A stretch of 64,000 nt of DNA from Candidatus Saccharimonadales bacterium. Lineage in GTDB: Bacteria > Patescibacteriota > Saccharimonadia > Saccharimonadales > UBA4665. Position 1 is the first letter of the stretch, and each line of letters starts with the position of its first letter. The translations under genes were made by a program, and so were the position numbers. The DNA lies in contig DASVRW010000002.1 of assembly GCA_036388415.1 (NCBI GenBank), positions 541,396 through 605,395 on the forward strand, given 5' to 3'. This document shows, piece by piece, positions 1 to 64,000 of this stretch. The notes beneath the pieces were generated by a model. The model was not told the DNA's origin. It ran no database searches and saw only the letters and a program-made list of their open reading frames with translations.

Positions 1-305
1 GTTTCAGTCGCACACGTGGCCGTTGTCACGGTTTGGGCTGCATTAACGACGCCAGATGAACCGGTCCACGTCGTTGTATCGGTACCGTTAAAATCAAGTT
101 TGACCGTATCTTCAGTTGCCGTAGCAGTAGACGTCGTAAATACGACACGCACGCTCGATTGCGTAGCGGCTTTCATCCTGTCCAAACGGACATACGTATT
201 AGTCATACCTGCCGCAGAAATATTACCAGGTAGTAATAAGCCGAGACCAAGAACAAACGCTACTAATAACGCAGTCTTTTGTCCTATGTTTGTTTGTATC
301 CGCAT
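1..305 (-). CDS. Secreted surface beta protein, partial (3' end outside window)
   Basis: Only the first 101 or so codons are inside the window; the frame stays open to base 1 on the minus strand. The ATG at 305 opens a signal peptide with a hydrophobic core (ALLVAFVLGLGLLLPG) and a likely cleavage near ISA-AG. The mature part begins with TYVRLDRMKA and runs to a TWTGSSGVV segment. The complete plus-strand protein at 35414-36496 has the same segments in the same order (SYIRLNRIKA, then TWTGSSGVV), so this is its paralogue. It lies just downstream of two genes that are also paralogues of that second locus. The function is unknown; by analogy it is an exported beta-sandwich protein with a second domain off the edge. 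A TTGACA/TAATAT promoter lies just upstream. Confidence 0.8.
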   Translation of the reverse strand, partial: MRIQTNIGQKTALLVAFVLGLGLLLPGNISAAGMTNTYVRLDRMKAATQSSVRVVFTTSTATATEDTVKLDFNGTDTTTWTGSSGVVNAAQTVTTATCATE

Positions 306-347
306 TATCTCGCCGTCTCAACCTTTATGGTTATGCTAACTAGTATC

Positions 348-376
348 ATATTACTTGTTGATGCTTATGGTGTCAA
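348..376 (-). promoter_or_regulatory. Promoter of the 1-305 surface gene
   Basis: On the minus strand, TTGACA (376-371) and TAATAT (353-348) are separated by 17 bp. Transcription would start about 36 nt before the ATG at 305. The rest of the 306-403 gap shows nothing else. Confidence 0.6.
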
Positions 377-403
377 CATATTATAAAACGTCATTGTAGT
401 GTC

Positions 404-1036
404 TTATCGCCACCGTACAGATTCAAGCATTTTCTGGTATTCACCGGCTGTCGCTTCAGAATTAATCGTCACACTCGTTATTGTAAACGTGAGCAGCTTT
501 CCCTGGTGCACCCAGAAAGCCGCCTGCTGAGAATCCTTTTCGTTGAGCGCGACAATCACCTTTTCACCCTGTATAGTTTGCGGCGTCAATTTGTACGTTT
601 CCGGATGCAGGCTGCGCATGAGATACGACGCATCATCTTCAAGCCGGCCTGAAGGCAGCGCCACGACGGTGACCGTCAGTATTTTACTCATCATTCCAGA
701 CGCCCTCAGCAAGTGCGTCTCCAGGCTGTTGGAATTATCCTTTGTGGCTGGCTGCACTTGATACGTATTAGGATACGCAAATGTCATATGGACGCCTTCG
801 AATTGTTCCAGCTCCACGGCTGACTGTGTCTGAGATGGATTTTCAGGAATTGCATTAACAATTATTCCTTCCGACGGACCGACCAGCATCTGAGCGCAGA
901 TATACACAACTCCGGCAAGTCCAGCCGTAACAAATAGCAGCACAATAGACCGTTTAAACTTATTTCGTAGTGAGCGTTTCGGCTTTTTAGGTTCTGAAGC
1001 GTCATTGGTGCTGAGCGTGTCAGGTAGCTGCGTCAT
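404..1036 (-). CDS. Membrane-tethered extracytoplasmic protein
   Basis: A 210-residue protein with a basic cytoplasmic N-terminus (KKPKRSLRNKFKR), one transmembrane helix at about residues 31-52, and an extracellular domain of about 150 residues. The ATG at 1036 is preferred over one at 1060 because it falls one base after the stop of the upstream gene (TGA-T-ATG) and gives a normal N-terminus. The domain has the segment FAYPNTYQV and ends ...KMLESVRWR; the paralogue at 33468-34076 has LQYPVNYDL and ends ...TILTSLIWQ in the same positions. The fold is similar in outline to PsbP/lipoprotein-type domains found in tethered proteins, but I cannot assign a family. It probably belongs to the same transcript as the surface gene before it. 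Confidence 0.75.
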   Translation of the reverse strand: MTQLPDTLSTNDASEPKKPKRSLRNKFKRSIVLLFVTAGLAGVVYICAQMLVGPSEGIIVNAIPENPSQTQSAVELEQFEGVHMTFAYPNTYQVQPATKDNSNSLETHLLRASGMMSKILTVTVVALPSGRLEDDASYLMRSLHPETYKLTPQTIQGEKVIVALNEKDSQQAAFWVHQGKLLTFTITSVTINSEATAGEYQKMLESVRWR

Positions 1037-1037
1037 A

Positions 1038-2111
1038 TCAAAAGCTCGCTGCCGCAACAACGGTTAGCTTTTCACTATAATCGCTTGATGACGGGGTTGT
1101 AGCGGTGATCTTTGCTTTGAGTTGCAACGATGAACGACCTGCAGTAACTGGAGCTGCCGCAGAGTACACTCGGCGAATATTGGTGTCAGTTATGCCTACG
1201 GTATCGCTCGTACCATTGTACGGGCTGGCTACGGTAAATGGTCCGCCTGAACTCTGTGTCGCCGAAGTGCTTTGCGCGCCAAAGCCTTGTGCGATTGCTG
1301 CCAAATTACCAGTTAGCGCGCTGATCGTATAAGCAACCGCCACGCTGCGCAGACCGCCATTTTGACCGTATGCGTATATATTACCGCCAAAATCGCCGTT
1401 AGTATCAAAATCAACCCAAATTTTCTGCGGACTGTTGACGACGGTATTCGGGACTAAATCATTGAACGCGAGATTATAGGGTGCCGCCGTCTCTACGTCG
1501 CTCGATGCGATGTCGAGGTCAAATGTCAGCGAAGGATTTACCGTTGCGGCCGTGGCTACGGCGCTATATCCGGATTCAGTAAATTTGCCGTGCTGGGCCC
1601 GTACTTTGACCTGGTAGTTTGTATTGGGAGTTAAGCCAACCAGCGTAACACCGCTGGCACCACCCCAGCTGGCGTAGGTTCGATAATCGCCGATCACGAG
1701 CGACGAGCCAATAGTAAAATCACTTTTAATGTACTGCGTCGTGGCAAAATTATCACTGCTAATAGCAACGGCAAAGATAGCGTCACTTGGATTGCCGCCG
1801 TTATTTATGACAAGCTGTAGTTTATTATAAAAATTACTTGGATTAGTCAGCGTCGGCGCAGTCGGAACATTCGCCAACTGTGTCGTCACGAGCCCGCTGC
1901 CGCCGCGGTATGTTGTGCCAGACATCTGGGTACCGCTCACTTCCCCGCTTATACCTTCCATGGCATAGGCAGAAGAAGTTGAATTAGCCGTACCACCCGA
2001 GCCGACACCATAACTTTCGAGCTTGTACGTCGTTCCTGTCGGTACGGCGGCAAACAGCATTGCTGCACCTGCCATCAATGAAAGAGAACCCATAGTCAAC
2101 TTGCTAAACAT
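1038..2111 (-). CDS. Secreted surface protein with fibronectin-like domain and C-terminal Phe
   Basis: A 357-residue exported protein. The ATG at 2111 is chosen over 2123 because it begins a clean signal peptide (FSKLTMGSLSLMAGAAMLFA). After the signal comes a YKLESYGVGSGG motif, then a fibronectin-III-like region (LVGLTPNTNYQVKVRAQHG) at about residues 90-190, then a beta-rich C-terminal domain ending ...VVAAASF. There is no membrane anchor or LPXTG signal. The paralogue at 34256-35314 shares every segment (YQLNSYGFGSGG, IIGLTPSTTYYVRVKATQG, final ASGNF). It is the first gene of a minus-strand group with 404-1036. I infer that it is displayed at the cell surface; its ligand is unknown. Confidence 0.8.
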   Translation of the reverse strand: MFSKLTMGSLSLMAGAAMLFAAVPTGTTYKLESYGVGSGGTANSTSSAYAMEGISGEVSGTQMSGTTYRGGSGLVTTQLANVPTAPTLTNPSNFYNKLQLVINNGGNPSDAIFAVAISSDNFATTQYIKSDFTIGSSLVIGDYRTYASWGGASGVTLVGLTPNTNYQVKVRAQHGKFTESGYSAVATAATVNPSLTFDLDIASSDVETAAPYNLAFNDLVPNTVVNSPQKIWVDFDTNGDFGGNIYAYGQNGGLRSVAVAYTISALTGNLAAIAQGFGAQSTSATQSSGGPFTVASPYNGTSDTVGITDTNIRRVYSAAAPVTAGRSSLQLKAKITATTPSSSDYSEKLTVVAAASF

Positions 2112-2193
2112 AACTACAATCACTGTAACCCGAATTTACAGCCTCGTCTAGTTCAAAACGCGCTGTGCAATTACGTCATCACAATAGCTTTAC

Positions 2194-2222
2194 TTGACAT
2201 TTCGTTATATATAGTGTATTTT
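2194..2222 (+). promoter_or_regulatory. Promoter giving a leaderless start at 2229
   Basis: TTGACA (2194-2199), a 17-bp spacer and TATTTT (2217-2222). The expected transcription start, seven bases on, is the A of the ATG at 2229, and no Shine-Dalgarno sequence is possible. Confidence 0.65.
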
Positions 2223-2228
2223 ATATTT

Positions 2229-3176
2229 ATGAGACAGCCTGAATTACCTGACTGGTATGTCAGGACGCGTCGGTATGACGAATCGTCAACTGTCGTAACC
2301 AGTAATATTGCATTAGAAAAAGCCGACTACGCTCCATTGTCGGATTTAACTGGCCCTATATCAGACGCTCTTCTATGGCGTGGCCACCAACGCAGACAAC
2401 AATCACTTGCTCCAACGCCTTTATTTCCTGCACATTTTCAACCAGGCTCAACACATCGAGGCCTATTAGACACTCCGTTTAGCTATGTTCAGTACGATGT
2501 CACCTCGGATGAAGACTTAAGTGGGAGTAATCTAACGACCGCTACTATTCAACTCCGAAACGCCGGCAATACTGGCTGTGCCGAAATACGAATCGATAAA
2601 CGTGGCGCATCTAAGCCAACATACAAACTATCTCAAGCGAAGTTAATACATGAGCTCAAAGACGCAGGTACCCAACTACTCGATGAACCAGCTACCCTAG
2701 ACCTTTTAGCAGATATACGACGTCAAACACACCGCTATCAGAGTGGCACGCCAGAGCCGGCCACGATTGACGAATTTTGCGATTCGCTTATAGCAGCTTC
2801 GCCAAAGGTACGAGAAGTACAGGAAGGCATATATCAAACTTATAACGACGAAACTAGTACGGTTATCATGAAAGTCGGTAAAACAATTGTTCAGACATAC
2901 CGAAATCCCGAAGAAACCGACATTGCCGTGCGTCTTGACGTGCGCCAAGCTCTCGGCGTCGACGATGATTCGTTTGCTGCGACGGCATTAAAATTCGCGA
3001 CTCAGCAGAATGGACGAGGCGTACAAGCTAGTGTTGCCGCAGGCATAACTGCAATATCTCGTAGAGATCTAAACATGGAGACAAGGGACAGCTACCTCGC
3101 GAAAATGATACAAGTATATCGAGAGCCGGATGTGTTTATGGACCGAATACTCACAAATATCGGACGCATTTTATAG
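2229..3176 (+). CDS. Conserved-looking hypothetical protein, soluble
   Basis: A 315-residue protein with no signal peptide, no membrane segment and no motif I recognise. The start at 2229 (MRQPEL) is set by the promoter seven bases before it; an ATG at 2214 lies inside the promoter. The composition is acidic and polar with a middle segment TIQLRNAGNTGCAEIRID and a predicted helical C-terminal half. It stands alone on the plus strand, divergent from the surface genes and convergent with alaS, four bases from its end. The codon use looks native. A regulatory or nucleoid role is possible but nothing in the sequence says so. Confidence 0.65.
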   Translation: MRQPELPDWYVRTRRYDESSTVVTSNIALEKADYAPLSDLTGPISDALLWRGHQRRQQSLAPTPLFPAHFQPGSTHRGLLDTPFSYVQYDVTSDEDLSGSNLTTATIQLRNAGNTGCAEIRIDKRGASKPTYKLSQAKLIHELKDAGTQLLDEPATLDLLADIRRQTHRYQSGTPEPATIDEFCDSLIAASPKVREVQEGIYQTYNDETSTVIMKVGKTIVQTYRNPEETDIAVRLDVRQALGVDDDSFAATALKFATQQNGRGVQASVAAGITAISRRDLNMETRDSYLAKMIQVYREPDVFMDRILTNIGRIL

Positions 3177-3180
3177 CCGG

Positions 3181-5082
3181 TTACACTAACACGGCTTTGA
3201 TGCGGCGTATGCCGGAGCTCGATGATTCTTCTTTGGTGATTTTGAAGCGTTTGCCGTCTTCGGCAAGCTGGCCGGTGTGGTCAACGTGCGGACCGCCGCA
3301 GATTTCGAAGCTAAATGGCACATCATCGCCGTCGGCCTGCATACGATAGCATTTCACAACGTCGCCGTAGCGGTCACCGAACGCACCGAGCACATGCATC
3401 TCGTCAATGGCGACAGGCGTCGGATGCTCTTCCCAGGTTACAGTCAGGTTTTTGTCAATTTGCTGGTTTACCATGTTCTCAACTTGCGTAATTTGCTCCG
3501 GCGTCATTTTGTCGGGATGACTGAAGTCAAAGCGCAGACGCTCTTCGGTGATATTACTACCGTGCTGGACGACGTGATCACCAAGCACGGTACGCAAACT
3601 CTGATACATCAGATGCGTCGCCGTGTGGTATTTTTTATGCTGGAGGGTTTGACCGCCGAGACCGCCCTTAAATGTTCCTTTGGCTGCAGTTTGGCTGCGG
3701 GTTCGCTGCTCGGCCATTTTAGCGTCAAATTGCGCGCGCCAATTTTCGCTCACTTCGATATTATGCTTAAACGCTTCCTCTACACTGAGTTCAGCCGGAA
3801 AGCCGTACGTATCGTACAACGTAAAAATAGCCTCGCCGTCAATCGACTTATAATCACCGCCGGGCATATCAGTTAAAATCTTCAAGCCCTTTTTGAGCGT
3901 CTGGCGAAATACCTTTTCCTCTTTAGCCAGCACGGCAATGACATCAGTCCGCTTCGCTTTGACCTCCGGGAAATCCATTTCATAGCAATCAGCGATTACC
4001 GGTACGATCTGCTCAATAAAATTCTGTTCAATACCAAGATTGAAGGCTTTCATAATCGCCCGGCGCATCAACCGACGCATGACGTAGCCCTGCTCTTTGT
4101 TGCTTGGGACGACACCATCAACGGCCAGGAAGGTAGCCGCGCGGAGGTGGTCGGCGATGACGCGCATACTGGCAGCATTACTGTCGTAGCCCTTGCCACA
4201 CAACTGCTCAATTTTTTCTATGATTGGCCATAATAGGCTGATACGGAATGCGTCTGGGCTGTTTATAGCAGCGGCGGCAATCCGCTCGAGTCCGGAGCCG
4301 TGATCAATGTTTGGCTTTTCTAAGGCTTCAAAGGTGTCATCGGATACTTTGCGGTACGCCATAAAGACGTTATTACCAATCTCCATAAAGCGGCCGCAGT
4401 CGCAGTTTGGGTGGCAGAATTCACCCCACCGCGTGTCATGTGGCGTACCGAAATCATAAAACATCTCAGAGTCCGGTCCACACGGATCGCCGACTGGCGT
4501 CGTATCCGGACCAGTCTTACCGCGGTTCCACCAGTTTTTGCTGCCATCATAATAAAAGACGCGTTCACCCTCTTTGATACCGCGTTTATAACCGTTCTCT
4601 TCCGAACCAATATCAGCAATGCCAGACGAGATGCCTTTGGCGGCAAATAATTTTTGCCAGGTTTCAGCGGCGACTGTATCTTTTGGTATGTCATAGCGCT
4701 CGTCGCCGATGAAGCAAGTCGCATAGAGCTTGCTGCTGTCTAGTCCGACCACATCGACTAAAAACTCAAACATCCAGTTGATCTGCTCCGTCTTGAAGTA
4801 TTCACCAAGTGACCAGTTGCCAAGCATCTCGAAGAAAGTTGTATGCCGGTTGTCGCCAACTTCCTCGATATCCTGCGACCGCAGGCAGGTCTGGCTGTCC
4901 ACCAGCCGCGTACCCTCCGGATGAGGCTCGCCAAGTAGATACGGAATCAGCGGCTGCATGCCCGAGCCGGTAAATAATGTCGTCGGGTCGTTTTGTGGTA
5001 CCAGCAAAGCCCGCGGAATAACGGCATGGCCACGCTGGGCATAAAATTTCAGGTAGGCGGCGCGGATATCTTGTGCATTCAT
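3181..5082 (-). CDS. alaS: Alanyl-tRNA synthetase, short form
   Basis: A class II synthetase charging tRNA-Ala in the cytoplasm. The start at 5082 (MNAQDIRAAYLKFY) is the family's normal N-terminus; an upstream ATG would add an unlikely 36 residues. The catalytic core contains FTGSGMQPLIPYLLG and HTTFFEMLGNWSLG. The editing domain carries both metal-binding motifs, HTATH at about residues 487-491 and CGGPH at about 594-598. The protein ends at 633 residues soon after the editing domain (...SSSGIRRIKAVLV), whereas a full bacterial enzyme is about 870. The C-terminal dimerisation/C-Ala domain is therefore absent. The end is a clean stop, so this looks like a natural short form rather than a broken gene. 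Confidence 0.95.
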   Translation of the reverse strand: MNAQDIRAAYLKFYAQRGHAVIPRALLVPQNDPTTLFTGSGMQPLIPYLLGEPHPEGTRLVDSQTCLRSQDIEEVGDNRHTTFFEMLGNWSLGEYFKTEQINWMFEFLVDVVGLDSSKLYATCFIGDERYDIPKDTVAAETWQKLFAAKGISSGIADIGSEENGYKRGIKEGERVFYYDGSKNWWNRGKTGPDTTPVGDPCGPDSEMFYDFGTPHDTRWGEFCHPNCDCGRFMEIGNNVFMAYRKVSDDTFEALEKPNIDHGSGLERIAAAAINSPDAFRISLLWPIIEKIEQLCGKGYDSNAASMRVIADHLRAATFLAVDGVVPSNKEQGYVMRRLMRRAIMKAFNLGIEQNFIEQIVPVIADCYEMDFPEVKAKRTDVIAVLAKEEKVFRQTLKKGLKILTDMPGGDYKSIDGEAIFTLYDTYGFPAELSVEEAFKHNIEVSENWRAQFDAKMAEQRTRSQTAAKGTFKGGLGGQTLQHKKYHTATHLMYQSLRTVLGDHVVQHGSNITEERLRFDFSHPDKMTPEQITQVENMVNQQIDKNLTVTWEEHPTPVAIDEMHVLGAFGDRYGDVVKCYRMQADGDDVPFSFEICGGPHVDHTGQLAEDGKRFKITKEESSSSGIRRIKAVLV

Positions 5083-5089
5083 AGCTACT

Positions 5090-5095
5090 ATTGTA
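5090..5095 (-). promoter_or_regulatory. -10 box of alaS, near-leaderless
   Basis: On the minus strand TACAAT (5095-5090) is preceded by TGT, an extended -10. The ATG at 5082 is seven bases downstream, so the mRNA would begin at or next to the start codon. The -35 is poor. Confidence 0.5.
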
Positions 5096-5100
5096 ACAGA

Positions 5101-5127
5101 TTGGATAGTCGACAGAATAGATATAAT
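5101..5127 (+). promoter_or_regulatory. Promoter of the small membrane-protein island
   Basis: A perfect TATAAT at 5122-5127 with TTGGAT at 5101-5106, a short 15-bp spacing. It would give a leader of about 85 nt before the ATG at 5218. Confidence 0.45.
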
Positions 5128-5217
5128 ATGGTACAGTCGGCATACGTTCGTTCGAGAGTGTCGAAATGTGCAGGGCAACCGCCTCAGCACACATCACTAC
5201 ACAGTGAGGTGAGTCGT

Positions 5218-5508
5218 ATGAACCGATCGTATGCACAGCAGCCCCCCAGGAAGCGCGCTTGGTGGGAAGGCTGGTGGGAGGCCTTCAAGCTCTTCCTGAA
5301 GAGTCCGGATTCCGGTCCCTTCATCAAGCTGATGGTTGTCCCCGCACGGGTGTTCGTCACTTCAGTGGCGGCCTACCTGCCTGTCAACGTTGCCAATGAC
5401 GTGCTCTTTCCATTCGCTGGGATGGCTGACGATGTGGTCATGCCGATCAACTTCCTCTCAGCCGTCTGGCTGGTGTACAAGGTCAACAAGTACCGCAAGG
5501 TACCGTGA
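5218..5508 (+). CDS. Small membrane protein, YkvA/DUF1232-like, foreign codon use
   Basis: A 96-residue protein. The ATG at 5218 follows AGGTGA at a normal distance, which decides the start. It opens with a Trp-rich basic stretch (KRAWWEGWWEAFKLFLK), followed by a hydrophobic stretch and the segment NDVLFPFAGMADDVVMP, which recalls the PxxG-DD signature of YkvA/DUF1232 proteins. It ends with one membrane helix and a basic tail (YKVNKYRKVP). The neighbour at 5780-6010 has the same plan (SWSEAFMLFLR, then DDIIPGIGLLDNPL, then FFKVRSYR). Codons are strongly G/C-ending: every Lys is AAG and nearly every Phe is TTC, unlike alaS or mnmA on either side. This points to acquisition from a GC-rich organism, possibly the actinobacterial host; that is inference. 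Confidence 0.7.
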   Translation: MNRSYAQQPPRKRAWWEGWWEAFKLFLKSPDSGPFIKLMVVPARVFVTSVAAYLPVNVANDVLFPFAGMADDVVMPINFLSAVWLVYKVNKYRKVP

Positions 5509-5779
5509 GCTGTGACTCCGTCGAACGAACACCCTTCGGTACACCGAGGTCACACAGGCATCACGAGTGTGATTGGAACCCGAGGGGCAAGCCGTGGAAG
5601 TAATTTGTAGTTTGATCGACGTTTTGATAGCCAACCTTGGCATCATCTACTCTCAACACTACTTAATACTTCCCCGGCTTTTTTCATAACTTGCTTTATG
5701 AAGTTACAGGACAATCTATACAATTTGTTACTCCAGTAATTTGGACGCCGTGCTACAGTGATTTCAAAGGAGAGTACAC
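5509..5779. other. Intergenic: composition boundary
   Basis: The GC-rich character of the preceding gene continues to about 5600 and then changes abruptly to AT-rich sequence with several TATA-like boxes. A short inverted repeat TCACAC/GTGTGA lies at about 5549-5571. No gene is visible. Confidence 0.4.
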
Positions 5780-6010
5780 ATGGCGCAGGCAAATGAAAAT
5801 GTACCAGCTCAGCGCAGCTGGAGCGAAGCGTTTATGTTGTTCCTGCGTGACAGGCAGGTTAGTATTATACTAAAGTTTGCCTTTGGGCTCGGACCCATCA
5901 CAATACTTGACGATATTATTCCAGGTATTGGCTTGCTCGATAATCCGCTCATTCCAGTTTGGTTGATAGTCGTTGTCGTTGTGTTCTTCAAAGTTCGATC
6001 ATATCGTTAA
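5780..6010 (+). CDS. Small membrane protein, YkvA/DUF1232-like
   Basis: A 76-residue protein with a strong AAGGAG ahead of the ATG at 5780. It has an amphipathic N-terminus (SWSEAFMLFLRDRQ), a first hydrophobic stretch, the DDIIPGIGLLDNPL segment typical of the YkvA/DUF1232 loop, a second helix made largely of Ile and Val, and a short basic tail. It is homologous in layout to the GC-rich gene just upstream, but its codons match the rest of the genome, so the pair could be a native copy next to an acquired one. The role of this family is not established. Confidence 0.7.
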   Translation: MAQANENVPAQRSWSEAFMLFLRDRQVSIILKFAFGLGPITILDDIIPGIGLLDNPLIPVWLIVVVVVFFKVRSYR

Positions 6011-6245
6011 ATGTTTCCCTTTCGTATGTAAACCACACCACAATTTACTTCTTCAGAATCTGTTGTATTTTATACTTGTTATAAAGCAGGTTTGACGAAA
6101 AAGTGCTACTGTGGGTTGGTAACGAAAAGTTCCGAGAAAGAAAGTCATTTACGACTTGCCTCTAGTAGCTTAACAGCTTTACTTGCTTTACCTCATCCCA
6201 GCGGCGGACAGACAGCTGACCGTCACAACGAGAACGGAGCACGGC

Positions 6246-6752
6246 ATGTCCATTCACGCACACGTCCTCGCGGACGGTCTGACGCTGGCTGCGAATGCGG
6301 CAAGCGAGGCATCCAGCCGTCCCAACTTCACGAACGGTCTGGCCGGCGTCATCGTCGCTCTGGCGATCTTCGGACTGTTCAACCTGTTCAAGCCCACTTC
6401 GATGGCGGTTCGCATTATCGTCGGGATCCTGATCCTCGGGGTCTTCGTGGTCAATGTCGGCTTCCTGCTCGACTTCGGTCGCTGGATCCGGCGTGGCATC
6501 ACGACCCTGGCAACCAACTGGGGAGCACCCGAGGTGGCAGGACCGTTCGTCTTCACCCTGCTCGTGATCGTGCTGCTGGTGTTCGCGATCATCTTCCTGC
6601 GGAGAAACCCTACCAGCGGATTCCTGCGTCTCCTGGTCATCCTGCTGGGAACCTCGCTGTTCACGGTCTCTTCCTTCCAGGAGGCCATCGTCGCCTACAG
6701 CGACCTCGCATCGCAGGGTCTGGTCAAGCTCGGCGAAGGCGTTCGGCTCTGA
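6246..6752 (+). CDS. Four-helix membrane protein, GC-rich, unknown function
   Basis: A 168-residue protein. The ATG at 6246 (MSIHAHVLADGL) sits seven bases after GGAG; an in-frame ATG at 6183 lies in AT-rich sequence outside the GC-rich block and has no such site. Four hydrophobic segments are visible, starting near GLAGVIVALAIFGLF, IIVGILILGVFVV, FVFTLLVIVLLVFAII and LRLLVILLGTSLF. No family is recognised. Codons are nearly all G/C-ending (GTC, ATC, CTG, TTC), like 5218-5508 and unlike mnmA. It ends just before a 13-bp inverted repeat. I infer horizontal transfer; a small phage- or plasmid-type membrane protein is a possible alternative. Confidence 0.7.
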   Translation: MSIHAHVLADGLTLAANAASEASSRPNFTNGLAGVIVALAIFGLFNLFKPTSMAVRIIVGILILGVFVVNVGFLLDFGRWIRRGITTLATNWGAPEVAGPFVFTLLVIVLLVFAIIFLRRNPTSGFLRLLVILLGTSLFTVSSFQEAIVAYSDLASQGLVKLGEGVRL

Positions 6753-6764
6753 GCGAACCGGCGT

Positions 6765-6812
6765 CGGTACGGCCGAGCGCGTGGAGATTTTTCCGCAACC
6801 TCGGCCGTACCG
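6765..6812. repeat. 13-bp perfect inverted repeat with 22-nt loop
   Basis: CGGTACGGCCGAG (6765-6777) is answered exactly by CTCGGCCGTACCG (6800-6812), starting 12 bases after the stop of 6246-6752. It has no following T-run on the plus strand. It may be a terminator of a GC-rich genome type or a binding site. Confidence 0.6.
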
Positions 6813-6964
6813 CCATCCCAGATTGTGCAAGGTAGCATTAACAAATTGGCAGGGTGTGCTGGATTATATCTCGACGATACGTCGAACCAATCCACCACCC
6901 ATCACCACCCCTCGTAGAGCTTTTCGTTACATTTCCCAATTTGCTTTATACACACATTTATTCG

Positions 6965-6989
6965 ATAGCCAGGCACTAAGCCTGGCTAT
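6965..6989. terminator. Terminator-like hairpin after mnmA
   Basis: ATAGCCAGGC (6965-6974), loop ACTAA, and GCCTGGCTAT (6980-6989) form a perfect 10-bp stem abutting the mnmA stop. A TTATAT run follows on the plus strand; it may act in both directions. Confidence 0.6.
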
Positions 6990-8051
6990 TTATATAACAA
7001 TCCCACCGCCGACCACGTGGTAGCCATGAGCACCATCTTGCTCGTAGAGGACGGCTGATTGACCCGGTGTTATCGCCCGGACTTCTTCTTCCATATCGAC
7101 GACCAGCTCAGCTTCGTAAGCATCGCGTGAAAGGAAACATTTCACGAGCGGCGCCCGGTATCGGGTGCGTACATAGTATTCGCGGCCAAGCGTCGGATAA
7201 CTATTAATCCAGTGCTCGCTTGTCAGCGTCAGCTCGCGGGTCCAGAGTTTGTCGTCATTCAGGTCTGTGGTGACATAAACTTCGTTCTTATGCATGTCTT
7301 TGCCGATAACATAGTACGGCAGGCCGCCACCGACATCGAGACCATGACGCTGACCAATAGTATAGAATATGGCGCCGTCATGCTCACCGATGTGGCGGCC
7401 TGTGCTGTCAACGATCGCACCCGGTTCGGTCTGGACGAATTGCTGCAAAAAGTCTTTGATCCCCACCTTGCCAACAAAGCATATTCCTTGGCTATCCTTC
7501 TTCTCGGCTGTACTGAGGCCGTACTTCCGGGCCAGCTCGCGAACCGCCGGCTTTTTGTATTCACCAATCGGCATCAAGCTCCGCAGAAGCGCCGATTGCT
7601 GCACACGATACAGAAAATATGATTGATCCTTATTAGCATCGAGACCAGTCAGCAATTGTCCATCTCGGATACGGGCGTAATGCCCTGTAGCAATCATATC
7701 CGCGCCGTCTTCTAGAGCAGCATCGAGGAATAATTTGAACTTCACTTCCTGATTGCACATGATATCAGGATTGGGCGTAATCCCCGCCTTGTAGCCCTCC
7801 AGCATATAGTCGACGACTCGCTCACGGTACTCGGTTTCGAAGTCATACATTTTGAAGTCTATGCCCAGTTTCACGGCGACGCGTTTGGCATCCTGATAAT
7901 CTTCTTTCCAGGGACAAATCATGCCCGGCAGATCCTGGCTCCAGTTTTTCATATACACACCCGTCACGTCATAACCCTGCTCAAGCAGCAGCGCAGCCGT
8001 AACAGAACTATCAACACCGCCGGACATGCCGACATATACTTTTTTAGACAT
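6990..8051 (-). CDS. mnmA: tRNA-specific 2-thiouridylase MnmA
   Basis: A 353-residue enzyme that places the 2-thio group on U34 of tRNAs for Lys, Glu and Gln, using ATP and sulfur from a cysteine desulfurase. The PP-loop motif SGGVDSS is at residues 10-16. The first catalytic Cys is in MCNQEVKF near residue 98 and the second in GICFVGK near residue 190. Length and ends are normal for the family. A partner cysteine desulfurase is at 24363-25502. A TGATAAAAT box nine bases before the ATG suggests an almost leaderless mRNA. Confidence 0.95.
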   Translation of the reverse strand: MSKKVYVGMSGGVDSSVTAALLLEQGYDVTGVYMKNWSQDLPGMICPWKEDYQDAKRVAVKLGIDFKMYDFETEYRERVVDYMLEGYKAGITPNPDIMCNQEVKFKLFLDAALEDGADMIATGHYARIRDGQLLTGLDANKDQSYFLYRVQQSALLRSLMPIGEYKKPAVRELARKYGLSTAEKKDSQGICFVGKVGIKDFLQQFVQTEPGAIVDSTGRHIGEHDGAIFYTIGQRHGLDVGGGLPYYVIGKDMHKNEVYVTTDLNDDKLWTRELTLTSEHWINSYPTLGREYYVRTRYRAPLVKCFLSRDAYEAELVVDMEEEVRAITPGQSAVLYEQDGAHGYHVVGGGIVI

Positions 8052-8060
8052 AATACTTAT

Positions 8061-8066
8061 ATTTTA
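8061..8066 (-). promoter_or_regulatory. -10 box of mnmA
   Basis: Minus-strand TAAAAT (8066-8061) preceded by TGA, an extended -10; the ATG at 8051 is nine bases away. Confidence 0.45.
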
Positions 8067-8087
8067 TCAAACTTATCGTGGATTCAG

Positions 8088-9023
8088 CTAATTATTGTAT
8101 TCACTGTTGGTGCTGGCTTCAATCCGGCGGCGTAGTACCTGCAGCTCGTATTTCCGGCCCAGCCAGAACGTTGACAGTGTCAGCGGCAACGCAAGGAGTG
8201 ATGGAATAATTGAATACTTGGTTTTGGTGACAGTCGTGGTCGAGCCACTTTTGTCATCTTTAGCATTGGTGCTGCTGGAGCCAACGGCTCCGTTCGCAAC
8301 TCCGATCAGCTGCAGATAGGCAGTCGACCCCAAAGAATCAGTTGCCTTGACGATAATCCGGTAGACACCGGCAGCGTCATAGATATGGTCAAAATTTAGC
8401 GTGTCTGCAAACGGCACGCTCTTGAGTGTAACGGGCTTACCGTCACCCCAATCAATACTTATAGCATACGGCCCGACGCCGCCACTGAGGATAATTGGCC
8501 AGGTCAAAGCGTCACCGGGGTTAGCGCCCTTTTTCGCGAAAGAGCTGCTCAGCGTCACCCGGCTGGCAAACGTACCGAATGAGGCATCATTGAAGGTAAC
8601 GTTAACAATATTCGAGTCCGGCCCAGCCTGATCGAGGTCATCAAACACCCGTGCAATCAGTTCGTTCTGGCCGCTAAACAGATCCACCTGCAGGCTATAG
8701 CTACCATTGGTACAGGTAACTGATCCGATAAAAATATTGTTTGAAAACAGTTTTACCATGACGCCCTGCGGACAGAGACCATTGACGGTTACCGGCAGCG
8801 TCGTAAACGACCGGCCGCTCACTGGAGTCGTTATTGTGGCCGCGCGAGTCGGTGGTGGTGAAGATATCGTGCCTTCAAGGCCGACTGAACCATTTTGGGG
8901 ATTTTGCGGCAACGGCGCTGCTGCTTCCACGACGGGGCGCGCCAGCAAAAGCATAGTGCCAATTGACAAAATGGCAGCGCTGAAGGCAATAATTCGCCAA
9001 GAGTGAAATAGTTTTTGCGTCAT
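8088..9023 (-). CDS. Membrane-anchored surface protein with PKD-like domain
   Basis: A 311-residue exported protein with a signal peptide (residues 1-35), a beta domain (residues 60-145, PVSGRSFTTLPVTVNG), and a PKD-like Ig domain at about 150-240 (ISIDWGDGKP, FDHIYDAAGVYRIIVKATD). It ends with one transmembrane helix (YSIIPSLLALPLTLSTFWLG) and a basic cytoplasmic tail. The topology therefore matches the DUF916-like proteins of the same locus: exported head, C-terminal anchor. It is the last gene of the 17041-8088 surface run and is 58 bases from 9082-10248. A TATGGTAAAAT promoter lies just before its start, so it can also be transcribed alone. The PKD fold suggests protein or glycan contact. 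Confidence 0.75.
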   Translation of the reverse strand: MTQKLFHSWRIIAFSAAILSIGTMLLLARPVVEAAAPLPQNPQNGSVGLEGTISSPPPTRAATITTPVSGRSFTTLPVTVNGLCPQGVMVKLFSNNIFIGSVTCTNGSYSLQVDLFSGQNELIARVFDDLDQAGPDSNIVNVTFNDASFGTFASRVTLSSSFAKKGANPGDALTWPIILSGGVGPYAISIDWGDGKPVTLKSVPFADTLNFDHIYDAAGVYRIIVKATDSLGSTAYLQLIGVANGAVGSSSTNAKDDKSGSTTTVTKTKYSIIPSLLALPLTLSTFWLGRKYELQVLRRRIEASTNSEYNN

Positions 9024-9039
9024 AGGAGATTACTTTTAT

Positions 9040-9045
9040 ATTTTA
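9040..9045 (-). promoter_or_regulatory. -10 box of the PKD gene
   Basis: Minus-strand TAAAAT (9045-9040) within TATGGTAAAAT, an extended -10. The leader would be about 10 nt and has no Shine-Dalgarno sequence. Confidence 0.45.
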
Positions 9046-9081
9046 CCATAACCGATATAAAGTTTTGCGTGCGTCGGTCCA

Positions 9082-10248
9082 CTAATACGTCGCGGTTGCA
9101 ATCAATGTCAGCGTCGTCGTGTAGACACCGGCCTCGGTCGTACCGGCGGATTTAGCAGCAAATTCAATCGTACTGCCTGATACATCATTTGGCCCGCTCG
9201 TCTTACCAATTTCTTGACCATAGAGTGTGTTGGTAAATGTTGGGTCAAATCCATGGAATCCAGTTGCACAATCGAACGGAGCTGTTGCCAACTGGTCAGT
9301 ACCCAGCGCGCTAATGCGTAGGCCGAACTGCTCTTCACTGCCGACGGTTGAGTCCTGCGTACAGGCGTTGCCATGCGGCGAGATCGAGAATGATCCCGAC
9401 TTCAGGGTATCACCCTTGATTTTTACGGATACACCGCCAAATGAGTTGCTGGCCACATCGTAATAGGCATTACCAGTATACGTGGTGCTTGTATTGAGCA
9501 AGACGCCGTTAGTATCACCGAGCGCGATTCCCGTACCGCCCGCCGCACAATCGGCGCCGGTATAGACGCAGAAGGTCAGCGTTTCCTGGACCTTGGCAGT
9601 GACGTTCAGCTGGTTGGCGGTACTCAGGGCGATACCACCGGCATCGAGTGAATCTAAAGTTTCACTCCCGCTTCCAGTCGTGCTCGAAAACGTCAGGATA
9701 CGGGCATAAAAAGTCGTATTGTCGTTAGCAGGATTAGTCAGTCCATTGGTCGTGCCGTTACCAAGCGTAAAGCTGACTGGTCCATTAGCAACGGCACCGG
9801 GTGTCCGCGTCAGTACGACTCGGTTCGACGTGCTTGTGCCTTGAGCGGTATTGATGCTAAGCCCCGTTATGTTTCCGGTCACATTATTGAGCGACAATGA
9901 GGCGTAGTTCGTATCAAATCCAGATGCGATACTACAACTATCGCCTATGATCGGGCTGTTGCTACAAAACTCTACAACTACCGAACCGATGTTTTGATTG
10001 TCGGTAACGGTCGTAAAACTCACAGAATAGGCAACGTTGGTGGCAGCACTGGCTGTGCTGCTCATAAGGATAGAGCGGTTGGTAAGTGCGCCGTAAGCGG
10101 ACGCGGTGGCGGGCATAAAACTAAAGATCGCCGAGAACAGCAATATACCAGACATAGCACTATACTGCGCGCGACGTACAACCGTCCTTACCACAGCAGC
10201 CGCCCGCTGTTTGCTTTTGAAATAATCTGTAAAAACTATTCTTCCCAT
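9082..10248 (-). CDS. Secreted two-domain beta protein ending in Tyr (paralogue B)
   Basis: A 388-residue exported protein with a signal peptide ending near ATASAYG. The N-terminal domain (about 55-210) has IGSVVVEFCSNSPI with a second Cys eleven residues after the first, then VVLTRTPGAVANGP and TTFYARILTF. The linker LNVTAKVQETLTF leads to a C-terminal beta domain (220-388) with GDTLKSGSFSISPHG, EQFGLRIS and the end AGVYTTTLTLIATATY. No anchor is present. The closest relative is 12454-13563; long stretches are almost the same at DNA level. The last strands recall WxL or spore-coat-U domains, but the WxL tripeptide is absent. The ATG is two bases after the stop of the DUF916-like gene, so the two are co-translated partners. 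Confidence 0.8.
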   Translation of the reverse strand: MGRIVFTDYFKSKQRAAAVVRTVVRRAQYSAMSGILLFSAIFSFMPATASAYGALTNRSILMSSTASAATNVAYSVSFTTVTDNQNIGSVVVEFCSNSPIIGDSCSIASGFDTNYASLSLNNVTGNITGLSINTAQGTSTSNRVVLTRTPGAVANGPVSFTLGNGTTNGLTNPANDNTTFYARILTFSSTTGSGSETLDSLDAGGIALSTANQLNVTAKVQETLTFCVYTGADCAAGGTGIALGDTNGVLLNTSTTYTGNAYYDVASNSFGGVSVKIKGDTLKSGSFSISPHGNACTQDSTVGSEEQFGLRISALGTDQLATAPFDCATGFHGFDPTFTNTLYGQEIGKTSGPNDVSGSTIEFAAKSAGTTEAGVYTTTLTLIATATY

Positions 10249-10250
10249 GC

Positions 10251-11288
10251 CTAGCGTCTTCGATTTTGTTTTGCTTTTCGGATAATGCTTTCGTTGTAGG
10301 CACGTATCAGTCTTGGAAGAATGAATACTACGAACACGAGGAGTGCGATGACGCCGCCTATCAGCTTGTATGGGATAACGTAAAAGGTCTTTTTGGCGAG
10401 CAGTAATTCCCCATTGCTACCATAGCCGAAGCTAGCTTCTGCGGTGTACTTACCGAAGAATTTTTTATTGCTGACAGGATTACTAAACTTACGAATACTA
10501 GCCGGCAAGATACTGCCCCGGGGCTGAGCATTGTTTATTTCGATCGTCTCTATAATCTTGCCGGAAAAATTCTTAATATATATCTTTCCGAATGGCTGGA
10601 CATGGATATTACCGAAGTTACGGAAACGAGTCTCAACGCTAATCGGACCACTACTGAACAGCGAGCCCAGCTCGTTGTTGTGTGCTACCCCAAAGCTTTC
10701 GATACTGATTTTTTCAGTGATATTGCCGGGGACGCGGACAAGGAAGATTGATCCGACGCTGGCGCTGAGGGCAACGTTTTTGTCATTTTCACCGTTACCT
10801 GGCGAAAACCGGACGGCACCATAGTAGCCGCCGCTGGCAGCCTTGGCGGGAACGCTGAGCGTCACCTTGACTTCGCGCCGTTCACCTGGCTGCAATGTAA
10901 CAGTCGGTAGGTCACTTAGCAGCGACTTAAAGCTATTCCCTGGCGCCCGCTGTGATTCATCCAAAATGATACGGGGTTCACCCGATTCATCGTCGCTCGG
11001 TATAAAATCGTTCGTCACGCCTCGCACCGTGACGGGAGAAGCAGTCACGTTTTCGACAAATAAGCTGACAGTCCGACTCGTCCCTTTATCTATAGTGAGG
11101 TCAGTTCGAACCGGTGCGATCTTCAGACCGTTGCCAGTACCTATTGGTGCGCCTGCCGCTGGGGCCTGAGCTGAGGCGCTGCTGTCAGCAGCAGTCCAGA
11201 TAACACCAACAATCAAGGCACACAGAGTAGCTGCAATAGCTACAGTGCTTCGAGCACGAATCATTCCATTCCTCACAAGGGGCCTCAC
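10251..11288 (-). CDS. DUF916/WxLIP-like membrane-anchored protein
   Basis: A 345-residue protein with a signal peptide, then an Ig-like domain (residues 45-190: GNGLKIAPVRTDLTIDKG, VTLQPGERREVKVTLSVPA, GGYYGAVRFSP), a second domain with RFRNFGNIHVQPFGKIYIKN, one C-terminal transmembrane helix (about 310-330) and a basic tail. This order - exported double Ig-like head, C-terminal anchor - is that of DUF916/DUF3324 proteins, which in Gram-positive bacteria bind both WxL-domain proteins and peptidoglycan. Three more copies are in this window (13713, 36610, 37689). Being wedged between secreted beta proteins, it is probably their cell-surface holder. Assignment to the family is by pattern only. 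Confidence 0.75.
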   Translation of the reverse strand: MRPLVRNGMIRARSTVAIAATLCALIVGVIWTAADSSASAQAPAAGAPIGTGNGLKIAPVRTDLTIDKGTSRTVSLFVENVTASPVTVRGVTNDFIPSDDESGEPRIILDESQRAPGNSFKSLLSDLPTVTLQPGERREVKVTLSVPAKAASGGYYGAVRFSPGNGENDKNVALSASVGSIFLVRVPGNITEKISIESFGVAHNNELGSLFSSGPISVETRFRNFGNIHVQPFGKIYIKNFSGKIIETIEINNAQPRGSILPASIRKFSNPVSNKKFFGKYTAEASFGYGSNGELLLAKKTFYVIPYKLIGGVIALLVFVVFILPRLIRAYNESIIRKAKQNRRR

Positions 11289-11340
11289 GTTTTAGTCTAC
11301 TAAGCATAATGGTAACAAACCCCTAAAGCTTATTCAAGGA

Positions 11341-12429
11341 CTAAAAATTTGCGAGACAGATATAGGAGACAGTGGCGACGTACCTGCCAGGCGGCTGGTT
11401 TGATCCGACGTTGACGATATAGCTCATAGTAAGCTTGCGATAATCATCCGCATTACTACTACTGGCGACGATGTCGCCACTGTTAAATTTGAATATGTTG
11501 GGCGTATTGTAGCCATTAGCTGGATTGATCAGTCCAGGCCCGTTGGGCTCACTGCCGACGGCTGGCGATACGTTTTGGCGAGCATTGACGCCAAATTGAT
11601 TCGTTCCACGCTGCGAAGCCCCGCCCGTCATAGCTGGTATGACATTATTACCGGCAGTCATCGTCGTACCGGCCAGTGTCACACTATAGCCATAGGCTGC
11701 GTTAGTACTGGCTAGCATCTGCGATGTTGCAGACCGCGGCGCTTGGCTTGATAACTCACCGAAACTGATAAAATTGCCGGCAGCCGTTGAGCAGTCATAG
11801 CCATCGATCGTGATACCCGTACAAAATAGTAAGTATGGCGGTACCTCTGTTGTGATACCGATACCTTCAGTCGTCGCATATACGACAATGCCATAATCTG
11901 TTTCGGGGCCGCTGGCATCAGTCGTTACAAATGTGCTGATACGAACATAGCTACTCCCGATGGTGCTCGGGTTGGTGATGTCTGAAAATTCCATTGTCAG
12001 CTGCTGCGGTGAAGCCGGCAAGCTGACAGACCGGCTCAATATGAGCTTATTGCCGGTTGAGGCAGGATTGAGTGTAAAATCTGCAATACCGGTCTGTCCA
12101 GACAGTGTTGCATTACTCGCATCAAATCCGGCGGGAGGCGTACAGGGATCGCCCTGCTCGTATTGGTAATTATCACAAATCTCAAAGGCGACAGAACCGA
12201 TTGAATTGCTGGTATTCGTATTAAAACTAAAATTGTATTTTACATCTGTAGAGCTTACCGTCGCGTCAGACAACTGGAGCTGTCGAAAAGACAACTGAGC
12301 GGCATTCGAAGAACTATACAGCAAAAATGGCACCGCTGCTGCTAGCAGAAGTACCGTCAAACGCGAAACTGCTCTATATGTAGAACGGCGTATGGGCAGA
12401 AGATTCAGCTGTCGTATCCGGCGCAACAT
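11341..12429 (-). CDS. Secreted two-domain beta protein ending in Phe (paralogue C)
   Basis: A 362-residue exported protein with an arginine-rich N-terminus and signal helix (LTVLLLAAAVPFLLY). The N-terminal domain has IGSVAFEICDNYQ with a second Cys, DPCTPPAGFD, as in its neighbours. The C-terminal domain carries a C-x8-C pair around residues 205-215, NAAYGYSVTLAGTTM, RGTNQFGVNARQN and the end GRYVATVSYICLANF. No anchor is seen. It is more divergent than 9082 and 12454, and its C-terminal half is closest to 16304-17041. It follows 12454-13563 by 24 bases, so they are likely one transcript. Confidence 0.8.
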   Translation of the reverse strand: MLRRIRQLNLLPIRRSTYRAVSRLTVLLLAAAVPFLLYSSSNAAQLSFRQLQLSDATVSSTDVKYNFSFNTNTSNSIGSVAFEICDNYQYEQGDPCTPPAGFDASNATLSGQTGIADFTLNPASTGNKLILSRSVSLPASPQQLTMEFSDITNPSTIGSSYVRISTFVTTDASGPETDYGIVVYATTEGIGITTEVPPYLLFCTGITIDGYDCSTAAGNFISFGELSSQAPRSATSQMLASTNAAYGYSVTLAGTTMTAGNNVIPAMTGGASQRGTNQFGVNARQNVSPAVGSEPNGPGLINPANGYNTPNIFKFNSGDIVASSSNADDYRKLTMSYIVNVGSNQPPGRYVATVSYICLANF

Positions 12430-12453
12430 ATGCGTCCTCTCACAGAATTACCG

Positions 12454-13563
12454 TTAATATGTTGCTGTTGCTATCAATGTGAGCGTCGTCGTGTAGACAC
12501 CGGCCTCAGTGGTACCGGCGGACTTGGCGGCTAGTTCAACGACACTGGTCGACGAGTCGGTGGCACCAGCAGTCGATGCTATGTTTTGGCCGTACACCGT
12601 GTTGATGTTTGCAACGTCAAAGGTATGATTGTTAGTCTGACAGCCGTACAGCGGATCAGCCGTTTGGCCAGCGCCAACTGTACTGACACGTAGACCAAAC
12701 TGTTCAGTACCGGTGACTACTACATCTGCGGTACATACAGGACCGTGTGGTGTGATCGAGAATGATCCTGACTTCAAGGTATCACCCTTGAGCTTGACGG
12801 CGACACCGCCAAGGGCATTGCTGGCAAGATCGTAACTGGCAGTATTGGTGTAGGTCGTACTAGTGGAGGATAGTACACCGTTGCCATCGCCCAGCGCAAC
12901 TGCGGTGCCGCCATTGGCACAGTTGATGCCAGTATAGACACAGAAGGTCAGCGTTTCCTGGACCTTGGCGGTGACGTTCAGCTGGTTAGCAGTACTGAGG
13001 GCGACACCACCGGCGTCGATTGAGTCTGCAATCTCATCGCCGGCGCCCGTAGTCGAGTTGAAGGTAATAATCCGAGCGAAGAAGGTCGTATTGGTCGTCG
13101 TCGGATTGGTGACACCGTTGTTCGTGCCATTACCCATTTCAAAGGTTGTTGTACCGTTTGCGACTGTGCCGTTGGCACGAGTCAGTACAAGGCGATTAGC
13201 CGAGCTGTTAGTCGTGTCAATAGTAAGACCTGTAACGTTACCGGAGTAGTTATAGAGCGCCAGTGTCGCTTGGTTGATGTCCATGCCAGTTGGCGGTGTG
13301 CAGGTATCACCGAGGATTGGCGAATTACTACAGAATTCAACCACAACCGATCCGACATTCTGGTTGTTTGTTACCGTTGTAAACGTCACTTTGTAAGCTG
13401 TGTTGGTGGCACCGTTGGCTGAGCTACTCATTTGGATAGATCGGCTGCTGAGCAAGCCATAAGCTGCGACCGGTGCTGGTCGCACTGTCGAGAAGACAGC
13501 CAAAGCAAAGGCGGCTACGACCAACAAGCAACCGGCGCGCTTTACTTTAGTATTAAAAGTCAT
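12454..13563 (-). CDS. Secreted two-domain beta protein ending in Tyr (paralogue A)
   Basis: A 369-residue exported protein with a signal peptide (CLLVVAAFALAVFS), an N-terminal domain with VGSVVVEFCSNSPI and CTPPTGMD, the linker LNVTAKVQETLTF, and a C-terminal domain with GDTLKSGSFSITPHG, EQFGLRVS and the final AGVYTTTLTLIATATY. It is the sister of 9082-10248. It has a GAGGAA ribosome site and its own clear promoter, so it likely heads the 13563-8088 run. No anchor or sorting signal is present; I infer it is held by a DUF916-like protein from the same locus. Confidence 0.8.
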   Translation of the reverse strand: MTFNTKVKRAGCLLVVAAFALAVFSTVRPAPVAAYGLLSSRSIQMSSSANGATNTAYKVTFTTVTNNQNVGSVVVEFCSNSPILGDTCTPPTGMDINQATLALYNYSGNVTGLTIDTTNSSANRLVLTRANGTVANGTTTFEMGNGTNNGVTNPTTTNTTFFARIITFNSTTGAGDEIADSIDAGGVALSTANQLNVTAKVQETLTFCVYTGINCANGGTAVALGDGNGVLSSTSTTYTNTASYDLASNALGGVAVKLKGDTLKSGSFSITPHGPVCTADVVVTGTEQFGLRVSTVGAGQTADPLYGCQTNNHTFDVANINTVYGQNIASTAGATDSSTSVVELAAKSAGTTEAGVYTTTLTLIATATY

Positions 13564-13608
13564 GCTTTTTCCTCATTTTTGTGTTTTAGTTTTTTTGATT
13601 ACAGACTG

Positions 13609-13638
13609 AGTGTACCATAAGCGCTTTAATACATACAA
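13609..13638 (-). promoter_or_regulatory. Promoter of 12454-13563
   Basis: Minus-strand TTGTAT (13638-13633), 18 bp, TACACT (13614-13609). The spacer ends GCTTATGG, giving the extended -10 form TATGGTACACT, the same arrangement as at 16230-16259. Confidence 0.6.
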
Positions 13639-13712
13639 GTATTTATTTGAATTAAGAGTTACTTTCGTTACCTGCTTATCCACATGTACGGTAGGTACGA
13701 CTGCCTCACATC

Positions 13713-14768
13713 TTAGCGACGGCTGGCAGAATAGCGTCGTTTACCGAGCTTACGTACGATCAGCACGACCGTGCCAATTATCAGCAACAATCCGGCGGCG
13801 ACAGCAAGTACAAACCAAACGGGCAAATACCAGAAGCTGACGAGCGAACGTAGTTCATGCGATGAGCTGCCATTATCGCCGTATACAAGCGCAAGCTGGG
13901 CGGTGTAGCGACCGGGGGACATATTAGAATCGTTACACTTCGTCTCTTCGACTTCACGGCCACTCTCCGAGTCATTGCGAGTAATCTTTTGTTCGTTGAG
14001 ACACAAATCAATGCGACGAGTCTGATCTATCAGCACTGTGCTCTTATTTGGATTGGCATTTTCAAATATTTTTATCTTTTTCCCAAAGACGTTTTTGAGC
14101 GCTATGCTGCCTGTTGGCTGCTCGGCCACATTACCTTTGTTGGTGAGGCGGTATGACAAATATTTGGGTGGCGTACCGATATACAATTTGCCGAAGCTAC
14201 CGCTCGTCCCGGTAGAATTTGGCGTAAACGGCCCGAATTTGTTAAGCAGTAATACGTCGTTGGCTTCGCCCGGCACCCGCACGAAGACGAGTGTTGCACT
14301 CGAGCTCGTTAAGCTCACATTATTATTGGCCGTGTCGCCACCCGTAGTTGAGTATTTGATAGCACCGTAATAGCTACCGGCACCAACTTTGGCCGGTATG
14401 GCAATCGTGAATGGCAGCTGGATAGACTTACCAGCTGGTACGCGGACATTGCTCGCAATAGTCAAATACGGCTTTAGGGACCAGCGTGTTGGCTCTTTTT
14501 CGGTGAGCAGCAGCTTGGGAGAACCTGTTTCATCCTGCGGACCAAAATCTATCAGCTTGATATCGATAACAAGATCGTCAGTTTTACTCAAATTCGAGAC
14601 GCTGAGTACATCACTCACCTTCTCTCCCGATTTAATGGTATAGTCACGCCGCGGATTAACTCCAAGGCTGTTGGACGCCGCAGATGCTGGCATTGTTGGA
14701 GTGAGCATAGTAGACAGCAATACAAAGACCGCTATACTAGAATAAATTTTCGTTCGCAAATGTCGCAT
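13713..14768 (-). CDS. DUF916/WxLIP-like membrane-anchored protein
   Basis: A 351-residue protein: signal peptide (IAVFVLLSTMLTPTMPASA), first Ig-like domain (LGVNPRRDYTIKSGEK, then VPAGKSIQLPFTIAIPA, then AGSYYGAIKYST), second domain (YRLTNKGNVAEQPTGSI, then PGRYTAQLALVYGDNG), one C-terminal membrane helix (about 315-340) and a basic tail KLGKRRYSASRR. Two Cys near the end of the second domain are not seen in the other copies. The strong GAGGAAA before the ATG and a separate promoter suggest independent control. It sits between secreted beta proteins 12454 and 14920. I infer a surface scaffold role like the WxLIP partners of WxL proteins. Confidence 0.75.
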   Translation of the reverse strand: MRHLRTKIYSSIAVFVLLSTMLTPTMPASAASNSLGVNPRRDYTIKSGEKVSDVLSVSNLSKTDDLVIDIKLIDFGPQDETGSPKLLLTEKEPTRWSLKPYLTIASNVRVPAGKSIQLPFTIAIPAKVGAGSYYGAIKYSTTGGDTANNNVSLTSSSATLVFVRVPGEANDVLLLNKFGPFTPNSTGTSGSFGKLYIGTPPKYLSYRLTNKGNVAEQPTGSIALKNVFGKKIKIFENANPNKSTVLIDQTRRIDLCLNEQKITRNDSESGREVEETKCNDSNMSPGRYTAQLALVYGDNGSSSHELRSLVSFWYLPVWFVLAVAAGLLLIIGTVVLIVRKLGKRRYSASRR

Positions 14769-14802
14769 ATTTTCCTCTTTGTTACAAACTCGTGTCCCGA
14801 CT

Positions 14803-14831
14803 ATTGTAGCAAAAGACGCGACTTATTAGAA
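14803..14831 (-). promoter_or_regulatory. Promoter of 13713-14768
   Basis: Minus-strand TTCTAA (14831-14826), 17 bp, TACAAT (14808-14803) preceded by TGC (extended -10). Confidence 0.5.
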
Positions 14832-14870
14832 TAAGCATTTTGTCAAAACGGCTATATCATATTTAAAATA

Positions 14871-14896
14871 CAACAGCCCTCATATGAGGGCTGTTG
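14871..14896 (-). terminator. Intrinsic terminator of 14920-16188
   Basis: A perfect 26-bp palindrome (CAACAGCCCTC with its reverse complement around CATATG) lies 23 bases after the stop of 14920-16188. It is followed in the minus direction by TATTTTAAAT. Confidence 0.8.
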
Positions 14897-14919
14897 ATGT
14901 AATCACTTACATTTGATGT

Positions 14920-16188
14920 TTAGAATGTGGGTGTTGCGATGTAACCAATAGTTGTCTTGTAAACACCAGGCTTGGTTACCGGGCTAATGTTCGCGACATA
15001 GCGTACAGAGCCAGTATCGCATGCAACCGTCGTGCCGGTCGTTGCGCTAGCTATTTGTACAGGCGACGTCATACTTGCAGTATTGAAGGCGAAGTTAGCT
15101 GTGCCCAAGTTAGTTATAGTACCTGCAGCCGCAGCATACGGCGAGGTGGCTACGAGGTTTGTAAAACTATGGCCGAACAGCGTTGTATCATCCGTATCAA
15201 TACCTAGACCGAACTGAGAAGTACCCACTTTGCTTTGTTCTCCAGTAGCTAGAGCTGCAGCAATAGAATTTGTTCCACCAGCTGTCTTTAATGTATCACC
15301 AGTATAGGACACGACGGTTCCATTGGCTGCATTAGTGCTGAGGCGAAAGTAAGTGTGATTGTCATATGCAACTGACGTATCAAGCACGCCGCCGGAACCA
15401 AGCGTAATCGCACCGGTACCCGTCAGAGCCGCACAGCCGGCGCCGGGATCCTGATTTTTAGCTGCCGAGACGCTGAAGTTCAGCTTTTCCTGGACTTTGG
15501 CGGTAATATCGATGTTTTCGTTCACCGAGCCAGCGACTGCGGCTGCATCGATCATGCTGGCTGTCGTGTAGGTAGTATTACTGAAGGTGTAGATACGGAC
15601 ATAGAACGTACCAACGGCAGTTGGGTTCTGAATCCAATCGGTGCCGGTACCCTGTCCGAAGGCCAGCGATATTGCCTGACCAGCAGTAATATTCGTACCG
15701 CTCGCACGTTGCAGCGTGATACAGTGTGCCCGGCTCGTACAAGGGTAGGTCGCGAAGTAATTACCCGTCGTTACGCTCGTAGTCGTGTCGAGCGTAAATG
15801 GCTGAGCACCACCACCCGATTGAGTGGCAACGGAAGCGACAGTGCCGGTATTCAAGCCAGTTGGCGCCACACAGGTGGTATCAAGTAGTGGCGTCGTACA
15901 GTATTGCAGTAATACGGATTGAACTGTTCCAGCAGTACCAATCGAAAAGTCAAAGGTGTGCCGAGCGAAAGCACCGTTGCCGCCAGAACCTTTGGCGACG
16001 GTAGCAGCGTTGGCGTCAGTAGATATGTCACCCTTTGTTTGGCTGCTCATAGTCAGCTTGCGGGGTGAGAATTGCCCTGCAGCAGAGGCTGAGCCGGATA
16101 TCACTACCGGTGCAACGGTAGCAACCGCAAAAGCAAACGCAGTCAGCGCGCTGCCGCTGCGGCCGATAAGGCGTTTAATAGAATTCAT
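14920..16188 (-). CDS. Secreted two-domain beta protein ending in Phe (paralogue D)
   Basis: A 422-residue exported protein with a signal peptide ending near SASAAG. The N-terminal domain (40-235) has FSIGTAGTVQSVLLQYC, a second Cys after a short loop, and TFYVRIYTF. The linker IDITAKVQEKLNF matches the LNVTAKVQETLTF linker of 9082 and 12454. The C-terminal domain has GDTLKTAGGTNSI, SQFGLGIDTDD and ends PGVYKTTIGYIATPTF. It has its own promoter, an AAGGAG site and its own terminator, so it is a single-gene unit and may be the most strongly expressed of the set. No membrane anchor is present. Confidence 0.8.
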   Translation of the reverse strand: MNSIKRLIGRSGSALTAFAFAVATVAPVVISGSASAAGQFSPRKLTMSSQTKGDISTDANAATVAKGSGGNGAFARHTFDFSIGTAGTVQSVLLQYCTTPLLDTTCVAPTGLNTGTVASVATQSGGGAQPFTLDTTTSVTTGNYFATYPCTSRAHCITLQRASGTNITAGQAISLAFGQGTGTDWIQNPTAVGTFYVRIYTFSNTTYTTASMIDAAAVAGSVNENIDITAKVQEKLNFSVSAAKNQDPGAGCAALTGTGAITLGSGGVLDTSVAYDNHTYFRLSTNAANGTVVSYTGDTLKTAGGTNSIAAALATGEQSKVGTSQFGLGIDTDDTTLFGHSFTNLVATSPYAAAAGTITNLGTANFAFNTASMTSPVQIASATTGTTVACDTGSVRYVANISPVTKPGVYKTTIGYIATPTF

Positions 16189-16229
16189 GGTTTCTCCTTG
16201 TTAATTTTTGTTTTTTGGATTACTTAGGG

Positions 16230-16259
16230 ATTTTACCATAAGCATTCTTGCATTTGCAA
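16230..16259 (-). promoter_or_regulatory. Promoter of 14920-16188
   Basis: Minus-strand TTGCAA (16259-16254), 18 bp, TAAAAT (16235-16230), with the extended -10 form TATGGTAAAAT. Confidence 0.65.
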
Positions 16260-16282
16260 TAGCGCTTATGCAAATTTGCAAG
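16247..16282. repeat. Imperfect inverted repeat over the -35 of 14920-16188
   Basis: CTTGCATTTGCA (16247-16258) faces TGCAAATTTGCAAG (16269-16282), a two-base insertion apart from perfect symmetry. It covers the -35 box and could be an operator. Confidence 0.4.
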
Positions 16283-16303
16283 TTGATCTATGCGGCTATG
16301 TAG

Positions 16304-17041
16304 TTAGAAGGTAGGCACAACATTGATAATCAACCTGCCGCCGTACGCGCCTGCTTCAGTTGTCGTGCCGATATTGGCTATCATTGACATCGTGTAATCA
16401 GTTTGACCGCTGCTCTTGTTTGACGCGGCGATAAGGTCTCCTGGCACGTATTTGAAATTATTAACTGCTGAGTACCCGGCGGATGGAGCACCGAAACTAA
16501 ACGTACCACTCGGAATCTGGGCCACGTCGGCACCAACAGCCGGCGACGTATTGAGCCGTAGATTAATGCCGAATTGCTCTATACCAACCTGCGAAGCAGC
16601 CGCAGTACTCATTGGCGTCAGTGCATGACCGCCGACACTGCGCGGCGTTGTACCGTCGATATATACGTTGTAGCCGGAAGCGAGGTACGACTTAACGGCA
16701 AACGTCGTACTTCCCTTACCGGTTGTCTCGGGCGTCAGATCCCCAAGGTTAACGACCGCACCGGATACGCTAACCTCCAGGAAAGGTTCACGCTGCGTAT
16801 TAAACCCGCCCTGGGCTTGATAGTTCGTACTGCTGGTATTCCCGACTGTCAATTCGCCGGCAGATTGCTTGGCACAGTAACTGGTGGAGCAGGCCCGTAG
16901 GACGCCACCGCTGCCGAATTGTACCTCGCTGACGCCATAATTCGAGGATTTAGCCTGTGACGCCATGACTGTCGGGGTATACGACAGAGCAGTCAGCGTA
17001 CTGAGCAGGAATGCAGCTAGTATTTGTTTTGGCTTTATCAT
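16304..17041 (-). CDS. Secreted beta protein ending in Phe (paralogue E)
   Basis: A 245-residue exported protein with a signal peptide ending near TVMASQA. A short N-terminal segment, SNYGVSEVQFGSGG, resembles the SYGVGSGG and SYGFGSGG motifs of 1038-2111 and 34256-35314. The remaining domain has FLEVSVSGAVVNLGDL, SGYNVYIDGTTP, EQFGINLRLNTSP and ends AGAYGGRLIINVVPTF. It lacks the larger Cys-pair N-terminal domain of its neighbours, so it is a C-terminal-domain-only member. It is divergent from the fibre gene at 17158. A TATGTATAGT cluster lies directly before its ATG. Confidence 0.8.
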   Translation of the reverse strand: MIKPKQILAAFLLSTLTALSYTPTVMASQAKSSNYGVSEVQFGSGGVLRACSTSYCAKQSAGELTVGNTSSTNYQAQGGFNTQREPFLEVSVSGAVVNLGDLTPETTGKGSTTFAVKSYLASGYNVYIDGTTPRSVGGHALTPMSTAAASQVGIEQFGINLRLNTSPAVGADVAQIPSGTFSFGAPSAGYSAVNNFKYVPGDLIAASNKSSGQTDYTMSMIANIGTTTEAGAYGGRLIINVVPTF

Positions 17042-17157
17042 AAGTACTATACATAGTGTGCAGCATTACGGCCGTTTTGACAATTCCGTTTACGTTTAAA
17101 TACTTATTTAGTATAGTTATAGCATAGGGGCGCTGCCCAGAAACAACTGTATCGACT

Positions 17158-18141
17158 ATGGCTACCGACGAAAAAGACACAAACACACAGCAAGACGCAC
17201 CTGCGGTTATCGAAACCGATTCGCTTGAGACGCCGTCCGAAGGTGGTGTTCAGCCGGCTCCTGGACAGCAACAAGCCCCTGTCATTCCGAAACAACCAAA
17301 TGGTCTGAAGAAGTTCGGGCACAAGTTTAATATATATTTATTATTGTTCGTGCTGGTCATTATCATCAGCGGTGCAATCGTCATTATTACAGCTACCTCA
17401 CAAAAGACAGACGATGACACCGCCAAAATATCCAGCCAGGCCATACCTAGTGACGTGCTTAAGCAGCTCGCCAAATCTGATGCTACTGTCGGTGATCCAA
17501 AACAAGTATTGAACGTCCAATCAAACGCTGTCTTTACCGGCAAGGTCCTGATCCGAGACAGCTTGGATGTCGCCGGTGCGCTTCGGGTCAATGGTGGCTT
17601 GTCTATACCGGATATAGCCGTTAGCGGCCAGGGATCATTTGACCAACTTCAGATCAATAAAACACTTAATGTTGGCGGGGACACCTCGGTGCTAGGACAA
17701 CTCAATGTCAAAAAGGGTATGTCTGTTACTGGCGGTGGCACCTTTGGCGGACCGGTAACAGCGCCGCAAATTGCGACGAATCAATTGCAGCTCATTGGTG
17801 ACCTGACGATCAGTAACCACTTTATTGCTGGCGGTCCAACACCGGGACGCAGTAACGGTGGCGCTCTCGGTGGTGGTGGCACGACATCCGTCAGTGGGAC
17901 TGACACCGCTGGCAGCATCAATATCAACACTGGCGGTGGCCCGGCCGGCGGTTGCTTCCTAACCGTAAACTTCAGTAATCGCTATAATTCCACACCGCAT
18001 GTTGTAATCACGCCGACAAGTCCAGCCGGAGCAGCACTCGACTACTACGTAACTCGAACGACCTCTGGATTTAGCGTTTGCGCCGCTTCTACACCTCCGG
18101 CCAACAGTAGTTTCGGATATGACTATATCGTCGTCGGATAA
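17158..18141 (+). CDS. Tethered fibre-like surface protein
   Basis: A 327-residue protein with an N-terminal cytoplasmic Pro/Gln-rich tail, one transmembrane helix at about residues 58-80 (IYLLLFVLVIIISGAIVII), a beta-helix-like region of short hydrophobic repeats (110-225, VLIRDSLDVAGALRVNGG), a Gly-rich linker, and a C-terminal domain LTVNFSNRYNSTPHVVITP with two Cys. A domain of the same shape ends the 1384-residue protein at 38789 (VDIVFDKPYERPPVVAVTL), and it resembles phage tail-fibre tips. It is transcribed away from the surface locus, toward atpC, whose stop is two bases off. I infer a cell-surface filament or adhesin; no ligand can be named. Confidence 0.7.
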   Translation: MATDEKDTNTQQDAPAVIETDSLETPSEGGVQPAPGQQQAPVIPKQPNGLKKFGHKFNIYLLLFVLVIIISGAIVIITATSQKTDDDTAKISSQAIPSDVLKQLAKSDATVGDPKQVLNVQSNAVFTGKVLIRDSLDVAGALRVNGGLSIPDIAVSGQGSFDQLQINKTLNVGGDTSVLGQLNVKKGMSVTGGGTFGGPVTAPQIATNQLQLIGDLTISNHFIAGGPTPGRSNGGALGGGGTTSVSGTDTAGSININTGGGPAGGCFLTVNFSNRYNSTPHVVITPTSPAGAALDYYVTRTTSGFSVCAASTPPANSSFGYDYIVVG

Positions 18142-18143
18142 TA

Positions 18144-18473
18144 CTACACGTTTAGAAAAATAATAACCTGATCAGCTTTGACGTGCATGATACCGCCCGA
18201 AATACGCACTCGGACGTCTTCCCCGGAGAGCGTCTTTATAACAAGCTCTGCTTCACTCAGCAGCGAAATGAAGTTATGGTGGTGCGGTAATATATCAAAT
18301 GGTCCGCTGGCATTAACGCCAGACAGGCTGGCTGCATCATCATCAAAGAACGTTTTGAACGGCGACGACACGCGCACATGCATAATTGGCACTTCATGCT
18401 GTTCTTTCTTTTCCGTTTTTACGCTGTCTGCGCCTGCCGCGGCGGTTGCAGGAGTTTTGGTATCATCTGCCAT
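18144..18473 (-). CDS. atpC: F-type ATP synthase epsilon subunit, beta domain only
   Basis: A 109-residue protein. After a low-complexity Ala/Lys N-terminus of about 28 residues comes an 80-residue beta-sandwich with MHVRVSSPFKTFFDDD, NASGPFDILPHHHNFISLL and GGIMHVKADQVIIF, the conserved epsilon pattern. It stops there, so the usual C-terminal helical hairpin that can inhibit rotation is missing. It follows atpD by 14 bases and ends the operon. The fit to the family is by motif and position. Confidence 0.85.
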   Translation of the reverse strand: MADDTKTPATAAAGADSVKTEKKEQHEVPIMHVRVSSPFKTFFDDDAASLSGVNASGPFDILPHHHNFISLLSEAELVIKTLSGEDVRVRISGGIMHVKADQVIIFLNV

Positions 18474-18487
18474 ACGATCTAACCCGC

Positions 18488-19804
18488 TTAAATAATTATC
18501 TCTTCAATTTTTGTCAGCATTTCTTCGCGGGTGACAAATTCTCCCGGAATACCATTAAGTTTTTCCATAACGAACATTTTCTGTCCGAAATAATCAACTA
18601 GCTTACGGGCTTTGGCAAAATCTTTGCGGTCTTCGGGGCTCAGTTCGTTTTCACCGATGATGGCGATAATACCCTTCAATGATTCGTATTTTTGCAACAG
18701 TGCCTGAACCTGCACGCTGAGGACATAGTGTCGTTCACCGACGATATCCGGCGACAGTAAGCTTGAGGTTGTCTTCAGCAAGTCGACAGATGGCCGAATG
18801 CCCTGTTCGGCGACTTTACGACTGAGTACCAGCGTTCCGTCGAGCTCATGCTGAATCATCTGCACCGCCGGATCGGACAGGTCGTCGGCCGGCACGTAGA
18901 TAGTCTGGACGGCAGTAATTGAGCCATGCTGATTGGAACTCAGCCGGTCCTGCAACAGCTTGACGTCAGAGAACAGTGTCGGCTCGTAGCCGCCTTCTGC
19001 CGGAATCTGATCCAAAATCGTGGATAGCTCGTTGCGGGCCTGGATATAACGGTACATGTTGTCAGCGAAGAACAAAATGTCTTTCTTGTGTTCATCGCGG
19101 AAGTATTCTGCCAGCGTTACGGCTGACAGTGCGATCAGGGCGCGCTGCACCGGGTTCTGGTCCATCTGTCCGAAGAACATACAGGTGTTCTTAAGCAGGT
19201 CATTTTCGCCCAGCGTCTGGAACAGTTCATGGCCTTCACGAATACGCTCACCGATACCAGCAAAGAACGCCATACCAGCGCCGGAGCGCGACACATTGTT
19301 GATCAGCTCCATGGTAAGCACTGTCTTACCGACACCGGCACCACCGATAATGCCGATCTTGCGGCCTTTGACGAACGGCGTAAAGAAGTCGATGACCTTG
19401 ATGCCTGTTTCCAGTATCTCCGGCTTGGTGACAGCAAACGAGGTGCTGCGCTCCGGAATCGTAAATATACTGCGGTATTCCAGTATCTTGCCTTTGGCAG
19501 CGACGATTGGTGGCCGGCCGTCAACCGGTCGGCCATTGGCATCGACCACCCGGCCGATCAGCTCGGTACCCACAGGAATCTGGATACTTTTGCCGGTACG
19601 GACGGCTGCCATGCCTTTTTGCAAAGTCGTCGCGCCACGAACGTTTAGGCAGATAACCTTGCCTCTCTCCGTGACATGATCGACCATGAGCGGTGAGTCA
19701 TCGCCGTCAGCGGCTAGCAATACTTCAGCTATATCCGGGTAATCATCATCGAATTCAACGCTAACAACCAGGCCTTTGATTGATCTAATAACTCCCTTGT
19801 TCAT
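18488..19804 (-). CDS. atpD: F-type ATP synthase beta subunit
   Basis: A 438-residue catalytic subunit of F1. The P-loop is GGAGVGKT near residue 158. The catalytic GER segment is present but reads GERIREGHEL where most homologues have GERTREGNDL. The loop that contacts gamma reads GENELSPED in place of the canonical DELSEED. The protein is some 25-30 residues shorter than typical beta subunits. Its ATG overlaps the atpG stop by four bases (ATGA), so the two are translationally coupled. Confidence 0.95.
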   Translation of the reverse strand: MNKGVIRSIKGLVVSVEFDDDYPDIAEVLLAADGDDSPLMVDHVTERGKVICLNVRGATTLQKGMAAVRTGKSIQIPVGTELIGRVVDANGRPVDGRPPIVAAKGKILEYRSIFTIPERSTSFAVTKPEILETGIKVIDFFTPFVKGRKIGIIGGAGVGKTVLTMELINNVSRSGAGMAFFAGIGERIREGHELFQTLGENDLLKNTCMFFGQMDQNPVQRALIALSAVTLAEYFRDEHKKDILFFADNMYRYIQARNELSTILDQIPAEGGYEPTLFSDVKLLQDRLSSNQHGSITAVQTIYVPADDLSDPAVQMIQHELDGTLVLSRKVAEQGIRPSVDLLKTTSSLLSPDIVGERHYVLSVQVQALLQKYESLKGIIAIIGENELSPEDRKDFAKARKLVDYFGQKMFVMEKLNGIPGEFVTREEMLTKIEEIII

Positions 19805-20649
19805 GCTTCTACCCTTTTGCGTCCGTTAAGAATTTCCTTGAGACGTTCGTCAGCTATGTTGCGCTTAGTGCGATTGTACAGCGTGTGCAGATCGGCCAGT
19901 GTCTCGCCGGCCCGGTCATGGGCGACGGTCATAGCCCGAAATCGGCTGGCATACTGCGCGAGCTTCGAATCCAAAATGACCTGACTCAGCGTAATCTCGA
20001 GCATCGACCGCTCCAAGTGTGCCACAACTTCGAAGGGGCTTGGCTCGAATATGTAGGTCCGTTCGCTGATCTCTTCCTCGGGCTTGCCAGCCATGTTTCC
20101 CGCCAGCTGTACGGCGCTGTTAAGCTCGATACGCTTGACATCCTGCGTGGTCAGAGACACATATGTCTGATAGTAAACTCTAGTCGACTGGTATTTTTTG
20201 ACTTGCTGAATCAGCGGTTGGACATTGATATGGTCGTCTTTTTCGGGTAATTTATAAAATTTCATATACTCAACCTTGGCCTGTGCCAGCTGCGTCGCAC
20301 CGTGGTGGCCGATAATTATCAGGTCATGTTTGGTCGGATCGTAATCTTTGAGAAGCGTGGAAATCAGCTTTTGGTCGATATCGCCGCTGAAGCCACCTTC
20401 TGCCGTCACGGCTATAAACAAGCTTTTGTCACCGATCTTGTCGTCTTCAGACCGGCCAAACCGAAACAAGCTGTCGACGCGCAGCTGCGAGTAGATATGC
20501 CACAGCTCGTTGAAAAAGCCTTGCGACTGCAATACCTGGGTTTTAGTCTGCGAAATGCGCATACTGGCCAGGCTCTCGAAAGCACTGGTCAGACCGACGA
20601 TGGTTGTCATGTCAGCTTCCTCAAGGGCGATATCCTGCGGCCGCCTCAT
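19801..20649 (-). CDS. atpG: F-type ATP synthase gamma subunit
   Basis: A 282-residue central shaft subunit. The N-terminal helix has RISQTKTQVLQSQGFF in the place of the usual KITKAM helix, and the C-terminal helix has YASRFRAMTVAHDRAGE, matching the conserved MKAATDNA region. The middle holds the expected Rossmann-like domain (LFIAVTAEGGFSGDID). It overlaps atpA and atpD by four bases on each side. It is quite divergent, so the call depends on the operon as well. Confidence 0.9.
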   Translation of the reverse strand: MRRPQDIALEEADMTTIVGLTSAFESLASMRISQTKTQVLQSQGFFNELWHIYSQLRVDSLFRFGRSEDDKIGDKSLFIAVTAEGGFSGDIDQKLISTLLKDYDPTKHDLIIIGHHGATQLAQAKVEYMKFYKLPEKDDHINVQPLIQQVKKYQSTRVYYQTYVSLTTQDVKRIELNSAVQLAGNMAGKPEEEISERTYIFEPSPFEVVAHLERSMLEITLSQVILDSKLAQYASRFRAMTVAHDRAGETLADLHTLYNRTKRNIADERLKEILNGRKRVEA

Positions 20650-22073
20650 TTCTTGAGCTCCACCAACGATTTCTTGAGTAGTTCGGCACAGACTTTATCA
20701 AAATCCTTGTCAGATTTGACCTTGGCGGCATATTCGCGGACATGGAGCTTCATTTGTTTGACATCAATTACCTGGTCATCTTTGAAGTTCATCACAATGT
20801 CGAGCATCAGCGTTTGCGCCACAATGCTGTAAGTATCTTCAGGAGTTTGATTGAGCAGCTCATAGATGTGCTTGCCGCGCTCCAAATCCTTTTGAGCCGT
20901 CAGGGCCAGCTCGGAGCCGAAGTGGGCGTATTGTTCAGCCTGTTTGTAAGCATTCAGCGCTTTGACCGTTTGGGCCAGCAGATCATGCTGCCGCTTGCTT
21001 TGGCCGACACCACCGACACGGGTGACTGACAGACCAGTGTTGACTGCCGGGCGCATGGTATCACGGAAAATATTCATATCGAGGATCCACTGTCCGTCAG
21101 TGATAGACATGATGTTGGTCGGCATGTAGGCGGTAATGTCACCGCCGTTAGCCAAGACAATCGGGATCGACGTCAGTGACTTATGATTCCGGTTCAGCTT
21201 GCCGGCGCGCTCCAGCAGACTTGAGTGAGCATAGAACATATCACCCGGGTATGATTCGCGGCCTGGGCTGGTCTGAGCCAGCAATGAAATTTCGCGGTAG
21301 ATTTGAGCGTGGCTGGTTAGGTCGTCATAGATAATGACGGTATCCTGGTCTAGTTTTTGCCACAAATACTCCGCCATCGCGCAGGCCATGTACGGTGCGA
21401 GGTAGCTCGAAACCAGCGATTCAAACATTGTCGAGACGACGACAATAGCCGTGCTCATCGCATTAGTGTTTTCCAGCCGGGTGAGCAGCATGTCGACATC
21501 ACTACGGCGCTTGGCGATACAGACATAGATAACAACGACATCGGTATCACGCTGGCTGATAGCGACTTGGGTTGCCAGTGCACTCTTGCCGGACTTGCTG
21601 TCGCCGATCAACGCCATACGCTGCCCCCGAACAATCGGGAACATTTCATCGATGACGGTCACACCTGTCTCTAGCTGCTTGTCGAGCAGTTCACGCTCGT
21701 AGAGCATCGGTGCCGCATTAAATATCGGCCAGACACTCTCGGCTGATATCGGGCCTTTGCCGTCAAGCGGATCGCCGTTGACTGATATCACCCGGCCGAT
21801 GAAGCCTTTGCCAACTTTCGATACCAGTTCATTGTGCTGTACCACAGCCATAACGCCGACAGTCACGGTAATGGTACCAAGGTGCAAAATGATCACATGG
21901 TCGTCAAGAATCTGGTAAACAAATCCCTTACTACCATCTTCGAACATAATGAGCGCATGGATGTTGACTGGCTGCAAGCCTTTGACGCGGACCAGGAAGC
22001 GGTCCACGCCGATGACTTCGCCAACGGGATTGCCTTTGCTGACGAGGGCATCAAAATGTTTATTATCGCTCAT
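20646..22073 (-). CDS. atpA: F-type ATP synthase alpha subunit
   Basis: A 475-residue non-catalytic F1 subunit. The P-loop is GDSKSGKS near residue 160 instead of the usual GDRQTGKT. The SITDGQ segment and the arginine-finger region SVTRVGGVGQ are present. The C-terminal helical domain is a little short. It overlaps atpH and atpG by four bases, typical of a tightly coupled operon. Confidence 0.95.
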   Translation of the reverse strand: MSDNKHFDALVSKGNPVGEVIGVDRFLVRVKGLQPVNIHALIMFEDGSKGFVYQILDDHVIILHLGTITVTVGVMAVVQHNELVSKVGKGFIGRVISVNGDPLDGKGPISAESVWPIFNAAPMLYERELLDKQLETGVTVIDEMFPIVRGQRMALIGDSKSGKSALATQVAISQRDTDVVVIYVCIAKRRSDVDMLLTRLENTNAMSTAIVVVSTMFESLVSSYLAPYMACAMAEYLWQKLDQDTVIIYDDLTSHAQIYREISLLAQTSPGRESYPGDMFYAHSSLLERAGKLNRNHKSLTSIPIVLANGGDITAYMPTNIMSITDGQWILDMNIFRDTMRPAVNTGLSVTRVGGVGQSKRQHDLLAQTVKALNAYKQAEQYAHFGSELALTAQKDLERGKHIYELLNQTPEDTYSIVAQTLMLDIVMNFKDDQVIDVKQMKLHVREYAAKVKSDKDFDKVCAELLKKSLVELKK

Positions 22074-22720
22074 GCCTGACTCTTTCCGGCGGTTTGCTTA
22101 GTTGGTGCCACGGGCTTAGCTGCGGGTGCCGACCGGACGGTACCATTTTCGTCGATCATGACTTCAGTCGACGTGGCGGCAGGCGCTACTGCCTGAGGGG
22201 CTGGCACTACTCCGGCTGGCTGCAACTGAGTGCTCGGCTGCGAATACTCGCGCAAACTACTGACGAGCAGCTCGCGTTGGCGCTCAAATGCCTGGGTCAG
22301 CGAAAAATCGAATTGCTTATTGGAAGTCCGCACGATACAGCCGGCTGCAATCGATGGTTGCAGGCCTAGATGCACCAGCACCTGCGGATGGATGTTGCTA
22401 CGCAGCCAGATGATCAGTTTATTCATAAATGAAGCCGACGGTTCGCTGGCAAAGCTAAAGTGCAATACCGGTGCGCTGGTAATCAGATCAGTCAAATATT
22501 TTAATAATTTTGCCCGGTCGGCGCTTTGCAACATATTGACATTCGTTTCACTGGCCAGCTCATCAATCAGCCGGCTGGTTTGCGGCATCTTGAGGGCTTT
22601 GCCGCCTTGGCGCAAGCTGGCCTGATGCATAAAATCATCCAGCGCTTCCAGCTCGCGGCGGGCTCGCTTGAGGTCGCTCGGCGAGACAATCATGGTTGTC
22701 AGCGGCAGTATTTTAGCCAT
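22070..22720 (-). CDS. atpH: F-type ATP synthase delta subunit, divergent
   Basis: A 216-residue stalk subunit. The conserved C-terminal strand pattern LGLQPSIAAGCIVRT followed by FDFSL is the family signature (GG-VIR-x-D-x-S). The N-terminal helical domain is poorly conserved but helical. After it comes a tail of about 55 residues rich in Pro, Ala and Gln that normal delta subunits do not have. It overlaps atpF by eight bases and atpA by four. Confidence 0.85.
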   Translation of the reverse strand: MAKILPLTTMIVSPSDLKRARRELEALDDFMHQASLRQGGKALKMPQTSRLIDELASETNVNMLQSADRAKLLKYLTDLITSAPVLHFSFASEPSASFMNKLIIWLRSNIHPQVLVHLGLQPSIAAGCIVRTSNKQFDFSLTQAFERQRELLVSSLREYSQPSTQLQPAGVVPAPQAVAPAATSTEVMIDENGTVRSAPAAKPVAPTKQTAGKSQA

Positions 22721-23342
22721 TCGCTATGTCTTTCATAATTTCTTTTTTGTTGGCTTCCAGCTCGCTCATGATGTAGCCCAGCTGATCGCTCATATCGATC
22801 TGGTTCCCGATAGCCGCCAGCACGTAATGATTGACGACCCGGGCCATATCTGACTCAAAGCGGCTCATGAGCTGCTCTTTCTCGGCGGCCACTTGCTGCT
22901 GTAGCTCTTTGCCAAGCGTCTGGCGCTGCTCCTCGATCACAGTATTGGTCTTCTCTATTGAATCGACGGCCAATTGTTTGGCGTCCATGATTGATTCTTC
23001 GTACTTTGTAAATTCTTCCTTGAGCTTGCGGGTGATTTCCGATTTCATATATTCATTCAGTTGGCTAGTCGTCAGACGCAAATCCTGTTGCAGGAACATC
23101 GCGTTCTCACCAATGATTTTCTCGAAATGCAGCCGGCCACGGTTACGAAGCTCTTCACGGAAATCGTCATTAAAGATTTGCTCGACATGCTTGTCTGCCG
23201 CTTCATCGATTGCCCGGATGCCGCCCGCCGCCTTTACCTTGGGCTTTTTGTGCACGATATTATTCTCGATTGTTACATAGATTAATACCGCGGCCAAACT
23301 ACCGAGTACTGCCAGTGCCGCTACAATCATCCAGGTTGTCAT
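22713..23342 (-). CDS. atpF: F-type ATP synthase b subunit
   Basis: A 209-residue protein: one N-terminal membrane helix (MIVAALAVLGSLAAVLIYV) followed by a long charged coiled coil (about 45-190) with KLKEEFTKYEESIMDAK. Longer than the usual 155-170 residues, with an extra segment between helix and coil. It is the first recognisable ATP synthase gene of the operon. The 120-base gap before it carries no obvious strong promoter, so transcription may come from 24300. Confidence 0.85.
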   Translation of the reverse strand: MTTWMIVAALAVLGSLAAVLIYVTIENNIVHKKPKVKAAGGIRAIDEAADKHVEQIFNDDFREELRNRGRLHFEKIIGENAMFLQQDLRLTTSQLNEYMKSEITRKLKEEFTKYEESIMDAKQLAVDSIEKTNTVIEEQRQTLGKELQQQVAAEKEQLMSRFESDMARVVNHYVLAAIGNQIDMSDQLGYIMSELEANKKEIMKDIANG

Positions 23343-23463
23343 GTATTTATTCCCACCATACTGTCTTACCGGTCTTTATGAGCCACACTGGCGGATACGG
23401 CAATCAATCGTCTGTTGCATATTTTTTGAACATCCAAACGATCGCCAGCTATATTCGTAAGTG

Positions 23464-24300
23464 CTAAAGCTTTAATATTAAATATACCCCAAGTAAGCCG
23501 ATTATGAAAATTATTATGCTCACTAGCACTACCTGGAATAAGCCTCGGAGAATAGATTTTTTGGCAAGCGGGTTTCGGCCGATTGATACCATGCTGCTGC
23601 GAACACCGCCGTATAAAATACTTCCAGCAATGGCGGTTACGGCAACTAATATCAGTAGACTCAGATAGAGGCGCGAAGGATCAACCGTTTTGTTGACCAG
23701 CGCCTTGGCCCCGGATTGCAAAAATGCCACTCCCGGTACGCGGCTTTCCTTTGGCTTCTCGAGAGGGTTATGGGAGATATTGATATCAACTGGAATAAGG
23801 CCAAAGGAGACCGATTTTGCTGCCCCAGCCGAATCCTTCAGTGACGTAGTGCCGCTAATACTCGATTTGCCGTCAAAGCCGACCAGTGCTTTGCCAGCGA
23901 CTATCGGCTGATTAGTATCAGCTTTCATGGCTACGCCCTTCAGGGATGATATCGTCAAATAATCCCCGGCCTTAATGACACCATTCTGATTACTGACGAG
24001 TAGATTATAGCGTCCGGTTGTTGCTACATAGACTTGCTGTAATGTCGCATCAGTGCTCGACAATGTCACCGGAGAGTCATTGGCGGCTACAATCACACCT
24101 TCCATCTTGGCAGCTTCAGTATCAGCCAGGGCTTCAACTTTATTTTTATCTTTGGAGGTTAATTTGACAATCATACCCCGTTGTAGCTGCGAATCTGTCA
24201 GGTAGGCCCGGGTGACGGCCTGGGCAGCAACCGTGCCAGGACTAAGCACAAGCAGGGCCAGCAAGCCCGCGGTAGCAGCAAAAGATGTAAAACGAAGCAT
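23464..24300 (-). CDS. Exported protein with C-terminal two-helix membrane hairpin, upstream of ATP synthase
   Basis: A 278-residue protein with a signal peptide (TAGLLALLVLSPGTVAAQA), an extracellular beta domain (30-200; GVIKAGDYLTISSLKGVAM) and a C-terminal pair of membrane helices (210-278) joined by a loop with SIGRNPLAKKS. The beta domain resembles a segment of the 1384-residue fibre protein (GPIKSGDSLAASSIPGVAM). The hairpin with its RNP loop looks superficially like ATP synthase subunit c, and the gene directly precedes atpF. The position of the essential carboxylate in helix two, however, is an Ile/Ser stretch. It cannot be a working proton carrier as read. A separate membrane role is more likely; the resemblance deserves a structural check. 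Confidence 0.6.
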   Translation of the reverse strand: MLRFTSFAATAGLLALLVLSPGTVAAQAVTRAYLTDSQLQRGMIVKLTSKDKNKVEALADTEAAKMEGVIVAANDSPVTLSSTDATLQQVYVATTGRYNLLVSNQNGVIKAGDYLTISSLKGVAMKADTNQPIVAGKALVGFDGKSSISGTTSLKDSAGAAKSVSFGLIPVDINISHNPLEKPKESRVPGVAFLQSGAKALVNKTVDPSRLYLSLLILVAVTAIAGSILYGGVRSSMVSIGRNPLAKKSILRGLFQVVLVSIIIFIIGLLGVYLILKL

Positions 24301-24310
24301 TGTAGGATTA

Positions 24311-24338
24311 AGTATAAACGTTTTGAGTTATGTCGCAA
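24311..24338 (-). promoter_or_regulatory. Promoter of 23464-24300, possibly of the ATP synthase run
   Basis: Minus-strand TTGCGA (24338-24333), 16 bp, TATACT (24316-24311). The ATG is ten bases after the -10, so the leader is three or four bases. Confidence 0.5.
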
Positions 24339-24362
24339 GAAGCATAACAACTATACACAAGA

Positions 24363-25502
24363 CTAGCGGGCAAAATCACTAAGTGCTTGAAGCGTGCGCT
24401 CAAGTGCCGCCTTGTCGGTAGCGCGGCCCATAGTCAGCCGCAAGCTGGAACGTGCGTCAGCTTCGGACAGCCCCATTGCCAGCAAAACATGCGAAGCAGC
24501 CTCATTGCTGGCACTACAGGCCGATCCAGCTGCTGCCATGATGCCTGCATCATCAAGCTGATACAGCAGCCGCTCATTGTCTTTGCCGGGAATCGTTATA
24601 TGCAGATTATTAGGTAATCGGCGTTTCAACGATCCGTTGATGATAGCAGTCGGCAGATATTCCTTAAGCTGATGATAAAAATATCGCTGCAGCTCAGCAA
24701 GTCGTTTCGTCTCCTCATTTCGCATGCCCTGCGCAATCTGGAGAGCGGCCGCACATCCAATGATGCCCGGTACATTTTCGGTTCCACTACGAATTTTGTG
24801 TTCCTGACCCCCGCCTGTTATCAGCGGCAAGAGCGTAACACCTGCCCGTATATAGAGCGCACCCGACTGTTTTGGTCCATACATTTTACCGCCATTGAGT
24901 GTCATGAGGTCTACGCCCAATCGAGAAACCTGCATATCGAGGTAATTGGTCGCCTGCGCCGCATCGGTGTGAAAATATAACGGCAGGTCGACACCGCGTG
25001 CTCTACGGTCGTTACGAACTTGGTTGATGATGCCGCTAATCTCCCGGATTGGCTGGATTGTACCGACTTCATTATTGGCATACATAATTGTTACAAGCAC
25101 CGTTTGGTCGTCAATGCGGGCCTGTACGGCTTCAGCCTGTACGATCCCCTGCTCTGATACCGGCAAAATACTGTGCTCATACTGTTTGGCTGTTTCGAGG
25201 ACAGAATCATGCTCAATTGCGCTCAGCAGCATGCGGGCCTGCGGGTAGCGGCGCATTACACCGCTGATCGCCAGATTGTTTGCCTCTGTGCCGCCAGCCG
25301 TAAAGACGACTTCTGCCGGACGCACACCGAGGCACAGCGCCACGACACTCCGCGCCGCCTCGATGTCCCTATACACACCCTGGGCAGCGCTATACATGGC
25401 AGATGGGTTATAAAATCGTTCACTAAAATACGGCTGCATTGCTGCCAGCACTCGTGGGTCTAACGGCGTGGCAGCCGCGTGGTCAAGATAAATCATATCC
25501 AT
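24363..25502 (-). CDS. Cysteine desulfurase, NifS/IscS family
   Basis: A 379-residue PLP enzyme taking sulfur from cysteine as a persulfide. The N-terminus MIYLDHAAATP is typical. The PLP lysine lies in LNGGKMYGPKQSG near residue 206; the usual His before the Lys (S-x-H-K) is Gly here. The active-site Cys is in GSACSASNEAASHVL near residue 331. Thiamine or Fe-S partners are not in the window, so the sulfur acceptor is probably MnmA (6990-8051). A TATACT box is eleven bases before the ATG at 25502; a second ATG at 25496 is possible. Confidence 0.9.
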   Translation of the reverse strand: MDMIYLDHAAATPLDPRVLAAMQPYFSERFYNPSAMYSAAQGVYRDIEAARSVVALCLGVRPAEVVFTAGGTEANNLAISGVMRRYPQARMLLSAIEHDSVLETAKQYEHSILPVSEQGIVQAEAVQARIDDQTVLVTIMYANNEVGTIQPIREISGIINQVRNDRRARGVDLPLYFHTDAAQATNYLDMQVSRLGVDLMTLNGGKMYGPKQSGALYIRAGVTLLPLITGGGQEHKIRSGTENVPGIIGCAAALQIAQGMRNEETKRLAELQRYFYHQLKEYLPTAIINGSLKRRLPNNLHITIPGKDNERLLYQLDDAGIMAAAGSACSASNEAASHVLLAMGLSEADARSSLRLTMGRATDKAALERTLQALSDFAR

Positions 25503-25513
25503 AGCGTGTATAC

Positions 25514-25519
25514 AGTATA
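25514..25519 (-). promoter_or_regulatory. -10 box of the cysteine desulfurase gene
   Basis: Minus-strand TATACT (25519-25514), eleven bases before the ATG at 25502; the leader would be about four bases. Confidence 0.4.
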
Positions 25520-25540
25520 AGCCCGGCGACGGCGCTACGA

Positions 25541-25909
25541 CTAGACGGCTTGCAACATCAGCTGTTGTTCGGTGCCGATTTTATCATTGTATAATTTGAC
25601 GGCGCGGTACAGATTGGCCAGCTCTTGCCGGCTAAGGCGCTGATACGAAGCGCCGCCTTGCGACTTGAGTATACCGTTTGGGCGGACATCGTAGCGGGTA
25701 GTCACGGCTTGCCATTGGCCGTTTTCATCCTTCCATTCCTCGTGCCACACCCAAGTGTGCTCATCGAGACAAAAGAATTCACGGCGGTGGCCTTCCGGAA
25801 TCGGCCCGAACAATTCGCCGCCGATTTTGGCTTCGTGATGGATCAGCGCGCTGTAGATTTCGGCTTGGCGCTCTTCTCGTTTTTGGCGGAAGTAGTTGTT
25901 AAGCAGCAT
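25541..25909 (-). CDS. Hypothetical protein, about 120 residues
   Basis: A 122-residue soluble protein. It has a helical N-terminus (QKREERQAEIYSALIHHEAK), a beta middle rich in aromatics (EFFCLDEHTWVWHEEWKDE, then TTRYDVRPNGILK), and a helical end (LSRQELANLYRAVKLYNDKI). No family is recognised with certainty. It overlaps the gene upstream by 11 bases and so is translated with it. The compact alpha-beta-alpha plan looks like a conserved small protein of this lineage. Confidence 0.65.
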   Translation of the reverse strand: MLLNNYFRQKREERQAEIYSALIHHEAKIGGELFGPIPEGHRREFFCLDEHTWVWHEEWKDENGQWQAVTTRYDVRPNGILKSQGGASYQRLSRQELANLYRAVKLYNDKIGTEQQLMLQAV

Positions 25910-26420
25910 GACGGTTCTCTTCTTCAGTATGATTGTCGTCTGACAAAGTCTCTATGTAGCCATCGTTCATACCAGCCCCAGAGCCATCAGAGTCACTGAA
26001 CAGATAATTATCATCAGTAGGATAGATTTCAGCCACACGGCTGCGCGCTTCATCAAGACTGAAAACATTACTGTTCGTATCTGATGATGATATAGACGCC
26101 GTGGTTGTCGGAGCGTTCAGTTGAGTTGGCTTTGGAACAACTGATAAAGCCGGACGAGCCAACCGCGCTGCATACACGTCCTGCTCACCCGATATTTGGT
26201 CAGCTGATGCCGCACCAGCTGACATTTCGTTAGATAGCTTGGAGCTAGCCTCTATCTCGTTTACCAGCTGCGGATCGATAGTTCGGACAGCTGCAAACGT
26301 CTCGTTGACAATAGCTTTGAGAATAGTAGCCCGCTTTTCGAGCGGAAGGCGGCCTTCCGCATTGCTTTTGCGGGGGTGCTGGTCAAAAGACTTGTGTCGT
26401 ATGTCGTTGCTTGTTTTCAT
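25899..26420 (-). CDS. Hypothetical protein, low-complexity acidic tail
   Basis: A 173-residue protein. The N-terminal 60 residues are charged and helical (LPLEKRATILKAIVNETFAAV); the rest is Ser/Ala/Asp-rich and probably disordered, ending in a short His-containing acidic stretch. There is no signal peptide or membrane segment. It lies 19 bases after tatD and overlaps 25541-25909. No function can be given. Confidence 0.6.
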   Translation of the reverse strand: MKTSNDIRHKSFDQHPRKSNAEGRLPLEKRATILKAIVNETFAAVRTIDPQLVNEIEASSKLSNEMSAGAASADQISGEQDVYAARLARPALSVVPKPTQLNAPTTTASISSSDTNSNVFSLDEARSRVAEIYPTDDNYLFSDSDGSGAGMNDGYIETLSDDNHTEEENRHAA

Positions 26421-26439
26421 AATCTATATTCGAAATGAG

Positions 26440-27273
26440 TTATATCCGAAACAATTGTTTTGCATTACTCGATGTTGCTTCAGCTAGCTCGCCGAGGGCT
26501 TCATTTCTAAGTTCTGCTAAAAATTTTGCCGTTACACTTGTGTGATATGGCTCACAAATATTACCACGGTACGGAGATGGTGTCAAGTACGGCGCGTCGG
26601 TTTCCAGTAAAAGTCTTGACAACGGGATGCTTTTGTACATTTCACGCTGCTGGTCACTTTTGGTGAAAGTTGCGATCCCATTTACGCCGATGTACAAGCC
26701 TCGTTCAAGCGCCATAGCCAGATTCTCCGGCGAATCCGTAAAGCTATGCAGGACGCCTCGTATGCCATCATACTGATCAAAAATTGGCCAAAAATCATCA
26801 AACGCCTCGCGGACGTGAAATATCATCGGTAAGTCATGTTCTAATGCGAGTCGTATCTGGTAATGCAATACTCGGGCTTGTTCGGCCGGCGCTGAATGCT
26901 CATAGAAATAATCAAGCCCGCATTCACCGACTGCAACAACTTTGTCATGCGCGGCCATTGCAGCAAATCGCTGCAATTGGGACTTCGTTTTATCGTCATG
27001 ACTGCTGTAGTCTTTGGCTTCATGCGGATGTATGCCGATGCTGGCGACGCAGTTGTCACGGCTTTGCACAAATTCGACGGCCAGCTCGCTATCCGCAATA
27101 GTGCAGCCGACACAGATCATTCGCCGGACGCCCGCATCAGTCGCCCGTACGATCAGCTCGTCGCCAGTCGGAAAGCCAGCTTTTTGCCACATATTACGTG
27201 TTATCGCTTCACCGCCATCGCCACTTTTAATGGTCGAACCTTGAATATGACAGTGCGTATCAATAAACTCCAT
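26440..27273 (-). CDS. tatD: TatD-family metal-dependent hydrolase
   Basis: A 277-residue TIM-barrel hydrolase, a family of metal-dependent DNases and tRNA/DNA repair nucleases. The metal site residues are all visible: IDTHCH at residues 4-9, the Glu in VAVGECGLDYFYEH, His in MIFHVRE, His in GVLHSFT, and Asp in LLLETDAPYLTP. An insertion after the first motif (TIKSGDGGEAITRN) is longer than in most members. A GAGGAG site precedes the ATG. It sits downstream of metG, as in many bacteria. Confidence 0.93.
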   Translation of the reverse strand: MEFIDTHCHIQGSTIKSGDGGEAITRNMWQKAGFPTGDELIVRATDAGVRRMICVGCTIADSELAVEFVQSRDNCVASIGIHPHEAKDYSSHDDKTKSQLQRFAAMAAHDKVVAVGECGLDYFYEHSAPAEQARVLHYQIRLALEHDLPMIFHVREAFDDFWPIFDQYDGIRGVLHSFTDSPENLAMALERGLYIGVNGIATFTKSDQQREMYKSIPLSRLLLETDAPYLTPSPYRGNICEPYHTSVTAKFLAELRNEALGELAEATSSNAKQLFRI

Positions 27274-27391
27274 ATACTACTCCTCTCGTGAATTCTTAAC
27301 ACTTTGACGGGGCATGTATGTCACTGAGTGTTCTCGCCTCTATAATATTGCGACTGACCGAATGGCCCTCCAATCTTGCGGGCGGTAACGG

Positions 27392-28837
27392 CTAATCTTC
27401 TTGCGGGCGATCGTGCTTCGGAAACAGCGTGCCGTCGATCGGATGGACAATGCCCTGTTCGAACACCGCTTTGATGCGGCTGGCCGTCGTCGGCATGAAT
27501 GGGTCGAGCAGTTCAGCAATCTGCATCAGCGAACTGGCTTGATAGGCCAGCACTTCACGCAGGTGATCCATATCCCCGATTTTTGCTATTGTCCACGGCT
27601 TTTCGGCATCGATATACTGATTGATGCCGCGAACTTGTTCCCAGACTTCATCGAGTGCTCTGTCGAAGTGGCAGACCTCCAGCGCTTTGCGGTATTCCGC
27701 AGTATCATGCTGCGGTTCCGGTATGTCACCGATCAGGCCGTCTTGATATTTGATGATCATGGCAGCGGTACGCTGGACTGCATTACCGAGTTCGTTGGCT
27801 AGTTCATTATTGTAGGCCGCTTCAAGTTTCTCCCAACTGAAATCGCCGTCTTCGTATGATGGCACGTGGCGCAGGAAATAGTACCGGAAGGCGTCGGCGC
27901 CGTATTTGGCTATGACGTCATGCGGGGATACAGAATTACCGAGTGATTTACTCATTTTTTTGTCGTCAACAGTGACATAGCCATGGACATACAGCGTTTT
28001 TGGCAATGACAAATCAAGCGCTAGCAGCATGCCGGGCCATATTGCGGCATGAAAACGCAGTATTCCCTTGCCGATGACCTGAATATTGGCTGGCCAGTAA
28101 TGTTTAAAGTCTTCGTATTCTGGATAGCCGAGGACGGTGATGTAGTTCATGAGCGCCTCAAACCAAACGTACATAACCTGGTCTTTGTCGCCTGGAACCG
28201 GAATACCCCATGAAATTTTATCGTTTGGGCGCGAAATACTAATATCTTCTAAACCTTCGTTAATAACCGACAGTATCTCATTACGCTTTGTTTTAGGAAT
28301 AATCTGGAACTGGCCGGATTCAATAGCTTTTTTGATTGGCTCGTTATATTTGCTAAGCGCAAAGAAATAGTTCTCTTCTTCAATCTTTTCGTAGGGACGG
28401 TTGTGGTCCGGGCACACTCCTTTGTTTTCATTGACGACCGTTTCAGTAAAGAATTCCTCGTCGCCGGTACAATACCAGCCGATGTATTTGTTCTTGTATA
28501 TGTCTTTTGATAGCGCTTTCCATATCACCTGCGCCCGCTGTTCATGCCCCTTGTCTGTCGTTCGGATAAAGCGGTCGGCGCTGATGTCAAGCGAAGCCGC
28601 CAGATCGCGGAATTTTTGACTCATCTGATCGGCCATTTCTTGTGGCTTGAGATGCATTTCTTCGGCTTTTTCGGCAATCTTGCCGCCATGTTCGTCGGTA
28701 CCAGTACTGAATATGACATCATTGCCATGGATACGGGCAGCTCGGGCAAGTACGTCCGCCATGACAAATTCCATAGCGTGCCCAAGGTGCGGTTCGCCGT
28801 TTACATATGGAATAGATGTTGTCACGTAGTATTTCAT
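27392..28837 (-). CDS. metG: Methionyl-tRNA synthetase
   Basis: A 481-residue class I synthetase. The start at 28837 (MKYYVTTSIPYVNG) is chosen because GAGGAG precedes it and the family begins there. The HIGH-type motif is PHLGH at residues 16-20 and the KMSKS motif is KKMSKSLGN near residue 296. The zinc-knuckle region has one clear Cys pair split over WYCTGDEEF and GVCPDHN. The C-terminal tRNA-binding OB domain found in longer versions is absent. The end falls 118 bases before tatD. Confidence 0.95.
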   Translation of the reverse strand: MKYYVTTSIPYVNGEPHLGHAMEFVMADVLARAARIHGNDVIFSTGTDEHGGKIAEKAEEMHLKPQEMADQMSQKFRDLAASLDISADRFIRTTDKGHEQRAQVIWKALSKDIYKNKYIGWYCTGDEEFFTETVVNENKGVCPDHNRPYEKIEEENYFFALSKYNEPIKKAIESGQFQIIPKTKRNEILSVINEGLEDISISRPNDKISWGIPVPGDKDQVMYVWFEALMNYITVLGYPEYEDFKHYWPANIQVIGKGILRFHAAIWPGMLLALDLSLPKTLYVHGYVTVDDKKMSKSLGNSVSPHDVIAKYGADAFRYYFLRHVPSYEDGDFSWEKLEAAYNNELANELGNAVQRTAAMIIKYQDGLIGDIPEPQHDTAEYRKALEVCHFDRALDEVWEQVRGINQYIDAEKPWTIAKIGDMDHLREVLAYQASSLMQIAELLDPFMPTTASRIKAVFEQGIVHPIDGTLFPKHDRPQED

Positions 28838-28972
28838 TGAGACTCCTCGTGTACCGTTTCCGGTGTCTTTGTTACTGACTGTAGTATAAGGAAATGCGTA
28901 AATAGACTGCCCGCATGGGCATATATCGCATCGTCGCATACTGCATTATATTCATAGGATCAGTATAGCATC

Positions 28973-29392
28973 CTACTTAAGAAGATCAGTCACGGCATCA
29001 CGCTCCATGTCGTCGAGTTCGGCATACAAATCTGACTCGTACTGTTCGGCGACTTTAAAGATGTAATCGTCGTTGGAGCGCGGCAGTACATGGAACACCA
29101 GGTGATCCAGTTTTATCTCATTTTGCGGTCGGAACGGGCGGTAGCTCTGCCGGATATCGAAGCCGTCGCCAAGTTTGCCAATCAGTTTTTGCTCTATATC
29201 GAAAATCAAATCAAAAATACTAGTAATTTCATCTTTGGTGAGATCCCATGGCTGTTCGACGTGGCGACGCGGCATGACCAGCAGATGGCCAGGTACTTTG
29301 TGTGGGTCACTCAGGATAACCTGAGCCAATTCATTACCCTCGAGGACACGTTCCTGCGGATGACAAAACGGACAATTTATCGGATCAGCCAT
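28973..29392 (-). CDS. HIT-family protein without the catalytic His
   Basis: A 139-residue HIT-fold protein, normally nucleotide hydrolases or transferases. The N-terminal CPFCHPQ zinc motif and the VPGHLLVMPRRHV strand are typical. The signature H-x-H-x-H reads HLVFHVLPR, so the middle His, the nucleophile in HINT/FHIT enzymes, is Val. It may therefore be a binding protein rather than an enzyme, or use another residue. The start at 29392 (MADPINCPFC) follows AGGTG at a fair distance. Confidence 0.85.
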   Translation of the reverse strand: MADPINCPFCHPQERVLEGNELAQVILSDPHKVPGHLLVMPRRHVEQPWDLTKDEITSIFDLIFDIEQKLIGKLGDGFDIRQSYRPFRPQNEIKLDHLVFHVLPRSNDDYIFKVAEQYESDLYAELDDMERDAVTDLLK

Positions 29393-29417
29393 GTAAAACA
29401 CCTATCTTATCGTTGCT

Positions 29418-29503
29418 TGGTGGGCGAGGTGGGATTCGAACCCACAACCCGTTACCGGGGACAGATTTTAAGTCTGTTGTGTAAACCATTCCACCACTCG
29501 CCC
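29418..29503 (-). tRNA. tRNA-Leu (anticodon UAA)
   Basis: Minus-strand cloverleaf: acceptor GGGCGAG pairs with CTCGCCC; anticodon stem ACAGA/TCTGT with loop CTTAAAA gives anticodon TAA; a long variable arm CCCCGGTAACGGG marks a class II tRNA; the T-arm has GTTCGAATCC. Discriminator A and an encoded CCA end the gene at 29418. Confidence 0.95.
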
Positions 29504-29571
29504 GAATATATCGACATTGTGACACTTCAGCGACGCTGATACTGGCAATAGCCCGATTATACTACGATTCA

Positions 29572-29979
29572 TCAGTCTAAAACTACTTCGCCGGACATAA
29601 TTTTGTCAAACAATGCCTGGACACCCGGTGCAAGCGCTAAACTTAAGAGATCCTCGGTATCAAAATATGCTAAGTCGTCATACATCGCAGTTTCATGCAG
29701 GACTGGGTCGGCATCTATAACGACTGCCTGAAACCAGGTGTAATGATAGTCATTTTCGTCATCTTCGAATTCTCCAGAACCGAGCGCTTTGGTGAGACGC
29801 ACTGCAATACCGAGCTCATCAGCAATAGCTTGGACAGCTGCCTGTTCGGCCGGCTCATCTTCGTCCACCTCACCGCCCGGCAGCTCCCACCACGTCTTTT
29901 CCGAGGCAGCTTTGTGCAACAGCAGAATCCTGCTGTAGTCATCGAGAATCACACAACCAGCTTGTTGAATTTTAGACAT
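29572..29979 (-). CDS. Nudix hydrolase-like protein
   Basis: A 135-residue protein of the Nudix fold. The N-terminal strand GCVILDDYSRILLLHKA and the WWELPGGEVDEDE turn are typical of MutT-type enzymes. The Nudix box reads G-x5-E-x7-QAIADELGI, where the consensus is REUxEExGU; the Arg is Gln and the first Glu is Ala. Metal binding may be altered. A TACAAT box lies directly against the ATG, too close to serve it, so the exact start or promoter is uncertain. It lies between the two tRNA genes on the same strand. Confidence 0.8.
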   Translation of the reverse strand: MSKIQQAGCVILDDYSRILLLHKAASEKTWWELPGGEVDEDEPAEQAAVQAIADELGIAVRLTKALGSGEFEDDENDYHYTWFQAVVIDADPVLHETAMYDDLAYFDTEDLLSLALAPGVQALFDKIMSGEVVLD

Positions 29980-30041
29980 ATTGTAGTGCCAATCCCCTAC
30001 GATCGCCTTTCGTGTTTAAACAAATAAAGATATAGCAAATA

Positions 30042-30115
30042 TGGAGGCACCTACCGGGTTCGAACCGGTGTACGCGGTTTTGCAGACCGCTGCGTAACCA
30101 CTCCGCCAAGGCGCC
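30042..30115 (-). tRNA. tRNA-Cys (anticodon GCA)
   Basis: Minus-strand cloverleaf: acceptor GGCGCCT with AGGTGCC; anticodon stem GCGGT/ACCGC with loop CTGCAAA gives anticodon GCA; T-arm ACCGGTTCGAACCCGGT. The discriminator is T as in most tRNA-Cys, and CCA is encoded (end 30042). Confidence 0.95.
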
Positions 30116-30399
30116 TGATAGTGTGTAATCTCTAATTGTTGCCGTATTACTCCCCAGATTATACATGTTCTTGCACCGAAAAGCACCGAAGGGGCCGGTA
30201 CGAACCAGGAATAAGCCAGGAAATAAGATAGTAAGTTAGCTAGGATATGTGAAATATATAACTGTAAGCATGTGCTGAATGTTTTAAAGTTTTTGCAGGT
30301 GAGCAAAACAGCAAACCAAAATAAATTCGACATAAACCGCAAAAGCAACATTAAAACAGCCAACACAGAAAGTAGTAAATATTACAGAAGGAAACACAT

Positions 30400-30522
30400 A
30401 TGACGATCGAAGAAATAATATCAAAAATAGAAAACACGCTGACCGAGCGCAAAAGTAGACATCCACACAATAATGGGTCCCGCCATAATGGAAATGGGCG
30501 CGGTGGTTCTCCTCGCGCCTAA
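30400..30522 (+). CDS. Possible 40-residue small protein
   Basis: An ATG at 30400 preceded by AAGGA at a good distance opens 40 codons: a charged helix (MTIEEIISKIENTLTERK) then a Gly/Asn/Arg/His-rich tail ending GRGGSPRA. The 150 bases before it are unusually A-rich and T-poor on the plus strand, as expected of an unstructured leader. It stops 16 bases before the convergent PIG-L fusion gene. There is no homologue I know. The interval 30116-30399 holds no other gene. Confidence 0.45.
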   Translation: MTIEEIISKIENTLTERKSRHPHNNGSRHNGNGRGGSPRA

Positions 30523-30537
30523 ACCATCTTATATATT

Positions 30538-33279
30538 TTACTTACCGGCGTTACCGCTTACAGACTGCGGATATTGTCGTAGCAAATAATTACCGTAGGT
30601 GTAGGTGTTTTGGCATTCAAAAGCAGTTTGGCAGACCGCACCGTCAAATTTGGCATATGACAGAAATGTTGACTGTTTTACAGTCACGTCATCATCAGAC
30701 AGATTTGCGGGCAGAAGCTTATTAGAGTATCCGAGGTACTGTAATAATTCGTGCGGTTGCAAATAGCTTGCGGCTGCCTCAGTCGTTAACGTACCGACAT
30801 CATGATGATCGGCATGATCACCGTCTGCTTTATCATGTGAGCCCTGCGTACGAATTTGGTTCGGAAGATCTTCGATCATAATCTGGCGCAGTGCGGTCAC
30901 CAGCTGCTCCTTGGTATAGGTATTCGTGCCGTCCACTGTATGCAAGAGCGGCATCGCTCCGCTAACCAGCGCCTGCAGGCTTTCATGCGAACGGCCGGCG
31001 AATCCCTGCCCGCTCAAATTGCCGTCCGGCAACCGTAGGAATACCAGCGACACCTGCGGTATATTCTCTAAGTAACTGACGGACACTTTGCGGCCAGCTA
31101 ACATTTGCTGCTCATCACGCCAGATGTTTGGCATACCGTACATTTCGGCATAAGCTGCCTTGGCACCAAGCTCACGACCACCCCAATAATTGACTTGCTC
31201 GCCAGCGTCGCCAGCCGTCACGTAGACCGTCCGTATACATTCTCCCTCCCGAATACTAGCTGAGACATCCGGATTCATAAACAACAGATCATCGTCCTGA
31301 TGGGCAATCACTTGTAGCGTCGTGCCACGGCGACAGGGATCGATTTCAGTAAACGGCACGAACGATACTATCTCAGGCGGCTTGGCAGCTGCCGGTTTTG
31401 AAGAATTAGTAGGTGCAGCGGATTGTCTGGAGGGGGTAAATAAGGGGGAACGAATACCGTCTGGATACAACAACAGCAGAACATCGGGTGTAGTCTGCAT
31501 GGCATTACTCTTAGTGCTGCCAACGGATACACGCTCGCTCGGGACACCGTATTCGCCAACCACGCGGGCCAGACTGCAACCATTGTAGGTGGGCGTTTGT
31601 TTGGCGGTGCCGGCGCTAGCAGAATCAGCGTCTTTTACGGCAAGATAGGCCGCGGAGGTACGGTCAGGTTTTTGGAACCACGCGCCACTGCTCAGTACCT
31701 GGCGCGGTAGTATACAGGTATCAACTGGCATAATGGTGAGCGGCCGGTTGGTTTTGGCCTTGATCGGTGTTACGTCCCAATAATCACCAACTAGACGGTC
31801 AATATTACGCCGCTCCAACTCTTCACTGACGCGGTTAGCGACTATGTTTTTACCCGATAATGCCGCGACGTCCGTCCGGTACTCCTGCCAGGATGTGTAT
31901 AGTCCGATAGGTATTGCAAGTATCAAAAGCGTTGTTACGACAACAACATATGATTCAGGCACTGTACGATGCCGAATGTAGGCGGCGGCGGCGATGAAAA
32001 CTGCAAACAAACCAATCGTCATATAGCGCGCATCGACGGGATAGTAATGATCAGTCAGGACGAAAACAGCGGCGGCGGTCAGCGTCGAGCCGAGTAGTAC
32101 AATTGCCAGCCGCGTCCAAATATCACCGTGTTCGTTTCCTTCTTGGACGCGGGTTTGCTTAAAGAAAATCAGCCGTAAACATGCATACAGGCCCCCGAGC
32201 AGCAACAATAAATTGACAGTGTAAGGCAGCGTTGAAAACTGCGTCAGACTCTGTAGCAGTGCAGCCGGTATGTCCCGGACGATATTGGTTCCGTGTATGG
32301 CACTGGCACCGAAATTTGCGGCAATCGCATCAATACTATAGATCATACCGGTGGCCAGCTGACTAGCTGACTGTACGAGCGGGTACGGCGAAGCCCGCTC
32401 GCCGTCGCCGATATTGGTAACCGATGCCTTGTCTATGGCCAAGAGCAGTCCGGTTGCGGCGATTAATCCGACGGCTGCAGCAGCCAGCCAGCGCAGTTCT
32501 GGTAGCAGCCCGTCGCGGCGGCGCGTGCAAATACCATACCAAGCACAGGCAGCAATACCACCACCAATACCTAGCACTGCAAAAAGCTTGTCGCTAGCAA
32601 TGAGTAAAATCATAAGCACCATAGCGCTCATAAAGCTATAACTCATCAACTTACGCGACCGTAGCGCCAGATACAGCGCGGCAATATAAACGACGTATTC
32701 AAGGTTACGGGTCGTCGTCATCGCCATGTTCACCGGTAATAATGTACCCGGTATCGGCTGTGCTGGCACCAGCAGCAACATGGACGCCAGTATCAAACAG
32801 AACAGACCAAATACGATCGGACGCTTTTCTATCCGGTACAAAATATAGACCAATGTTCCAACAGTAATAAACACCATAACAATCGTTGCAAGCATAAACA
32901 CTGCCAGCGAGCTGCCGAGAAGGCTTATCGCCAGAAATAATGGCCATTTAATGAGGAAGCTGTGGGCGCCTGGGAATACAGCTTGTTGAAATGTTTGTAG
33001 GCTCTCGAACAAATAGGCATCGATAAGCTGGTCGGCGTTCAGTTCGTGTAGCCGGGCCGTCAAAACAGTCCAAAACAGCGTCGTGGCAATCAATATACCA
33101 AGGCTGATCCAGGCAAAGGCTTTGGCAAAGCTGGTCGTCCGCATATACGGCGGTACGAGGCTTGAACCCTCCGCGGATACTTTTTGCGGCGGTTGGCGGA
33201 CAGCAGTTGCAGTCCGTCTGGGAGTAGCAGATTTTCGGCTGGATTTTTTACGTGCTGCTGCTTTCTTATGCTTTGTCAT
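30538..33279 (-). CDS. Multi-spanning membrane protein fused to PIG-L/LmbE deacetylase domain
   Basis: A 913-residue fusion. A strongly basic N-terminus of about 45 residues is followed by 10-12 hydrophobic helices up to about residue 470, a layout like GT-C glycosyltransferases or O-antigen-type membrane proteins. After a 170-residue linker comes a PIG-L domain (about 645-840). It has the AHQDDDLLF metal motif (canonical AHPDDE) near residues 657-665, YWGGRELGAKAAYAEM, and the second metal motif HADHHDVG near 826. PIG-L enzymes remove acetyl groups from N-acetylglucosamine units using zinc. The predicted topology puts the deacetylase on one membrane face near a lipid-linked sugar. I infer a cell-envelope glycan-modifying enzyme. 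A TATAAA box lies eleven bases before the ATG. Confidence 0.8.
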   Translation of the reverse strand: MTKHKKAAARKKSSRKSATPRRTATAVRQPPQKVSAEGSSLVPPYMRTTSFAKAFAWISLGILIATTLFWTVLTARLHELNADQLIDAYLFESLQTFQQAVFPGAHSFLIKWPLFLAISLLGSSLAVFMLATIVMVFITVGTLVYILYRIEKRPIVFGLFCLILASMLLLVPAQPIPGTLLPVNMAMTTTRNLEYVVYIAALYLALRSRKLMSYSFMSAMVLMILLIASDKLFAVLGIGGGIAACAWYGICTRRRDGLLPELRWLAAAAVGLIAATGLLLAIDKASVTNIGDGERASPYPLVQSASQLATGMIYSIDAIAANFGASAIHGTNIVRDIPAALLQSLTQFSTLPYTVNLLLLLGGLYACLRLIFFKQTRVQEGNEHGDIWTRLAIVLLGSTLTAAAVFVLTDHYYPVDARYMTIGLFAVFIAAAAYIRHRTVPESYVVVVTTLLILAIPIGLYTSWQEYRTDVAALSGKNIVANRVSEELERRNIDRLVGDYWDVTPIKAKTNRPLTIMPVDTCILPRQVLSSGAWFQKPDRTSAAYLAVKDADSASAGTAKQTPTYNGCSLARVVGEYGVPSERVSVGSTKSNAMQTTPDVLLLLYPDGIRSPLFTPSRQSAAPTNSSKPAAAKPPEIVSFVPFTEIDPCRRGTTLQVIAHQDDDLLFMNPDVSASIREGECIRTVYVTAGDAGEQVNYWGGRELGAKAAYAEMYGMPNIWRDEQQMLAGRKVSVSYLENIPQVSLVFLRLPDGNLSGQGFAGRSHESLQALVSGAMPLLHTVDGTNTYTKEQLVTALRQIMIEDLPNQIRTQGSHDKADGDHADHHDVGTLTTEAAASYLQPHELLQYLGYSNKLLPANLSDDDVTVKQSTFLSYAKFDGAVCQTAFECQNTYTYGNYLLRQYPQSVSGNAGK

Positions 33280-33454
33280 TTTTGCCGTGGTTTATAGCTT
33301 TGATACGTTCGATTATACCTAACTATTTTCGCATACTGCACAATAACATATCCACGAGCGATGTGGAGCGATCAACCGTATCAATTTATTTCTGTTCGAA
33401 ACGCACTATAACTCCTACAACCGTCGGCGTGGTACAGCTTAAGCGGTTCCGGTG

Positions 33455-33460
33455 TATTAT
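33455..33460 (+). promoter_or_regulatory. -10 box giving leaderless start at 33468
   Basis: GTGTATTAT, with TATTAT at 33455-33460 and the ATG seven bases later. The same nonamer recurs before 36610 and 61691. Confidence 0.5.
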
Positions 33461-33467
33461 AGACATT

Positions 33468-34076
33468 ATGGAGCATCCTCAGGACCGGCAAACAGAACAA
33501 TCTGCTCCCGGGCGCCGTACCTTCCGATTCATTTCACTATTGACTGTTTGTTTTCTCGGCATTGCACTGGTGCTGGTATTTATATATATTCAAATAAATC
33601 GGCCGGTTAACGGCACAATCATTCAAACAAAACAGCCGACTGTGCGTGATACCCCAACCACCAAGACGCTGACGACGCCGTATTACAGCTTGCAATATCC
33701 TGTCAATTACGACCTGGAGCCACGGCCGACAGCATCGGCTTCACTGAGTGCCGAAGTTCTGAAAGCACGGCAGCAGAACCGCTTTGGTACCGGCAGCCGG
33801 ATTACTATTACCGTTGAGCCAACTCCTGACGGAGGTGTCACCGAACACAGCAGCTACAAACTTTATATGTCTCAACCTGATATCTACACCGTTATGACCG
33901 CTGAAGTTGGTGGTGAAAATACTATTTCCGCCAGCCGCGTCGATCCAAATTTTGAAAAAACAATTTTGTGGGAACATGGCAAATATCTTTTGACCGTCAC
34001 GCTCATCGCCGATACCTCCAGCTCGACACTCGATGCCGAGCTGCAAACTATACTGACGAGCCTCATTTGGCAATAA
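33468..34076 (+). CDS. Membrane-tethered extracytoplasmic protein
   Basis: A 202-residue protein with a short polar N-terminus, one transmembrane helix at about residues 22-44 (LLTVCFLGIALVLVFIYIQI) and an extracellular domain with YYSLQYPVNYDL and the end TILTSLIWQ. It is the paralogue of 404-1036. The start at 33468 is set by the TATTAT box seven bases before it; the longer frame would begin far upstream inside the promoter region. It is the first gene of the second surface locus. The 34077-34241 gap after it holds the long palindrome described separately. Confidence 0.75.
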   Translation: MEHPQDRQTEQSAPGRRTFRFISLLTVCFLGIALVLVFIYIQINRPVNGTIIQTKQPTVRDTPTTKTLTTPYYSLQYPVNYDLEPRPTASASLSAEVLKARQQNRFGTGSRITITVEPTPDGGVTEHSSYKLYMSQPDIYTVMTAEVGGENTISASRVDPNFEKTILWEHGKYLLTVTLIADTSSSTLDAELQTILTSLIWQ

Positions 34077-34087
34077 TCTGTAGAATT

Positions 34088-34211
34088 GAATCTCAAAACT
34101 TTCCCATGAGCCTCGTCAACCTGTCCGCCCCTAAAATTTTTTATCTTTAGGGATAAAATAATTTTGGGGCCGCCCCGCAGGTTGCCACTCAAGGCGAAGG
34201 TTTTGGGATTC
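34088..34211. repeat. 124-bp imperfect palindrome
   Basis: Arms of about 58-60 bases run from GAATC (34088) to GATTC (34211) around a six-base loop (34146-34151). Paired blocks include CAAAAC/GTTTTG, CAACCTG/CAGGTTG, AAAATT/AATTTT and TTATC/GATAA. It may be a terminator, an RNA element or a mobile-element remnant; no second copy is visible in the window. Confidence 0.7.
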
Positions 34212-34241
34212 AGGTTCTGAAAATTTAGTTAAAGCGTCATG

Positions 34242-34247
34242 TATACT
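34242..34247 (+). promoter_or_regulatory. -10 box giving near-leaderless start at 34256
   Basis: TATACT at 34242-34247 preceded by ATG; the start codon is eight bases away. Confidence 0.45.
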
Positions 34248-34255
34248 GGTTATGT

Positions 34256-35314
34256 ATGAAAGTATTTGGATTTGATTGGCTCGGTGGCATCGGTGGACTG
34301 TCCGCGGGCCTTGTGCTGTTTAGCGCGCTGCCGGCAACACCCAATTATCAGCTCAATAGCTACGGCTTCGGCAGCGGCGGTGTTTCTAATGCCACCACCA
34401 GTACCTACGCACTAGAGGGTACAACTGGTGAGCTCAGTGGCTCAAACGGCGCAAGTTCGACGGCGGCGTACAGCCTAAAACCAGGATTTACTCAGACCCA
34501 GCAGGCCCAGGTGCCAAAATTATCGGCGTTCGATAACGGCAGTAACACCTATTACAACAAGTTGCATTTCGTCATCGACACCCAAAGTAATCCATCTGAC
34601 GCGCTGTATGCGCTCAGCATCAGTACCGACAATTTTAGTAGCGACATTCGTTATGTCAAAAGTGACTTAACGGTTGGCTCCAGCCTGGTTGTCGCCGACT
34701 ATCAGACTTATGCTGCGTTTGGCGGTGCCAGCGGTACCAATATCATCGGCCTGACCCCAAGCACAACCTACTACGTTCGAGTCAAAGCTACGCAGGGCAA
34801 ATTCACCGAATCTGCTTTTGGTCCGGTCTCAAGCGCAACTACCGTCGGATCCAGCGTGTCCTTTTCTGTATCGACCAATGCCGTCACTATGGGTGCGCTG
34901 CTGCCCTCGATCGTCACCACTGGAGCGCCGGCCGTAAACATTACTTTCGCGACCAATGCGGCCTCTGGTGGCGACATCTATATTAGTGGCAAAAATATCG
35001 GATTACTCAGTACGAAAGCTGGCGTAACCATTCCTTCGGCAACAGGTGATCTGAGCTCACTGCAGCGAGGTTATGGCGCCCAGGTAGCAAGCGTCGGAAC
35101 AACGACAGGAACACTTCTTCGGGTCAGTCCGTACGACGGAGGTGCAAACAACGTTGGCGTTACAGATACAGTTATTCGGCGCATCATAACGGCAACAGGC
35201 CCGATTGCCGGAGGCACTGGATCAGTGGTATTCAAAGCCAAAGCAACTGCAACTGATGCGGCCGCCAATGATTACAGCGAAGTCAATACCATGCTCGCCT
35301 CTGGAAATTTTTAA
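34256..35314 (+). CDS. Secreted surface protein with fibronectin-like domain and C-terminal Phe
   Basis: A 352-residue exported protein: signal helix (LGGIGGLSAGLVLFSALPA), a YQLNSYGFGSGG motif, a fibronectin-III-like region (IIGLTPSTTYYVRVKATQG) and a C-terminal beta domain ending NDYSEVNTMLASGNF. It is the paralogue of 1038-2111 along the full length. No anchor is present. The stop codon lies inside an 18-bp AT palindrome (35304-35321) of unknown meaning. It lies downstream of the tethered partner 33468-34076, the reverse of the gene order at 404-2111. Confidence 0.8.
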   Translation: MKVFGFDWLGGIGGLSAGLVLFSALPATPNYQLNSYGFGSGGVSNATTSTYALEGTTGELSGSNGASSTAAYSLKPGFTQTQQAQVPKLSAFDNGSNTYYNKLHFVIDTQSNPSDALYALSISTDNFSSDIRYVKSDLTVGSSLVVADYQTYAAFGGASGTNIIGLTPSTTYYVRVKATQGKFTESAFGPVSSATTVGSSVSFSVSTNAVTMGALLPSIVTTGAPAVNITFATNAASGGDIYISGKNIGLLSTKAGVTIPSATGDLSSLQRGYGAQVASVGTTTGTLLRVSPYDGGANNVGVTDTVIRRIITATGPIAGGTGSVVFKAKATATDAAANDYSEVNTMLASGNF

Positions 35315-35341
35315 AAATTTCAGATATGCACAAGCATTATA

Positions 35342-35371
35342 TTGACTTCACGAAAGCATAACTGGTATTGT
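35342..35371 (+). promoter_or_regulatory. Promoter of 35414-36496
   Basis: TTGACT (35342-35347), 18 bp, TATTGT (35366-35371). The leader is about 36 nt and carries AAAGGA before the ATG. Confidence 0.6.
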
Positions 35372-35413
35372 TACATCAGTATCCGTATTAATGTCTAAAA
35401 TAAAGGAAAAATA

Positions 35414-36496
35414 ATGTCATATAAGCGCCCTCTGACTCTGACAGCACACTATATCTCCGCTATCATGCTGGTCGTGCCATTTGTGCTCATATCGATTAAC
35501 GCGCAGATTGTGGACGCTGCTGCTCTGACCACCAGCTATATTCGTCTAAACCGTATCAAAGCCGGACAGACCACCTCGTACCGCGTCGTCTTTCGTACCG
35601 TGAGTGCTGGCGCGACATCAGTTGCTATCAACTTCAATGGCACTGATTCTACGACCTGGACCGGATCATCGGGCGTCGTGCTGACGGGAGCACAAGCTAC
35701 CAACACAGCGACCTGTGCATCTGAAACAGGCAGCACGGCCCTTCCTGGCACCTTAACTGCGACCGGATCTGGTTCGGCCCTCACTATCTCTGGGGTGACC
35801 GCACTCGCAGCAACAACAACCTATTGTGTCGACCTAACGGCTACTAATGCCGTCACAAATGCAACAGTTGGTGAATACCACCCAACAATCACCGTCGGTA
35901 GCGATTCAACAACAGTCGCCGTTCGAACTATTTCTGATGATCAGATTGTTGTGTCAGCGACCGTGCCGCCGACCTTTAACTTTGTCATCACTGGACCAAA
36001 CACCGATAGCTTTACAACCAGCTTGAGTCCTGGCTCCGTTGTGTCGACAAGCGGTAAGGCAGTTACTATCACATCAAATGCAGCAGCAGGCTGGATTGCC
36101 TGGGCCAAAAACGCAAACGGTTCCAGCGGAGCCACCACCAAGGGTGCTTTGCGTTCATCATCTGCTGCAAACTACACAATCCCAACCCTCAATGCCAACG
36201 CCCTCGGCAGCGCGTCACACACCCTGACGCCCGGTACCGAAGACTACGGACTCGGCGTTACCATAACCACCGACGCATCAGGTGGCGGTGCAGTCGCCGT
36301 AGATGCAGCCTATGACGGCACCGGTACAAAAGCCGGCGTCCTTGACCCGACAAACTACCGCGCTATCGCATCCGCCAACGGCACTGCCAATGGCGACGTC
36401 ATCACTCTGACAGAGCGCGCAACCATATCCGGTAACACGCCTGCCGCCAACGACTATTCAGACACCTTGTCTATCATCGGCGCAGCAGCGTTCTAG
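35414..36496 (+). CDS. Secreted two-domain surface beta protein ending in Phe
   Basis: A 360-residue exported protein with a signal peptide (residues 1-36), an N-terminal domain (SYIRLNRIKAGQTTSYRVVF, NFNGTDSTTWTGSSGVV) with two Cys, the linker IVVSATVPPTFNF, and a C-terminal domain with NAAAGWIAWAKNANG, EDYGLGVTITTDASGG and the end DYSDTLSIIGAAAF. It is the full-length paralogue of the cut gene at 1-305. The last strand follows the same small-residue plus aromatic rule as the other secreted members. It has its own promoter and a strong terminator, so it is a single-gene unit. Confidence 0.8.
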   Translation: MSYKRPLTLTAHYISAIMLVVPFVLISINAQIVDAAALTTSYIRLNRIKAGQTTSYRVVFRTVSAGATSVAINFNGTDSTTWTGSSGVVLTGAQATNTATCASETGSTALPGTLTATGSGSALTISGVTALAATTTYCVDLTATNAVTNATVGEYHPTITVGSDSTTVAVRTISDDQIVVSATVPPTFNFVITGPNTDSFTTSLSPGSVVSTSGKAVTITSNAAAGWIAWAKNANGSSGATTKGALRSSSAANYTIPTLNANALGSASHTLTPGTEDYGLGVTITTDASGGGAVAVDAAYDGTGTKAGVLDPTNYRAIASANGTANGDVITLTERATISGNTPAANDYSDTLSIIGAAAF

Positions 36497-36512
36497 ACTT
36501 CGTCTGCACTCT

Positions 36513-36544
36513 AAAAGAACCGGCTTACTGAAGCCGGTTCTTTT
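36513..36544 (+). terminator. Intrinsic terminator of 35414-36496
   Basis: A perfect 14-bp stem, AAAAGAACCGGCTT with its complement, around an ACTG loop and ending in TTTT. It starts 17 bases after the stop. Confidence 0.92.
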
Positions 36545-36570
36545 ACGTTACAACTCTACAGCAGCATGGT

Positions 36571-36599
36571 TTGGCGTGTGCATCTGCTTCGTGTATTAT
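36571..36599 (+). promoter_or_regulatory. Promoter of the 36610-38672 DUF916-like pair
   Basis: TTGGCG (36571-36576), 17 bp, TATTAT (36594-36599) in the GTGTATTAT form; ATG ten bases later. Confidence 0.6.
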
Positions 36600-36609
36600 A
36601 AGCATAAGT

Positions 36610-37692
36610 ATGCGTACATCGAGGTTCATTGGACTACTAGCAGTCATGGTATTGTCTGCTAGTATTTTTTTGATCACATCAGCGCCTGTCCATGCAGCAA
36701 CCGCCGAGGACACCACGCTCAATCTTATTACCTCGCCTCTTCCTATTGACCTTAAGGCAACGCCAGGTAGTACCGTCTCAACCGAAATTCGTATCAAGAA
36801 CGGTAGTCCGCACAGCGAAACGCTCAAAGTCCGCCTCATGAAGTTCTCTGCCTTCGGCGAAGAAGGCAAGCCCTCGATTCAGGACCGCGGTCCTGGTGAC
36901 ACTTATTTCGATTGGGTAAATTTCTCATCTGAACGATTTGTTGCGCCTTCCAACAAATGGGTAACGATCAAAATGTCGATTACAGTTCCGAAGGACGCGG
37001 CTTTTGGTTATTACTACGCAGCCGTGTTCTCGCGGGCCGATACCCCGAAGCCGGCTACATCTAGGCAGAATGTCCTCGTCGGCTCAACGGCTGTCCTAGT
37101 ACTCGTAGATGTCGACGTACCCGGTGCGAAGCGCACGGCTGAGATCAAGAGCTTCACCGTCAACAAACACACCTTTGAATTCCTGCCAGCTGATTTTGCA
37201 ATCAAAATTCGCAATACCGGTAACGTTCACCTTGTGCCGACGGGAAATATATTCATTAAACGTGGTAACAAAACCGTCGCTACGCTGAACGTCAACTCGC
37301 CTGGCGGTAATGTCCTGCCCGCCAGCAACCGCATCTTTACCGCCAGCTGGACAGACGGCTTCCCCGTATACACACCGAAAGAAGCGGGCGGTCAGGTAGT
37401 GCTCGACAAAAACGACAAGCCCGTTACTGAACTCAAGGCTGATTTTACCAAAGTTTCCAAGCTTCGCATCGGACGCTACACCGCCCATGTCTTGCTAGCG
37501 TATGACAACGGTAAATCGGATGTCCCGCTTGAGGCTACCGTCAGCTTCTGGGTAATTCCCTGGCGCCTCATCCTCATCGCTATCGCCATCCCGGTCGTGC
37601 CAGCAGTGGCGGTGTATCTGTTTACCAATTGGCGTTTCAAACGGCGCCTGGCACGGGAACGAGCTACCAAAAAGTCCCGCATTGAGCAATGA
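36610..37692 (+). CDS. DUF916/WxLIP-like membrane-anchored protein
   Basis: A 360-residue protein: signal peptide (FIGLLAVMVLSASIFLITSA), an Ig-like domain (LITSPLPIDLKATPGSTV; WVTIKMSITVPKDA; FGYYYAAVFSR), a second domain (IRNTGNVHLVPTGNIFIKRG; RIGRYTAHVLLAYDNG), one membrane helix (about 325-348) and a basic tail RRLARERATKKSR. It shares the plan of 10251, 13713 and 37689. The ATG at 36610 is placed by the promoter and by the signal peptide. Its stop overlaps the next DUF916-like start by ATGA, so the two are made in equal amounts and may form a heterodimer. Confidence 0.75.
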   Translation: MRTSRFIGLLAVMVLSASIFLITSAPVHAATAEDTTLNLITSPLPIDLKATPGSTVSTEIRIKNGSPHSETLKVRLMKFSAFGEEGKPSIQDRGPGDTYFDWVNFSSERFVAPSNKWVTIKMSITVPKDAAFGYYYAAVFSRADTPKPATSRQNVLVGSTAVLVLVDVDVPGAKRTAEIKSFTVNKHTFEFLPADFAIKIRNTGNVHLVPTGNIFIKRGNKTVATLNVNSPGGNVLPASNRIFTASWTDGFPVYTPKEAGGQVVLDKNDKPVTELKADFTKVSKLRIGRYTAHVLLAYDNGKSDVPLEATVSFWVIPWRLILIAIAIPVVPAVAVYLFTNWRFKRRLARERATKKSRIEQ

Positions 37693-38672
37693 TGACGCAG
37701 ACAATATTTCGGGTTAGTATTGTCGTGACGGCACTGTGCGGTCTGTTGTTTCTAGCACCACCCGTAGAGGCAGCACAATCAACCGCTCCCGCTATTGCAG
37801 CTCCAGATCAGTCAGTTGTGGTGTCTCCTTTTCTCAACGAAGTCCAAATTGCAGCCACTGATACATCGAAAGACGTGAGTATAAACTTAACAAATAATAC
37901 TGCGGCTGCACAAACTTACACCATAGCCGTTGTCGATTTTGGATCGCTCAACGAAAGTGGCGGTATAGCCTTTGCTGGCAATACCGACGACAAGCTGGTG
38001 CGGAAATATGGTCTTGCCAACTGGCTGCGGCTGCCCCGCGATCGTGTCAGCCTCAAGGCTGGCGAAAGCACTAAAATACAAGCTACTGTCGTCAACGAAA
38101 CCTCTCTCGGTCCAGGCGGCCATTACGCTGCTCTCGTCGTCTCTATTGACAATGCGGATGCTGTCGGCCAGCAGACAGTCAGCGTTCAGCAAAAAATATC
38201 CGCCCTGCTCTTTGCCACGAAAGTCGGTGGTGAAGTCTATGACCTAAAGCTCACGAATATTCAAAAGGACGGCGACTGGCGACAACTGCCCAAAATCATC
38301 ACGCTCGATTTCAAAAACACTGGCAATGTCCATGTCGTCCCACGCGGTGTCGTACAGCTGATCGCCCCTGGCGGCAAGACTATCAGCAAAGGTGTCATCA
38401 ATGAGGCATCAGCATATGTGCTGCCAGAAACAACCCGCCAGTTCGTCGTACAGACAGAACCTGTCAGCAATCAAGGCTGGCGGCCCGGCACATATACACT
38501 GCGCGTAGATTATCGCTACGATGGATATGACACGTTTGCCAGCAAGCTAATTGCATTTCGATACAACAATCTGTCTGGATTCGGCTTCATCATTGTACTG
38601 CTGATCCTAACAATATACACAGGCTACAGACTGCGCCAAAGACGAGCTCGCACAGCCGCCCCATCGACGTAG
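37689..38672 (+). CDS. DUF916/WxLIP-like membrane-anchored protein
   Basis: A 327-residue protein with a signal peptide ending near PPVEAAQ, an Ig-like domain (VSLKAGESTKIQATVVNE; GPGGHYAALVVSI), a second domain (LDFKNTGNVHVVPRGVVQLI; RPGTYTLRVDYRYDG), a C-terminal helix (GFGFIIVLLILTIYTGY) and a basic tail. Its start overlaps the preceding stop (ATGA; a second ATG follows at once). It is the fourth copy of the family in the window. In this locus two holders follow each other, whereas in 8-17 kb holders alternate with secreted proteins. Confidence 0.75.
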   Translation: MMTQTIFRVSIVVTALCGLLFLAPPVEAAQSTAPAIAAPDQSVVVSPFLNEVQIAATDTSKDVSINLTNNTAAAQTYTIAVVDFGSLNESGGIAFAGNTDDKLVRKYGLANWLRLPRDRVSLKAGESTKIQATVVNETSLGPGGHYAALVVSIDNADAVGQQTVSVQQKISALLFATKVGGEVYDLKLTNIQKDGDWRQLPKIITLDFKNTGNVHVVPRGVVQLIAPGGKTISKGVINEASAYVLPETTRQFVVQTEPVSNQGWRPGTYTLRVDYRYDGYDTFASKLIAFRYNNLSGFGFIIVLLILTIYTGYRLRQRRARTAAPST

Positions 38673-38724
38673 CCCTGGTGCTCGTGACCGCTGTAAAAAT
38701 TGTTTATACACTACACGAAGATGC

Positions 38725-38753
38725 TTGTGGTTGACTGTCAAAACGGTTATACT
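38725..38753 (+). promoter_or_regulatory. Promoter of the giant fibre gene
   Basis: TTGTGG (38725-38730), 17 bp, TATACT (38748-38753). The palindrome TTGACTGTCAA lies inside the spacer and may bind a regulator. Confidence 0.5.
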
Positions 38754-38788
38754 AAAACGCAGATGGGACATATAATCAGGTGAGTCAT

Positions 38789-41700
38789 ATGCTTCGTTGG
38801 GTTCAAGGGAATAAATATCTCCGCTACGCTGCTGCCAGCATAGCGTTTATTGCTGTACTCGGCCTGTCGTATGTTGGCACCAACCAAACTGCCTCAGCAT
38901 TGCCAAACCCAAACATGATGAACTTCCAGGGTAAAGTCGTAAACAGCGATGGCACCAATGTCACGAATGGCAGCTATACCTTTCGCTTCCGGCTGTACAC
39001 CTCGACCGCTCCGACTGATGCTGCCAATGTCTGTAGCGCCAACAGCTGTAAATGGGAAGAAAGCAAGACCGTAACTGTTACAAACGGCGTATTCCAGACT
39101 GAGCTCGGCGATACGACAACGATGATCGATGTGAGCCTCTATACTGATCTCTACCTCGGCGTCCGCTTCAACAACGATGCAGCCGGCGAAATGACACCTC
39201 GTGTGCACCTGAACAGCGTTGCCTATGCACTAAATGCCGATAAAGTCGGTGGCATTGGCGCGGCTGGCTTCGTGCAGCTTGGCGCGACGCAGTCTGGCAA
39301 CATCAATATCGGTACTGGTACTATCACGTCTGGCAACATCAACAGTCAGACAATTGGCACAGCGGCTAACTTTACCGGCACACTCACCATCCAGGGCGCC
39401 AACGCCCTGGCACTTGGCACGTCTAGCACCAACAACGCTTCGATACTGTTCCGCTCGTCTGGTGGTGCCAACACTATCACCCTGACCGCTCCAACCACTA
39501 ACCCAACATCGTCCTACGTTCTGCGACTGCCGACTACTGCCCCAGCCCTCAGCCAGTGTCTCCAAAACGACGGCACGACCATTGGCCAACTTACGTTTGG
39601 GTCGTGTGGTTCAGGTGGTGGCGGTGACAGTATCTCGGTTAATGGCACGGCCGCAACTGACGCTAACTTCCTTAATACTACTGCCACCGGTACAGTTACC
39701 GGTACGACATTTACACTAAACACCGGCGCAACCCCAAACACCGTCGCTGTTGCTATCGGTAATGCATCGACAACCACAGCTGGTGCAGTTACCAACGCGG
39801 CGCAGACATTTGCCGGTGACAAAACTTTCCAAAGCACAACCAATTCTACCACCGCATTCCGGGTTCAGAATTCATCCGGCTCTGACATATTGAGCGTCGA
39901 CACCACCGACACCAATCTCATTGCCAACAATCCCGGTTTTGAAGCCGCTATCACCGGCTGGACGGCCGCCAACACGACCGCCCCGACCCGCGTTACAACC
40001 ACTGAATACTTGGGTATCGCATCCGGAGCCGTCACAGCAGTGACGGCAGCCGGCGAAGGCTTCAGACAAGTGCTTGCGAGCGCCTTACCGAACGGTACCT
40101 ACACTATTTCGTGGTATGACAAGCTTATCTCTGGGCCAGCTTTTACTGATGTTCGCGCCGCATACTCAGCTACCGGTGGAGCCGCTGTCGATTGTACCGG
40201 CCAGAATAGCGCTGTTGTCGTAACTACCGGCTGGACACGCCACTGGTGCCAGATTACCGTCAGCGGCGCCAGCGCCAGCAATTTTATCACGATCCGCCAA
40301 GTTGGTGCATCTGCAGCACGGACTTGGAACATTGACGCCGTCCAGCTCGAGCTCGGTGCAGCTCCAACTGCATATGGTGCCGGTACGCTCAGTATCAATT
40401 CGAACATCATATCACCAATTAACTTCAAAAATGCCGAAGATTCAACAACTGCTTTTCAGATCCAGTCGTCAAATGGCACAAACTTAGCGACCTTCGATAC
40501 GCTCAATAAAGGCCTGACTTTTCAGGGTGATATCAATCTAAATGCTCAAACTGACATACGCTTTGCCGATACCGACAGCTCGAACTGGGTGGCTCTGCAG
40601 GCACCTGATACTGTTACTTCGAATGTAACCTGGAAATTGCCGTCGGCTGATGCTGCTGGCTGTCTGAAATCGGATGGTTCCGGTAATCTCTCCATTTCTC
40701 CGTGTGGGGATACGAACGTTCAGACATTATCTGCAAATGGATTTTTTACTATTCCAGTAAATGGACTCATAACCATCCTTGAAGCCTGGGGTGGGGGTGG
40801 TGGTGGTGCAGGTGGTACCGGAAACTCTCTGGCTGCATCACGTTCTGGTGGTGGTGGAGGTGGTGGTGGTGCTTATAACACGACAACAATTGTTCCTTCA
40901 TCTTTAGGCTTACCGAACGCAAATATACCTGTAACCGTTGGTGGTGGTGGTACTGCTGGAAACGGCGGAACAACAAACCTTGGAACAGTTGGTGGTGCAG
41001 GTGGACAGACATGTCTTAGCAGCACGTCTAGTTGCGGAGGAACTATGTTTATTCAAACATTTGGTGGTGGTGGAGGCGCATCTGTCGCAGTCGGAAATGG
41101 TGGTGGGGGTGGTGGCGGGTCACAAGCTGTTGGAGGAAACTCGACATCTGTAACTGGTGGTACTGGCGGTGGCCCAGGCGGATCAGGCGCAACCGCGTCC
41201 AACGCAGCATTTGGTGGTGGTGGTGGATCAACCGCTACAACCGGAACATTCACAGTTGGAACTGGCGTCATGGGTGGTGGTGGTGGTGGAGCATCGACCA
41301 CCACTGGTGTCAATAACTCTGGTCCGGGTGGTGGCAGTTATCAAGGAGGAGCAGGTGGTGGTGGTGGTGCAAGCACACCTATCACTACATATGTTCAACG
41401 TTCCGGTGGCCAGGGTGGTCGTTCGCCCATACTTAGCGGTGGCGGTGGCGGTGGTACAGCCGGTTCAACTGCCGGACAAGCTGGTGGTCCCGGCTCATCT
41501 GGTGTTGGAGGTGGTGGTGACGGTGGCGGTGGTGGTGGCTCCACAGGTGCCGTCAGTGGCGTTGGTGGCGCAGGAGGAGTAGGTGGCACTCGTGGTGGCG
41601 GTGGTGGCGGTGGTGGTGCAAGTGCTGGCACTGGTACGCAAGTTGGTGGCGCAGGAGGAGTTGGAGGATCCGGATTCTTCAGAGCTACCACCCTCCGTGG

Positions 41701-42943
41701 CCAAGGCGCCGACCTTGCTGAAATTTATTGTACGAACGACTCAGACATGGTCGCTGGCGACGCCGTATCAATCGATCCTGCCCTTCGCGCTGGTGTCCGT
41801 AAAACCACCAAGCCATATGACAACACCGCTATTGGCGTTATTTCTACGGCTCCTGGCCTGACGATCGGTACCGTCGAAGAAGAGTGTGCCAAGCCGGTGC
41901 TGGTAGCTCTTGCCGGACGTGTTCCGCTCAAAGTATCCCTCGAGAACGGCCCGATCAAATCCGGGGATTCACTTGCGGCTTCATCTATACCTGGCGTAGC
42001 CATGAAAGCCGTCAAAGCCGGTACCGTTATCGGCCAGGCACTAACAGCTTATGATGGCCAGCCTGCTGATGGCTACGTCGTCGCCTTCGTCCAAAACCAT
42101 GTCTCAAATGGTAGCTCCCTTGCCGAATTCATCCCCGGCCTCGACACGAACCAGGATGTACCCGTCAGCCAGCAAGCACTTGAATACTTACTCACCAAAA
42201 AGGACGAAGCCGTTGCTTCGCAGTACGTATCAGAGATTACAACCGACCGCGTGACTGCTGGTCTTGAAATAATTACTCCATCAGTCATCACTGATGCCCT
42301 GACGACCAATAGCATCGGCTCATCGGGTGGTGATATCTCTTTCATTCTCGGTGACAGCAACAAGCTCGTCGTCAAAGGCCGGGCTGGCGAACCAGCCTTC
42401 AGTATCGATGCCACCGGCAACGCCACCTTCGGTGTCAGCTTAGTCGCACTTGGCGACATCGAAGCTAAGGGCGGCCTGATCGTCGATGGCGACGCCCTCT
42501 TCAATGGCATTGCGACCTTCACTAAGCTGGCTCAGTTCCAGGGTGACATTGACGCTCTAGGCCGCGTCACCTTCAACAAAGACGCCGGTGGACTTGGACT
42601 CCTCACCAAGGGCGGCACCAGAGTCGACATCGTATTCGACAAGCCGTATGAGCGCCCACCGGTGGTTGCCGTGACGCTTGTCGCCGATCAGACGGTCCTA
42701 CCAAATGGCACCATCGAAGATAGTAAACTCAAGGAACAACGTCTCTTCGCCGCTGGTTACAGCTACCTGGTCTCGAATTCTACGACAAAAGGCTTTACAA
42801 TAGTACTCAACAAAAAGGCCTCCGAAAATCTCCAATTCAGCTGGAATGCCGTCGCTATCAAGGATCCCACGACAACAACCGGCGATGCAGACACCACCGA
42901 AGCACCGGCCGTTCTAACATCATCACTCGCAGAAGGACAATAG
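38789..42943 (+). CDS. Giant glycine-rich surface fibre protein
   Basis: A 1384-residue exported protein; AGGTGA before the ATG at 38789 decides the start. After a signal helix (YAAASIAFIAVLGLSYVG) comes a tail-fibre-like head (MNFQGKVVNSDGTNVTNG, VHLNSVAYALNADKVGG), beta repeats with many Thr/Ser, and a jelly-roll-like region around residues 370-535 (FEAAITGWTAANTTAPTR). A Gly-rich stretch follows at about 664-968, then a C-terminal module (KSGDSLAASSIPGVAMKAV; IVFDKPYERPPVVAVTL). The head and tip resemble phage and bacterial tail-fibre proteins. The tip is shared with 17158-18141 and the GDSL-type segment with 23464-24300. I infer a long cell-surface fibre or adhesin. The next gene starts four bases after the stop. 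Confidence 0.8.
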   Translation: MLRWVQGNKYLRYAAASIAFIAVLGLSYVGTNQTASALPNPNMMNFQGKVVNSDGTNVTNGSYTFRFRLYTSTAPTDAANVCSANSCKWEESKTVTVTNGVFQTELGDTTTMIDVSLYTDLYLGVRFNNDAAGEMTPRVHLNSVAYALNADKVGGIGAAGFVQLGATQSGNINIGTGTITSGNINSQTIGTAANFTGTLTIQGANALALGTSSTNNASILFRSSGGANTITLTAPTTNPTSSYVLRLPTTAPALSQCLQNDGTTIGQLTFGSCGSGGGGDSISVNGTAATDANFLNTTATGTVTGTTFTLNTGATPNTVAVAIGNASTTTAGAVTNAAQTFAGDKTFQSTTNSTTAFRVQNSSGSDILSVDTTDTNLIANNPGFEAAITGWTAANTTAPTRVTTTEYLGIASGAVTAVTAAGEGFRQVLASALPNGTYTISWYDKLISGPAFTDVRAAYSATGGAAVDCTGQNSAVVVTTGWTRHWCQITVSGASASNFITIRQVGASAARTWNIDAVQLELGAAPTAYGAGTLSINSNIISPINFKNAEDSTTAFQIQSSNGTNLATFDTLNKGLTFQGDINLNAQTDIRFADTDSSNWVALQAPDTVTSNVTWKLPSADAAGCLKSDGSGNLSISPCGDTNVQTLSANGFFTIPVNGLITILEAWGGGGGGAGGTGNSLAASRSGGGGGGGGAYNTTTIVPSSLGLPNANIPVTVGGGGTAGNGGTTNLGTVGGAGGQTCLSSTSSCGGTMFIQTFGGGGGASVAVGNGGGGGGGSQAVGGNSTSVTGGTGGGPGGSGATASNAAFGGGGGSTATTGTFTVGTGVMGGGGGGASTTTGVNNSGPGGGSYQGGAGGGGGASTPITTYVQRSGGQGGRSPILSGGGGGGTAGSTAGQAGGPGSSGVGGGGDGGGGGGSTGAVSGVGGAGGVGGTRGGGGGGGGASAGTGTQVGGAGGVGGSGFFRATTLRGQGADLAEIYCTNDSDMVAGDAVSIDPALRAGVRKTTKPYDNTAIGVISTAPGLTIGTVEEECAKPVLVALAGRVPLKVSLENGPIKSGDSLAASSIPGVAMKAVKAGTVIGQALTAYDGQPADGYVVAFVQNHVSNGSSLAEFIPGLDTNQDVPVSQQALEYLLTKKDEAVASQYVSEITTDRVTAGLEIITPSVITDALTTNSIGSSGGDISFILGDSNKLVVKGRAGEPAFSIDATGNATFGVSLVALGDIEAKGGLIVDGDALFNGIATFTKLAQFQGDIDALGRVTFNKDAGGLGLLTKGGTRVDIVFDKPYERPPVVAVTLVADQTVLPNGTIEDSKLKEQRLFAAGYSYLVSNSTTKGFTIVLNKKASENLQFSWNAVAIKDPTTTTGDADTTEAPAVLTSSLAEGQ
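40780..41690 (+). repeat. Glycine-rich low-complexity coding segment
   Basis: About 900 bases made mostly of GGT/GGC/GGA codons in blocks of four to six Gly separated by Ala, Ser, Thr or Val. The codons vary, so it is not a simple tandem repeat, but it is prone to slippage and misassembly. Confidence 0.8.
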
Positions 42944-42947
42944 ACAT

Positions 42948-43514
42948 ATGAGCAAGAAGAAATCCAAATCACAGGCGAGCGACACCAGCCCGCTTCCTCC
43001 GCAGCAGCCCATCCAAACCAATCCACCACGAGCCATTGATAATTCTGCCCGTCAAAATCCCCGTCAGCAACAATCGTTCTCCCCACGCTCACAGCAACAG
43101 CGCGATCAGGCACCCCGGCCACAACGCCGATCGACGCTGCGCTGGGTTCTGAGCTCCCGCGCCCTACAACTACTCGTCATCGGTCTGCTGATTGCCCTAC
43201 CGAGCTACTATTTTTATAACCAAGGCAAGAAAGTCGAGAGCCAAACCAATAGCCCGGCCCAAAACAACCTGCAGACAACTGCCGAAGTCGTGAAGCAAGT
43301 CAGCAAGCACATTTTACTACCTTCTGGCGAGCAACCAACCGTCGCTACCGTATCCGACGCCAGCAAAGTTCGCAATCAAGCCTTCTTCACTAACGCCGCC
43401 AGCGGCGATAAAGTCCTTGTGTACGCCCAGGCCAAAAAAGCCTACCTCTACCGCCCCAGCATCGATCGCATGATCGAGGTTGCTCCACTAGCTCCGAATA
43501 AAACCACACCATAA
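42948..43514 (+). CDS. Membrane-tethered protein, partner of the fibre gene
   Basis: A 188-residue protein. The first 65 residues are cytoplasmic, Pro/Gln/Arg-rich and probably disordered. One transmembrane helix follows (about 68-88, ALQLLVIGLLIALPSYYFY), then an extracellular domain with HILLPSGEQPTVATVSD, QAFFTNAASGDKVLVYAQA and KAYLYRPSIDRMIEV. No family name can be given, though the domain looks compact and conserved. Four bases separate it from the fibre gene, and AAGGA for it lies inside that gene's end. I infer that it works with the fibre at the cell surface. Confidence 0.7.
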   Translation: MSKKKSKSQASDTSPLPPQQPIQTNPPRAIDNSARQNPRQQQSFSPRSQQQRDQAPRPQRRSTLRWVLSSRALQLLVIGLLIALPSYYFYNQGKKVESQTNSPAQNNLQTTAEVVKQVSKHILLPSGEQPTVATVSDASKVRNQAFFTNAASGDKVLVYAQAKKAYLYRPSIDRMIEVAPLAPNKTTP

Positions 43515-43576
43515 TTCACTGATATATCCACAGATTATAATGCTTATGATTTGCAGTAATCACACAGTGTAAATGA

Positions 43577-43582
43577 TACAAT
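43577..43582 (+). promoter_or_regulatory. Extended -10 giving leaderless start at 43589
   Basis: TGATACAAT with TACAAT at 43577-43582; the ATG is six bases on. Confidence 0.5.
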
Positions 43583-43588
43583 ACGGTT

Positions 43589-45892
43589 ATGTATAAACTG
43601 AGTGGGATTATATCGAGGCCGTTTACATTTGTAATCTTGTCGGTTCTTACCATCAGTACCATTATCCCGGCGACCGTCTACGGTGATATCGATGCCTGCT
43701 CAGCGCTATTTTCAGGATCCAGTATAACGCCCGGCACGCAGAGCAACCTGAACATACAGGTCAACAACGAAAGCAATAATCCTATCAACTGGATCCGCGT
43801 TGTGCGGCCGAACAATAATTTCGTCATTTCCGGCGCCAGCTCAGAAGATTGGGCAGCCAATTTCGCTGATGATGCCGCCGTATTTAGCGGCAGCTCACTA
43901 GATCCGAGCACGGCATACAACCGGCTGTATCTGTCGGTTGACGCCGCTGCCAATGAAACACCGCCTGCAACCTGGCTGATACAAGTCTCCGACGATCCGG
44001 GCGGCAATAATCCATTTACCTGCGCTAATGGCGGTCTGGATTTGGCCATCAGCGACGGCGCGGCGCCGACATTTTCAGACATTATCGTCGAGAATGTCGA
44101 TACCAGGTCGGCGATTATTACCTGGACATCAGATCAGCCGTCAAACGGACAAGTGTTTTATGGCAAGACAAGTCAGTATGGTAGTGCCTCGGCACTCAGT
44201 AGCACCTACACAACCAGCCATACGGCTACGTTGTCAGGTTTAACACCGAATAGCGCCTATCATTTTAAGATCGCCGGCACTGACGCTGCTGACAGTAGCA
44301 GTACATCCGGCGACAATACCTTTGTGACGCTCTATGAACCGCCCGGCAGTGTCGCGACCACACCGCAGGTCATTAATAACAACTCCGGCGGCGGCAGTCT
44401 GAGCAATTTTGGCATTGCGCTCAAAACCACGCCAACCGAGAAAGTAGTACCAACCATTGCAACCAAAACTGACTTCACGAAGCCCTTCAAAGTCGCTCCA
44501 CTCGTTACCGGAACAGCGCAGGACAATGAGTCAGTCGCCATTATCGAATACTCAATGAACGACGGCAAAGACTGGCTACCAGTAGACGCCGCACCGGGCA
44601 TTGGAGGTAAATCCGTAAGTTACAGCTTTACGCCAATGGGACTCGAAGACGGCAATTACAACTTGCTCGTCCGGGCCATTGATACATCCGCGAATGTCGG
44701 CACGACAACTGCCGTTACCATGATCATTGACCGGCTCGATCCGCTGGTCGGCGGTATTGTCGTATCGCAGGGTCCCCAGGTCATATCACCCGCTAGTGAC
44801 GGAACTATCTCCGCCATGGCCGGTGTCAGCCAAAGAATTACCGTCAGCGCCGTTGGCGGCCCAACAAAAATCACGCTTGTTGCCGCCCAAACAGACGGCC
44901 AGCCAGGCGGTGGCACGACCGGCAAAAACGCTCAGCCGCAGTCGTTTTATCTGACAAAATCTAGCGATACTGGCCTATGGATGGGTGACGTCAATTTCAG
45001 CTCGGCTGGTCGTTATGACATCGTAGCCACTGCCGTTGATGGTGCTGGCAACCGTACCGCCCGCGTCCTCAGCGCCGCACAGGTCGCCAGCCCTGCACAA
45101 ACGATCGACGAACGGACGATGGCCGGAGTTATCAGCAAGGTCACGCTGTACTACCAGGAGCCTGCCTCCAAAACCTGGGTTATTTGGGATGCCGCTGGCT
45201 ACAGTCAATCAAATCCGCAGGTCACTGATAGCAACGGTTACTTCAAATATTTCCTGCCGGCTGGAAAATATTACATCCGGTCCGAAGCTAAGAATTACAA
45301 AACCCTTATTAGCAGCATATTTCAAATTAAGCAATCTCAGGCATTCAGTAGCACGCTAACACTGAAACCACTCCATAAAATTGGTGTCGGCAAGGCAAGC
45401 GTATCATTTCCGTTGCTGGCAGCCCAAAACATGACTCTACAAAATGGCCAACAAAATCAAAATAACCAATCTACGAAAGTCCGTGATGCCGTAATCGACA
45501 AAACAGCACCCGACTTTACGCTTAAGGACACCAACAACGCTACCGTATACACCGCCGACCTGCTCGGCCGACCCACGCTGATATCAATTGCTTCGACCTG
45601 GATGCCCGCCGCCAGCGAACAGCTGGGTACGCTCGACGAACTACAGCGCAATAAAGACATTAATATTATCCCCGTCGCGTTGCAGGAAAACATCAACAAG
45701 ACGCGGGCCTACACAGCAATAGCCGGACTGGATCTGCGTTGGCTAGCCGATCCTGACAGTACGCTCACCACCAAATACGACATTTCAAATCTCCCGATGC
45801 ATTATTTCCTCGACCGCAAAGGCGTGGTCCGGCAGATAGAAACAGGCGTTGTCACTAAACAGCGAATAATCGACATATTATCAAGCTATTAA
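43589..45892 (+). CDS. Secreted multi-Ig protein with a cysteine-less TlpA-like domain
   Basis: A 767-residue exported protein: signal peptide (residues 1-32), a beta domain with two Cys, a purple-acid-phosphatase-type fibronectin domain (about 165-250, SAIITWTSDQPSNGQVFYG), two Ig-like domains (300-395 and 400-505), a carboxypeptidase-regulatory-like domain (515-600), and a C-terminal redoxin domain (625-767; APDFTLKDTNNATVYTADLL). The place of the redox W-C-x-x-C motif reads STWMPAASEQL, so both cysteines are gone, while YDISNLPMHYFLDRKG with its cis-Pro is kept. The protein is therefore probably not an oxidoreductase. No anchor is seen at either end apart from the signal. The start is set by a TACAAT box. 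Confidence 0.78.
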   Translation: MYKLSGIISRPFTFVILSVLTISTIIPATVYGDIDACSALFSGSSITPGTQSNLNIQVNNESNNPINWIRVVRPNNNFVISGASSEDWAANFADDAAVFSGSSLDPSTAYNRLYLSVDAAANETPPATWLIQVSDDPGGNNPFTCANGGLDLAISDGAAPTFSDIIVENVDTRSAIITWTSDQPSNGQVFYGKTSQYGSASALSSTYTTSHTATLSGLTPNSAYHFKIAGTDAADSSSTSGDNTFVTLYEPPGSVATTPQVINNNSGGGSLSNFGIALKTTPTEKVVPTIATKTDFTKPFKVAPLVTGTAQDNESVAIIEYSMNDGKDWLPVDAAPGIGGKSVSYSFTPMGLEDGNYNLLVRAIDTSANVGTTTAVTMIIDRLDPLVGGIVVSQGPQVISPASDGTISAMAGVSQRITVSAVGGPTKITLVAAQTDGQPGGGTTGKNAQPQSFYLTKSSDTGLWMGDVNFSSAGRYDIVATAVDGAGNRTARVLSAAQVASPAQTIDERTMAGVISKVTLYYQEPASKTWVIWDAAGYSQSNPQVTDSNGYFKYFLPAGKYYIRSEAKNYKTLISSIFQIKQSQAFSSTLTLKPLHKIGVGKASVSFPLLAAQNMTLQNGQQNQNNQSTKVRDAVIDKTAPDFTLKDTNNATVYTADLLGRPTLISIASTWMPAASEQLGTLDELQRNKDINIIPVALQENINKTRAYTAIAGLDLRWLADPDSTLTTKYDISNLPMHYFLDRKGVVRQIETGVVTKQRIIDILSSY

Positions 45893-45913
45893 GCAGCAAA
45901 GCTCAAGAATCAT

Positions 45914-45991
45914 ATGAAAAAGCTCATGGTTACTATATCATTAGGTAGAAGCAACACGTCACCGGCCAGCAGTGCCAGGGAACAAAAGTAA
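45914..45991 (+). CDS. Possible 25-residue leader peptide
   Basis: An ATG at 45914 opens MKKLMVTISLGRSNTSP and stops five bases before the Cache receptor gene. The Shine-Dalgarno sequence is weak. It may be chance, or a coupling peptide. Confidence 0.2.
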   Translation: MKKLMVTISLGRSNTSPASSAREQK

Positions 45992-45996
45992 CTCAT

Positions 45997-47784
45997 ATGG
46001 TGCCGCTACAATTTTTTGGTCAAAACATCCACTTCGCAATCAGTCTGTTTGCGGCCCTAGTGTTTTTCGCCGTTTTTTGGCTTGAATTCGACGCCTGGCT
46101 CGCCAAGCGCGCACCGAAGGAACTAATACAGTGGTCGAGCTTCCTGCTCATTGCCCTGTCATTCTTATTCAGCGCGACCATCATCGAGCAGTCAGTACTT
46201 GGCCAGTCGTTTTTCGGTAGTCTGTCAGAGACAATTGCATTTGTCCTGCGGGCACTCGGCTATATCGGCATTATCATCGCCCAGTTACTTGACCCACTCC
46301 AAAAAATACCCGAGCTGAAGGGCGTCCAGGCAGAAGAATTCGTGGATACGCCTGCCCCCGTAGCATCTGAGCAACCTAAGTCCGCGTCTCTCACCCCTGC
46401 CCCACTCACCCACGCTCAATCTGTCTCCGCTTTGCCGACTTCCGAGTCTGGAGTGCAAGTAGCAGTTCATCCGCATTCGACGCCTGCTGGTCACATCCAC
46501 AAGAAACCTGCCAAAAAGCCTGCAAAGCGCATGCAAGCAGTCGGCTTTGCCAGCTTGCCAAACGTAGCCCAATTATTACTACCACTTAGCGCACTGGCGA
46601 TCGCTGCACTCTACTGGCGCCGGGCGACAACTGGGCTGGAGCGGCACTACAAGCCAGTGGCTATCTCATTTGGACTATTGTTTCTGTACGAAACGCTGGC
46701 ATTGACCAGCCTCTGGCAAGACAGTAGCAACCCGCAGGTCGCGGCACTGGTGGCAGCATTTGGGCCACTTTGGATCGTGCAGCAGCTTGTTCTACTGGCA
46801 GCCGTCATCGTACTCGGCCGATGGGTGTGGCAGTATTTAACTCGCCGTTTCCTATCGCAACTATTTATGATCTTCACCTCACTGACGCTGGCAATCTTCT
46901 TGCTCACAACAATCAGCTTTACCTTCTTGCTCGTAAGCAATATTCAGAAATCCAGCCTTGATAACCTCAAGACGGCCGCCGCCGTACTTGGCTATGCAAT
47001 CGACGGCAAAAAAGCTGAGACGCTCGCCAATACACAATCAATCGCCGAAAATCCTGATATCGCCAGAGCCGTCAGTGCCAAAGACCACACTGCGCTGATC
47101 GGCCTCACCCAGTCCTTCCTTCGTGACAAAAAGCAGTCCTCACTGCTCATTACGAACGACAGCGGCCAGGTGCTGCTGCGTGCCGAGGATCCGGACCGCT
47201 ATGGTGATTCGGTGTCGTCAGATACACTTGTGCGGCGGGCACTGATCGGCCAGCCCAGCTCGAGCGTCACCAGCCGCGAAGGCGTGCTGGCGCCAGTCAT
47301 CTACATTAAGTCCACTATTCCGATCCGTGAGCCAGGTGGACGGGTTGTCGGTACCGCTACGGCTAGCCTGGTTGCCGACAATGCCTTTGTCGATGGCATC
47401 AAGCGCTCGACAGGGCTCGATAGTGCTATATACGCCGGCAGCATCCGTTCAGCAACGACGTTCGTCGCGCCAGACGGCGTGTCGCGCTGGATCGGTGTCA
47501 AAGAAACCAGCAGCGAAGTACAAAATACTGTTCTCAAACAACGACGCACCTTCCAGGGGCCGATCGAAGTACAAAACCGGGGTTACCTCGCCGTGTACGC
47601 TCCGCTCAAAGACATCGACAACACCGTCATTGGTATGTTGTTTATCGGCCAGCCGAAGTCAAATATACTGCAAGCCGCCGGACGATCCATAGAACTTACC
47701 TTCGCAGTCACGGCACTTTTGCTGATTCTATCTATTATTCCTGCCTACCTCATCGCGAAATACCTGGCATATCAGCTGGAATAA
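45997..47784 (+). CDS. Membrane receptor with Cache-type sensor and no output domain
   Basis: A 595-residue protein. Two or three helices form an N-terminal membrane part (residues 10-110), followed by a Pro/Ala/His-rich cytoplasmic linker, three more helices (about 190-290), a further helix (SQLFMIFTSLTLAIFLLTTI), an extracellular double-Cache-like domain (about 320-565; LLITNDSGQVLLRAEDP, GYLAVYAPLKDIDNTVIGM), and a final helix. It stops five residues after that helix, exactly where a HAMP domain and kinase would begin in a normal receptor. No output module follows in any frame. I infer that it signals through the kinase at 49049 or by lateral contact. Confidence 0.75.
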   Translation: MVPLQFFGQNIHFAISLFAALVFFAVFWLEFDAWLAKRAPKELIQWSSFLLIALSFLFSATIIEQSVLGQSFFGSLSETIAFVLRALGYIGIIIAQLLDPLQKIPELKGVQAEEFVDTPAPVASEQPKSASLTPAPLTHAQSVSALPTSESGVQVAVHPHSTPAGHIHKKPAKKPAKRMQAVGFASLPNVAQLLLPLSALAIAALYWRRATTGLERHYKPVAISFGLLFLYETLALTSLWQDSSNPQVAALVAAFGPLWIVQQLVLLAAVIVLGRWVWQYLTRRFLSQLFMIFTSLTLAIFLLTTISFTFLLVSNIQKSSLDNLKTAAAVLGYAIDGKKAETLANTQSIAENPDIARAVSAKDHTALIGLTQSFLRDKKQSSLLITNDSGQVLLRAEDPDRYGDSVSSDTLVRRALIGQPSSSVTSREGVLAPVIYIKSTIPIREPGGRVVGTATASLVADNAFVDGIKRSTGLDSAIYAGSIRSATTFVAPDGVSRWIGVKETSSEVQNTVLKQRRTFQGPIEVQNRGYLAVYAPLKDIDNTVIGMLFIGQPKSNILQAAGRSIELTFAVTALLLILSIIPAYLIAKYLAYQLE

Positions 47785-47883
47785 CAAGACATATCTTCAA
47801 ATAAACGCCGGGTAGGCATAAATAGTTCCTGCAGCATGCATATGGTAGGATATAAGCACTAGCACTTCGACAAGACAATCATT

Positions 47884-49035
47884 ATGAATACAGAGACCGC
47901 TAGTCAAATCGCCGAAAAGGAGCAGTCGAGAGATACGACTAGTCAGTTTAATGCAGCCAGTCCCACTGATACGCCTGTTGAAGATCGTCCACCTCAAACA
48001 AAACGCATGCCGCGCAAAATATTTGCTGCTATTCTCTTTATTATTTTGTTGACTGGCATAGGAATATATTCGTTAAGCAACCGCACATCACCGCCATCGG
48101 CAACAACAGCTAACACACCAAAGCTATATCATGTTGGTATACTAAGTGCTCTCGATTTTTTTGCCCCAACGACTGAAGGCTTCAAGCAAAGAATGACTCA
48201 ACTTGGATACATAGAAGGTAAAAACATTGTATACGACATACGCCGAGCCGACAGGCCTGTTGGGAATCAATCGATCATCAAAGATTTTGTTGACGCCAAA
48301 GTAGACCTTATATTAGCCTTTCCTACCGAGGCGGCAATAGAGGCCAAAGCCGGAACAAAAGGCACGAGCATTCCAGTCGTCTCTGGCAATACGATCATAG
48401 AAGGAAGCAGCCTGGTAGATAGCCTGCAGCGTCCCGGCGGCAATATTACCGGGGTTAGATTTCCTGCTCCTGAAATAGCATTAAAACGTCTTGAACTGAT
48501 GCAGCAAATTGCACCAAAAGCCAAACGTCTAATGGTGCCGTACCTCAAAGATTATCCCTCGATATCTGCTGCATTTGCAGCCATCGAACCAGCAGCCGCC
48601 GCCGCCGGAATAAAGCTCATAAAAGTTCCTTTAAACACGACTGATCCTACCGATCTCAAAGCCTACCTTAGTTCGTTACCTGCTAAAGGAAACGTTGGAT
48701 TTGATGGTATCTTATTTATACCAGAGCCAGTCGCCGCTCTCCCTTCTACGGTGGGAATACTATGCGACTATGCCGCAGTTCACTTACTGCCAGTAGGCGG
48801 TGGTGCACTAACGAGCACTGACCGTGGAGCCATTTTTACTATTGGGCCAAACTCATTTGAGGTCGGCAAACTTGCAGCACCATTAGCCGTCAAAATATTT
48901 ACAGGTACCAAGGCCGGTGATATTCCGATTGTCAGTCCTGAAAATGAATTAAAGTTCAATATAAAAGCGGCTCAAAGGCTCGGGCTGACCATCGATGAAA
49001 GCCTGCTCAGTACCGCAACTAGTATAGTCCGCTAA
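47884..49035 (+). CDS. Membrane-tethered ABC-type substrate-binding protein
   Basis: A 383-residue protein with a cytoplasmic N-terminus of 45 residues, one helix (about 46-66, IFAAILFIILLTGIGIYSL), and an ABC_sub_bind (PF04392-type, TrpX-like) binding domain: YHVGILSALDFFAPTTEGFK, VDLILAFPTEAAIEAKAGT, PGGNITGVRFPAPEIALK, and NELKFNIKAAQRLGLTID. Such domains bind amino acids or similar small ligands. There is no permease or ATPase in the window. It lies 13 bases before a Cache histidine kinase, so I infer a receptor rather than a transport role. Confidence 0.8.
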   Translation: MNTETASQIAEKEQSRDTTSQFNAASPTDTPVEDRPPQTKRMPRKIFAAILFIILLTGIGIYSLSNRTSPPSATTANTPKLYHVGILSALDFFAPTTEGFKQRMTQLGYIEGKNIVYDIRRADRPVGNQSIIKDFVDAKVDLILAFPTEAAIEAKAGTKGTSIPVVSGNTIIEGSSLVDSLQRPGGNITGVRFPAPEIALKRLELMQQIAPKAKRLMVPYLKDYPSISAAFAAIEPAAAAAGIKLIKVPLNTTDPTDLKAYLSSLPAKGNVGFDGILFIPEPVAALPSTVGILCDYAAVHLLPVGGGALTSTDRGAIFTIGPNSFEVGKLAAPLAVKIFTGTKAGDIPIVSPENELKFNIKAAQRLGLTIDESLLSTATSIVR

Positions 49036-49048
49036 CGAGAAGTTAATT

Positions 49049-51328
49049 ATGAAAAAACACAAATATACCCGCGGATTTAAAAGCCTGTCAGCTACCCTTG
49101 CCTTATCCTTTGTGATTTTAAGTCTTTGTACTCTATTGGTTGCCGGATGCATCAACACATACTTTGCCTATCGCTCTGAAAGCAGAGCGATTACCGATCG
49201 CCAGCAACTAGTCGCGGGTAGCGCCGCCCGTACCGTAAAGGGCTTTATGGATGACAAGCTTCTCGCAGCTAGCCTGTCAACAAAACTGTACAATCTATCA
49301 TCTGGGAATACGCAATCCAGCCAACTAGCTCTCAGCAAGCTGCTCGGGATTGAGCCCGCATTTCGATACGTAAAAGTTGTAGATACAAACGGCGTACTAA
49401 AGCAACAGATTAGCCGTAACGCCAGCTTCAGTACGTCGACCTCAAACGACAGCAAAGCGTTGCTTGAGACAGTAAAGAGTGGCAAGAATTATATCGGGCC
49501 AGTCTACATAGATACCGTGACGAGCGAACCATTAGTAGAAATAGCGACGCCTATTCAAGATGTATTCAAAGACTACAAGGGTGCGCTTGTAGCTGAAGTA
49601 AATTTAAAATTTATGTGGGAACTTGTTGACAACATAAAAGTTGGTCAGCGCGGCCAAGCCTATGTGGTCAACAAAGACGGCAGCCTTATAGCCTACAAAG
49701 ATACGAGCCGGGTACTCGCTCGCGAAAATCTCAAAAACCTAGAAGAGGTAGACGCATTTATACGCAATAAATCAATCCATGCCGCCGGTATATCGTACAC
49801 AGCTACAGGTATCAACGGTGGCAAAGTCGTTGCCTCGCATGCCGCGCTTCGGTCGCCAGCTTGGGCAGTCATAGTTGAAATGCCGGTAAACGAAGCCTAC
49901 GCGCCTATCATTCGTAATCTATATAACTCCTTATTAGTATTTCTGTTAAGCGCACTGGCAGCTACAGCTGCTGGCTACTACGTCTCCCGACGAATAACCC
50001 GGCCGCTCGTCGAACTCCAAAAAGCGACAGAGCAAATCGGCCAAGGCGATCTGGCCGTCCGCACAAATATTGCCGTTCGTAATGAAATTGGAGAATTAGC
50101 GCGCGCCTTTAACGCGATGGCGCAGGGCCTGCAGACATCCGGCCAGAAGCTCTATGATGAGCATGCCCGACTTAAAGCATCTATAGACAGCCTCGACGTA
50201 GGACTGCTGATGACATTTAAAGACGATCAGGCGATTTCATACAACACAGTAATGCCGAAAATTCTTGGACTTGGCATGACGCAGTCCGGCCGGCAAATTA
50301 CGCTTCAGGCACTCAGGACAAAACTGCTGACCAAAGGATTCGACCTCATACAGTCGCTAGAGGCGTGTCAACAGACCGGTGAAAGCTTTGAGGTAGGAGA
50401 AATATCGTATGACGACCGTATACTTCGTATATTTGGTGCTCCGATAATGGGCAGTGACGATCGTATCATCGGAGCAATTGTCCTGCTGGACGACATCACT
50501 GAAGCCAAAGTACTGGAACGCAGCAAAGACGAATTCTTTTCAATCGCCTCTCACGAACTCCGAACTCCACTTACCAGTATTAAGGGCAACAGTAGTATGA
50601 TCTTGGAGTACTACAAAGAAGCTCTTAAGGACGACCAGCTCAAAGAGATGGTGGACGATATGCATACCAGCAGTGTACGACTTATCGATATCGTAAACGA
50701 CTTTTTGGACCTGTCACGGCTCGAACAGGGCAAAATTAGATTTAACTACGAAGCAACTCATATTGAGCCGGTAATCGAAAGTGTTGTGTACGAAATGCGT
50801 CCCGTGCTCGACGAAAAGAAGATATACCTCAAGCTCGACGAGCTTACCTTGAATACACTTCCACAAGTCTGGGTGGACAAAAACCGGCTCAAGCAAGTCG
50901 TCTACAATCTCGTTGGCAACGCGGCCAAATTTACCGATGAAGGCGGTATCATGATTACCGCTCGCTTAGACCGGGCCGCACAAGCTGTCAAAGTTCTCGT
51001 AAGCGACACGGGCCGGGGTATGACGATCGAATCACAAAAGTTGCTCTTCCATAAATTTCAGCAGGCCAGCAGCAGTTTACTGACCCGTGACACGACGCGC
51101 GGTACTGGTCTTGGACTATACATATCAAAGATGATCGTAGAGAATATGGGCGGTGCCATAGCTCTGGACGAATCTGTCGAAGGAAAGGGCACGACGTTCA
51201 GCTTCACGATACCACTAGCTACGCCCGAGCAACAGAACAATGCGGCGGCCAGCAGACACGATACAATCACAGACACAGCGACGGGGCTGACCGTACAAGA
51301 CAAAAGCACTAAAACAGATCAAATATAA
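49049..51328 (+). CDS. Cache-HAMP-PAS sensor histidine kinase
   Basis: A 759-residue hybrid-free kinase. GAGAAG precedes the ATG. It has a first helix (about 12-36), a double-Cache extracellular domain (40-290; GQAYVVNKDGSLIAYKD), a second helix (295-318), HAMP (319-372; RRITRPLVELQKATEQIGQG), a PAS domain (380-485), a HisKA dimer domain with the phospho-His in SIASHELRTPLTSIKG near residue 508, and a HATPase domain (N-box LKQVVYNLVGNAAKF, SDTGRGM, GTGLGLYISK). All catalytic motifs are intact. The receiver gene at 51376 follows and is the natural partner. Confidence 0.93.
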   Translation: MKKHKYTRGFKSLSATLALSFVILSLCTLLVAGCINTYFAYRSESRAITDRQQLVAGSAARTVKGFMDDKLLAASLSTKLYNLSSGNTQSSQLALSKLLGIEPAFRYVKVVDTNGVLKQQISRNASFSTSTSNDSKALLETVKSGKNYIGPVYIDTVTSEPLVEIATPIQDVFKDYKGALVAEVNLKFMWELVDNIKVGQRGQAYVVNKDGSLIAYKDTSRVLARENLKNLEEVDAFIRNKSIHAAGISYTATGINGGKVVASHAALRSPAWAVIVEMPVNEAYAPIIRNLYNSLLVFLLSALAATAAGYYVSRRITRPLVELQKATEQIGQGDLAVRTNIAVRNEIGELARAFNAMAQGLQTSGQKLYDEHARLKASIDSLDVGLLMTFKDDQAISYNTVMPKILGLGMTQSGRQITLQALRTKLLTKGFDLIQSLEACQQTGESFEVGEISYDDRILRIFGAPIMGSDDRIIGAIVLLDDITEAKVLERSKDEFFSIASHELRTPLTSIKGNSSMILEYYKEALKDDQLKEMVDDMHTSSVRLIDIVNDFLDLSRLEQGKIRFNYEATHIEPVIESVVYEMRPVLDEKKIYLKLDELTLNTLPQVWVDKNRLKQVVYNLVGNAAKFTDEGGIMITARLDRAAQAVKVLVSDTGRGMTIESQKLLFHKFQQASSSLLTRDTTRGTGLGLYISKMIVENMGGAIALDESVEGKGTTFSFTIPLATPEQQNNAAASRHDTITDTATGLTVQDKSTKTDQI

Positions 51329-51361
51329 TTATTTTGCTTGCTATCGGCTAGTGCTTGACTG

Positions 51362-51367
51362 TAGAAT
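51362..51367 (+). promoter_or_regulatory. -10 box of the receiver gene
   Basis: TAGAAT at 51362-51367 preceded by TG; the ATG at 51376 is eight bases on. Confidence 0.4.
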
Positions 51368-51375
51368 ACAGACAT

Positions 51376-51774
51376 ATGACTAAAGTACTTATTATCGAAG
51401 ACGATCCGTTGATGTCTCGTATGTATCAGAAAATCTTCACGTTTCAAAAATACGATGTAGAGCTAGCTGGCGACGGCGAAGAAGGACTCACAAAAGTCGC
51501 CGAGACAAAACCAACAGTCATTTTGCTCGATGTGATGATGCCCAAAATGAACGGTCTGCAAGTACTTGAGATACTCAAAGCTAATCCTGCTACCAAAGCC
51601 ATACCGGTTATAATGCTGACAAACCTGGCCGGACAACAAGACGCAGAAACAGCCCTCATGAAAGGCGCCGTCAAATATATCGTCAAAAGCGAGCACGAGC
51701 CCAAAGAAATTGCTGACATGGTCGAAGAAGTTATTGCTGGTTATACCCGCAACGATATTCCATCGGTTGCATAG
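51376..51774 (+). CDS. Single-domain response regulator (CheY-like)
   Basis: A 132-residue receiver domain with no output module. The acidic pocket is in LIIEDDPLMS, the phospho-accepting Asp in ILLDVMMPKMNG near residue 53, the Thr in IMLTNLAG and the Lys in YIVKSEH. It follows the histidine kinase 49049-51328 by 47 bases and can also be transcribed from its own box. It probably acts by protein contact, as CheY or Spo0F do. Confidence 0.92.
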   Translation: MTKVLIIEDDPLMSRMYQKIFTFQKYDVELAGDGEEGLTKVAETKPTVILLDVMMPKMNGLQVLEILKANPATKAIPVIMLTNLAGQQDAETALMKGAVKYIVKSEHEPKEIADMVEEVIAGYTRNDIPSVA

Positions 51775-51886
51775 ATTGTCCGTAAGCACCGGGTTACACA
51801 TAGCGATGTATCTATTGTAGTTATCCCGTTATGACGCAGCCGGACCGATTGAGGCGTGCGCCTTCATTAGATCCCAGGGAAATTAC

Positions 51887-53041
51887 ATGTCAGACAGACA
51901 AGATCCCGCCAAGTGTGGCGACCAAACTAATTTCAATCTATACCGTCAAAATTTCGAAAACGACGGGCGGTACCAAAGCATCGAAGCCGAAGGGATATTT
52001 GATGAAAATGCTTTTGGCCGGGCGCTGCATGATCCGCGATCGGTGATACTGGAATCCCGGTCTGATAATGCGATCCGGCGCACGCCGCTACTAACACCCT
52101 TGGAACTGCTCGATTGGTACAACCTCGATTACCATCAGAGATACGCAGGCACAGACGTACCACTCGTATATTACGGCCATGTATCTGCCCTGTACGAACA
52201 GCACGCCGGTCCGTACACTCAAGCCATGCAATCCGGTCTCCGGCGGTTAGCCGATCAAAGGGGAGTTATCGTAGTCGAACACACAGACCATGAAGCACCA
52301 ATAATCAACCGTCAGCTTGGCGCTTTAGCCTCCGATCTCGCCATTACGCTGACGCCCGTCGAAGGCCCAGAGGGAGAGATTACGCCACATTATCATTATG
52401 CAAGTTTTGCGCGGCCACAGGAGCAGACTACATCATCCCAAAGCCTGTCGCTCTACGATGCGTATGCAGCCGGCATAAGAGAAAATGTATTTAGCGAGAA
52501 TGACGCAGTCGTTGCACCTAGCCTTTCCCTGGCAGATATCGAACAACTCTGGAGCTTTTATAAACCAGTGTTTGATGGCTTGTCACATGACGATCCGGTT
52601 CAAGCCGGCTTTGATGAACATGATTTCAAAGCACTCATGCAATCTCCGAAATGTATCAAGTTTTTATATAAAGAACAGCAAGACATTATTAATCTATGTC
52701 TGTTCATCGATATAAGAAATTGTTCTTGGATGAACCAATTTTATTATAAACAGCATTTCAGCGAACAATACGATGCGGGTCTCGTGTACTGTTCGCCGGG
52801 CATCATAGCCAACCCGCACCGAGCCCGCGGATCGACCAGCATGCACACCATCGGTATGATGGGCCGGGTTATTAGGCGGGCCGGCATAGAACCAGTCATA
52901 ACATTTGCCTGTGACACTGAAAGCAACAAAAAGGTGCCACGCATATCACAAATGGCATTTCAGCGCGTTGGCATTGATACTGATTTTGCCCGTCCTGTCG
53001 GGCACCAGCTTTTTCGTATGCTAAGAGTATCAGTCAGCTAG
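51887..53041 (+). CDS. Putative GNAT-fold acyltransferase-like protein
   Basis: A 384-residue soluble protein with AGGGA before its ATG. The C-terminal part has GLVYCSPGIIANPHRARGST followed by a helix and ITFACDTESNKKV, an arrangement like the acyl-CoA loop and following strand of GNAT folds. The N-terminal half has helices and PLVYYGHVSALYEQH. I could not assign a family. It converges on and overlaps by four bases the DUF2156-like gene, another GNAT-fold protein, which is some support. Alternatives include a peptidyltransferase of the Fem type. Confidence 0.5.
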   Translation: MSDRQDPAKCGDQTNFNLYRQNFENDGRYQSIEAEGIFDENAFGRALHDPRSVILESRSDNAIRRTPLLTPLELLDWYNLDYHQRYAGTDVPLVYYGHVSALYEQHAGPYTQAMQSGLRRLADQRGVIVVEHTDHEAPIINRQLGALASDLAITLTPVEGPEGEITPHYHYASFARPQEQTTSSQSLSLYDAYAAGIRENVFSENDAVVAPSLSLADIEQLWSFYKPVFDGLSHDDPVQAGFDEHDFKALMQSPKCIKFLYKEQQDIINLCLFIDIRNCSWMNQFYYKQHFSEQYDAGLVYCSPGIIANPHRARGSTSMHTIGMMGRVIRRAGIEPVITFACDTESNKKVPRISQMAFQRVGIDTDFARPVGHQLFRMLRVSVS

Positions 53042-53970
53042 CGAGAATCAGTTATCGTGTATTTCTTTAGCTGGCTGATTGGGTTAAATTGCTGTTTCAT
53101 GCGACGCAGTCCACCAATCCCTAAATCCTGCTCAATATTCATCAAACTGCCGCCATCTTGAACAAGTCTTTCGGCTACTTGATGCATTAAATACCGGTAT
53201 ATTCCGCGATAATGCGTATCAGCTTTCCAAAAATGCCCAGTGTACCACTCTTGATCAATTCTTTCGCTGATCATAAATGCTTTCAAATTACCGTCAATGG
53301 TAAGTCCGTACGCCGAAAGCATCGACAGGTCAGCCGCCGAGAACAAGCGCCCCAATGCCATCAGTTCGCTTTCGGCTCTATTCTCATGGTCATTATCTAG
53401 TTTCGTCTTTTCGCGGTTCAAGAACACTTTGAATACATCGCCTTGCGTACCTGGATCGGTCAAATCAAGCTCGCTAAACAAGGTTGCTTGGCCATGCCTG
53501 GTATAAAAATGATTGATTTCGTGACGCATATGTCGAAAAGATGAACCATGCTTCCGAACGATGTCAGTTAAGGAAATAACATAATCGTGGCCATCAACAT
53601 CCTCTGCCAGGCTATATTCAGTAGAATTGGCTAACGCCAGTGTACCAACGGCAGGCACCAATCGAAGTTCCCGCGTTGGCGTACAGCGTTCCGCCTCATT
53701 CAGCAATATTTCTACTGTAGCATCGACTTGAGTATCTCCTAGATAGGAATAAAACTCAGAGCCATTCAAATAATCAGGAAACCTGGCGACGAGATTTCCA
53801 TTGAGCAGTGCCACCCGCGCACCGCCCGTAACATCCCAGCTGACCATATTCGTATAATTGAAATCGGAGTACGGCTCGTACCGCGCAGTATAGGCCAGCA
53901 ATTGATCCCTAATAGAAATATCCACCGGACTATAGTCCGGGAATTGAGCAATTTCACCCATCATTCTCAT
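53038..53970 (-). CDS. DUF2156/LPG-synthase C-domain-like protein
   Basis: A 310-residue soluble protein. The pattern SDFNYTNMVSWDV, RVALLNGNLVARFPDY, YVISLTDIVRKHGSSFRHMR, HEINHFYTRHG and the later helix LMALGRLFSAADL matches DUF2156 (LPG_synthase_C), the GNAT-fold domain that transfers aminoacyl groups from tRNA to lipids or peptides. The membrane flippase part of MprF is absent, so this is a stand-alone domain. The start could be any of the first ATGs (53970 or a few codons later, nearer the AAGGA). Its substrate cannot be told from the sequence. Confidence 0.7.
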   Translation of the reverse strand: MRMMGEIAQFPDYSPVDISIRDQLLAYTARYEPYSDFNYTNMVSWDVTGGARVALLNGNLVARFPDYLNGSEFYSYLGDTQVDATVEILLNEAERCTPTRELRLVPAVGTLALANSTEYSLAEDVDGHDYVISLTDIVRKHGSSFRHMRHEINHFYTRHGQATLFSELDLTDPGTQGDVFKVFLNREKTKLDNDHENRAESELMALGRLFSAADLSMLSAYGLTIDGNLKAFMISERIDQEWYTGHFWKADTHYRGIYRYLMHQVAERLVQDGGSLMNIEQDLGIGGLRRMKQQFNPISQLKKYTITDSR

Positions 53971-54064
53971 CCTTATGTGTTTTTATGTACTGTTCATATT
54001 CTAACATCAACCATAAGCATTTTATGTGCACTTGTTATTGATTGGGGATTGCTAAGCACCGTGA

Positions 54065-54070
54065 TATAGT
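54065..54070 (+). promoter_or_regulatory. Extended -10 of the 7TM histidine kinase
   Basis: TGATATAGT with TATAGT at 54065-54070; the ATG at 54084 is 13 bases on, so the leader is about seven bases. Confidence 0.45.
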
Positions 54071-54083
54071 CAAGATAACACTT

Positions 54084-56234
54084 ATGCTTTATACATGGCT
54101 TTCATACTCAATACCTATCATCGGACTTTTTGTTATTGGGTTAGTGACAGTACTAAAGGATTCCCGGCAGCTTGTAAACAGACTGTTTTTTCTACTATCT
54201 ACCGTGATTGCCCTCTGGCTGTGTGCGCTATTCATTGCGGATCTTGCGGCTGACACTACAATCAGTCTGTGGTCTGTTCGTACAGCAACATTCGTAGGCA
54301 CACTTATGGCACCGCTACTACTATATCTCGGCAACGCCTTCCCCGTTCAGACTAGCAAGCCGTCCAATCTTTTGTTTGCGTTTGCAGTTATACCAAGCGC
54401 GCTATTCCTGTCGGCGGCCTATACACCGCTTCTTGTCCCAGGTATTACTATCGAAGGTCATAGTGCACAGCCTAATGACCTCGGACTGCTGTACACATTG
54501 CAGAGTCTATATATAGCAGGAAGCTTCATCGCATGTATTGTTATGATGCTCCGCAAGCGCAAGCACGTAAACTCGCGGCAGCGGGCACAGATCATGTTGT
54601 TTATGACCGGTTTACTCATTGGCTTACTAGTAAATGTCGTCACTGGAATATTTTTGACGATGCTAAACCAGTCAACGAATTTTTCAAACCTGGCGGGCGC
54701 ATTATCGTTCTTTGCGTTAGTCGCAACTACTTCGTACGCAATTGTGAGGTATCGGCTGTTCGACATTCGGCTCGCCATAACCCGGGTGATTGGATATTCG
54801 ATTACAATTGGCGTTGTAGCGGCATTTTATTCGCTGCTGATTGTTCTCATTGGCACGAAGCTTACGTCATTCAATGATATTGACGCTAAGGATCTTACAG
54901 TATTACTGTTGCCGACTATATTTATAGCTCTGACATTTCACTATGTAGAACGGTTTGTAGCCAAGCACACACAGCGTCTCTTTTACCGCGACGCCTACAA
55001 CGAGCGTGAAGTTTTGGACAAATTATCAGACGCGCTCATCACCGAAAACGACATCAATACTATCATGGAGCAAAGTCTCACGGTGCTCGGAGATGCCCTA
55101 AAGCCGCGCACGGCTTATCTCGCAGTGCTTAATGCCTCAGGAACTGTCTATCACCAGGCAGCCCGAGGAAGCGAAGAGCCGGTATCAATCAATGCTTTAC
55201 TTGGCCAGCTCAAGCACGAAAAACAAATGCTTATCGACATTCACGAAAACCCGACAAGCAGCATCGCGCGCATAATGGCCCAAGGTGACGCCGAGATACT
55301 ACTTCGTCTCGGTACGCCAGATAAGCCCGCAGGATTACTCTTGCTCGGTACGAAGCAAAACGGCAGCATGTACACCACCCAGGACGTAGCATTGCTGCGT
55401 ATATGCGCAAAAAGCCTAAGCCTGTCACTCGAAAATGCCAAAAAATTTGAACAGATCCTACACTTCGCCGACACCATGCACTCTGAAGTAAAACGGGCAA
55501 CGTCACGGCTCCGCAAGGCTAACAAAGAGCTCAAAACCCTGGACGCGCTCAAGGATGACTTTATTGCGACAGCGTCGCATCAGCTGCGCACCCCTGCCGC
55601 CTCCGTACACGACGCACTCCGCATGCTCAACCATCCGATGATCACAAAAAAGGATCGTGACGAGCTAATAGAAATGGCGGAAGCTAGCAGTGAACATCTG
55701 GTTACTGTCGTACGGACCATGCTCAACATGGCACGTCTCCAAGCCGGCCATTTTACAATCGACAAGAGCAATACCGACCTCGTATTACTCACCGAAAGAG
55801 TCATCGATCAGGTCGAGGTACTGGCATCACGGAAGAATAGTCGTATCACACTGCTCAAGCCAGATCACCCCGTCCGTCTTAATGTCGATGTCGCCAAAAT
55901 AAATGAAGCACTGTCAAACTACATCGAAAACGCCATCAAGTACAGTCCGGAACATAGCACGGTCACTGTCGATCTGGCTGTGACGGCCGATAAAATCATC
56001 TTCGAAATAACTGACCAGGGTATGGGCGTACCTTTAGCGGAGCAGCCGAATCTGTTTGGTAAATTCTATCGAGCCACGAATGCCCGCCAGGAACAGCCGG
56101 ACGGCAATGGCATTGGTCTCTACGTCGTCAAATCAATTGCAGAAGGACATGGCGGTGAAGCATACTACCGTCCAGCCACGGAGCAAGGCAGCGTCTTTGG
56201 CTTCTGGTTGCCCGTCACATCAATCAAAACATAG
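54084..56234 (+). CDS. 7TM-GAF sensor histidine kinase
   Basis: A 716-residue kinase. The start MLYTWLSYSIPIIGLF is used because the promoter lies just ahead. It has seven to eight N-terminal helices (1-305) in the arrangement of HisKA_7TM receptors, a GAF-like domain (about 320-465), a HisKA domain with the phospho-His in IATASHQLRTPAASVH near residue 505, and a HATPase domain (ALSNYIENAIKYSPE, TDQGMGVPL, GNGIGLYVVKS). All ATP-binding motifs are present. No response regulator lies next to it; the CheY-like protein at 51376 is the nearest. Confidence 0.92.
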   Translation: MLYTWLSYSIPIIGLFVIGLVTVLKDSRQLVNRLFFLLSTVIALWLCALFIADLAADTTISLWSVRTATFVGTLMAPLLLYLGNAFPVQTSKPSNLLFAFAVIPSALFLSAAYTPLLVPGITIEGHSAQPNDLGLLYTLQSLYIAGSFIACIVMMLRKRKHVNSRQRAQIMLFMTGLLIGLLVNVVTGIFLTMLNQSTNFSNLAGALSFFALVATTSYAIVRYRLFDIRLAITRVIGYSITIGVVAAFYSLLIVLIGTKLTSFNDIDAKDLTVLLLPTIFIALTFHYVERFVAKHTQRLFYRDAYNEREVLDKLSDALITENDINTIMEQSLTVLGDALKPRTAYLAVLNASGTVYHQAARGSEEPVSINALLGQLKHEKQMLIDIHENPTSSIARIMAQGDAEILLRLGTPDKPAGLLLLGTKQNGSMYTTQDVALLRICAKSLSLSLENAKKFEQILHFADTMHSEVKRATSRLRKANKELKTLDALKDDFIATASHQLRTPAASVHDALRMLNHPMITKKDRDELIEMAEASSEHLVTVVRTMLNMARLQAGHFTIDKSNTDLVLLTERVIDQVEVLASRKNSRITLLKPDHPVRLNVDVAKINEALSNYIENAIKYSPEHSTVTVDLAVTADKIIFEITDQGMGVPLAEQPNLFGKFYRATNARQEQPDGNGIGLYVVKSIAEGHGGEAYYRPATEQGSVFGFWLPVTSIKT

Positions 56235-56312
56235 AAGTAGTACGTGTAGGGCGCATCACTTCCCGGCCCGGCACACGTTCATAGCTCACGTAATATACGC
56301 AGTTATCTGCCG

Positions 56313-56543
56313 TTACCGGCCTGGCTTATCCGACAACTTATCGTTGTGGTACGCCATAATATCACCAGGCTGACAGTCCAGTGCGCGGCAGATCGCCTCC
56401 AGCGTTGATAGGCGCACCGCTTTTGCCTTGCCGTTTTTCAGAATAGAGAGATTCGCCATAGTGATGCCGACCTTTTCCGTGAGTTCAGTCACACTCATTT
56501 TGCGACGCGCTAACATAACATCAATAGTAATTATTATCGCCAT
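56313..56543 (-). CDS. Small XRE-family HTH regulator (YozG-like)
   Basis: A 76-residue DNA-binding protein: MLARRKMSVTELTEKVGITM forms helices one and two, ANLSILKNGKAKAVRLSTL the recognition region, then LEAICRALDCQPGDIMAY. This is the short Cro/CI type that controls an adjacent membrane gene. It lies ten bases after the DUF2975 gene, the usual arrangement. Confidence 0.9.
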   Translation of the reverse strand: MAIIITIDVMLARRKMSVTELTEKVGITMANLSILKNGKAKAVRLSTLEAICRALDCQPGDIMAYHNDKLSDKPGR

Positions 56544-56553
56544 AGTACTAGCC

Positions 56554-57024
56554 TCAAACCGTTAAATCATTTTCGCGCTTGATATCGACAGCATGCTGCA
56601 CAAGCCTCTGCAGAACGCCCGCGAAGATTGCCATGACAAGCGACGCGCCAATTATGACGAACCCTACTGCCGCTACCCCGGGTGCGTCATCCCGGTCTGC
56701 TACATAAAATATATACGGCATACCCGCCGCGTATAAAGCACTGATAGCACCAGCGCTGTATTTGATGTATTTTACCGCCCTGACGGATAGAGTCGAAAAA
56801 GCCAGATTGCGATCTATGTAGCCAAGGAGTTTGAGGGCTTGATAGAGAGCGAAGAAAAGAGGTATAGCCGATACATACATGCCGACGAAGATCGGGCCGT
56901 AATCGAAATCACCCCGCAACTCCGCGCCGATTAAACGTGGCAATACGAAAACACAAATCGCCAGCACGATGAGACCGATGGCCGCGATAACTGCTTTTAA
57001 TATCAATGTTGAGCTGCGTTGCAT
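56554..57024 (-). CDS. DUF2975 membrane protein
   Basis: A 156-residue protein with four hydrophobic helices (about 10-32, 45-68, 85-110, 118-142) and the LLGYIDRNLAFSTLSVRAVK loop characteristic of DUF2975. Such proteins nearly always pair with a YozG-type regulator, as here. The function is not known. The promoter box TATAAT is at 57057-57052. Confidence 0.88.
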   Translation of the reverse strand: MQRSSTLILKAVIAAIGLIVLAICVFVLPRLIGAELRGDFDYGPIFVGMYVSAIPLFFALYQALKLLGYIDRNLAFSTLSVRAVKYIKYSAGAISALYAAGMPYIFYVADRDDAPGVAAVGFVIIGASLVMAIFAGVLQRLVQHAVDIKRENDLTV

Positions 57025-57051
57025 ATGGTATCTCGATTAATTTATTCTTGT

Positions 57052-57057
57052 ATTATA
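57052..57057 (-). promoter_or_regulatory. -10 box of the DUF2975-HTH operon
   Basis: Minus-strand TTTGCTATAAT with TATAAT at 57057-57052, an extended -10; the leader is about 21 nt. Confidence 0.55.
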
Positions 57058-57210
57058 GCAAACTATTTATCGTTTTGCAATATATTTTTATTGTTAATAC
57101 TATATAACGGTACTGTAAATAACAGTTTATGCTGTTTAAAAGCGGTGCAATGCACGTAGCCTGCGGTGGTATATTTCTACGACATACCGCGGCGTCAGAC
57201 ATAATTGGTC

Positions 57211-57216
57211 TATAAT
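57211..57216 (+). promoter_or_regulatory. -10 box of the zinc-ribbon gene
   Basis: TATAAT at 57211-57216, then a short leader with a perfect AGGAGG before the ATG at 57238. No good -35 is seen. Confidence 0.5.
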
Positions 57217-57237
57217 GATATTCAGGAGGAAATATAT

Positions 57238-57543
57238 ATGAAATGTCCAATAGACCAAACTGAACTCAATATGACCGATCGTCAAGGCATAGAAATAGAT
57301 TATTGCCCGCAGTGCCGGGGTGTCTGGCTCGACCGCGGCGAACTTGACAAAATCATCGAACGTAGCGACGCGTCACCTGCCCCGACGCCCCCACCGTCAA
57401 CACGCCCGTACACTCCAGAGCCGGCGCAGTATGAGCAACAGCGCCACTATGAGCCGTCAAAGCCCGATTACCACCACGACCAGCACAATACACATCGAAA
57501 GCACAAGAAAGAAGGCTTCCTGGGTGATTTGTTTGATTTCTAG
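57238..57543 (+). CDS. TFIIB-type zinc-ribbon protein
   Basis: A 101-residue protein: MKCPIDQTELNM and YCPQCRGVWLDRGELDKI form the zf-TFIIB zinc ribbon with one Cys in the first half and a CxxC in the second (the first half has C-x2-D, so one ligand may be Asp). A Pro/Tyr/His-rich linker follows, then a basic helix and GFLGDLFDF. The AGGAGG site decides the start. These proteins are widespread and uncharacterised. Confidence 0.85.
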   Translation: MKCPIDQTELNMTDRQGIEIDYCPQCRGVWLDRGELDKIIERSDASPAPTPPPSTRPYTPEPAQYEQQRHYEPSKPDYHHDQHNTHRKHKKEGFLGDLFDF

Positions 57544-57687
57544 ATGCAGCCGTTCATGATTGACATGACGCTATCGGATATATACGACATCATCATTTGG
57601 CTCGTCCCGTAAGCCATGCCGTTAATATATCGAACTATTGCGCTATTGCTTACTATGAAGTAGAATTGTATTCAAACAAGCTGTATT

Positions 57688-58611
57688 ATGAGCAAAACGA
57701 CACCAAATTCCCGATTTGCATTATTGCACAGACACATCTTGCTTTTTTTAGTGGCTACTACGTTTGTCGCGGTTGGTATTGCAGCTGCATTGTCGATTCG
57801 AGCTGCTACCCCATTCATATCGGCAGAACCGGAAAATGGAACCATCAGCTCTGATGCCGGTTCCATAATATCAGACGTAACAGCTTCAGCAGGAAAAGCT
57901 GTCAACTTTGCTGCCGCAGTTACACCGCCTCCGCCAACGGGCATCCATCGTTTCCCGTACAGCTTCGGTGACACCCAGTTTTTCACGAACATGACAGCAT
58001 CGTCACCTATCCGGCTCGGCTGTGAAACCCGCTCTAATCTAACGATCACTACTCATGCTGAGCCGGCATCTGTCAACAACAACTGTGGCAGTGGCACGAG
58101 TACTATCAACCGTGTTCGTCTTGGTGCAGACGTCAATGGTGGCGTCCGGGAAGGTTACCGCTGTAACGGTTCCGGTACTATGGTTATCCAGAATAGCTGG
58201 CTCGAGGCACAAGGAATAGGCGATGATCACGCCGATGTCATCCAATGCTATAATCCGAACAATTCACCAACCGCGACAATGCGGGTCAGCAACACCACGA
58301 TTCGGGGTTATAACAGTTCAGCTACAGCCGGCTTATTTGTAGCCGATAGCTACGCTGCCGATGTCTATTTGTCAGACGTGTTGTTCTGGGGTGCGCCGTA
58401 TGGTCTTAGGATTCACACCGATGGCCGACCTGGCAAGCTGTACATGAACAATATCTGTTTCTATGGGACAAGCTATGCAGACCATTCATTCCGGACTGGT
58501 CCGATGCTGCTGAGTCCATACACGCCGAGCATTATGGAATGGAACAACGTCAACTGGTGTACCATCAGCAATGGTAATCTCGTTGTACATGGTTCTATCC
58601 CGCGACCGTAG
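57688..58611 (+). CDS. Secreted beta-helix surface protein
   Basis: A 307-residue exported protein with a long signal helix (HILLFLVATTFVAVGIAAAL), the motif FISAEPENGTISSDAGSI, a Pro-rich linker, and a right-handed beta-helix region (about 105-300) with regularly spaced Asn, Gly and short hydrophobic turns (MVIQNSWLEAQG, MRVSNTTIRGYN). It resembles pectate-lyase-like folds without a recognisable active site. Six or more Cys suggest disulfides outside the cell. A TAGAAT box lies 22 bases before the ATG. Binding or hydrolysis of a polysaccharide is possible. Confidence 0.7.
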   Translation: MSKTTPNSRFALLHRHILLFLVATTFVAVGIAAALSIRAATPFISAEPENGTISSDAGSIISDVTASAGKAVNFAAAVTPPPPTGIHRFPYSFGDTQFFTNMTASSPIRLGCETRSNLTITTHAEPASVNNNCGSGTSTINRVRLGADVNGGVREGYRCNGSGTMVIQNSWLEAQGIGDDHADVIQCYNPNNSPTATMRVSNTTIRGYNSSATAGLFVADSYAADVYLSDVLFWGAPYGLRIHTDGRPGKLYMNNICFYGTSYADHSFRTGPMLLSPYTPSIMEWNNVNWCTISNGNLVVHGSIPRP

Positions 58612-58670
58612 TTTCCGTGTTGCTATGGCGGGTTAGTGGTTGCCGGATAGTCAGTAGATCTCAAAACCTT

Positions 58671-58676
58671 TATACT
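58671..58676 (+). promoter_or_regulatory. -10 box giving leaderless start at 58684
   Basis: TATACT at 58671-58676; the ATG is seven bases on. Confidence 0.5.
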
Positions 58677-58683
58677 GCATCGT

Positions 58684-59775
58684 ATGAGAAAGCGTATACA
58701 CATCCCAGCCCTGCTTATACTAGTACTGCTTTTTGCTGCGTATGTTGCATATGATCGTATCATCGCCCCGACGAACTCTTCTTTACCAACTAGTCAGCTG
58801 AGCAACCAAGACCGCAACAGCATTTCTACTGTCATAGGTAATCTCGACACACCCTGGTCCATTACTAGTCTGCCGTCCGACCGCCTGATGATATCCGAAC
58901 GTAGCGGCATTATTCGAATCATCGGAAATGATAACCGACAATTCCAAATTGCCGACGTTGTCGAGCGTGGCGAAGGTGGTCTACTCGGGGTTGCCCTCGA
59001 TCCACGTTTCGCAGACAACGCTTACGTGTATGTCTACAAAACAACGGGTGACAGCAATATTGTTGAGCGCTATCGGCTCGCGAAAGATCAGCTCGTGGAG
59101 CAAACCAACGTACTTATAGATATTCCAGCCGCCGCAAACCACAATGGTGGCGCAATCAGCTTTGGTCCTGATGGCAAACTGTATATTACGACCGGGGATG
59201 CGCAAGTTGAAAACCTGGCTCAAGACCGCCTTAGTCTGGCTGGCAAAATCCTTCGGATCAATGCCGACGGCAGCGTACCCTCAGATAATCCGTTTGGCAA
59301 CGAAGTATGGAGCTATGGCCACCGCAATCCGCAGGGTATAGCTTGGGATGATGAGGATCGGTTATGGTCCACGGAGCACGGACCGTCCGGTTTGCAAACC
59401 GGACACGACGAGCTGAACCTTATACAGAAGGGTGGTAACTATGGCTGGCCTGTCGTTCGCGGCGCTGAGACACGGAGCGGCATGATAGCACCAGTTGCAG
59501 AATCGGGCGCCGATGACACCTGGGCGCCAGCCGGCTTGGTCCACGCAGATGGCAAGCTCTATTTCACTGGCCTGCGCAGTCAAACGCTCTACCAAGCCCG
59601 TATTGATGGCGAAAAAGTTGCGCTTTCCCGGCATCTCGTCGAAGAATATGGCCGTCTCCGCGCCATCACCACTCACGATAACAGCCTGCTTATCAGTACG
59701 AGCAACAAGGACGGGCGTGGCAGCCCCAAACAAAGTGACGACAAGATCCTCCGCGTGCCATTAAGCCTTCTGTGA
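58684..59775 (+). CDS. PQQ-type sugar dehydrogenase-like beta-propeller (GSDH)
   Basis: A 363-residue protein anchored by an N-terminal helix (IPALLILVLLFAAYVAY). The propeller has LDTPWSITSLPSDRLMISER, GEGGLLGVALDPRF, NHNGGAISFGPDGKLYITTG, YGHRNPQGIAWDD, GPSGLQTGHDELNLI and GGNYGWPVV, the regular signatures of glucose/sorbosone dehydrogenases. The His/Asn-Gly active-site segment is present. PQQ synthesis genes are not in the window, so the cofactor would have to come from outside. A surface location suggests oxidation of sugars from the host or medium; this is inference. Confidence 0.88.
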   Translation: MRKRIHIPALLILVLLFAAYVAYDRIIAPTNSSLPTSQLSNQDRNSISTVIGNLDTPWSITSLPSDRLMISERSGIIRIIGNDNRQFQIADVVERGEGGLLGVALDPRFADNAYVYVYKTTGDSNIVERYRLAKDQLVEQTNVLIDIPAAANHNGGAISFGPDGKLYITTGDAQVENLAQDRLSLAGKILRINADGSVPSDNPFGNEVWSYGHRNPQGIAWDDEDRLWSTEHGPSGLQTGHDELNLIQKGGNYGWPVVRGAETRSGMIAPVAESGADDTWAPAGLVHADGKLYFTGLRSQTLYQARIDGEKVALSRHLVEEYGRLRAITTHDNSLLISTSNKDGRGSPKQSDDKILRVPLSLL

Positions 59776-59891
59776 CTTTCAAAGCACCCCGCAACCCCTT
59801 ACGCGCAAGGCGCGCTCAATAATTTTCCGAGCATATGTATGAGCCTAGTTCTAAACTTGCAATGACTATACTTTAAACTGCGCTGGTTCCA

Positions 59892-60278
59892 CTAACGCAA
59901 TTTCAGCAGCCCACGATTCTTCATGATATGTTTGTAGTCCCACTGAATCTGTACAGCCTTGTGTAGATATCGTTTCAAATCAGCATGCTCAATCTGCTTT
60001 GCATCAGTATACCGGATTTCCGCGGCCTTGAAACTGCCGGTACTTATCAGACCGGGTTCGTCAAAAGATTGTCCGCTCCAGAACATCATTCGCACATCAC
60101 CCTTCAGTTTGCTGTACCCGACAATTGGATTACCGTCAATGAACCATACGGGATGTGCATGCCAGACTTTCGCGGTCGCCTGCGGCAGGTTTTTGCTGAT
60201 AATCTCGTAGAGCTGCTGACATATACGCTCGTCTTCGGATGTTTGCTTATTATGATACATCTGAATGTCTTCTTGCAT
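59892..60278 (-). CDS. DUF1801 (YdhG-like) protein
   Basis: A 128-residue soluble protein. The segments VWHAHPVWFIDGNPIVGYSK, VRMMFWSGQSFDEPG and ADLKRYLHKAVQIQWDY match the DUF1801 fold (SCP-like alpha/beta). The start at 60278 is placed by a TATGAT box six bases before it; a second ATG at 60260 is possible. The function is unknown. Confidence 0.8.
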   Translation of the reverse strand: MQEDIQMYHNKQTSEDERICQQLYEIISKNLPQATAKVWHAHPVWFIDGNPIVGYSKLKGDVRMMFWSGQSFDEPGLISTGSFKAAEIRYTDAKQIEHADLKRYLHKAVQIQWDYKHIMKNRGLLKLR

Positions 60279-60284
60279 ACCTTC

Positions 60285-60290
60285 ATCATA
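60285..60290 (-). promoter_or_regulatory. Extended -10 giving leaderless start at 60278
   Basis: Minus-strand TTTGCTATGAT with TATGAT at 60290-60285; the ATG is six bases on. Confidence 0.45.
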
Positions 60291-60462
60291 GCAAATGCGA
60301 CAAATATAGTGTCAGTAAGATTATAGATGGATTCAAGCTGTCTACAATTGCAATCCCGGCAAGCGAGAGTAATAACATATCTAAAAAATAGCAGCTATAC
60401 TGCTAAACAATGGCTTCAAGCCCAAAGACACACGTTGTCGTCTGCTCAATATTCAAAGTTTA

Positions 60463-60843
60463 TTAATGACTAGCATTATTATGCTTTGCCGAACCAGCTG
60501 AGTAACCCCAATCCTTTTGCCACTGTTTCAGCTGGCGAATTTCTTTTTGTTGCGCTGAGATTATTTCCTTAGATAATTGCTTGATCTCATCATGTTTTGC
60601 GTTTGCTGCGGACATTTTTGCCATTTCAACCGCGCCTTCGTGGTGCGTGATCATTTCAGACATAAAGGCCGCGTCAAAGTCGTCTCTGCTTTTTGTCGTC
60701 AGATTACTCGCCGACATCGAGCCGTGGAGCGCGCTAGTGTTTTGTTGCTCAGGTGGCCTGTCAAATGTCGTGGCCGCAACAGACACCAGCAATCCGCCTA
60801 TAAAGAACCCGATAAGACCGTATAATAATGGTTTGGTTTGCAT
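60463..60843 (-). CDS. DUF305 protein, membrane-anchored
   Basis: A 126-residue protein with an N-terminal helix (LLYGLIGFFIGGLLVSVAAT) and the DUF305 four-helix motif FDAAFMSEMITHHEGAVEMAK, then QLSKEIISAQQKEIRQLKQW. It ends with a His-rich tail. DUF305 proteins often lie with copper-resistance genes and may bind metal through the HH pair. It follows csoR by 19 bases and ends the operon that starts at 61691. Confidence 0.85.
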   Translation of the reverse strand: MQTKPLLYGLIGFFIGGLLVSVAATTFDRPPEQQNTSALHGSMSASNLTTKSRDDFDAAFMSEMITHHEGAVEMAKMSAANAKHDEIKQLSKEIISAQQKEIRQLKQWQKDWGYSAGSAKHNNASH

Positions 60844-60862
60844 AGTACTTACCCCCTAGGTG

Positions 60863-61141
60863 TTATAACATTCGACTCATCGCATTAACCAACTCATCGG
60901 CTTTGTCGCCCTCACCACGTCCTTCGACTGTATCATTATTTAGACAATGCCTTGCGTGGTCTCGTAACAATTCCAGTCCGACTTGGTCCATTGCCGCCTT
61001 AACTGCACTTACCTGCGTCAAAATATCGATACAATATTTGTCTGCCTGCACCATTTTAGACACGCCCCGTACTTGTCCTTCGATACGTTTGAGCCGTTTG
61101 AGCAAGTCAGGTTTATTATCTGCATAGCCATACTTTTGCAT
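60863..61141 (-). CDS. csoR: CsoR-family copper-sensing repressor
   Basis: A 92-residue all-helical repressor. The start at 61141 (MQKYGYADNKPDLLKRLKR) is two bases after the upstream stop and gives a normal N-terminus. The metal ligands are the Cys in DKYCIDIL and the His/Cys pair in RDHARHCL, the CsoR C-H-C set. It binds the operator at 61690-61706 in the apo state and releases with Cu(I). The match of protein family and site is strong. Confidence 0.92.
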   Translation of the reverse strand: MQKYGYADNKPDLLKRLKRIEGQVRGVSKMVQADKYCIDILTQVSAVKAAMDQVGLELLRDHARHCLNNDTVEGRGEGDKADELVNAMSRML

Positions 61142-61142
61142 A

Positions 61143-61691
61143 TCAATTGTTGTCCTGATGATGCTCGTGTCCACCCAGCGCATTCATCGTTATAGCGTGG
61201 CCTTTGTTCCGCTTCAGCAAATATTTGTTTACCGGTAAGGCTGCAAAAAATGCAGCAGTCAGTGCGAGCGGCATACTAATCCAAAACAGTGGACTTACCA
61301 ACCCAGCATGTAAAGCCCCGGGTATTGCTACCATTACCAGATTATCAACAAGCTCCATCGTAGCTATTGATAGCGTATCCGCGGCCGCTACCAGTGATAT
61401 TGCTGCCGTAAATCCAATACCAGCTTTTACTAGTGGCCAAGCAGAAAGCGCAAAGCCAAACACAAAAGCCAGAGCAACCGCCAGAAGGATCGTTAAACCG
61501 GTACTCAGGCCATACGCCGTACCGATGACCAAACCTAGCACTTCACCTATTGCGCAGCCAGTAAGGCAATGGAGCGTGGCGCTGACTGCCATAGCATGTA
61601 CGCCATCATTGTTTACAACATGATGATCATGCTTTGTCGTGTGCTGGTGTGTTGCATCTCTTTGCACTATCTTGCCTTTCTGTAATTGCAT
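61143..61691 (-). CDS. DUF4396 membrane protein, metal-response operon
   Basis: A 182-residue protein; the ATG at 61691 overlaps the end of the CsoR operator, and an earlier ATG lies inside the promoter. A His-rich N-terminus (THQHTTKHDHHVV) precedes ATLHCLTGCAIGEVLG, the DUF4396 signature with two Cys, and four membrane helices up to about residue 160. The tail is again His-rich (GGHEHHQDNN). The histidines and Cys suggest copper binding or export; this is inferred from context. It is the first gene of the operon DUF4396-csoR-DUF305. Confidence 0.88.
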   Translation of the reverse strand: MQLQKGKIVQRDATHQHTTKHDHHVVNNDGVHAMAVSATLHCLTGCAIGEVLGLVIGTAYGLSTGLTILLAVALAFVFGFALSAWPLVKAGIGFTAAISLVAAADTLSIATMELVDNLVMVAIPGALHAGLVSPLFWISMPLALTAAFFAALPVNKYLLKRNKGHAITMNALGGHEHHQDNN

Positions 61692-61706
61692 ACCCCTATG
61701 GGGTAT
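61690..61706 (-). promoter_or_regulatory. CsoR operator
   Basis: ATACCCC-TAT-GGGGTAT (61690-61706), a perfect inverted repeat with G/C tracts, the typical CsoR box. It lies between the -10 and the ATG at 61691. Confidence 0.88.
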
Positions 61707-61712
61707 ATAATA
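61707..61712 (-). promoter_or_regulatory. -10 box of the CsoR operon
   Basis: Minus-strand GTGTATTAT with TATTAT at 61712-61707, directly before the operator. The start would be inside the operator, so CsoR would block the polymerase. Confidence 0.65.
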
Positions 61713-61736
61713 CACCGTATTTATAGTCAGAAATAG

Positions 61737-61977
61737 TGGGTAGAACTGATTGCCGAATTAAGCGCTCTGCAAAAGCAATACTTTGGTGACGACTGGACGA
61801 CGTCGTTCAATGGTATACATATCCTTATACCGATGCATGCATTAAAGACAATCAGCTACGAGTAGAGGCGCATTTACTCAACTTCGAGCAAGATGATGCC
61901 AACATTCAGACGGACAACAATGCACACGTGATTAGTACCGAACGACACGAAAAAGGAATAAATGTGGTCGACGAAGT
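61737..61977 (+). pseudogene. Possible gene remnant
   Basis: No intact gene lies in 61716-62119. One plus-strand frame reads ELIAELSALQKQYFGDDW from about 61742. Another, just after a TGA at 61787-61789, reads LDDVVQWYTYPYTDACIKDN and runs to HEKGINVVDEV near 61978. Together they look like one gene broken by a frameshift near 61788, with no start codon. It is followed by a terminator. Confidence 0.3.
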
Positions 61978-62006
61978 AAAAGAGACTCCTCGATGGAGCC
62001 TCTTTT
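61978..62006 (+). terminator. Intrinsic terminator
   Basis: AAAAGAGACTCC (61978-61989), loop TCGAT, GGAGCCTCTTTT (61995-62006): a 12-bp stem with one A-C mismatch, followed by ATTT. It may serve either direction. Confidence 0.75.
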
Positions 62007-62119
62007 ATTTCCTAACCACGCTTCATTGAAAATTATTCAAGAATGCAGCGGTTGTCGATAACAGCCTTTACCATTTCTCCAAATTATATTCGCCAGTACA
62101 ATGCAAATTCTTTAGCAAT

Positions 62120-62692
62120 TCAATGCAGTTTCTTGCCTTGCGCAAGCATCTCTAGCAGTCTCTCCGTTCTACGATTCCTCGTCTGCTCCGTCTTCGCAGT
62201 CTGCAATCTCCAAGCGATAGCGTAAGTATTTGTTTTATTCAGTGTGCCGTAGAATTCCAGCGCTTGAGGATTCTTCTTTAGAGCATCCAGAAAATAGTCA
62301 GGAGCTACCATTTCACTGGGCTTATCGTATGCCTGATCCCACCTGCCGTCTTCTTTTGCCCTAAAAACTTCAGATAATCCAGCGGGCGTCATTCGTCCTG
62401 CAGCTTCCAGTCTCGCGACATACTCTATGTTGCGCTTGGACCACATACTGTTTTTACGTCTCGGCGTGAATTTTTGGATATAAGACACATCGTCTTTTTT
62501 CTTCATCTGCCCATCTATCCATCCGTAGCACAATGCCTCATCCAGGGCATCCGCATATGTGACCGACATAATACTAGAAGCTTTCTTATACATACGCAAC
62601 CAGACACCGTCCGTATCTGCGTAATGTGCGTCCAGCCAGGCTTTCCATAGCTGGGCATTTTCAAATTCTACTTCTAGGTATTCTGCTTTCAT
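62120..62692 (-). CDS. YdeI/OmdA-type protein
   Basis: A 190-residue soluble protein with the segments LWKAWLDAHYADTDGVWLRM, YADALDEALCYGWIDGQ, KFTPRRKNSMWSKRN, and the end helix RNRRTERLLEMLAQGKKLH, all typical of YdeI/OmpD-associated (OmdA) proteins, sometimes called bacteriocin-protection proteins. It lies nine bases after the DUF1428 gene and is co-transcribed with it. The biochemical role is unclear. Confidence 0.9.
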   Translation of the reverse strand: MKAEYLEVEFENAQLWKAWLDAHYADTDGVWLRMYKKASSIMSVTYADALDEALCYGWIDGQMKKKDDVSYIQKFTPRRKNSMWSKRNIEYVARLEAAGRMTPAGLSEVFRAKEDGRWDQAYDKPSEMVAPDYFLDALKKNPQALEFYGTLNKTNTYAIAWRLQTAKTEQTRNRRTERLLEMLAQGKKLH

Positions 62693-62701
62693 GAATTAAT
62701 A

Positions 62702-63082
62702 CTATCCTTCAACCGCTACCTCAAACCCACCGTATGCCATCTTTTTCATGTCAGCAGGCATTTCGAAATCAATCTGATCGCTATATGAGTCCTCCATCTC
62801 AGCAATAACTTTTTTGTTTACTTCATCGCGGTGCTCTTTTGATTCAAACACAATGAACGAAAACCAAACGTTTTCCTCATCGCTTGCGCCAGTCACTTCT
62901 TGAAAAGCTCGTGATTTTTCGTCTCCCATTTCTTGCTGCTTGAGATCTTCACCCCTACACTCAAAATATTGAAGGGCACCATGCTTCATCCAGGAATCGC
63001 GTCCTTGTTTCGCCATTTCCTCATACTCTGCTTCTTTGCCTTTCGGTACTACCAGAACAAATCCATCAACGTATTTAGCCAT
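62702..63082 (-). CDS. DUF1428 protein
   Basis: A 126-residue soluble alpha/beta-barrel protein: YVDGFVLVVPKGKEAEYEEM, GALQYFECRGEDL, VWFSFIVFESKEHRDEV and MAYGGFEVAV match DUF1428 (dimeric ferredoxin-like fold) throughout. GGGAGTAGG stands before the ATG. The function is not known; its neighbour YdeI is often a stress protein. Confidence 0.9.
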   Translation of the reverse strand: MAKYVDGFVLVVPKGKEAEYEEMAKQGRDSWMKHGALQYFECRGEDLKQQEMGDEKSRAFQEVTGASDEENVWFSFIVFESKEHRDEVNKKVIAEMEDSYSDQIDFEMPADMKKMAYGGFEVAVEG

Positions 63083-63304
63083 TTTACCTACTCCCTATAT
63101 TACAGTTGCATCCTTTATGATTTTAGCACTCTGAGTAAAGCGGCAGGACGTCGGAGCATCCCGTGATTAATATTTGGTGCAGATATACAGCATTTGCTTA
63201 AACTTTTTGATTGGTTACTTAGTGAACCTAACCGTCCATTCAATATAGCTTTGACCGAGAGGACTGGCATTGTTAGCTCAATTATATATTGAGTGTATGC
63301 TGCC
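63083..63304. other. Intergenic region between DUF1428 and map
   Basis: No gene is visible. A small stem CTCAAT/ATTGAG (63277-63293) lies 12 bases after the map stop and may help end its transcript. Confidence 0.3.
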
Positions 63305-64000
63305 TTAAAGAACGGTCAGAATTTCTACGCCATTTTCAGTTACCATAACGGTATGTTCAAAATGCGCTGATAAACTGCCGTCTTCAGTTGAAACTGTCCA
63401 ACCATCATCTTCGAGGATAACTTTTTCACTTCCTAATGTAGTCATCGGCTCAATAGCTATCGTTGTTCCTGGCGTCAGCATTATGCCCGTACCTTGATGA
63501 CCATAATTCGGTATATTCTCAGGCTCCTGATGCATATTATGCCCTATACCGTGTCCAACCAGATCACGAACAATACCTAATTTTGCCCTATTCAATTCCT
63601 TCTCTATGGCTGCCCCTATGTCACCAATACGTGTAGGACCATTTATTGCGTTAATGCCAGCATACAGACTACGTTGAGTTGCACGTAATAAGTGTTCTTG
63701 AATGTCTGTCGGCTCGTCTCCTACCGTCATTGTAAATGCGCTATCCGTCTTCATGCCTTTATAGGTCAATACCAAATCAAAACTGACTAGGTCACCTTGT
63801 TGCAGTATGTAATTTGTAGGTATGCTATGTACCACTTGATTATTAACAGAAATACAAATGGATCCCGGAAAATTCACCTCATTAGTTCTATACGTCGCAA
63901 TAGCACCGTAACGCGTAATCTCTTTTGCCGTCCAGTCATCCAGTACTTTCTCACTAACACCTGGTACGACTTTATCGCGCAAATCTAGTAATATAGTGGC
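63305..64000 (-). CDS. map: Methionine aminopeptidase type I, partial (5' end outside window)
   Basis: The frame is open to base 64000 on the minus strand, so the N-terminus is missing; the TTG at 63982 is internal. All metal ligands of a type I enzyme are visible: Asp in VSFDLVLTYKG and in KTDSAFTM, His in GHGIGHNMHQEPENIPN, Glu in TTIAIEPMTT and Glu in LSAHFEHTVMV. The substrate-binding His is in NNQVVHSIPTN. It removes the initiator Met from new proteins. Nothing is unusual in the part seen. Confidence 0.93.
   Translation of the reverse strand, partial: ATILLDLRDKVVPGVSEKVLDDWTAKEITRYGAIATYRTNEVNFPGSICISVNNQVVHSIPTNYILQQGDLVSFDLVLTYKGMKTDSAFTMTVGDEPTDIQEHLLRATQRSLYAGINAINGPTRIGDIGAAIEKELNRAKLGIVRDLVGHGIGHNMHQEPENIPNYGHQGTGIMLTPGTTIAIEPMTTLGSEKVILEDDGWTVSTEDGSLSAHFEHTVMVTENGVEILTVL

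Follow-up and report, generated by a model that had tools for sequence, protein, structure and literature searches.

The gene run at 8088-17041 of the window (the whole stretch of 64,000 nucleotides of Candidatus Saccharimonadales DNA analysed here) is, on its family matches, the Pam pilus gene cluster of a Saccharimonadia-type Patescibacterium, an ultrasmall bacterium that depends on a host; the system is already named in NCBIfam. By profile comparison and structural modelling, its two anchored 'holder' proteins are remote but real homologues of the WxLIP proteins (DUF916-DUF3324) of Firmicutes, and this link between Pam and WxLIP appears to be new. The run consists of eight minus-strand genes, every open reading frame being present at its coordinates (Table 1; genes are referred to by their first coordinate): five for secreted anchorless beta proteins, two for C-terminally anchored two-Ig holders and one for PamR. 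Coordinates and hydropathy bore out the five secreted and two anchored proteins of the original prediction. Its interval also began correctly at 8088, but the gene there (8088-9023, PamR) was left unnamed. From 17041 downwards, the stop-to-start gaps were 115, 151, 149, 24, 52, 2 and 58 nt, the 2 nt gap between 9082 and 10251 being as predicted; because the gaps are short (2-151 nt), the run looks like an operon.

Table 1. Genes of the Pam run, its neighbour and the paralogous sets within the window
Coordinates	Strand	Feature	Evidence and remarks
1038..2123	-	Third set, first gene, secreted subunit-like protein	ORFs, phmmer, blastp
8088..9023	-	PamR	Signal peptide, Ig/PKD-like domains, C-terminal hydrophobic helix and basic tail
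9082..10248	-	Pam subunit, N-domain and Pam pilin C-domain	NF058581 95 bits, cut-off 55; C-terminus ...TLTLIATATY
10251..11288	-	Holder 1, WxLIP-like two-Ig, signal peptide and C-terminal TM helix	PF06030, AF2/Foldseek, hhalign
11341..12429	-	Pam subunit, canonical pilin	NF058581 164 bits; directly 5' of holder 1
12454..13563	-	Pam subunit, paralogue of 9082	NF058581 109 bits
13713..14768	-	Holder 2, WxLIP-like, C-terminal TM helix	28% identical to holder 1; blastp 6e-28 to 10251
14920..16188	-	Pam subunit	NF058581 106 bits; directly 5' of holder 2; C-terminus ...TIGYIATPTF
16304..17041	-	PamT, short N-terminal region and one Pam pilin C-domain	First gene of run; C-terminus ...VPTF
17158..18141	+	Divergent neighbour, N-terminally anchored repeat protein with terminal head	No family
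34256..35314	+	Secreted protein with PamT N-terminal motif	blastp to PamT residues 34-85, 33%, E 3e-4; ends ...SGNF
35414..36496	+	Secreted subunit-like protein	Ends ...GAAAF; GWIAW at motif-1 position
36571..37692	+	Holder of paralogous set	blastp to 10251 E 8e-16; A2 profile (this protein among its sources) E 6e-105
37689..38672	+	Second holder of paralogous set	PF06030 21.6 bits; A2 profile (this protein among its sources) E 1e-97

All five secreted proteins exceeded the cut-off of 55 for the Pam pilin C model NF058581 (95-164 bits; NCBIfam release 20), and matches to this model were confined to the locus, with none elsewhere in the genome. Six of the eight genes passed curated Pam cut-offs (PamR, PamT, Pam pilin C): 8088 scored 411 bits against NF058578 (CPR_pilus_PamR; curated cut-off 300), and 16304 scored 325 bits against NF058579 (CPR_pilus_PamT; cut-off 240) as well as 162 bits against NF058581. 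The secreted domain, originally described as a new type, is that of NF058581. The adjoining accession NF058580 was rejected as relevant, being an unrelated lipase model. The Pfam PKD match of 8088 was weak; PamR is probably anchored at its C-terminus.

Hydropathy gave each of 9082, 11341, 12454, 14920 and 16304 an N-terminal hydrophobic segment and no C-terminal membrane helix, and a sequence scan of the five found no W-x-L motif, in agreement with the original prediction. Two of them, 9082 and 12454, are paralogues (62% identity by blastp), while locus comparison placed 11341 nearest to the pilins of other Saccharibacteria. The AF2 model of 11341 was all-beta with two domains; no separate donor-strand extension was evident at its N-terminus, the N-terminal strand (E5-9) being predicted within the fold. 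The pTM of the pilin model was low (0.52). A fold search with it gave no convincing solved match, returning MSCRAMM, Als and integrin Ig-like proteins at low TM-score, and subunit profiles matched nothing among the sequences of solved structures.

A Pam pilin domain was found in 85 of 380 sampled Patescibacteria genomes. Among the 116 pilin-domain proteins, the C-terminal residue was Phe or Tyr in 113, the Pam domain was flush with the C-terminus in 107, and a C-terminal TM segment or LPXTG was present in none (0/116). This last count, together with the position of the sortase-like genes, contradicts a sortase-polymerised pilus or a type IV pilus accessory locus. The genome does encode two sortase-like genes, and type IV pili are known from Saccharibacteria (PMC12206443), but the sortase-like genes lie >270 kb from the locus and none of the eight run proteins matched a type IV pilin family in Pfam or NCBIfam. 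This reading was rejected as extremely improbable.

The pairing of secreted protein and holder, on which the original prediction depended, is kept in related genomes: a holder was present in 82 of the 85 with a pilin domain (Fisher p ~1e-30, kinship among genomes being ignored), and in 49 genomes a holder follows the subunit domain, on its own strand, at a distance of 8-226 nt. This arrangement is found repeatedly across the phylum sample and is therefore far beyond chance. In an out-of-sample check on twenty genomes with a holder and no Pam C match, 17 of the 21 genes 5' of a holder encoded proteins ending in F/Y and 19 had a signal-like N-terminus. The order PamT - pilins - holder - PamR is common to other Saccharibacteria loci, which have one holder and two two-domain subunits compared to two and four here. 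Holder 1 (10251) is the canonical holder, the counterpart of the single one in those loci. The divergent gene type at 17158..18141 recurs beside PamT in Saccharibacteria loci with intact flanks and accompanies the main Pam loci, those with PamR.

Paralogous sets were also observed. In the first of these, 35414..36496 joined the Pam subunit family by iterative profile search, and the start of 37689..38672 overlaps the stop of 36571..37692. The protein encoded at 34256..35314 is 42% identical (blastp) to that at 1038-2123, which begins a third set, continued immediately beyond the window by its subunit and two holders (L012 8113-11701).

The holders fall outside every NCBIfam model (release 20), and their kinship was approached by structure and profile. 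In 10251 and 13713, a C-terminal helix is followed by basic residues; more widely, a C-terminal TM segment was present in 113/114 holders and an N-terminal hydrophobic segment in 103/114. The AF2 model of 10251 (mean pLDDT 78) comprised beta-sandwich domains at ~55-163 and 178-304 and a helix at 307-344. Its best solved match by Foldseek was the WxLIP of Enterococcus faecium (top matches 9i1y, at E 5e-12, and 9i25). Profile-profile alignment of the holders with Firmicutes WxLIP by hhalign gave Prob 98.7 and E 1.9e-16 over 266 columns, collinear across both domains and the TM helix. The Ig-like DUF916/WxLIP fold proposed for the holders was thus found. With regard to the profile checks named in the original prediction, PF06030 matched 9 of 11 holders (best E 2.5e-6), but PF11797 (DUF3324/HBD) matched nothing in the genome and none of the holders; the second Ig domain was nevertheless collinear with the second domain of WxLIP in both hhalign and Foldseek. 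The PF06030 match of 10251 is borderline alone because it reached 25.3 bits against a cut-off of 27.3 (hmmscan), compared to 28.5 bits with its neighbours in the genome search; 13713 scored 14.5 bits. Against the A2 profile, a model partly built from it, 13713 scored 349 bits (E 7e-105).

The N-terminal motif NQIDKxxxYFDLK, present in the Firmicutes alignment (A5), is absent from the holder alignment (A2), and because it is missing the holders are placed as a distinct sister group rather than as typical WxLIP. Matches of the holder profile to 'Pizza' designed propellers looked strong but were dismissed, being one low-score match of 34 residues that recurs. Viral contigs scanned with a degenerate DNA pattern of the WxLIP NQxD...YFD motif gave 31 stretches, all unrelated. 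Firmicutes WxL/WxLIP loci were fetched from plasmids with a synthetic, approximate DUF916 query used only for fetching; most were ordered alike, WxL and then WxLIP. The Firmicutes system (PF13731; PF06030 and PF11797) and the present locus share a holder with signal peptide, two Ig domains and TM helix, homologous by profile alignment over both domains and the helix, and a secreted anchorless partner encoded beside it. They differ in that the genome gives no PF13731 or PF11797 match and the subunits have no W-x-L, and in the subunit ends, which are aromatic here compared to the ...DAP-like tails of Firmicutes WxL domains.

After WxLIP, Foldseek ranked the chaperone-usher chaperones CfaA, CsuC, EcpB, Caf1M and DraB for the 10251 model. 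Shared with chaperone-usher pili (PapD/Caf1M/CsuC/CfaA), whose pilins carry a similar C-terminal motif, are the two-Ig holder fold and beta subunits in which the last strand is aromatic and conserved. These likenesses would suit an independent usher-free pathway in which the holders had converged on a PapD-like function, with Ig folding as the only thing shared with WxLIP. Such convergence is very unlikely given the collinear homology to WxLIP across both domains and the TM helix, the lack of any usher (PF00577) match in the genome and the membrane anchoring of the holders, chaperone-usher chaperones being soluble.

The reading that we prefer, and consider fairly probable, is a Pam pilus locus whose two holders, membrane-tethered proteins of the WxLIP family, would both chaperone and anchor the secreted subunits. 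The subunits would be exported through Sec, and the holder, with its C-terminal helix fixing it to the membrane, would grip the subunit's C-terminal beta domain, where the last strand, nearly always ending in Phe or Tyr, lies. Physical binding of this kind would probably be accompanied by the lending of a holder strand to the incomplete subunit sandwich, in the manner of PapD-type chaperones and of WxLIP, whose strand insertion into WxL has been predicted (PMC10599100). Subunits may then be retained at the surface or passed into a thin fibre by polymerisation, with PamT possibly as tip or start, and may take part in attachment to a host cell.

The parallel display system of the original prediction retains its WxLIP-like holders and conserved pairing, but the NCBIfam name (CPR Pam pilus) carried by 8088, 16304 and the secreted domains makes a fibre more likely than singly displayed proteins. 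A static display of single secreted proteins, each fixed to wall or membrane by a holder as for Firmicutes WxL, with 'pilus' an over-call by NCBIfam, is judged unlikely. It would accord with the true WxLIP homology of the holders (hhalign), with the description of WxL proteins as surface-displayed and bound to peptidoglycan and WxLIP (PMC10599100), and with the Pam C-domain occurring also in very long reading frames of other families (2,684 and 4,565 aa), which suit display better than polymerisation. However, subunits outnumber holders 5:2 here and 3:1 in relatives, two subunits nearly duplicate each other, and in NCBIfam the family bears the name of a pilus system.

Whether the Pam C-domain is itself related to the WxL domain was less clear. 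A search of the genome with PF13731 (WxL) at E up to 10 gave nothing, and lone holder-adjacent proteins with GWxLxV-like motifs did not match it either. Alignment of the two domains by hhalign gave Prob 2.6-9 and scores of 20-23, compared to 12-14 for reversed controls, and the WxL HMM matched 26 Pam-family proteins at E up to 10 (best E 0.046) against <=12 in 20 column shuffles. At that Prob of 2.6-9, the profile alignment pairs both WxL tryptophans with tyrosines conserved in the Pam C-domain. Homology is thus suggestive but unproven. A further reading, possible but less likely than not, is that the Pam C-domain is the patescibacterial WxL domain with both Trp replaced by Tyr. Pam pili and Firmicutes WxL-WxLIP would then have branched from a single ancient pathway, with the beta sandwich of the subunits completed by a membrane-anchored WxLIP chaperone. 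If so, polymerisation may extend to WxL proteins, and monoderms would have in this pathway their counterpart of chaperone-usher assembly, one that Patescibacteria throughout the phylum would use for contact at the surface.

Archaeal threads (Saci_0406) and TasA, donor-strand filaments made without an usher, offer a working model in which a monoderm joins exported beta subunits into a fibre through complementing strands (PMC9715654). No sequence link between the Pam locus and threads or TasA was found. The Pam subunits are paired with a chaperone-like gene, but none has been identified for threads. The openly accessible literature on Pam, PamT/PamR, RbmA-like and non-type-IV pili in Patescibacteria yielded no source paper for the Pam names, and no openly accessible paper linking DUF916 with Patescibacteria was found.

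To our knowledge, how host-dependent Patescibacteria recognize and hold their hosts is largely open, and work on their filaments has centred on type IV pili. The predicted repertoire of N. lyticus was limited to two type IV pili and a T4SS, and its fibres, 3.2 nm thick, were assigned to T4P-1 by elimination (PMC12206443); if Pam loci occur in cultured strains, that assignment needs rechecking. The WxLIP kinship of the holders suggests how Pam fibres could be built or anchored without the usual machinery. It ties the Pam genes to the WxLIP-WxL pair (solved complex entry 9i25) and so gives a testable model of assembly in which a membrane-anchored two-Ig chaperone would grip an aromatic C-terminal strand. 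It also provides an annotation rule for unnamed secreted proteins of Patescibacteria: a beta protein ending in Phe or Tyr, encoded immediately 5' of a WxLIP-like gene.

On the minus strand of the window (C2:541396-605395, C2 being contig DASVRW010000002.1), in a genome of 1.14 Mb that is 99% complete, eight consecutive genes are separated by successive gaps of 115, 151, 149, 24, 52, 2 and 58 nt. The run, in which genes are named by their lower window coordinate, is flanked on one side by MnmA and on the other, from the reading of the sequence, by ATP synthase genes. On re-inspection, the coordinates of the original prediction, its division into C-terminally anchored proteins (holders) and secreted anchorless proteins (subunits), and the absence of W-x-L were all correct. 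For the proteins of the run, Pfam returned nothing beyond weak matches. Families were named using NCBIfam release 20 (June 2026) with its curated cut-offs. The PamR model scored 411 bits (cut-off 300) and the PamT model 325 bits (cut-off 240), while the Pam pilin C-domain was found in all five secreted proteins at 95-164 bits (cut-off 55), these being its only matches across the whole genome. As the publication behind the Pam names was not found in a literature search, 'pilus' is treated here as a curator's label and not as a demonstrated fact. The predicted WxL-like display system held for its WxLIP-like holders, by profile and fold, but its account of the secreted partners was incomplete, since NCBIfam already names them Pam pilins. 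The attachment to a host cell that it proposed is a possible role.

Features of the Pam run, its neighbour and the paralogous holder sets (L012, a locus covering DNA just outside the window)
Feature	Position	Strand	Description
Pam run	17041-8088	-	In order: PamT (16304), subunit 14920, holder 13713, subunit 12454, subunit 11341, holder 10251, subunit 9082, PamR (8088)
Divergent conserved neighbour	17158-18141	+	Start 116 nt from PamT
Small exported protein ahead of second set	33252-34076		Paralogue 404-1060 accompanies third set
Second set, paralogous	34256-38672	+	Secreted protein with a PamT-like N-terminus; subunit ending in Phe; holders 36571 and 37689 side by side
Third set, straddling window start	1038-2123	-	Subunit-like protein opening the set
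Third set, continued	L012 8113-11701		Subunit and two holders just outside window
Large repeat-rich secreted protein	38780-42943	+	Adjoins paralogous holder set
Large repeat-rich secreted protein	L012 4702-7956		Adjoins paralogous holder set
Exported protein, 767 aa	43589-45892	+	Fibronectin/Ig-like repeats, C-terminal thioredoxin (ResA/DsbE-like) domain

Judged by sequence, 9082 and 12454 are a duplicate pair of more recent origin (62% identity to each other); 13713 is a divergent second holder (28% identity to 10251). The divergent neighbour, which is kept beside the main Pam loci, is anchored in the membrane by its N-terminus and continues as a stalk of repeats into a terminal head, whose last residues are ...YDYIVVG; it gave a weak bactofilin match. 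Its product could be a co-regulated fibre protein. On this count the bacterium has a minimum of three surface systems based on holders; the complement of Pam genes is complete only in the Pam run. The large repeat-rich protein beside the second set weakly matched the N-domain of Bdellovibrio mosaic adhesive trimer fibres.

In the AlphaFold2 model of the holder (11-sequence alignment, pLDDT 78), a pair of beta-sandwich domains is accompanied by a helix at the C-terminus. Against all solved structures, the model's best match was E. faecium WxLIP alone (9i1y, E 4.7e-12), followed by the complex (9i25, E 3.4e-11) of E. faecium WxLIP with a long WxL protein. Lower-ranked matches included the chaperone-usher chaperones CfaA, CsuC, Caf1M, EcpB and DraB, and also RbmA. 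To distinguish homology from mere likeness of fold, profiles were compared with those of Firmicutes WxL clusters taken from plasmids. The match of the holders to Firmicutes WxLIP was collinear along 266 columns and took in the membrane helix (Prob 98.7, E 1.9e-16); control pairs in the same comparison gave no match. PF06030 matched 9 of the 11 holders singly. The WxLIP/DUF916-like character proposed for the holders was confirmed. The NQIDKxxxYFDLK hallmark of Firmicutes WxLIP was absent from the holder alignment and the PF11797 model did not match the holders, so they belong to a sister group and not to WxLIP of the ordinary kind.

By the defining tests the subunits were rejected as WxL proteins, having neither a PF13731 match nor W-x-L. 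The model of 11341 (pLDDT 80, pTM 0.52) has two domains of entirely beta structure and no convincing relative among solved structures. The subunits carry a TNAxxGYxITV-like motif and the C-terminal end GTYTTTLTYICTPTF; the motifs of the WxL domain are GTxxGWxLxVKQ and AxxYTTTLTWxL. Intermediate motifs were seen in some holder partners (GYTVSVKQDG in L108, a comparison locus, and GWIAWAKNAN in 35414), and four such proteins have W at position -7. Permissive hhalign of the subunit C-domain with WxL was collinear over the entire domain and placed both tryptophans on conserved tyrosines, at a probability of only 2.6-9%. At E up to 10, the WxL HMM matched 26 family proteins (best E 0.046), compared to 12 or fewer in 20 column shuffles. 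Together, these sequence comparisons are suggestive of a possible remote link between the two domains.

The last residue was Phe or Tyr in 113 of 116 distinct C-domain proteins, and in 107 the C-domain ended exactly at the protein C-terminus. None of the 116 had a C-terminal membrane helix or LPXTG; a C-terminal helix was present in 113/114 holders. Among the remaining long ORFs of these loci 18% end in Phe/Tyr, a background probably inflated by unrecognised relatives. In an out-of-sample set of 20 genomes, picked for a holder without a recognisable Pam C-domain, 21 genes lay 5' of a holder, of which 17 end in Phe/Tyr and 19 have a signal-like N-terminus. The rule that a holder has beside it a secreted beta protein whose last residue is aromatic thus reaches past the named family.

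In the loci compared from other Saccharibacteria, a divergent 17158-like gene is followed by PamT, two subunits, one holder and PamR, so the window locus is an enlarged version, with 11341 and 10251 as counterparts of the canonical subunit and holder. A Moranbacteria contig (L021) encodes a PamT-like protein, a subunit and two holders; PamR is absent. In a sample of 380 Patescibacteria genomes, the pilin domain was found in 85 and the holder profile in 171. The predicted pairing was kept in relatives, with 82 of the 85 also having a holder (Fisher's p ~1e-30, a figure ignoring relatedness). Subunit and holder were immediately adjacent in 49 genomes, an observation independent of the relatedness issue. 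PamR exceeded its cut-off in 15 genomes, every one from the order of the window genome, with strong scores in two further genomes of the class. By this distribution, the pair of subunit and holder spans the phylum, and the Pam locus in its complete form is a trait of Saccharimonadia. The C-domain also matched reading frames of 2,684-4,565 aa in G164, G241, G248 and G359, genomes of other Patescibacteria families, and the holder system may therefore also retain giant adhesins.

Chaperone-usher chaperones lend a strand to pilins. For WxLIP, the prediction is likewise that a strand of a hairpin slots into a gap in the WxL sandwich (PMC10599100), and donor-strand fibres without an usher occur in archaea and as Bacillus TasA (PMC9715654). 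An anchorless subunit with an aromatic terminal beta strand and a membrane-tethered holder would follow the same strand-insertion logic, the holder folding and retaining subunits and perhaps passing them on. PamT, first in the run and with one C-domain and a short N-terminal extension, may start or cap a fibre, which PamR may fix or regulate at the membrane. The NCBIfam names favour a fibre, as does the excess of subunits over holders (5:2 in the window locus, 3:1 in relatives). As far as the literature search shows, three findings are new: the Pam genes are tied to WxLIP, subunits end as a rule in an aromatic residue, and the subunit-holder pair is spread across the phylum.
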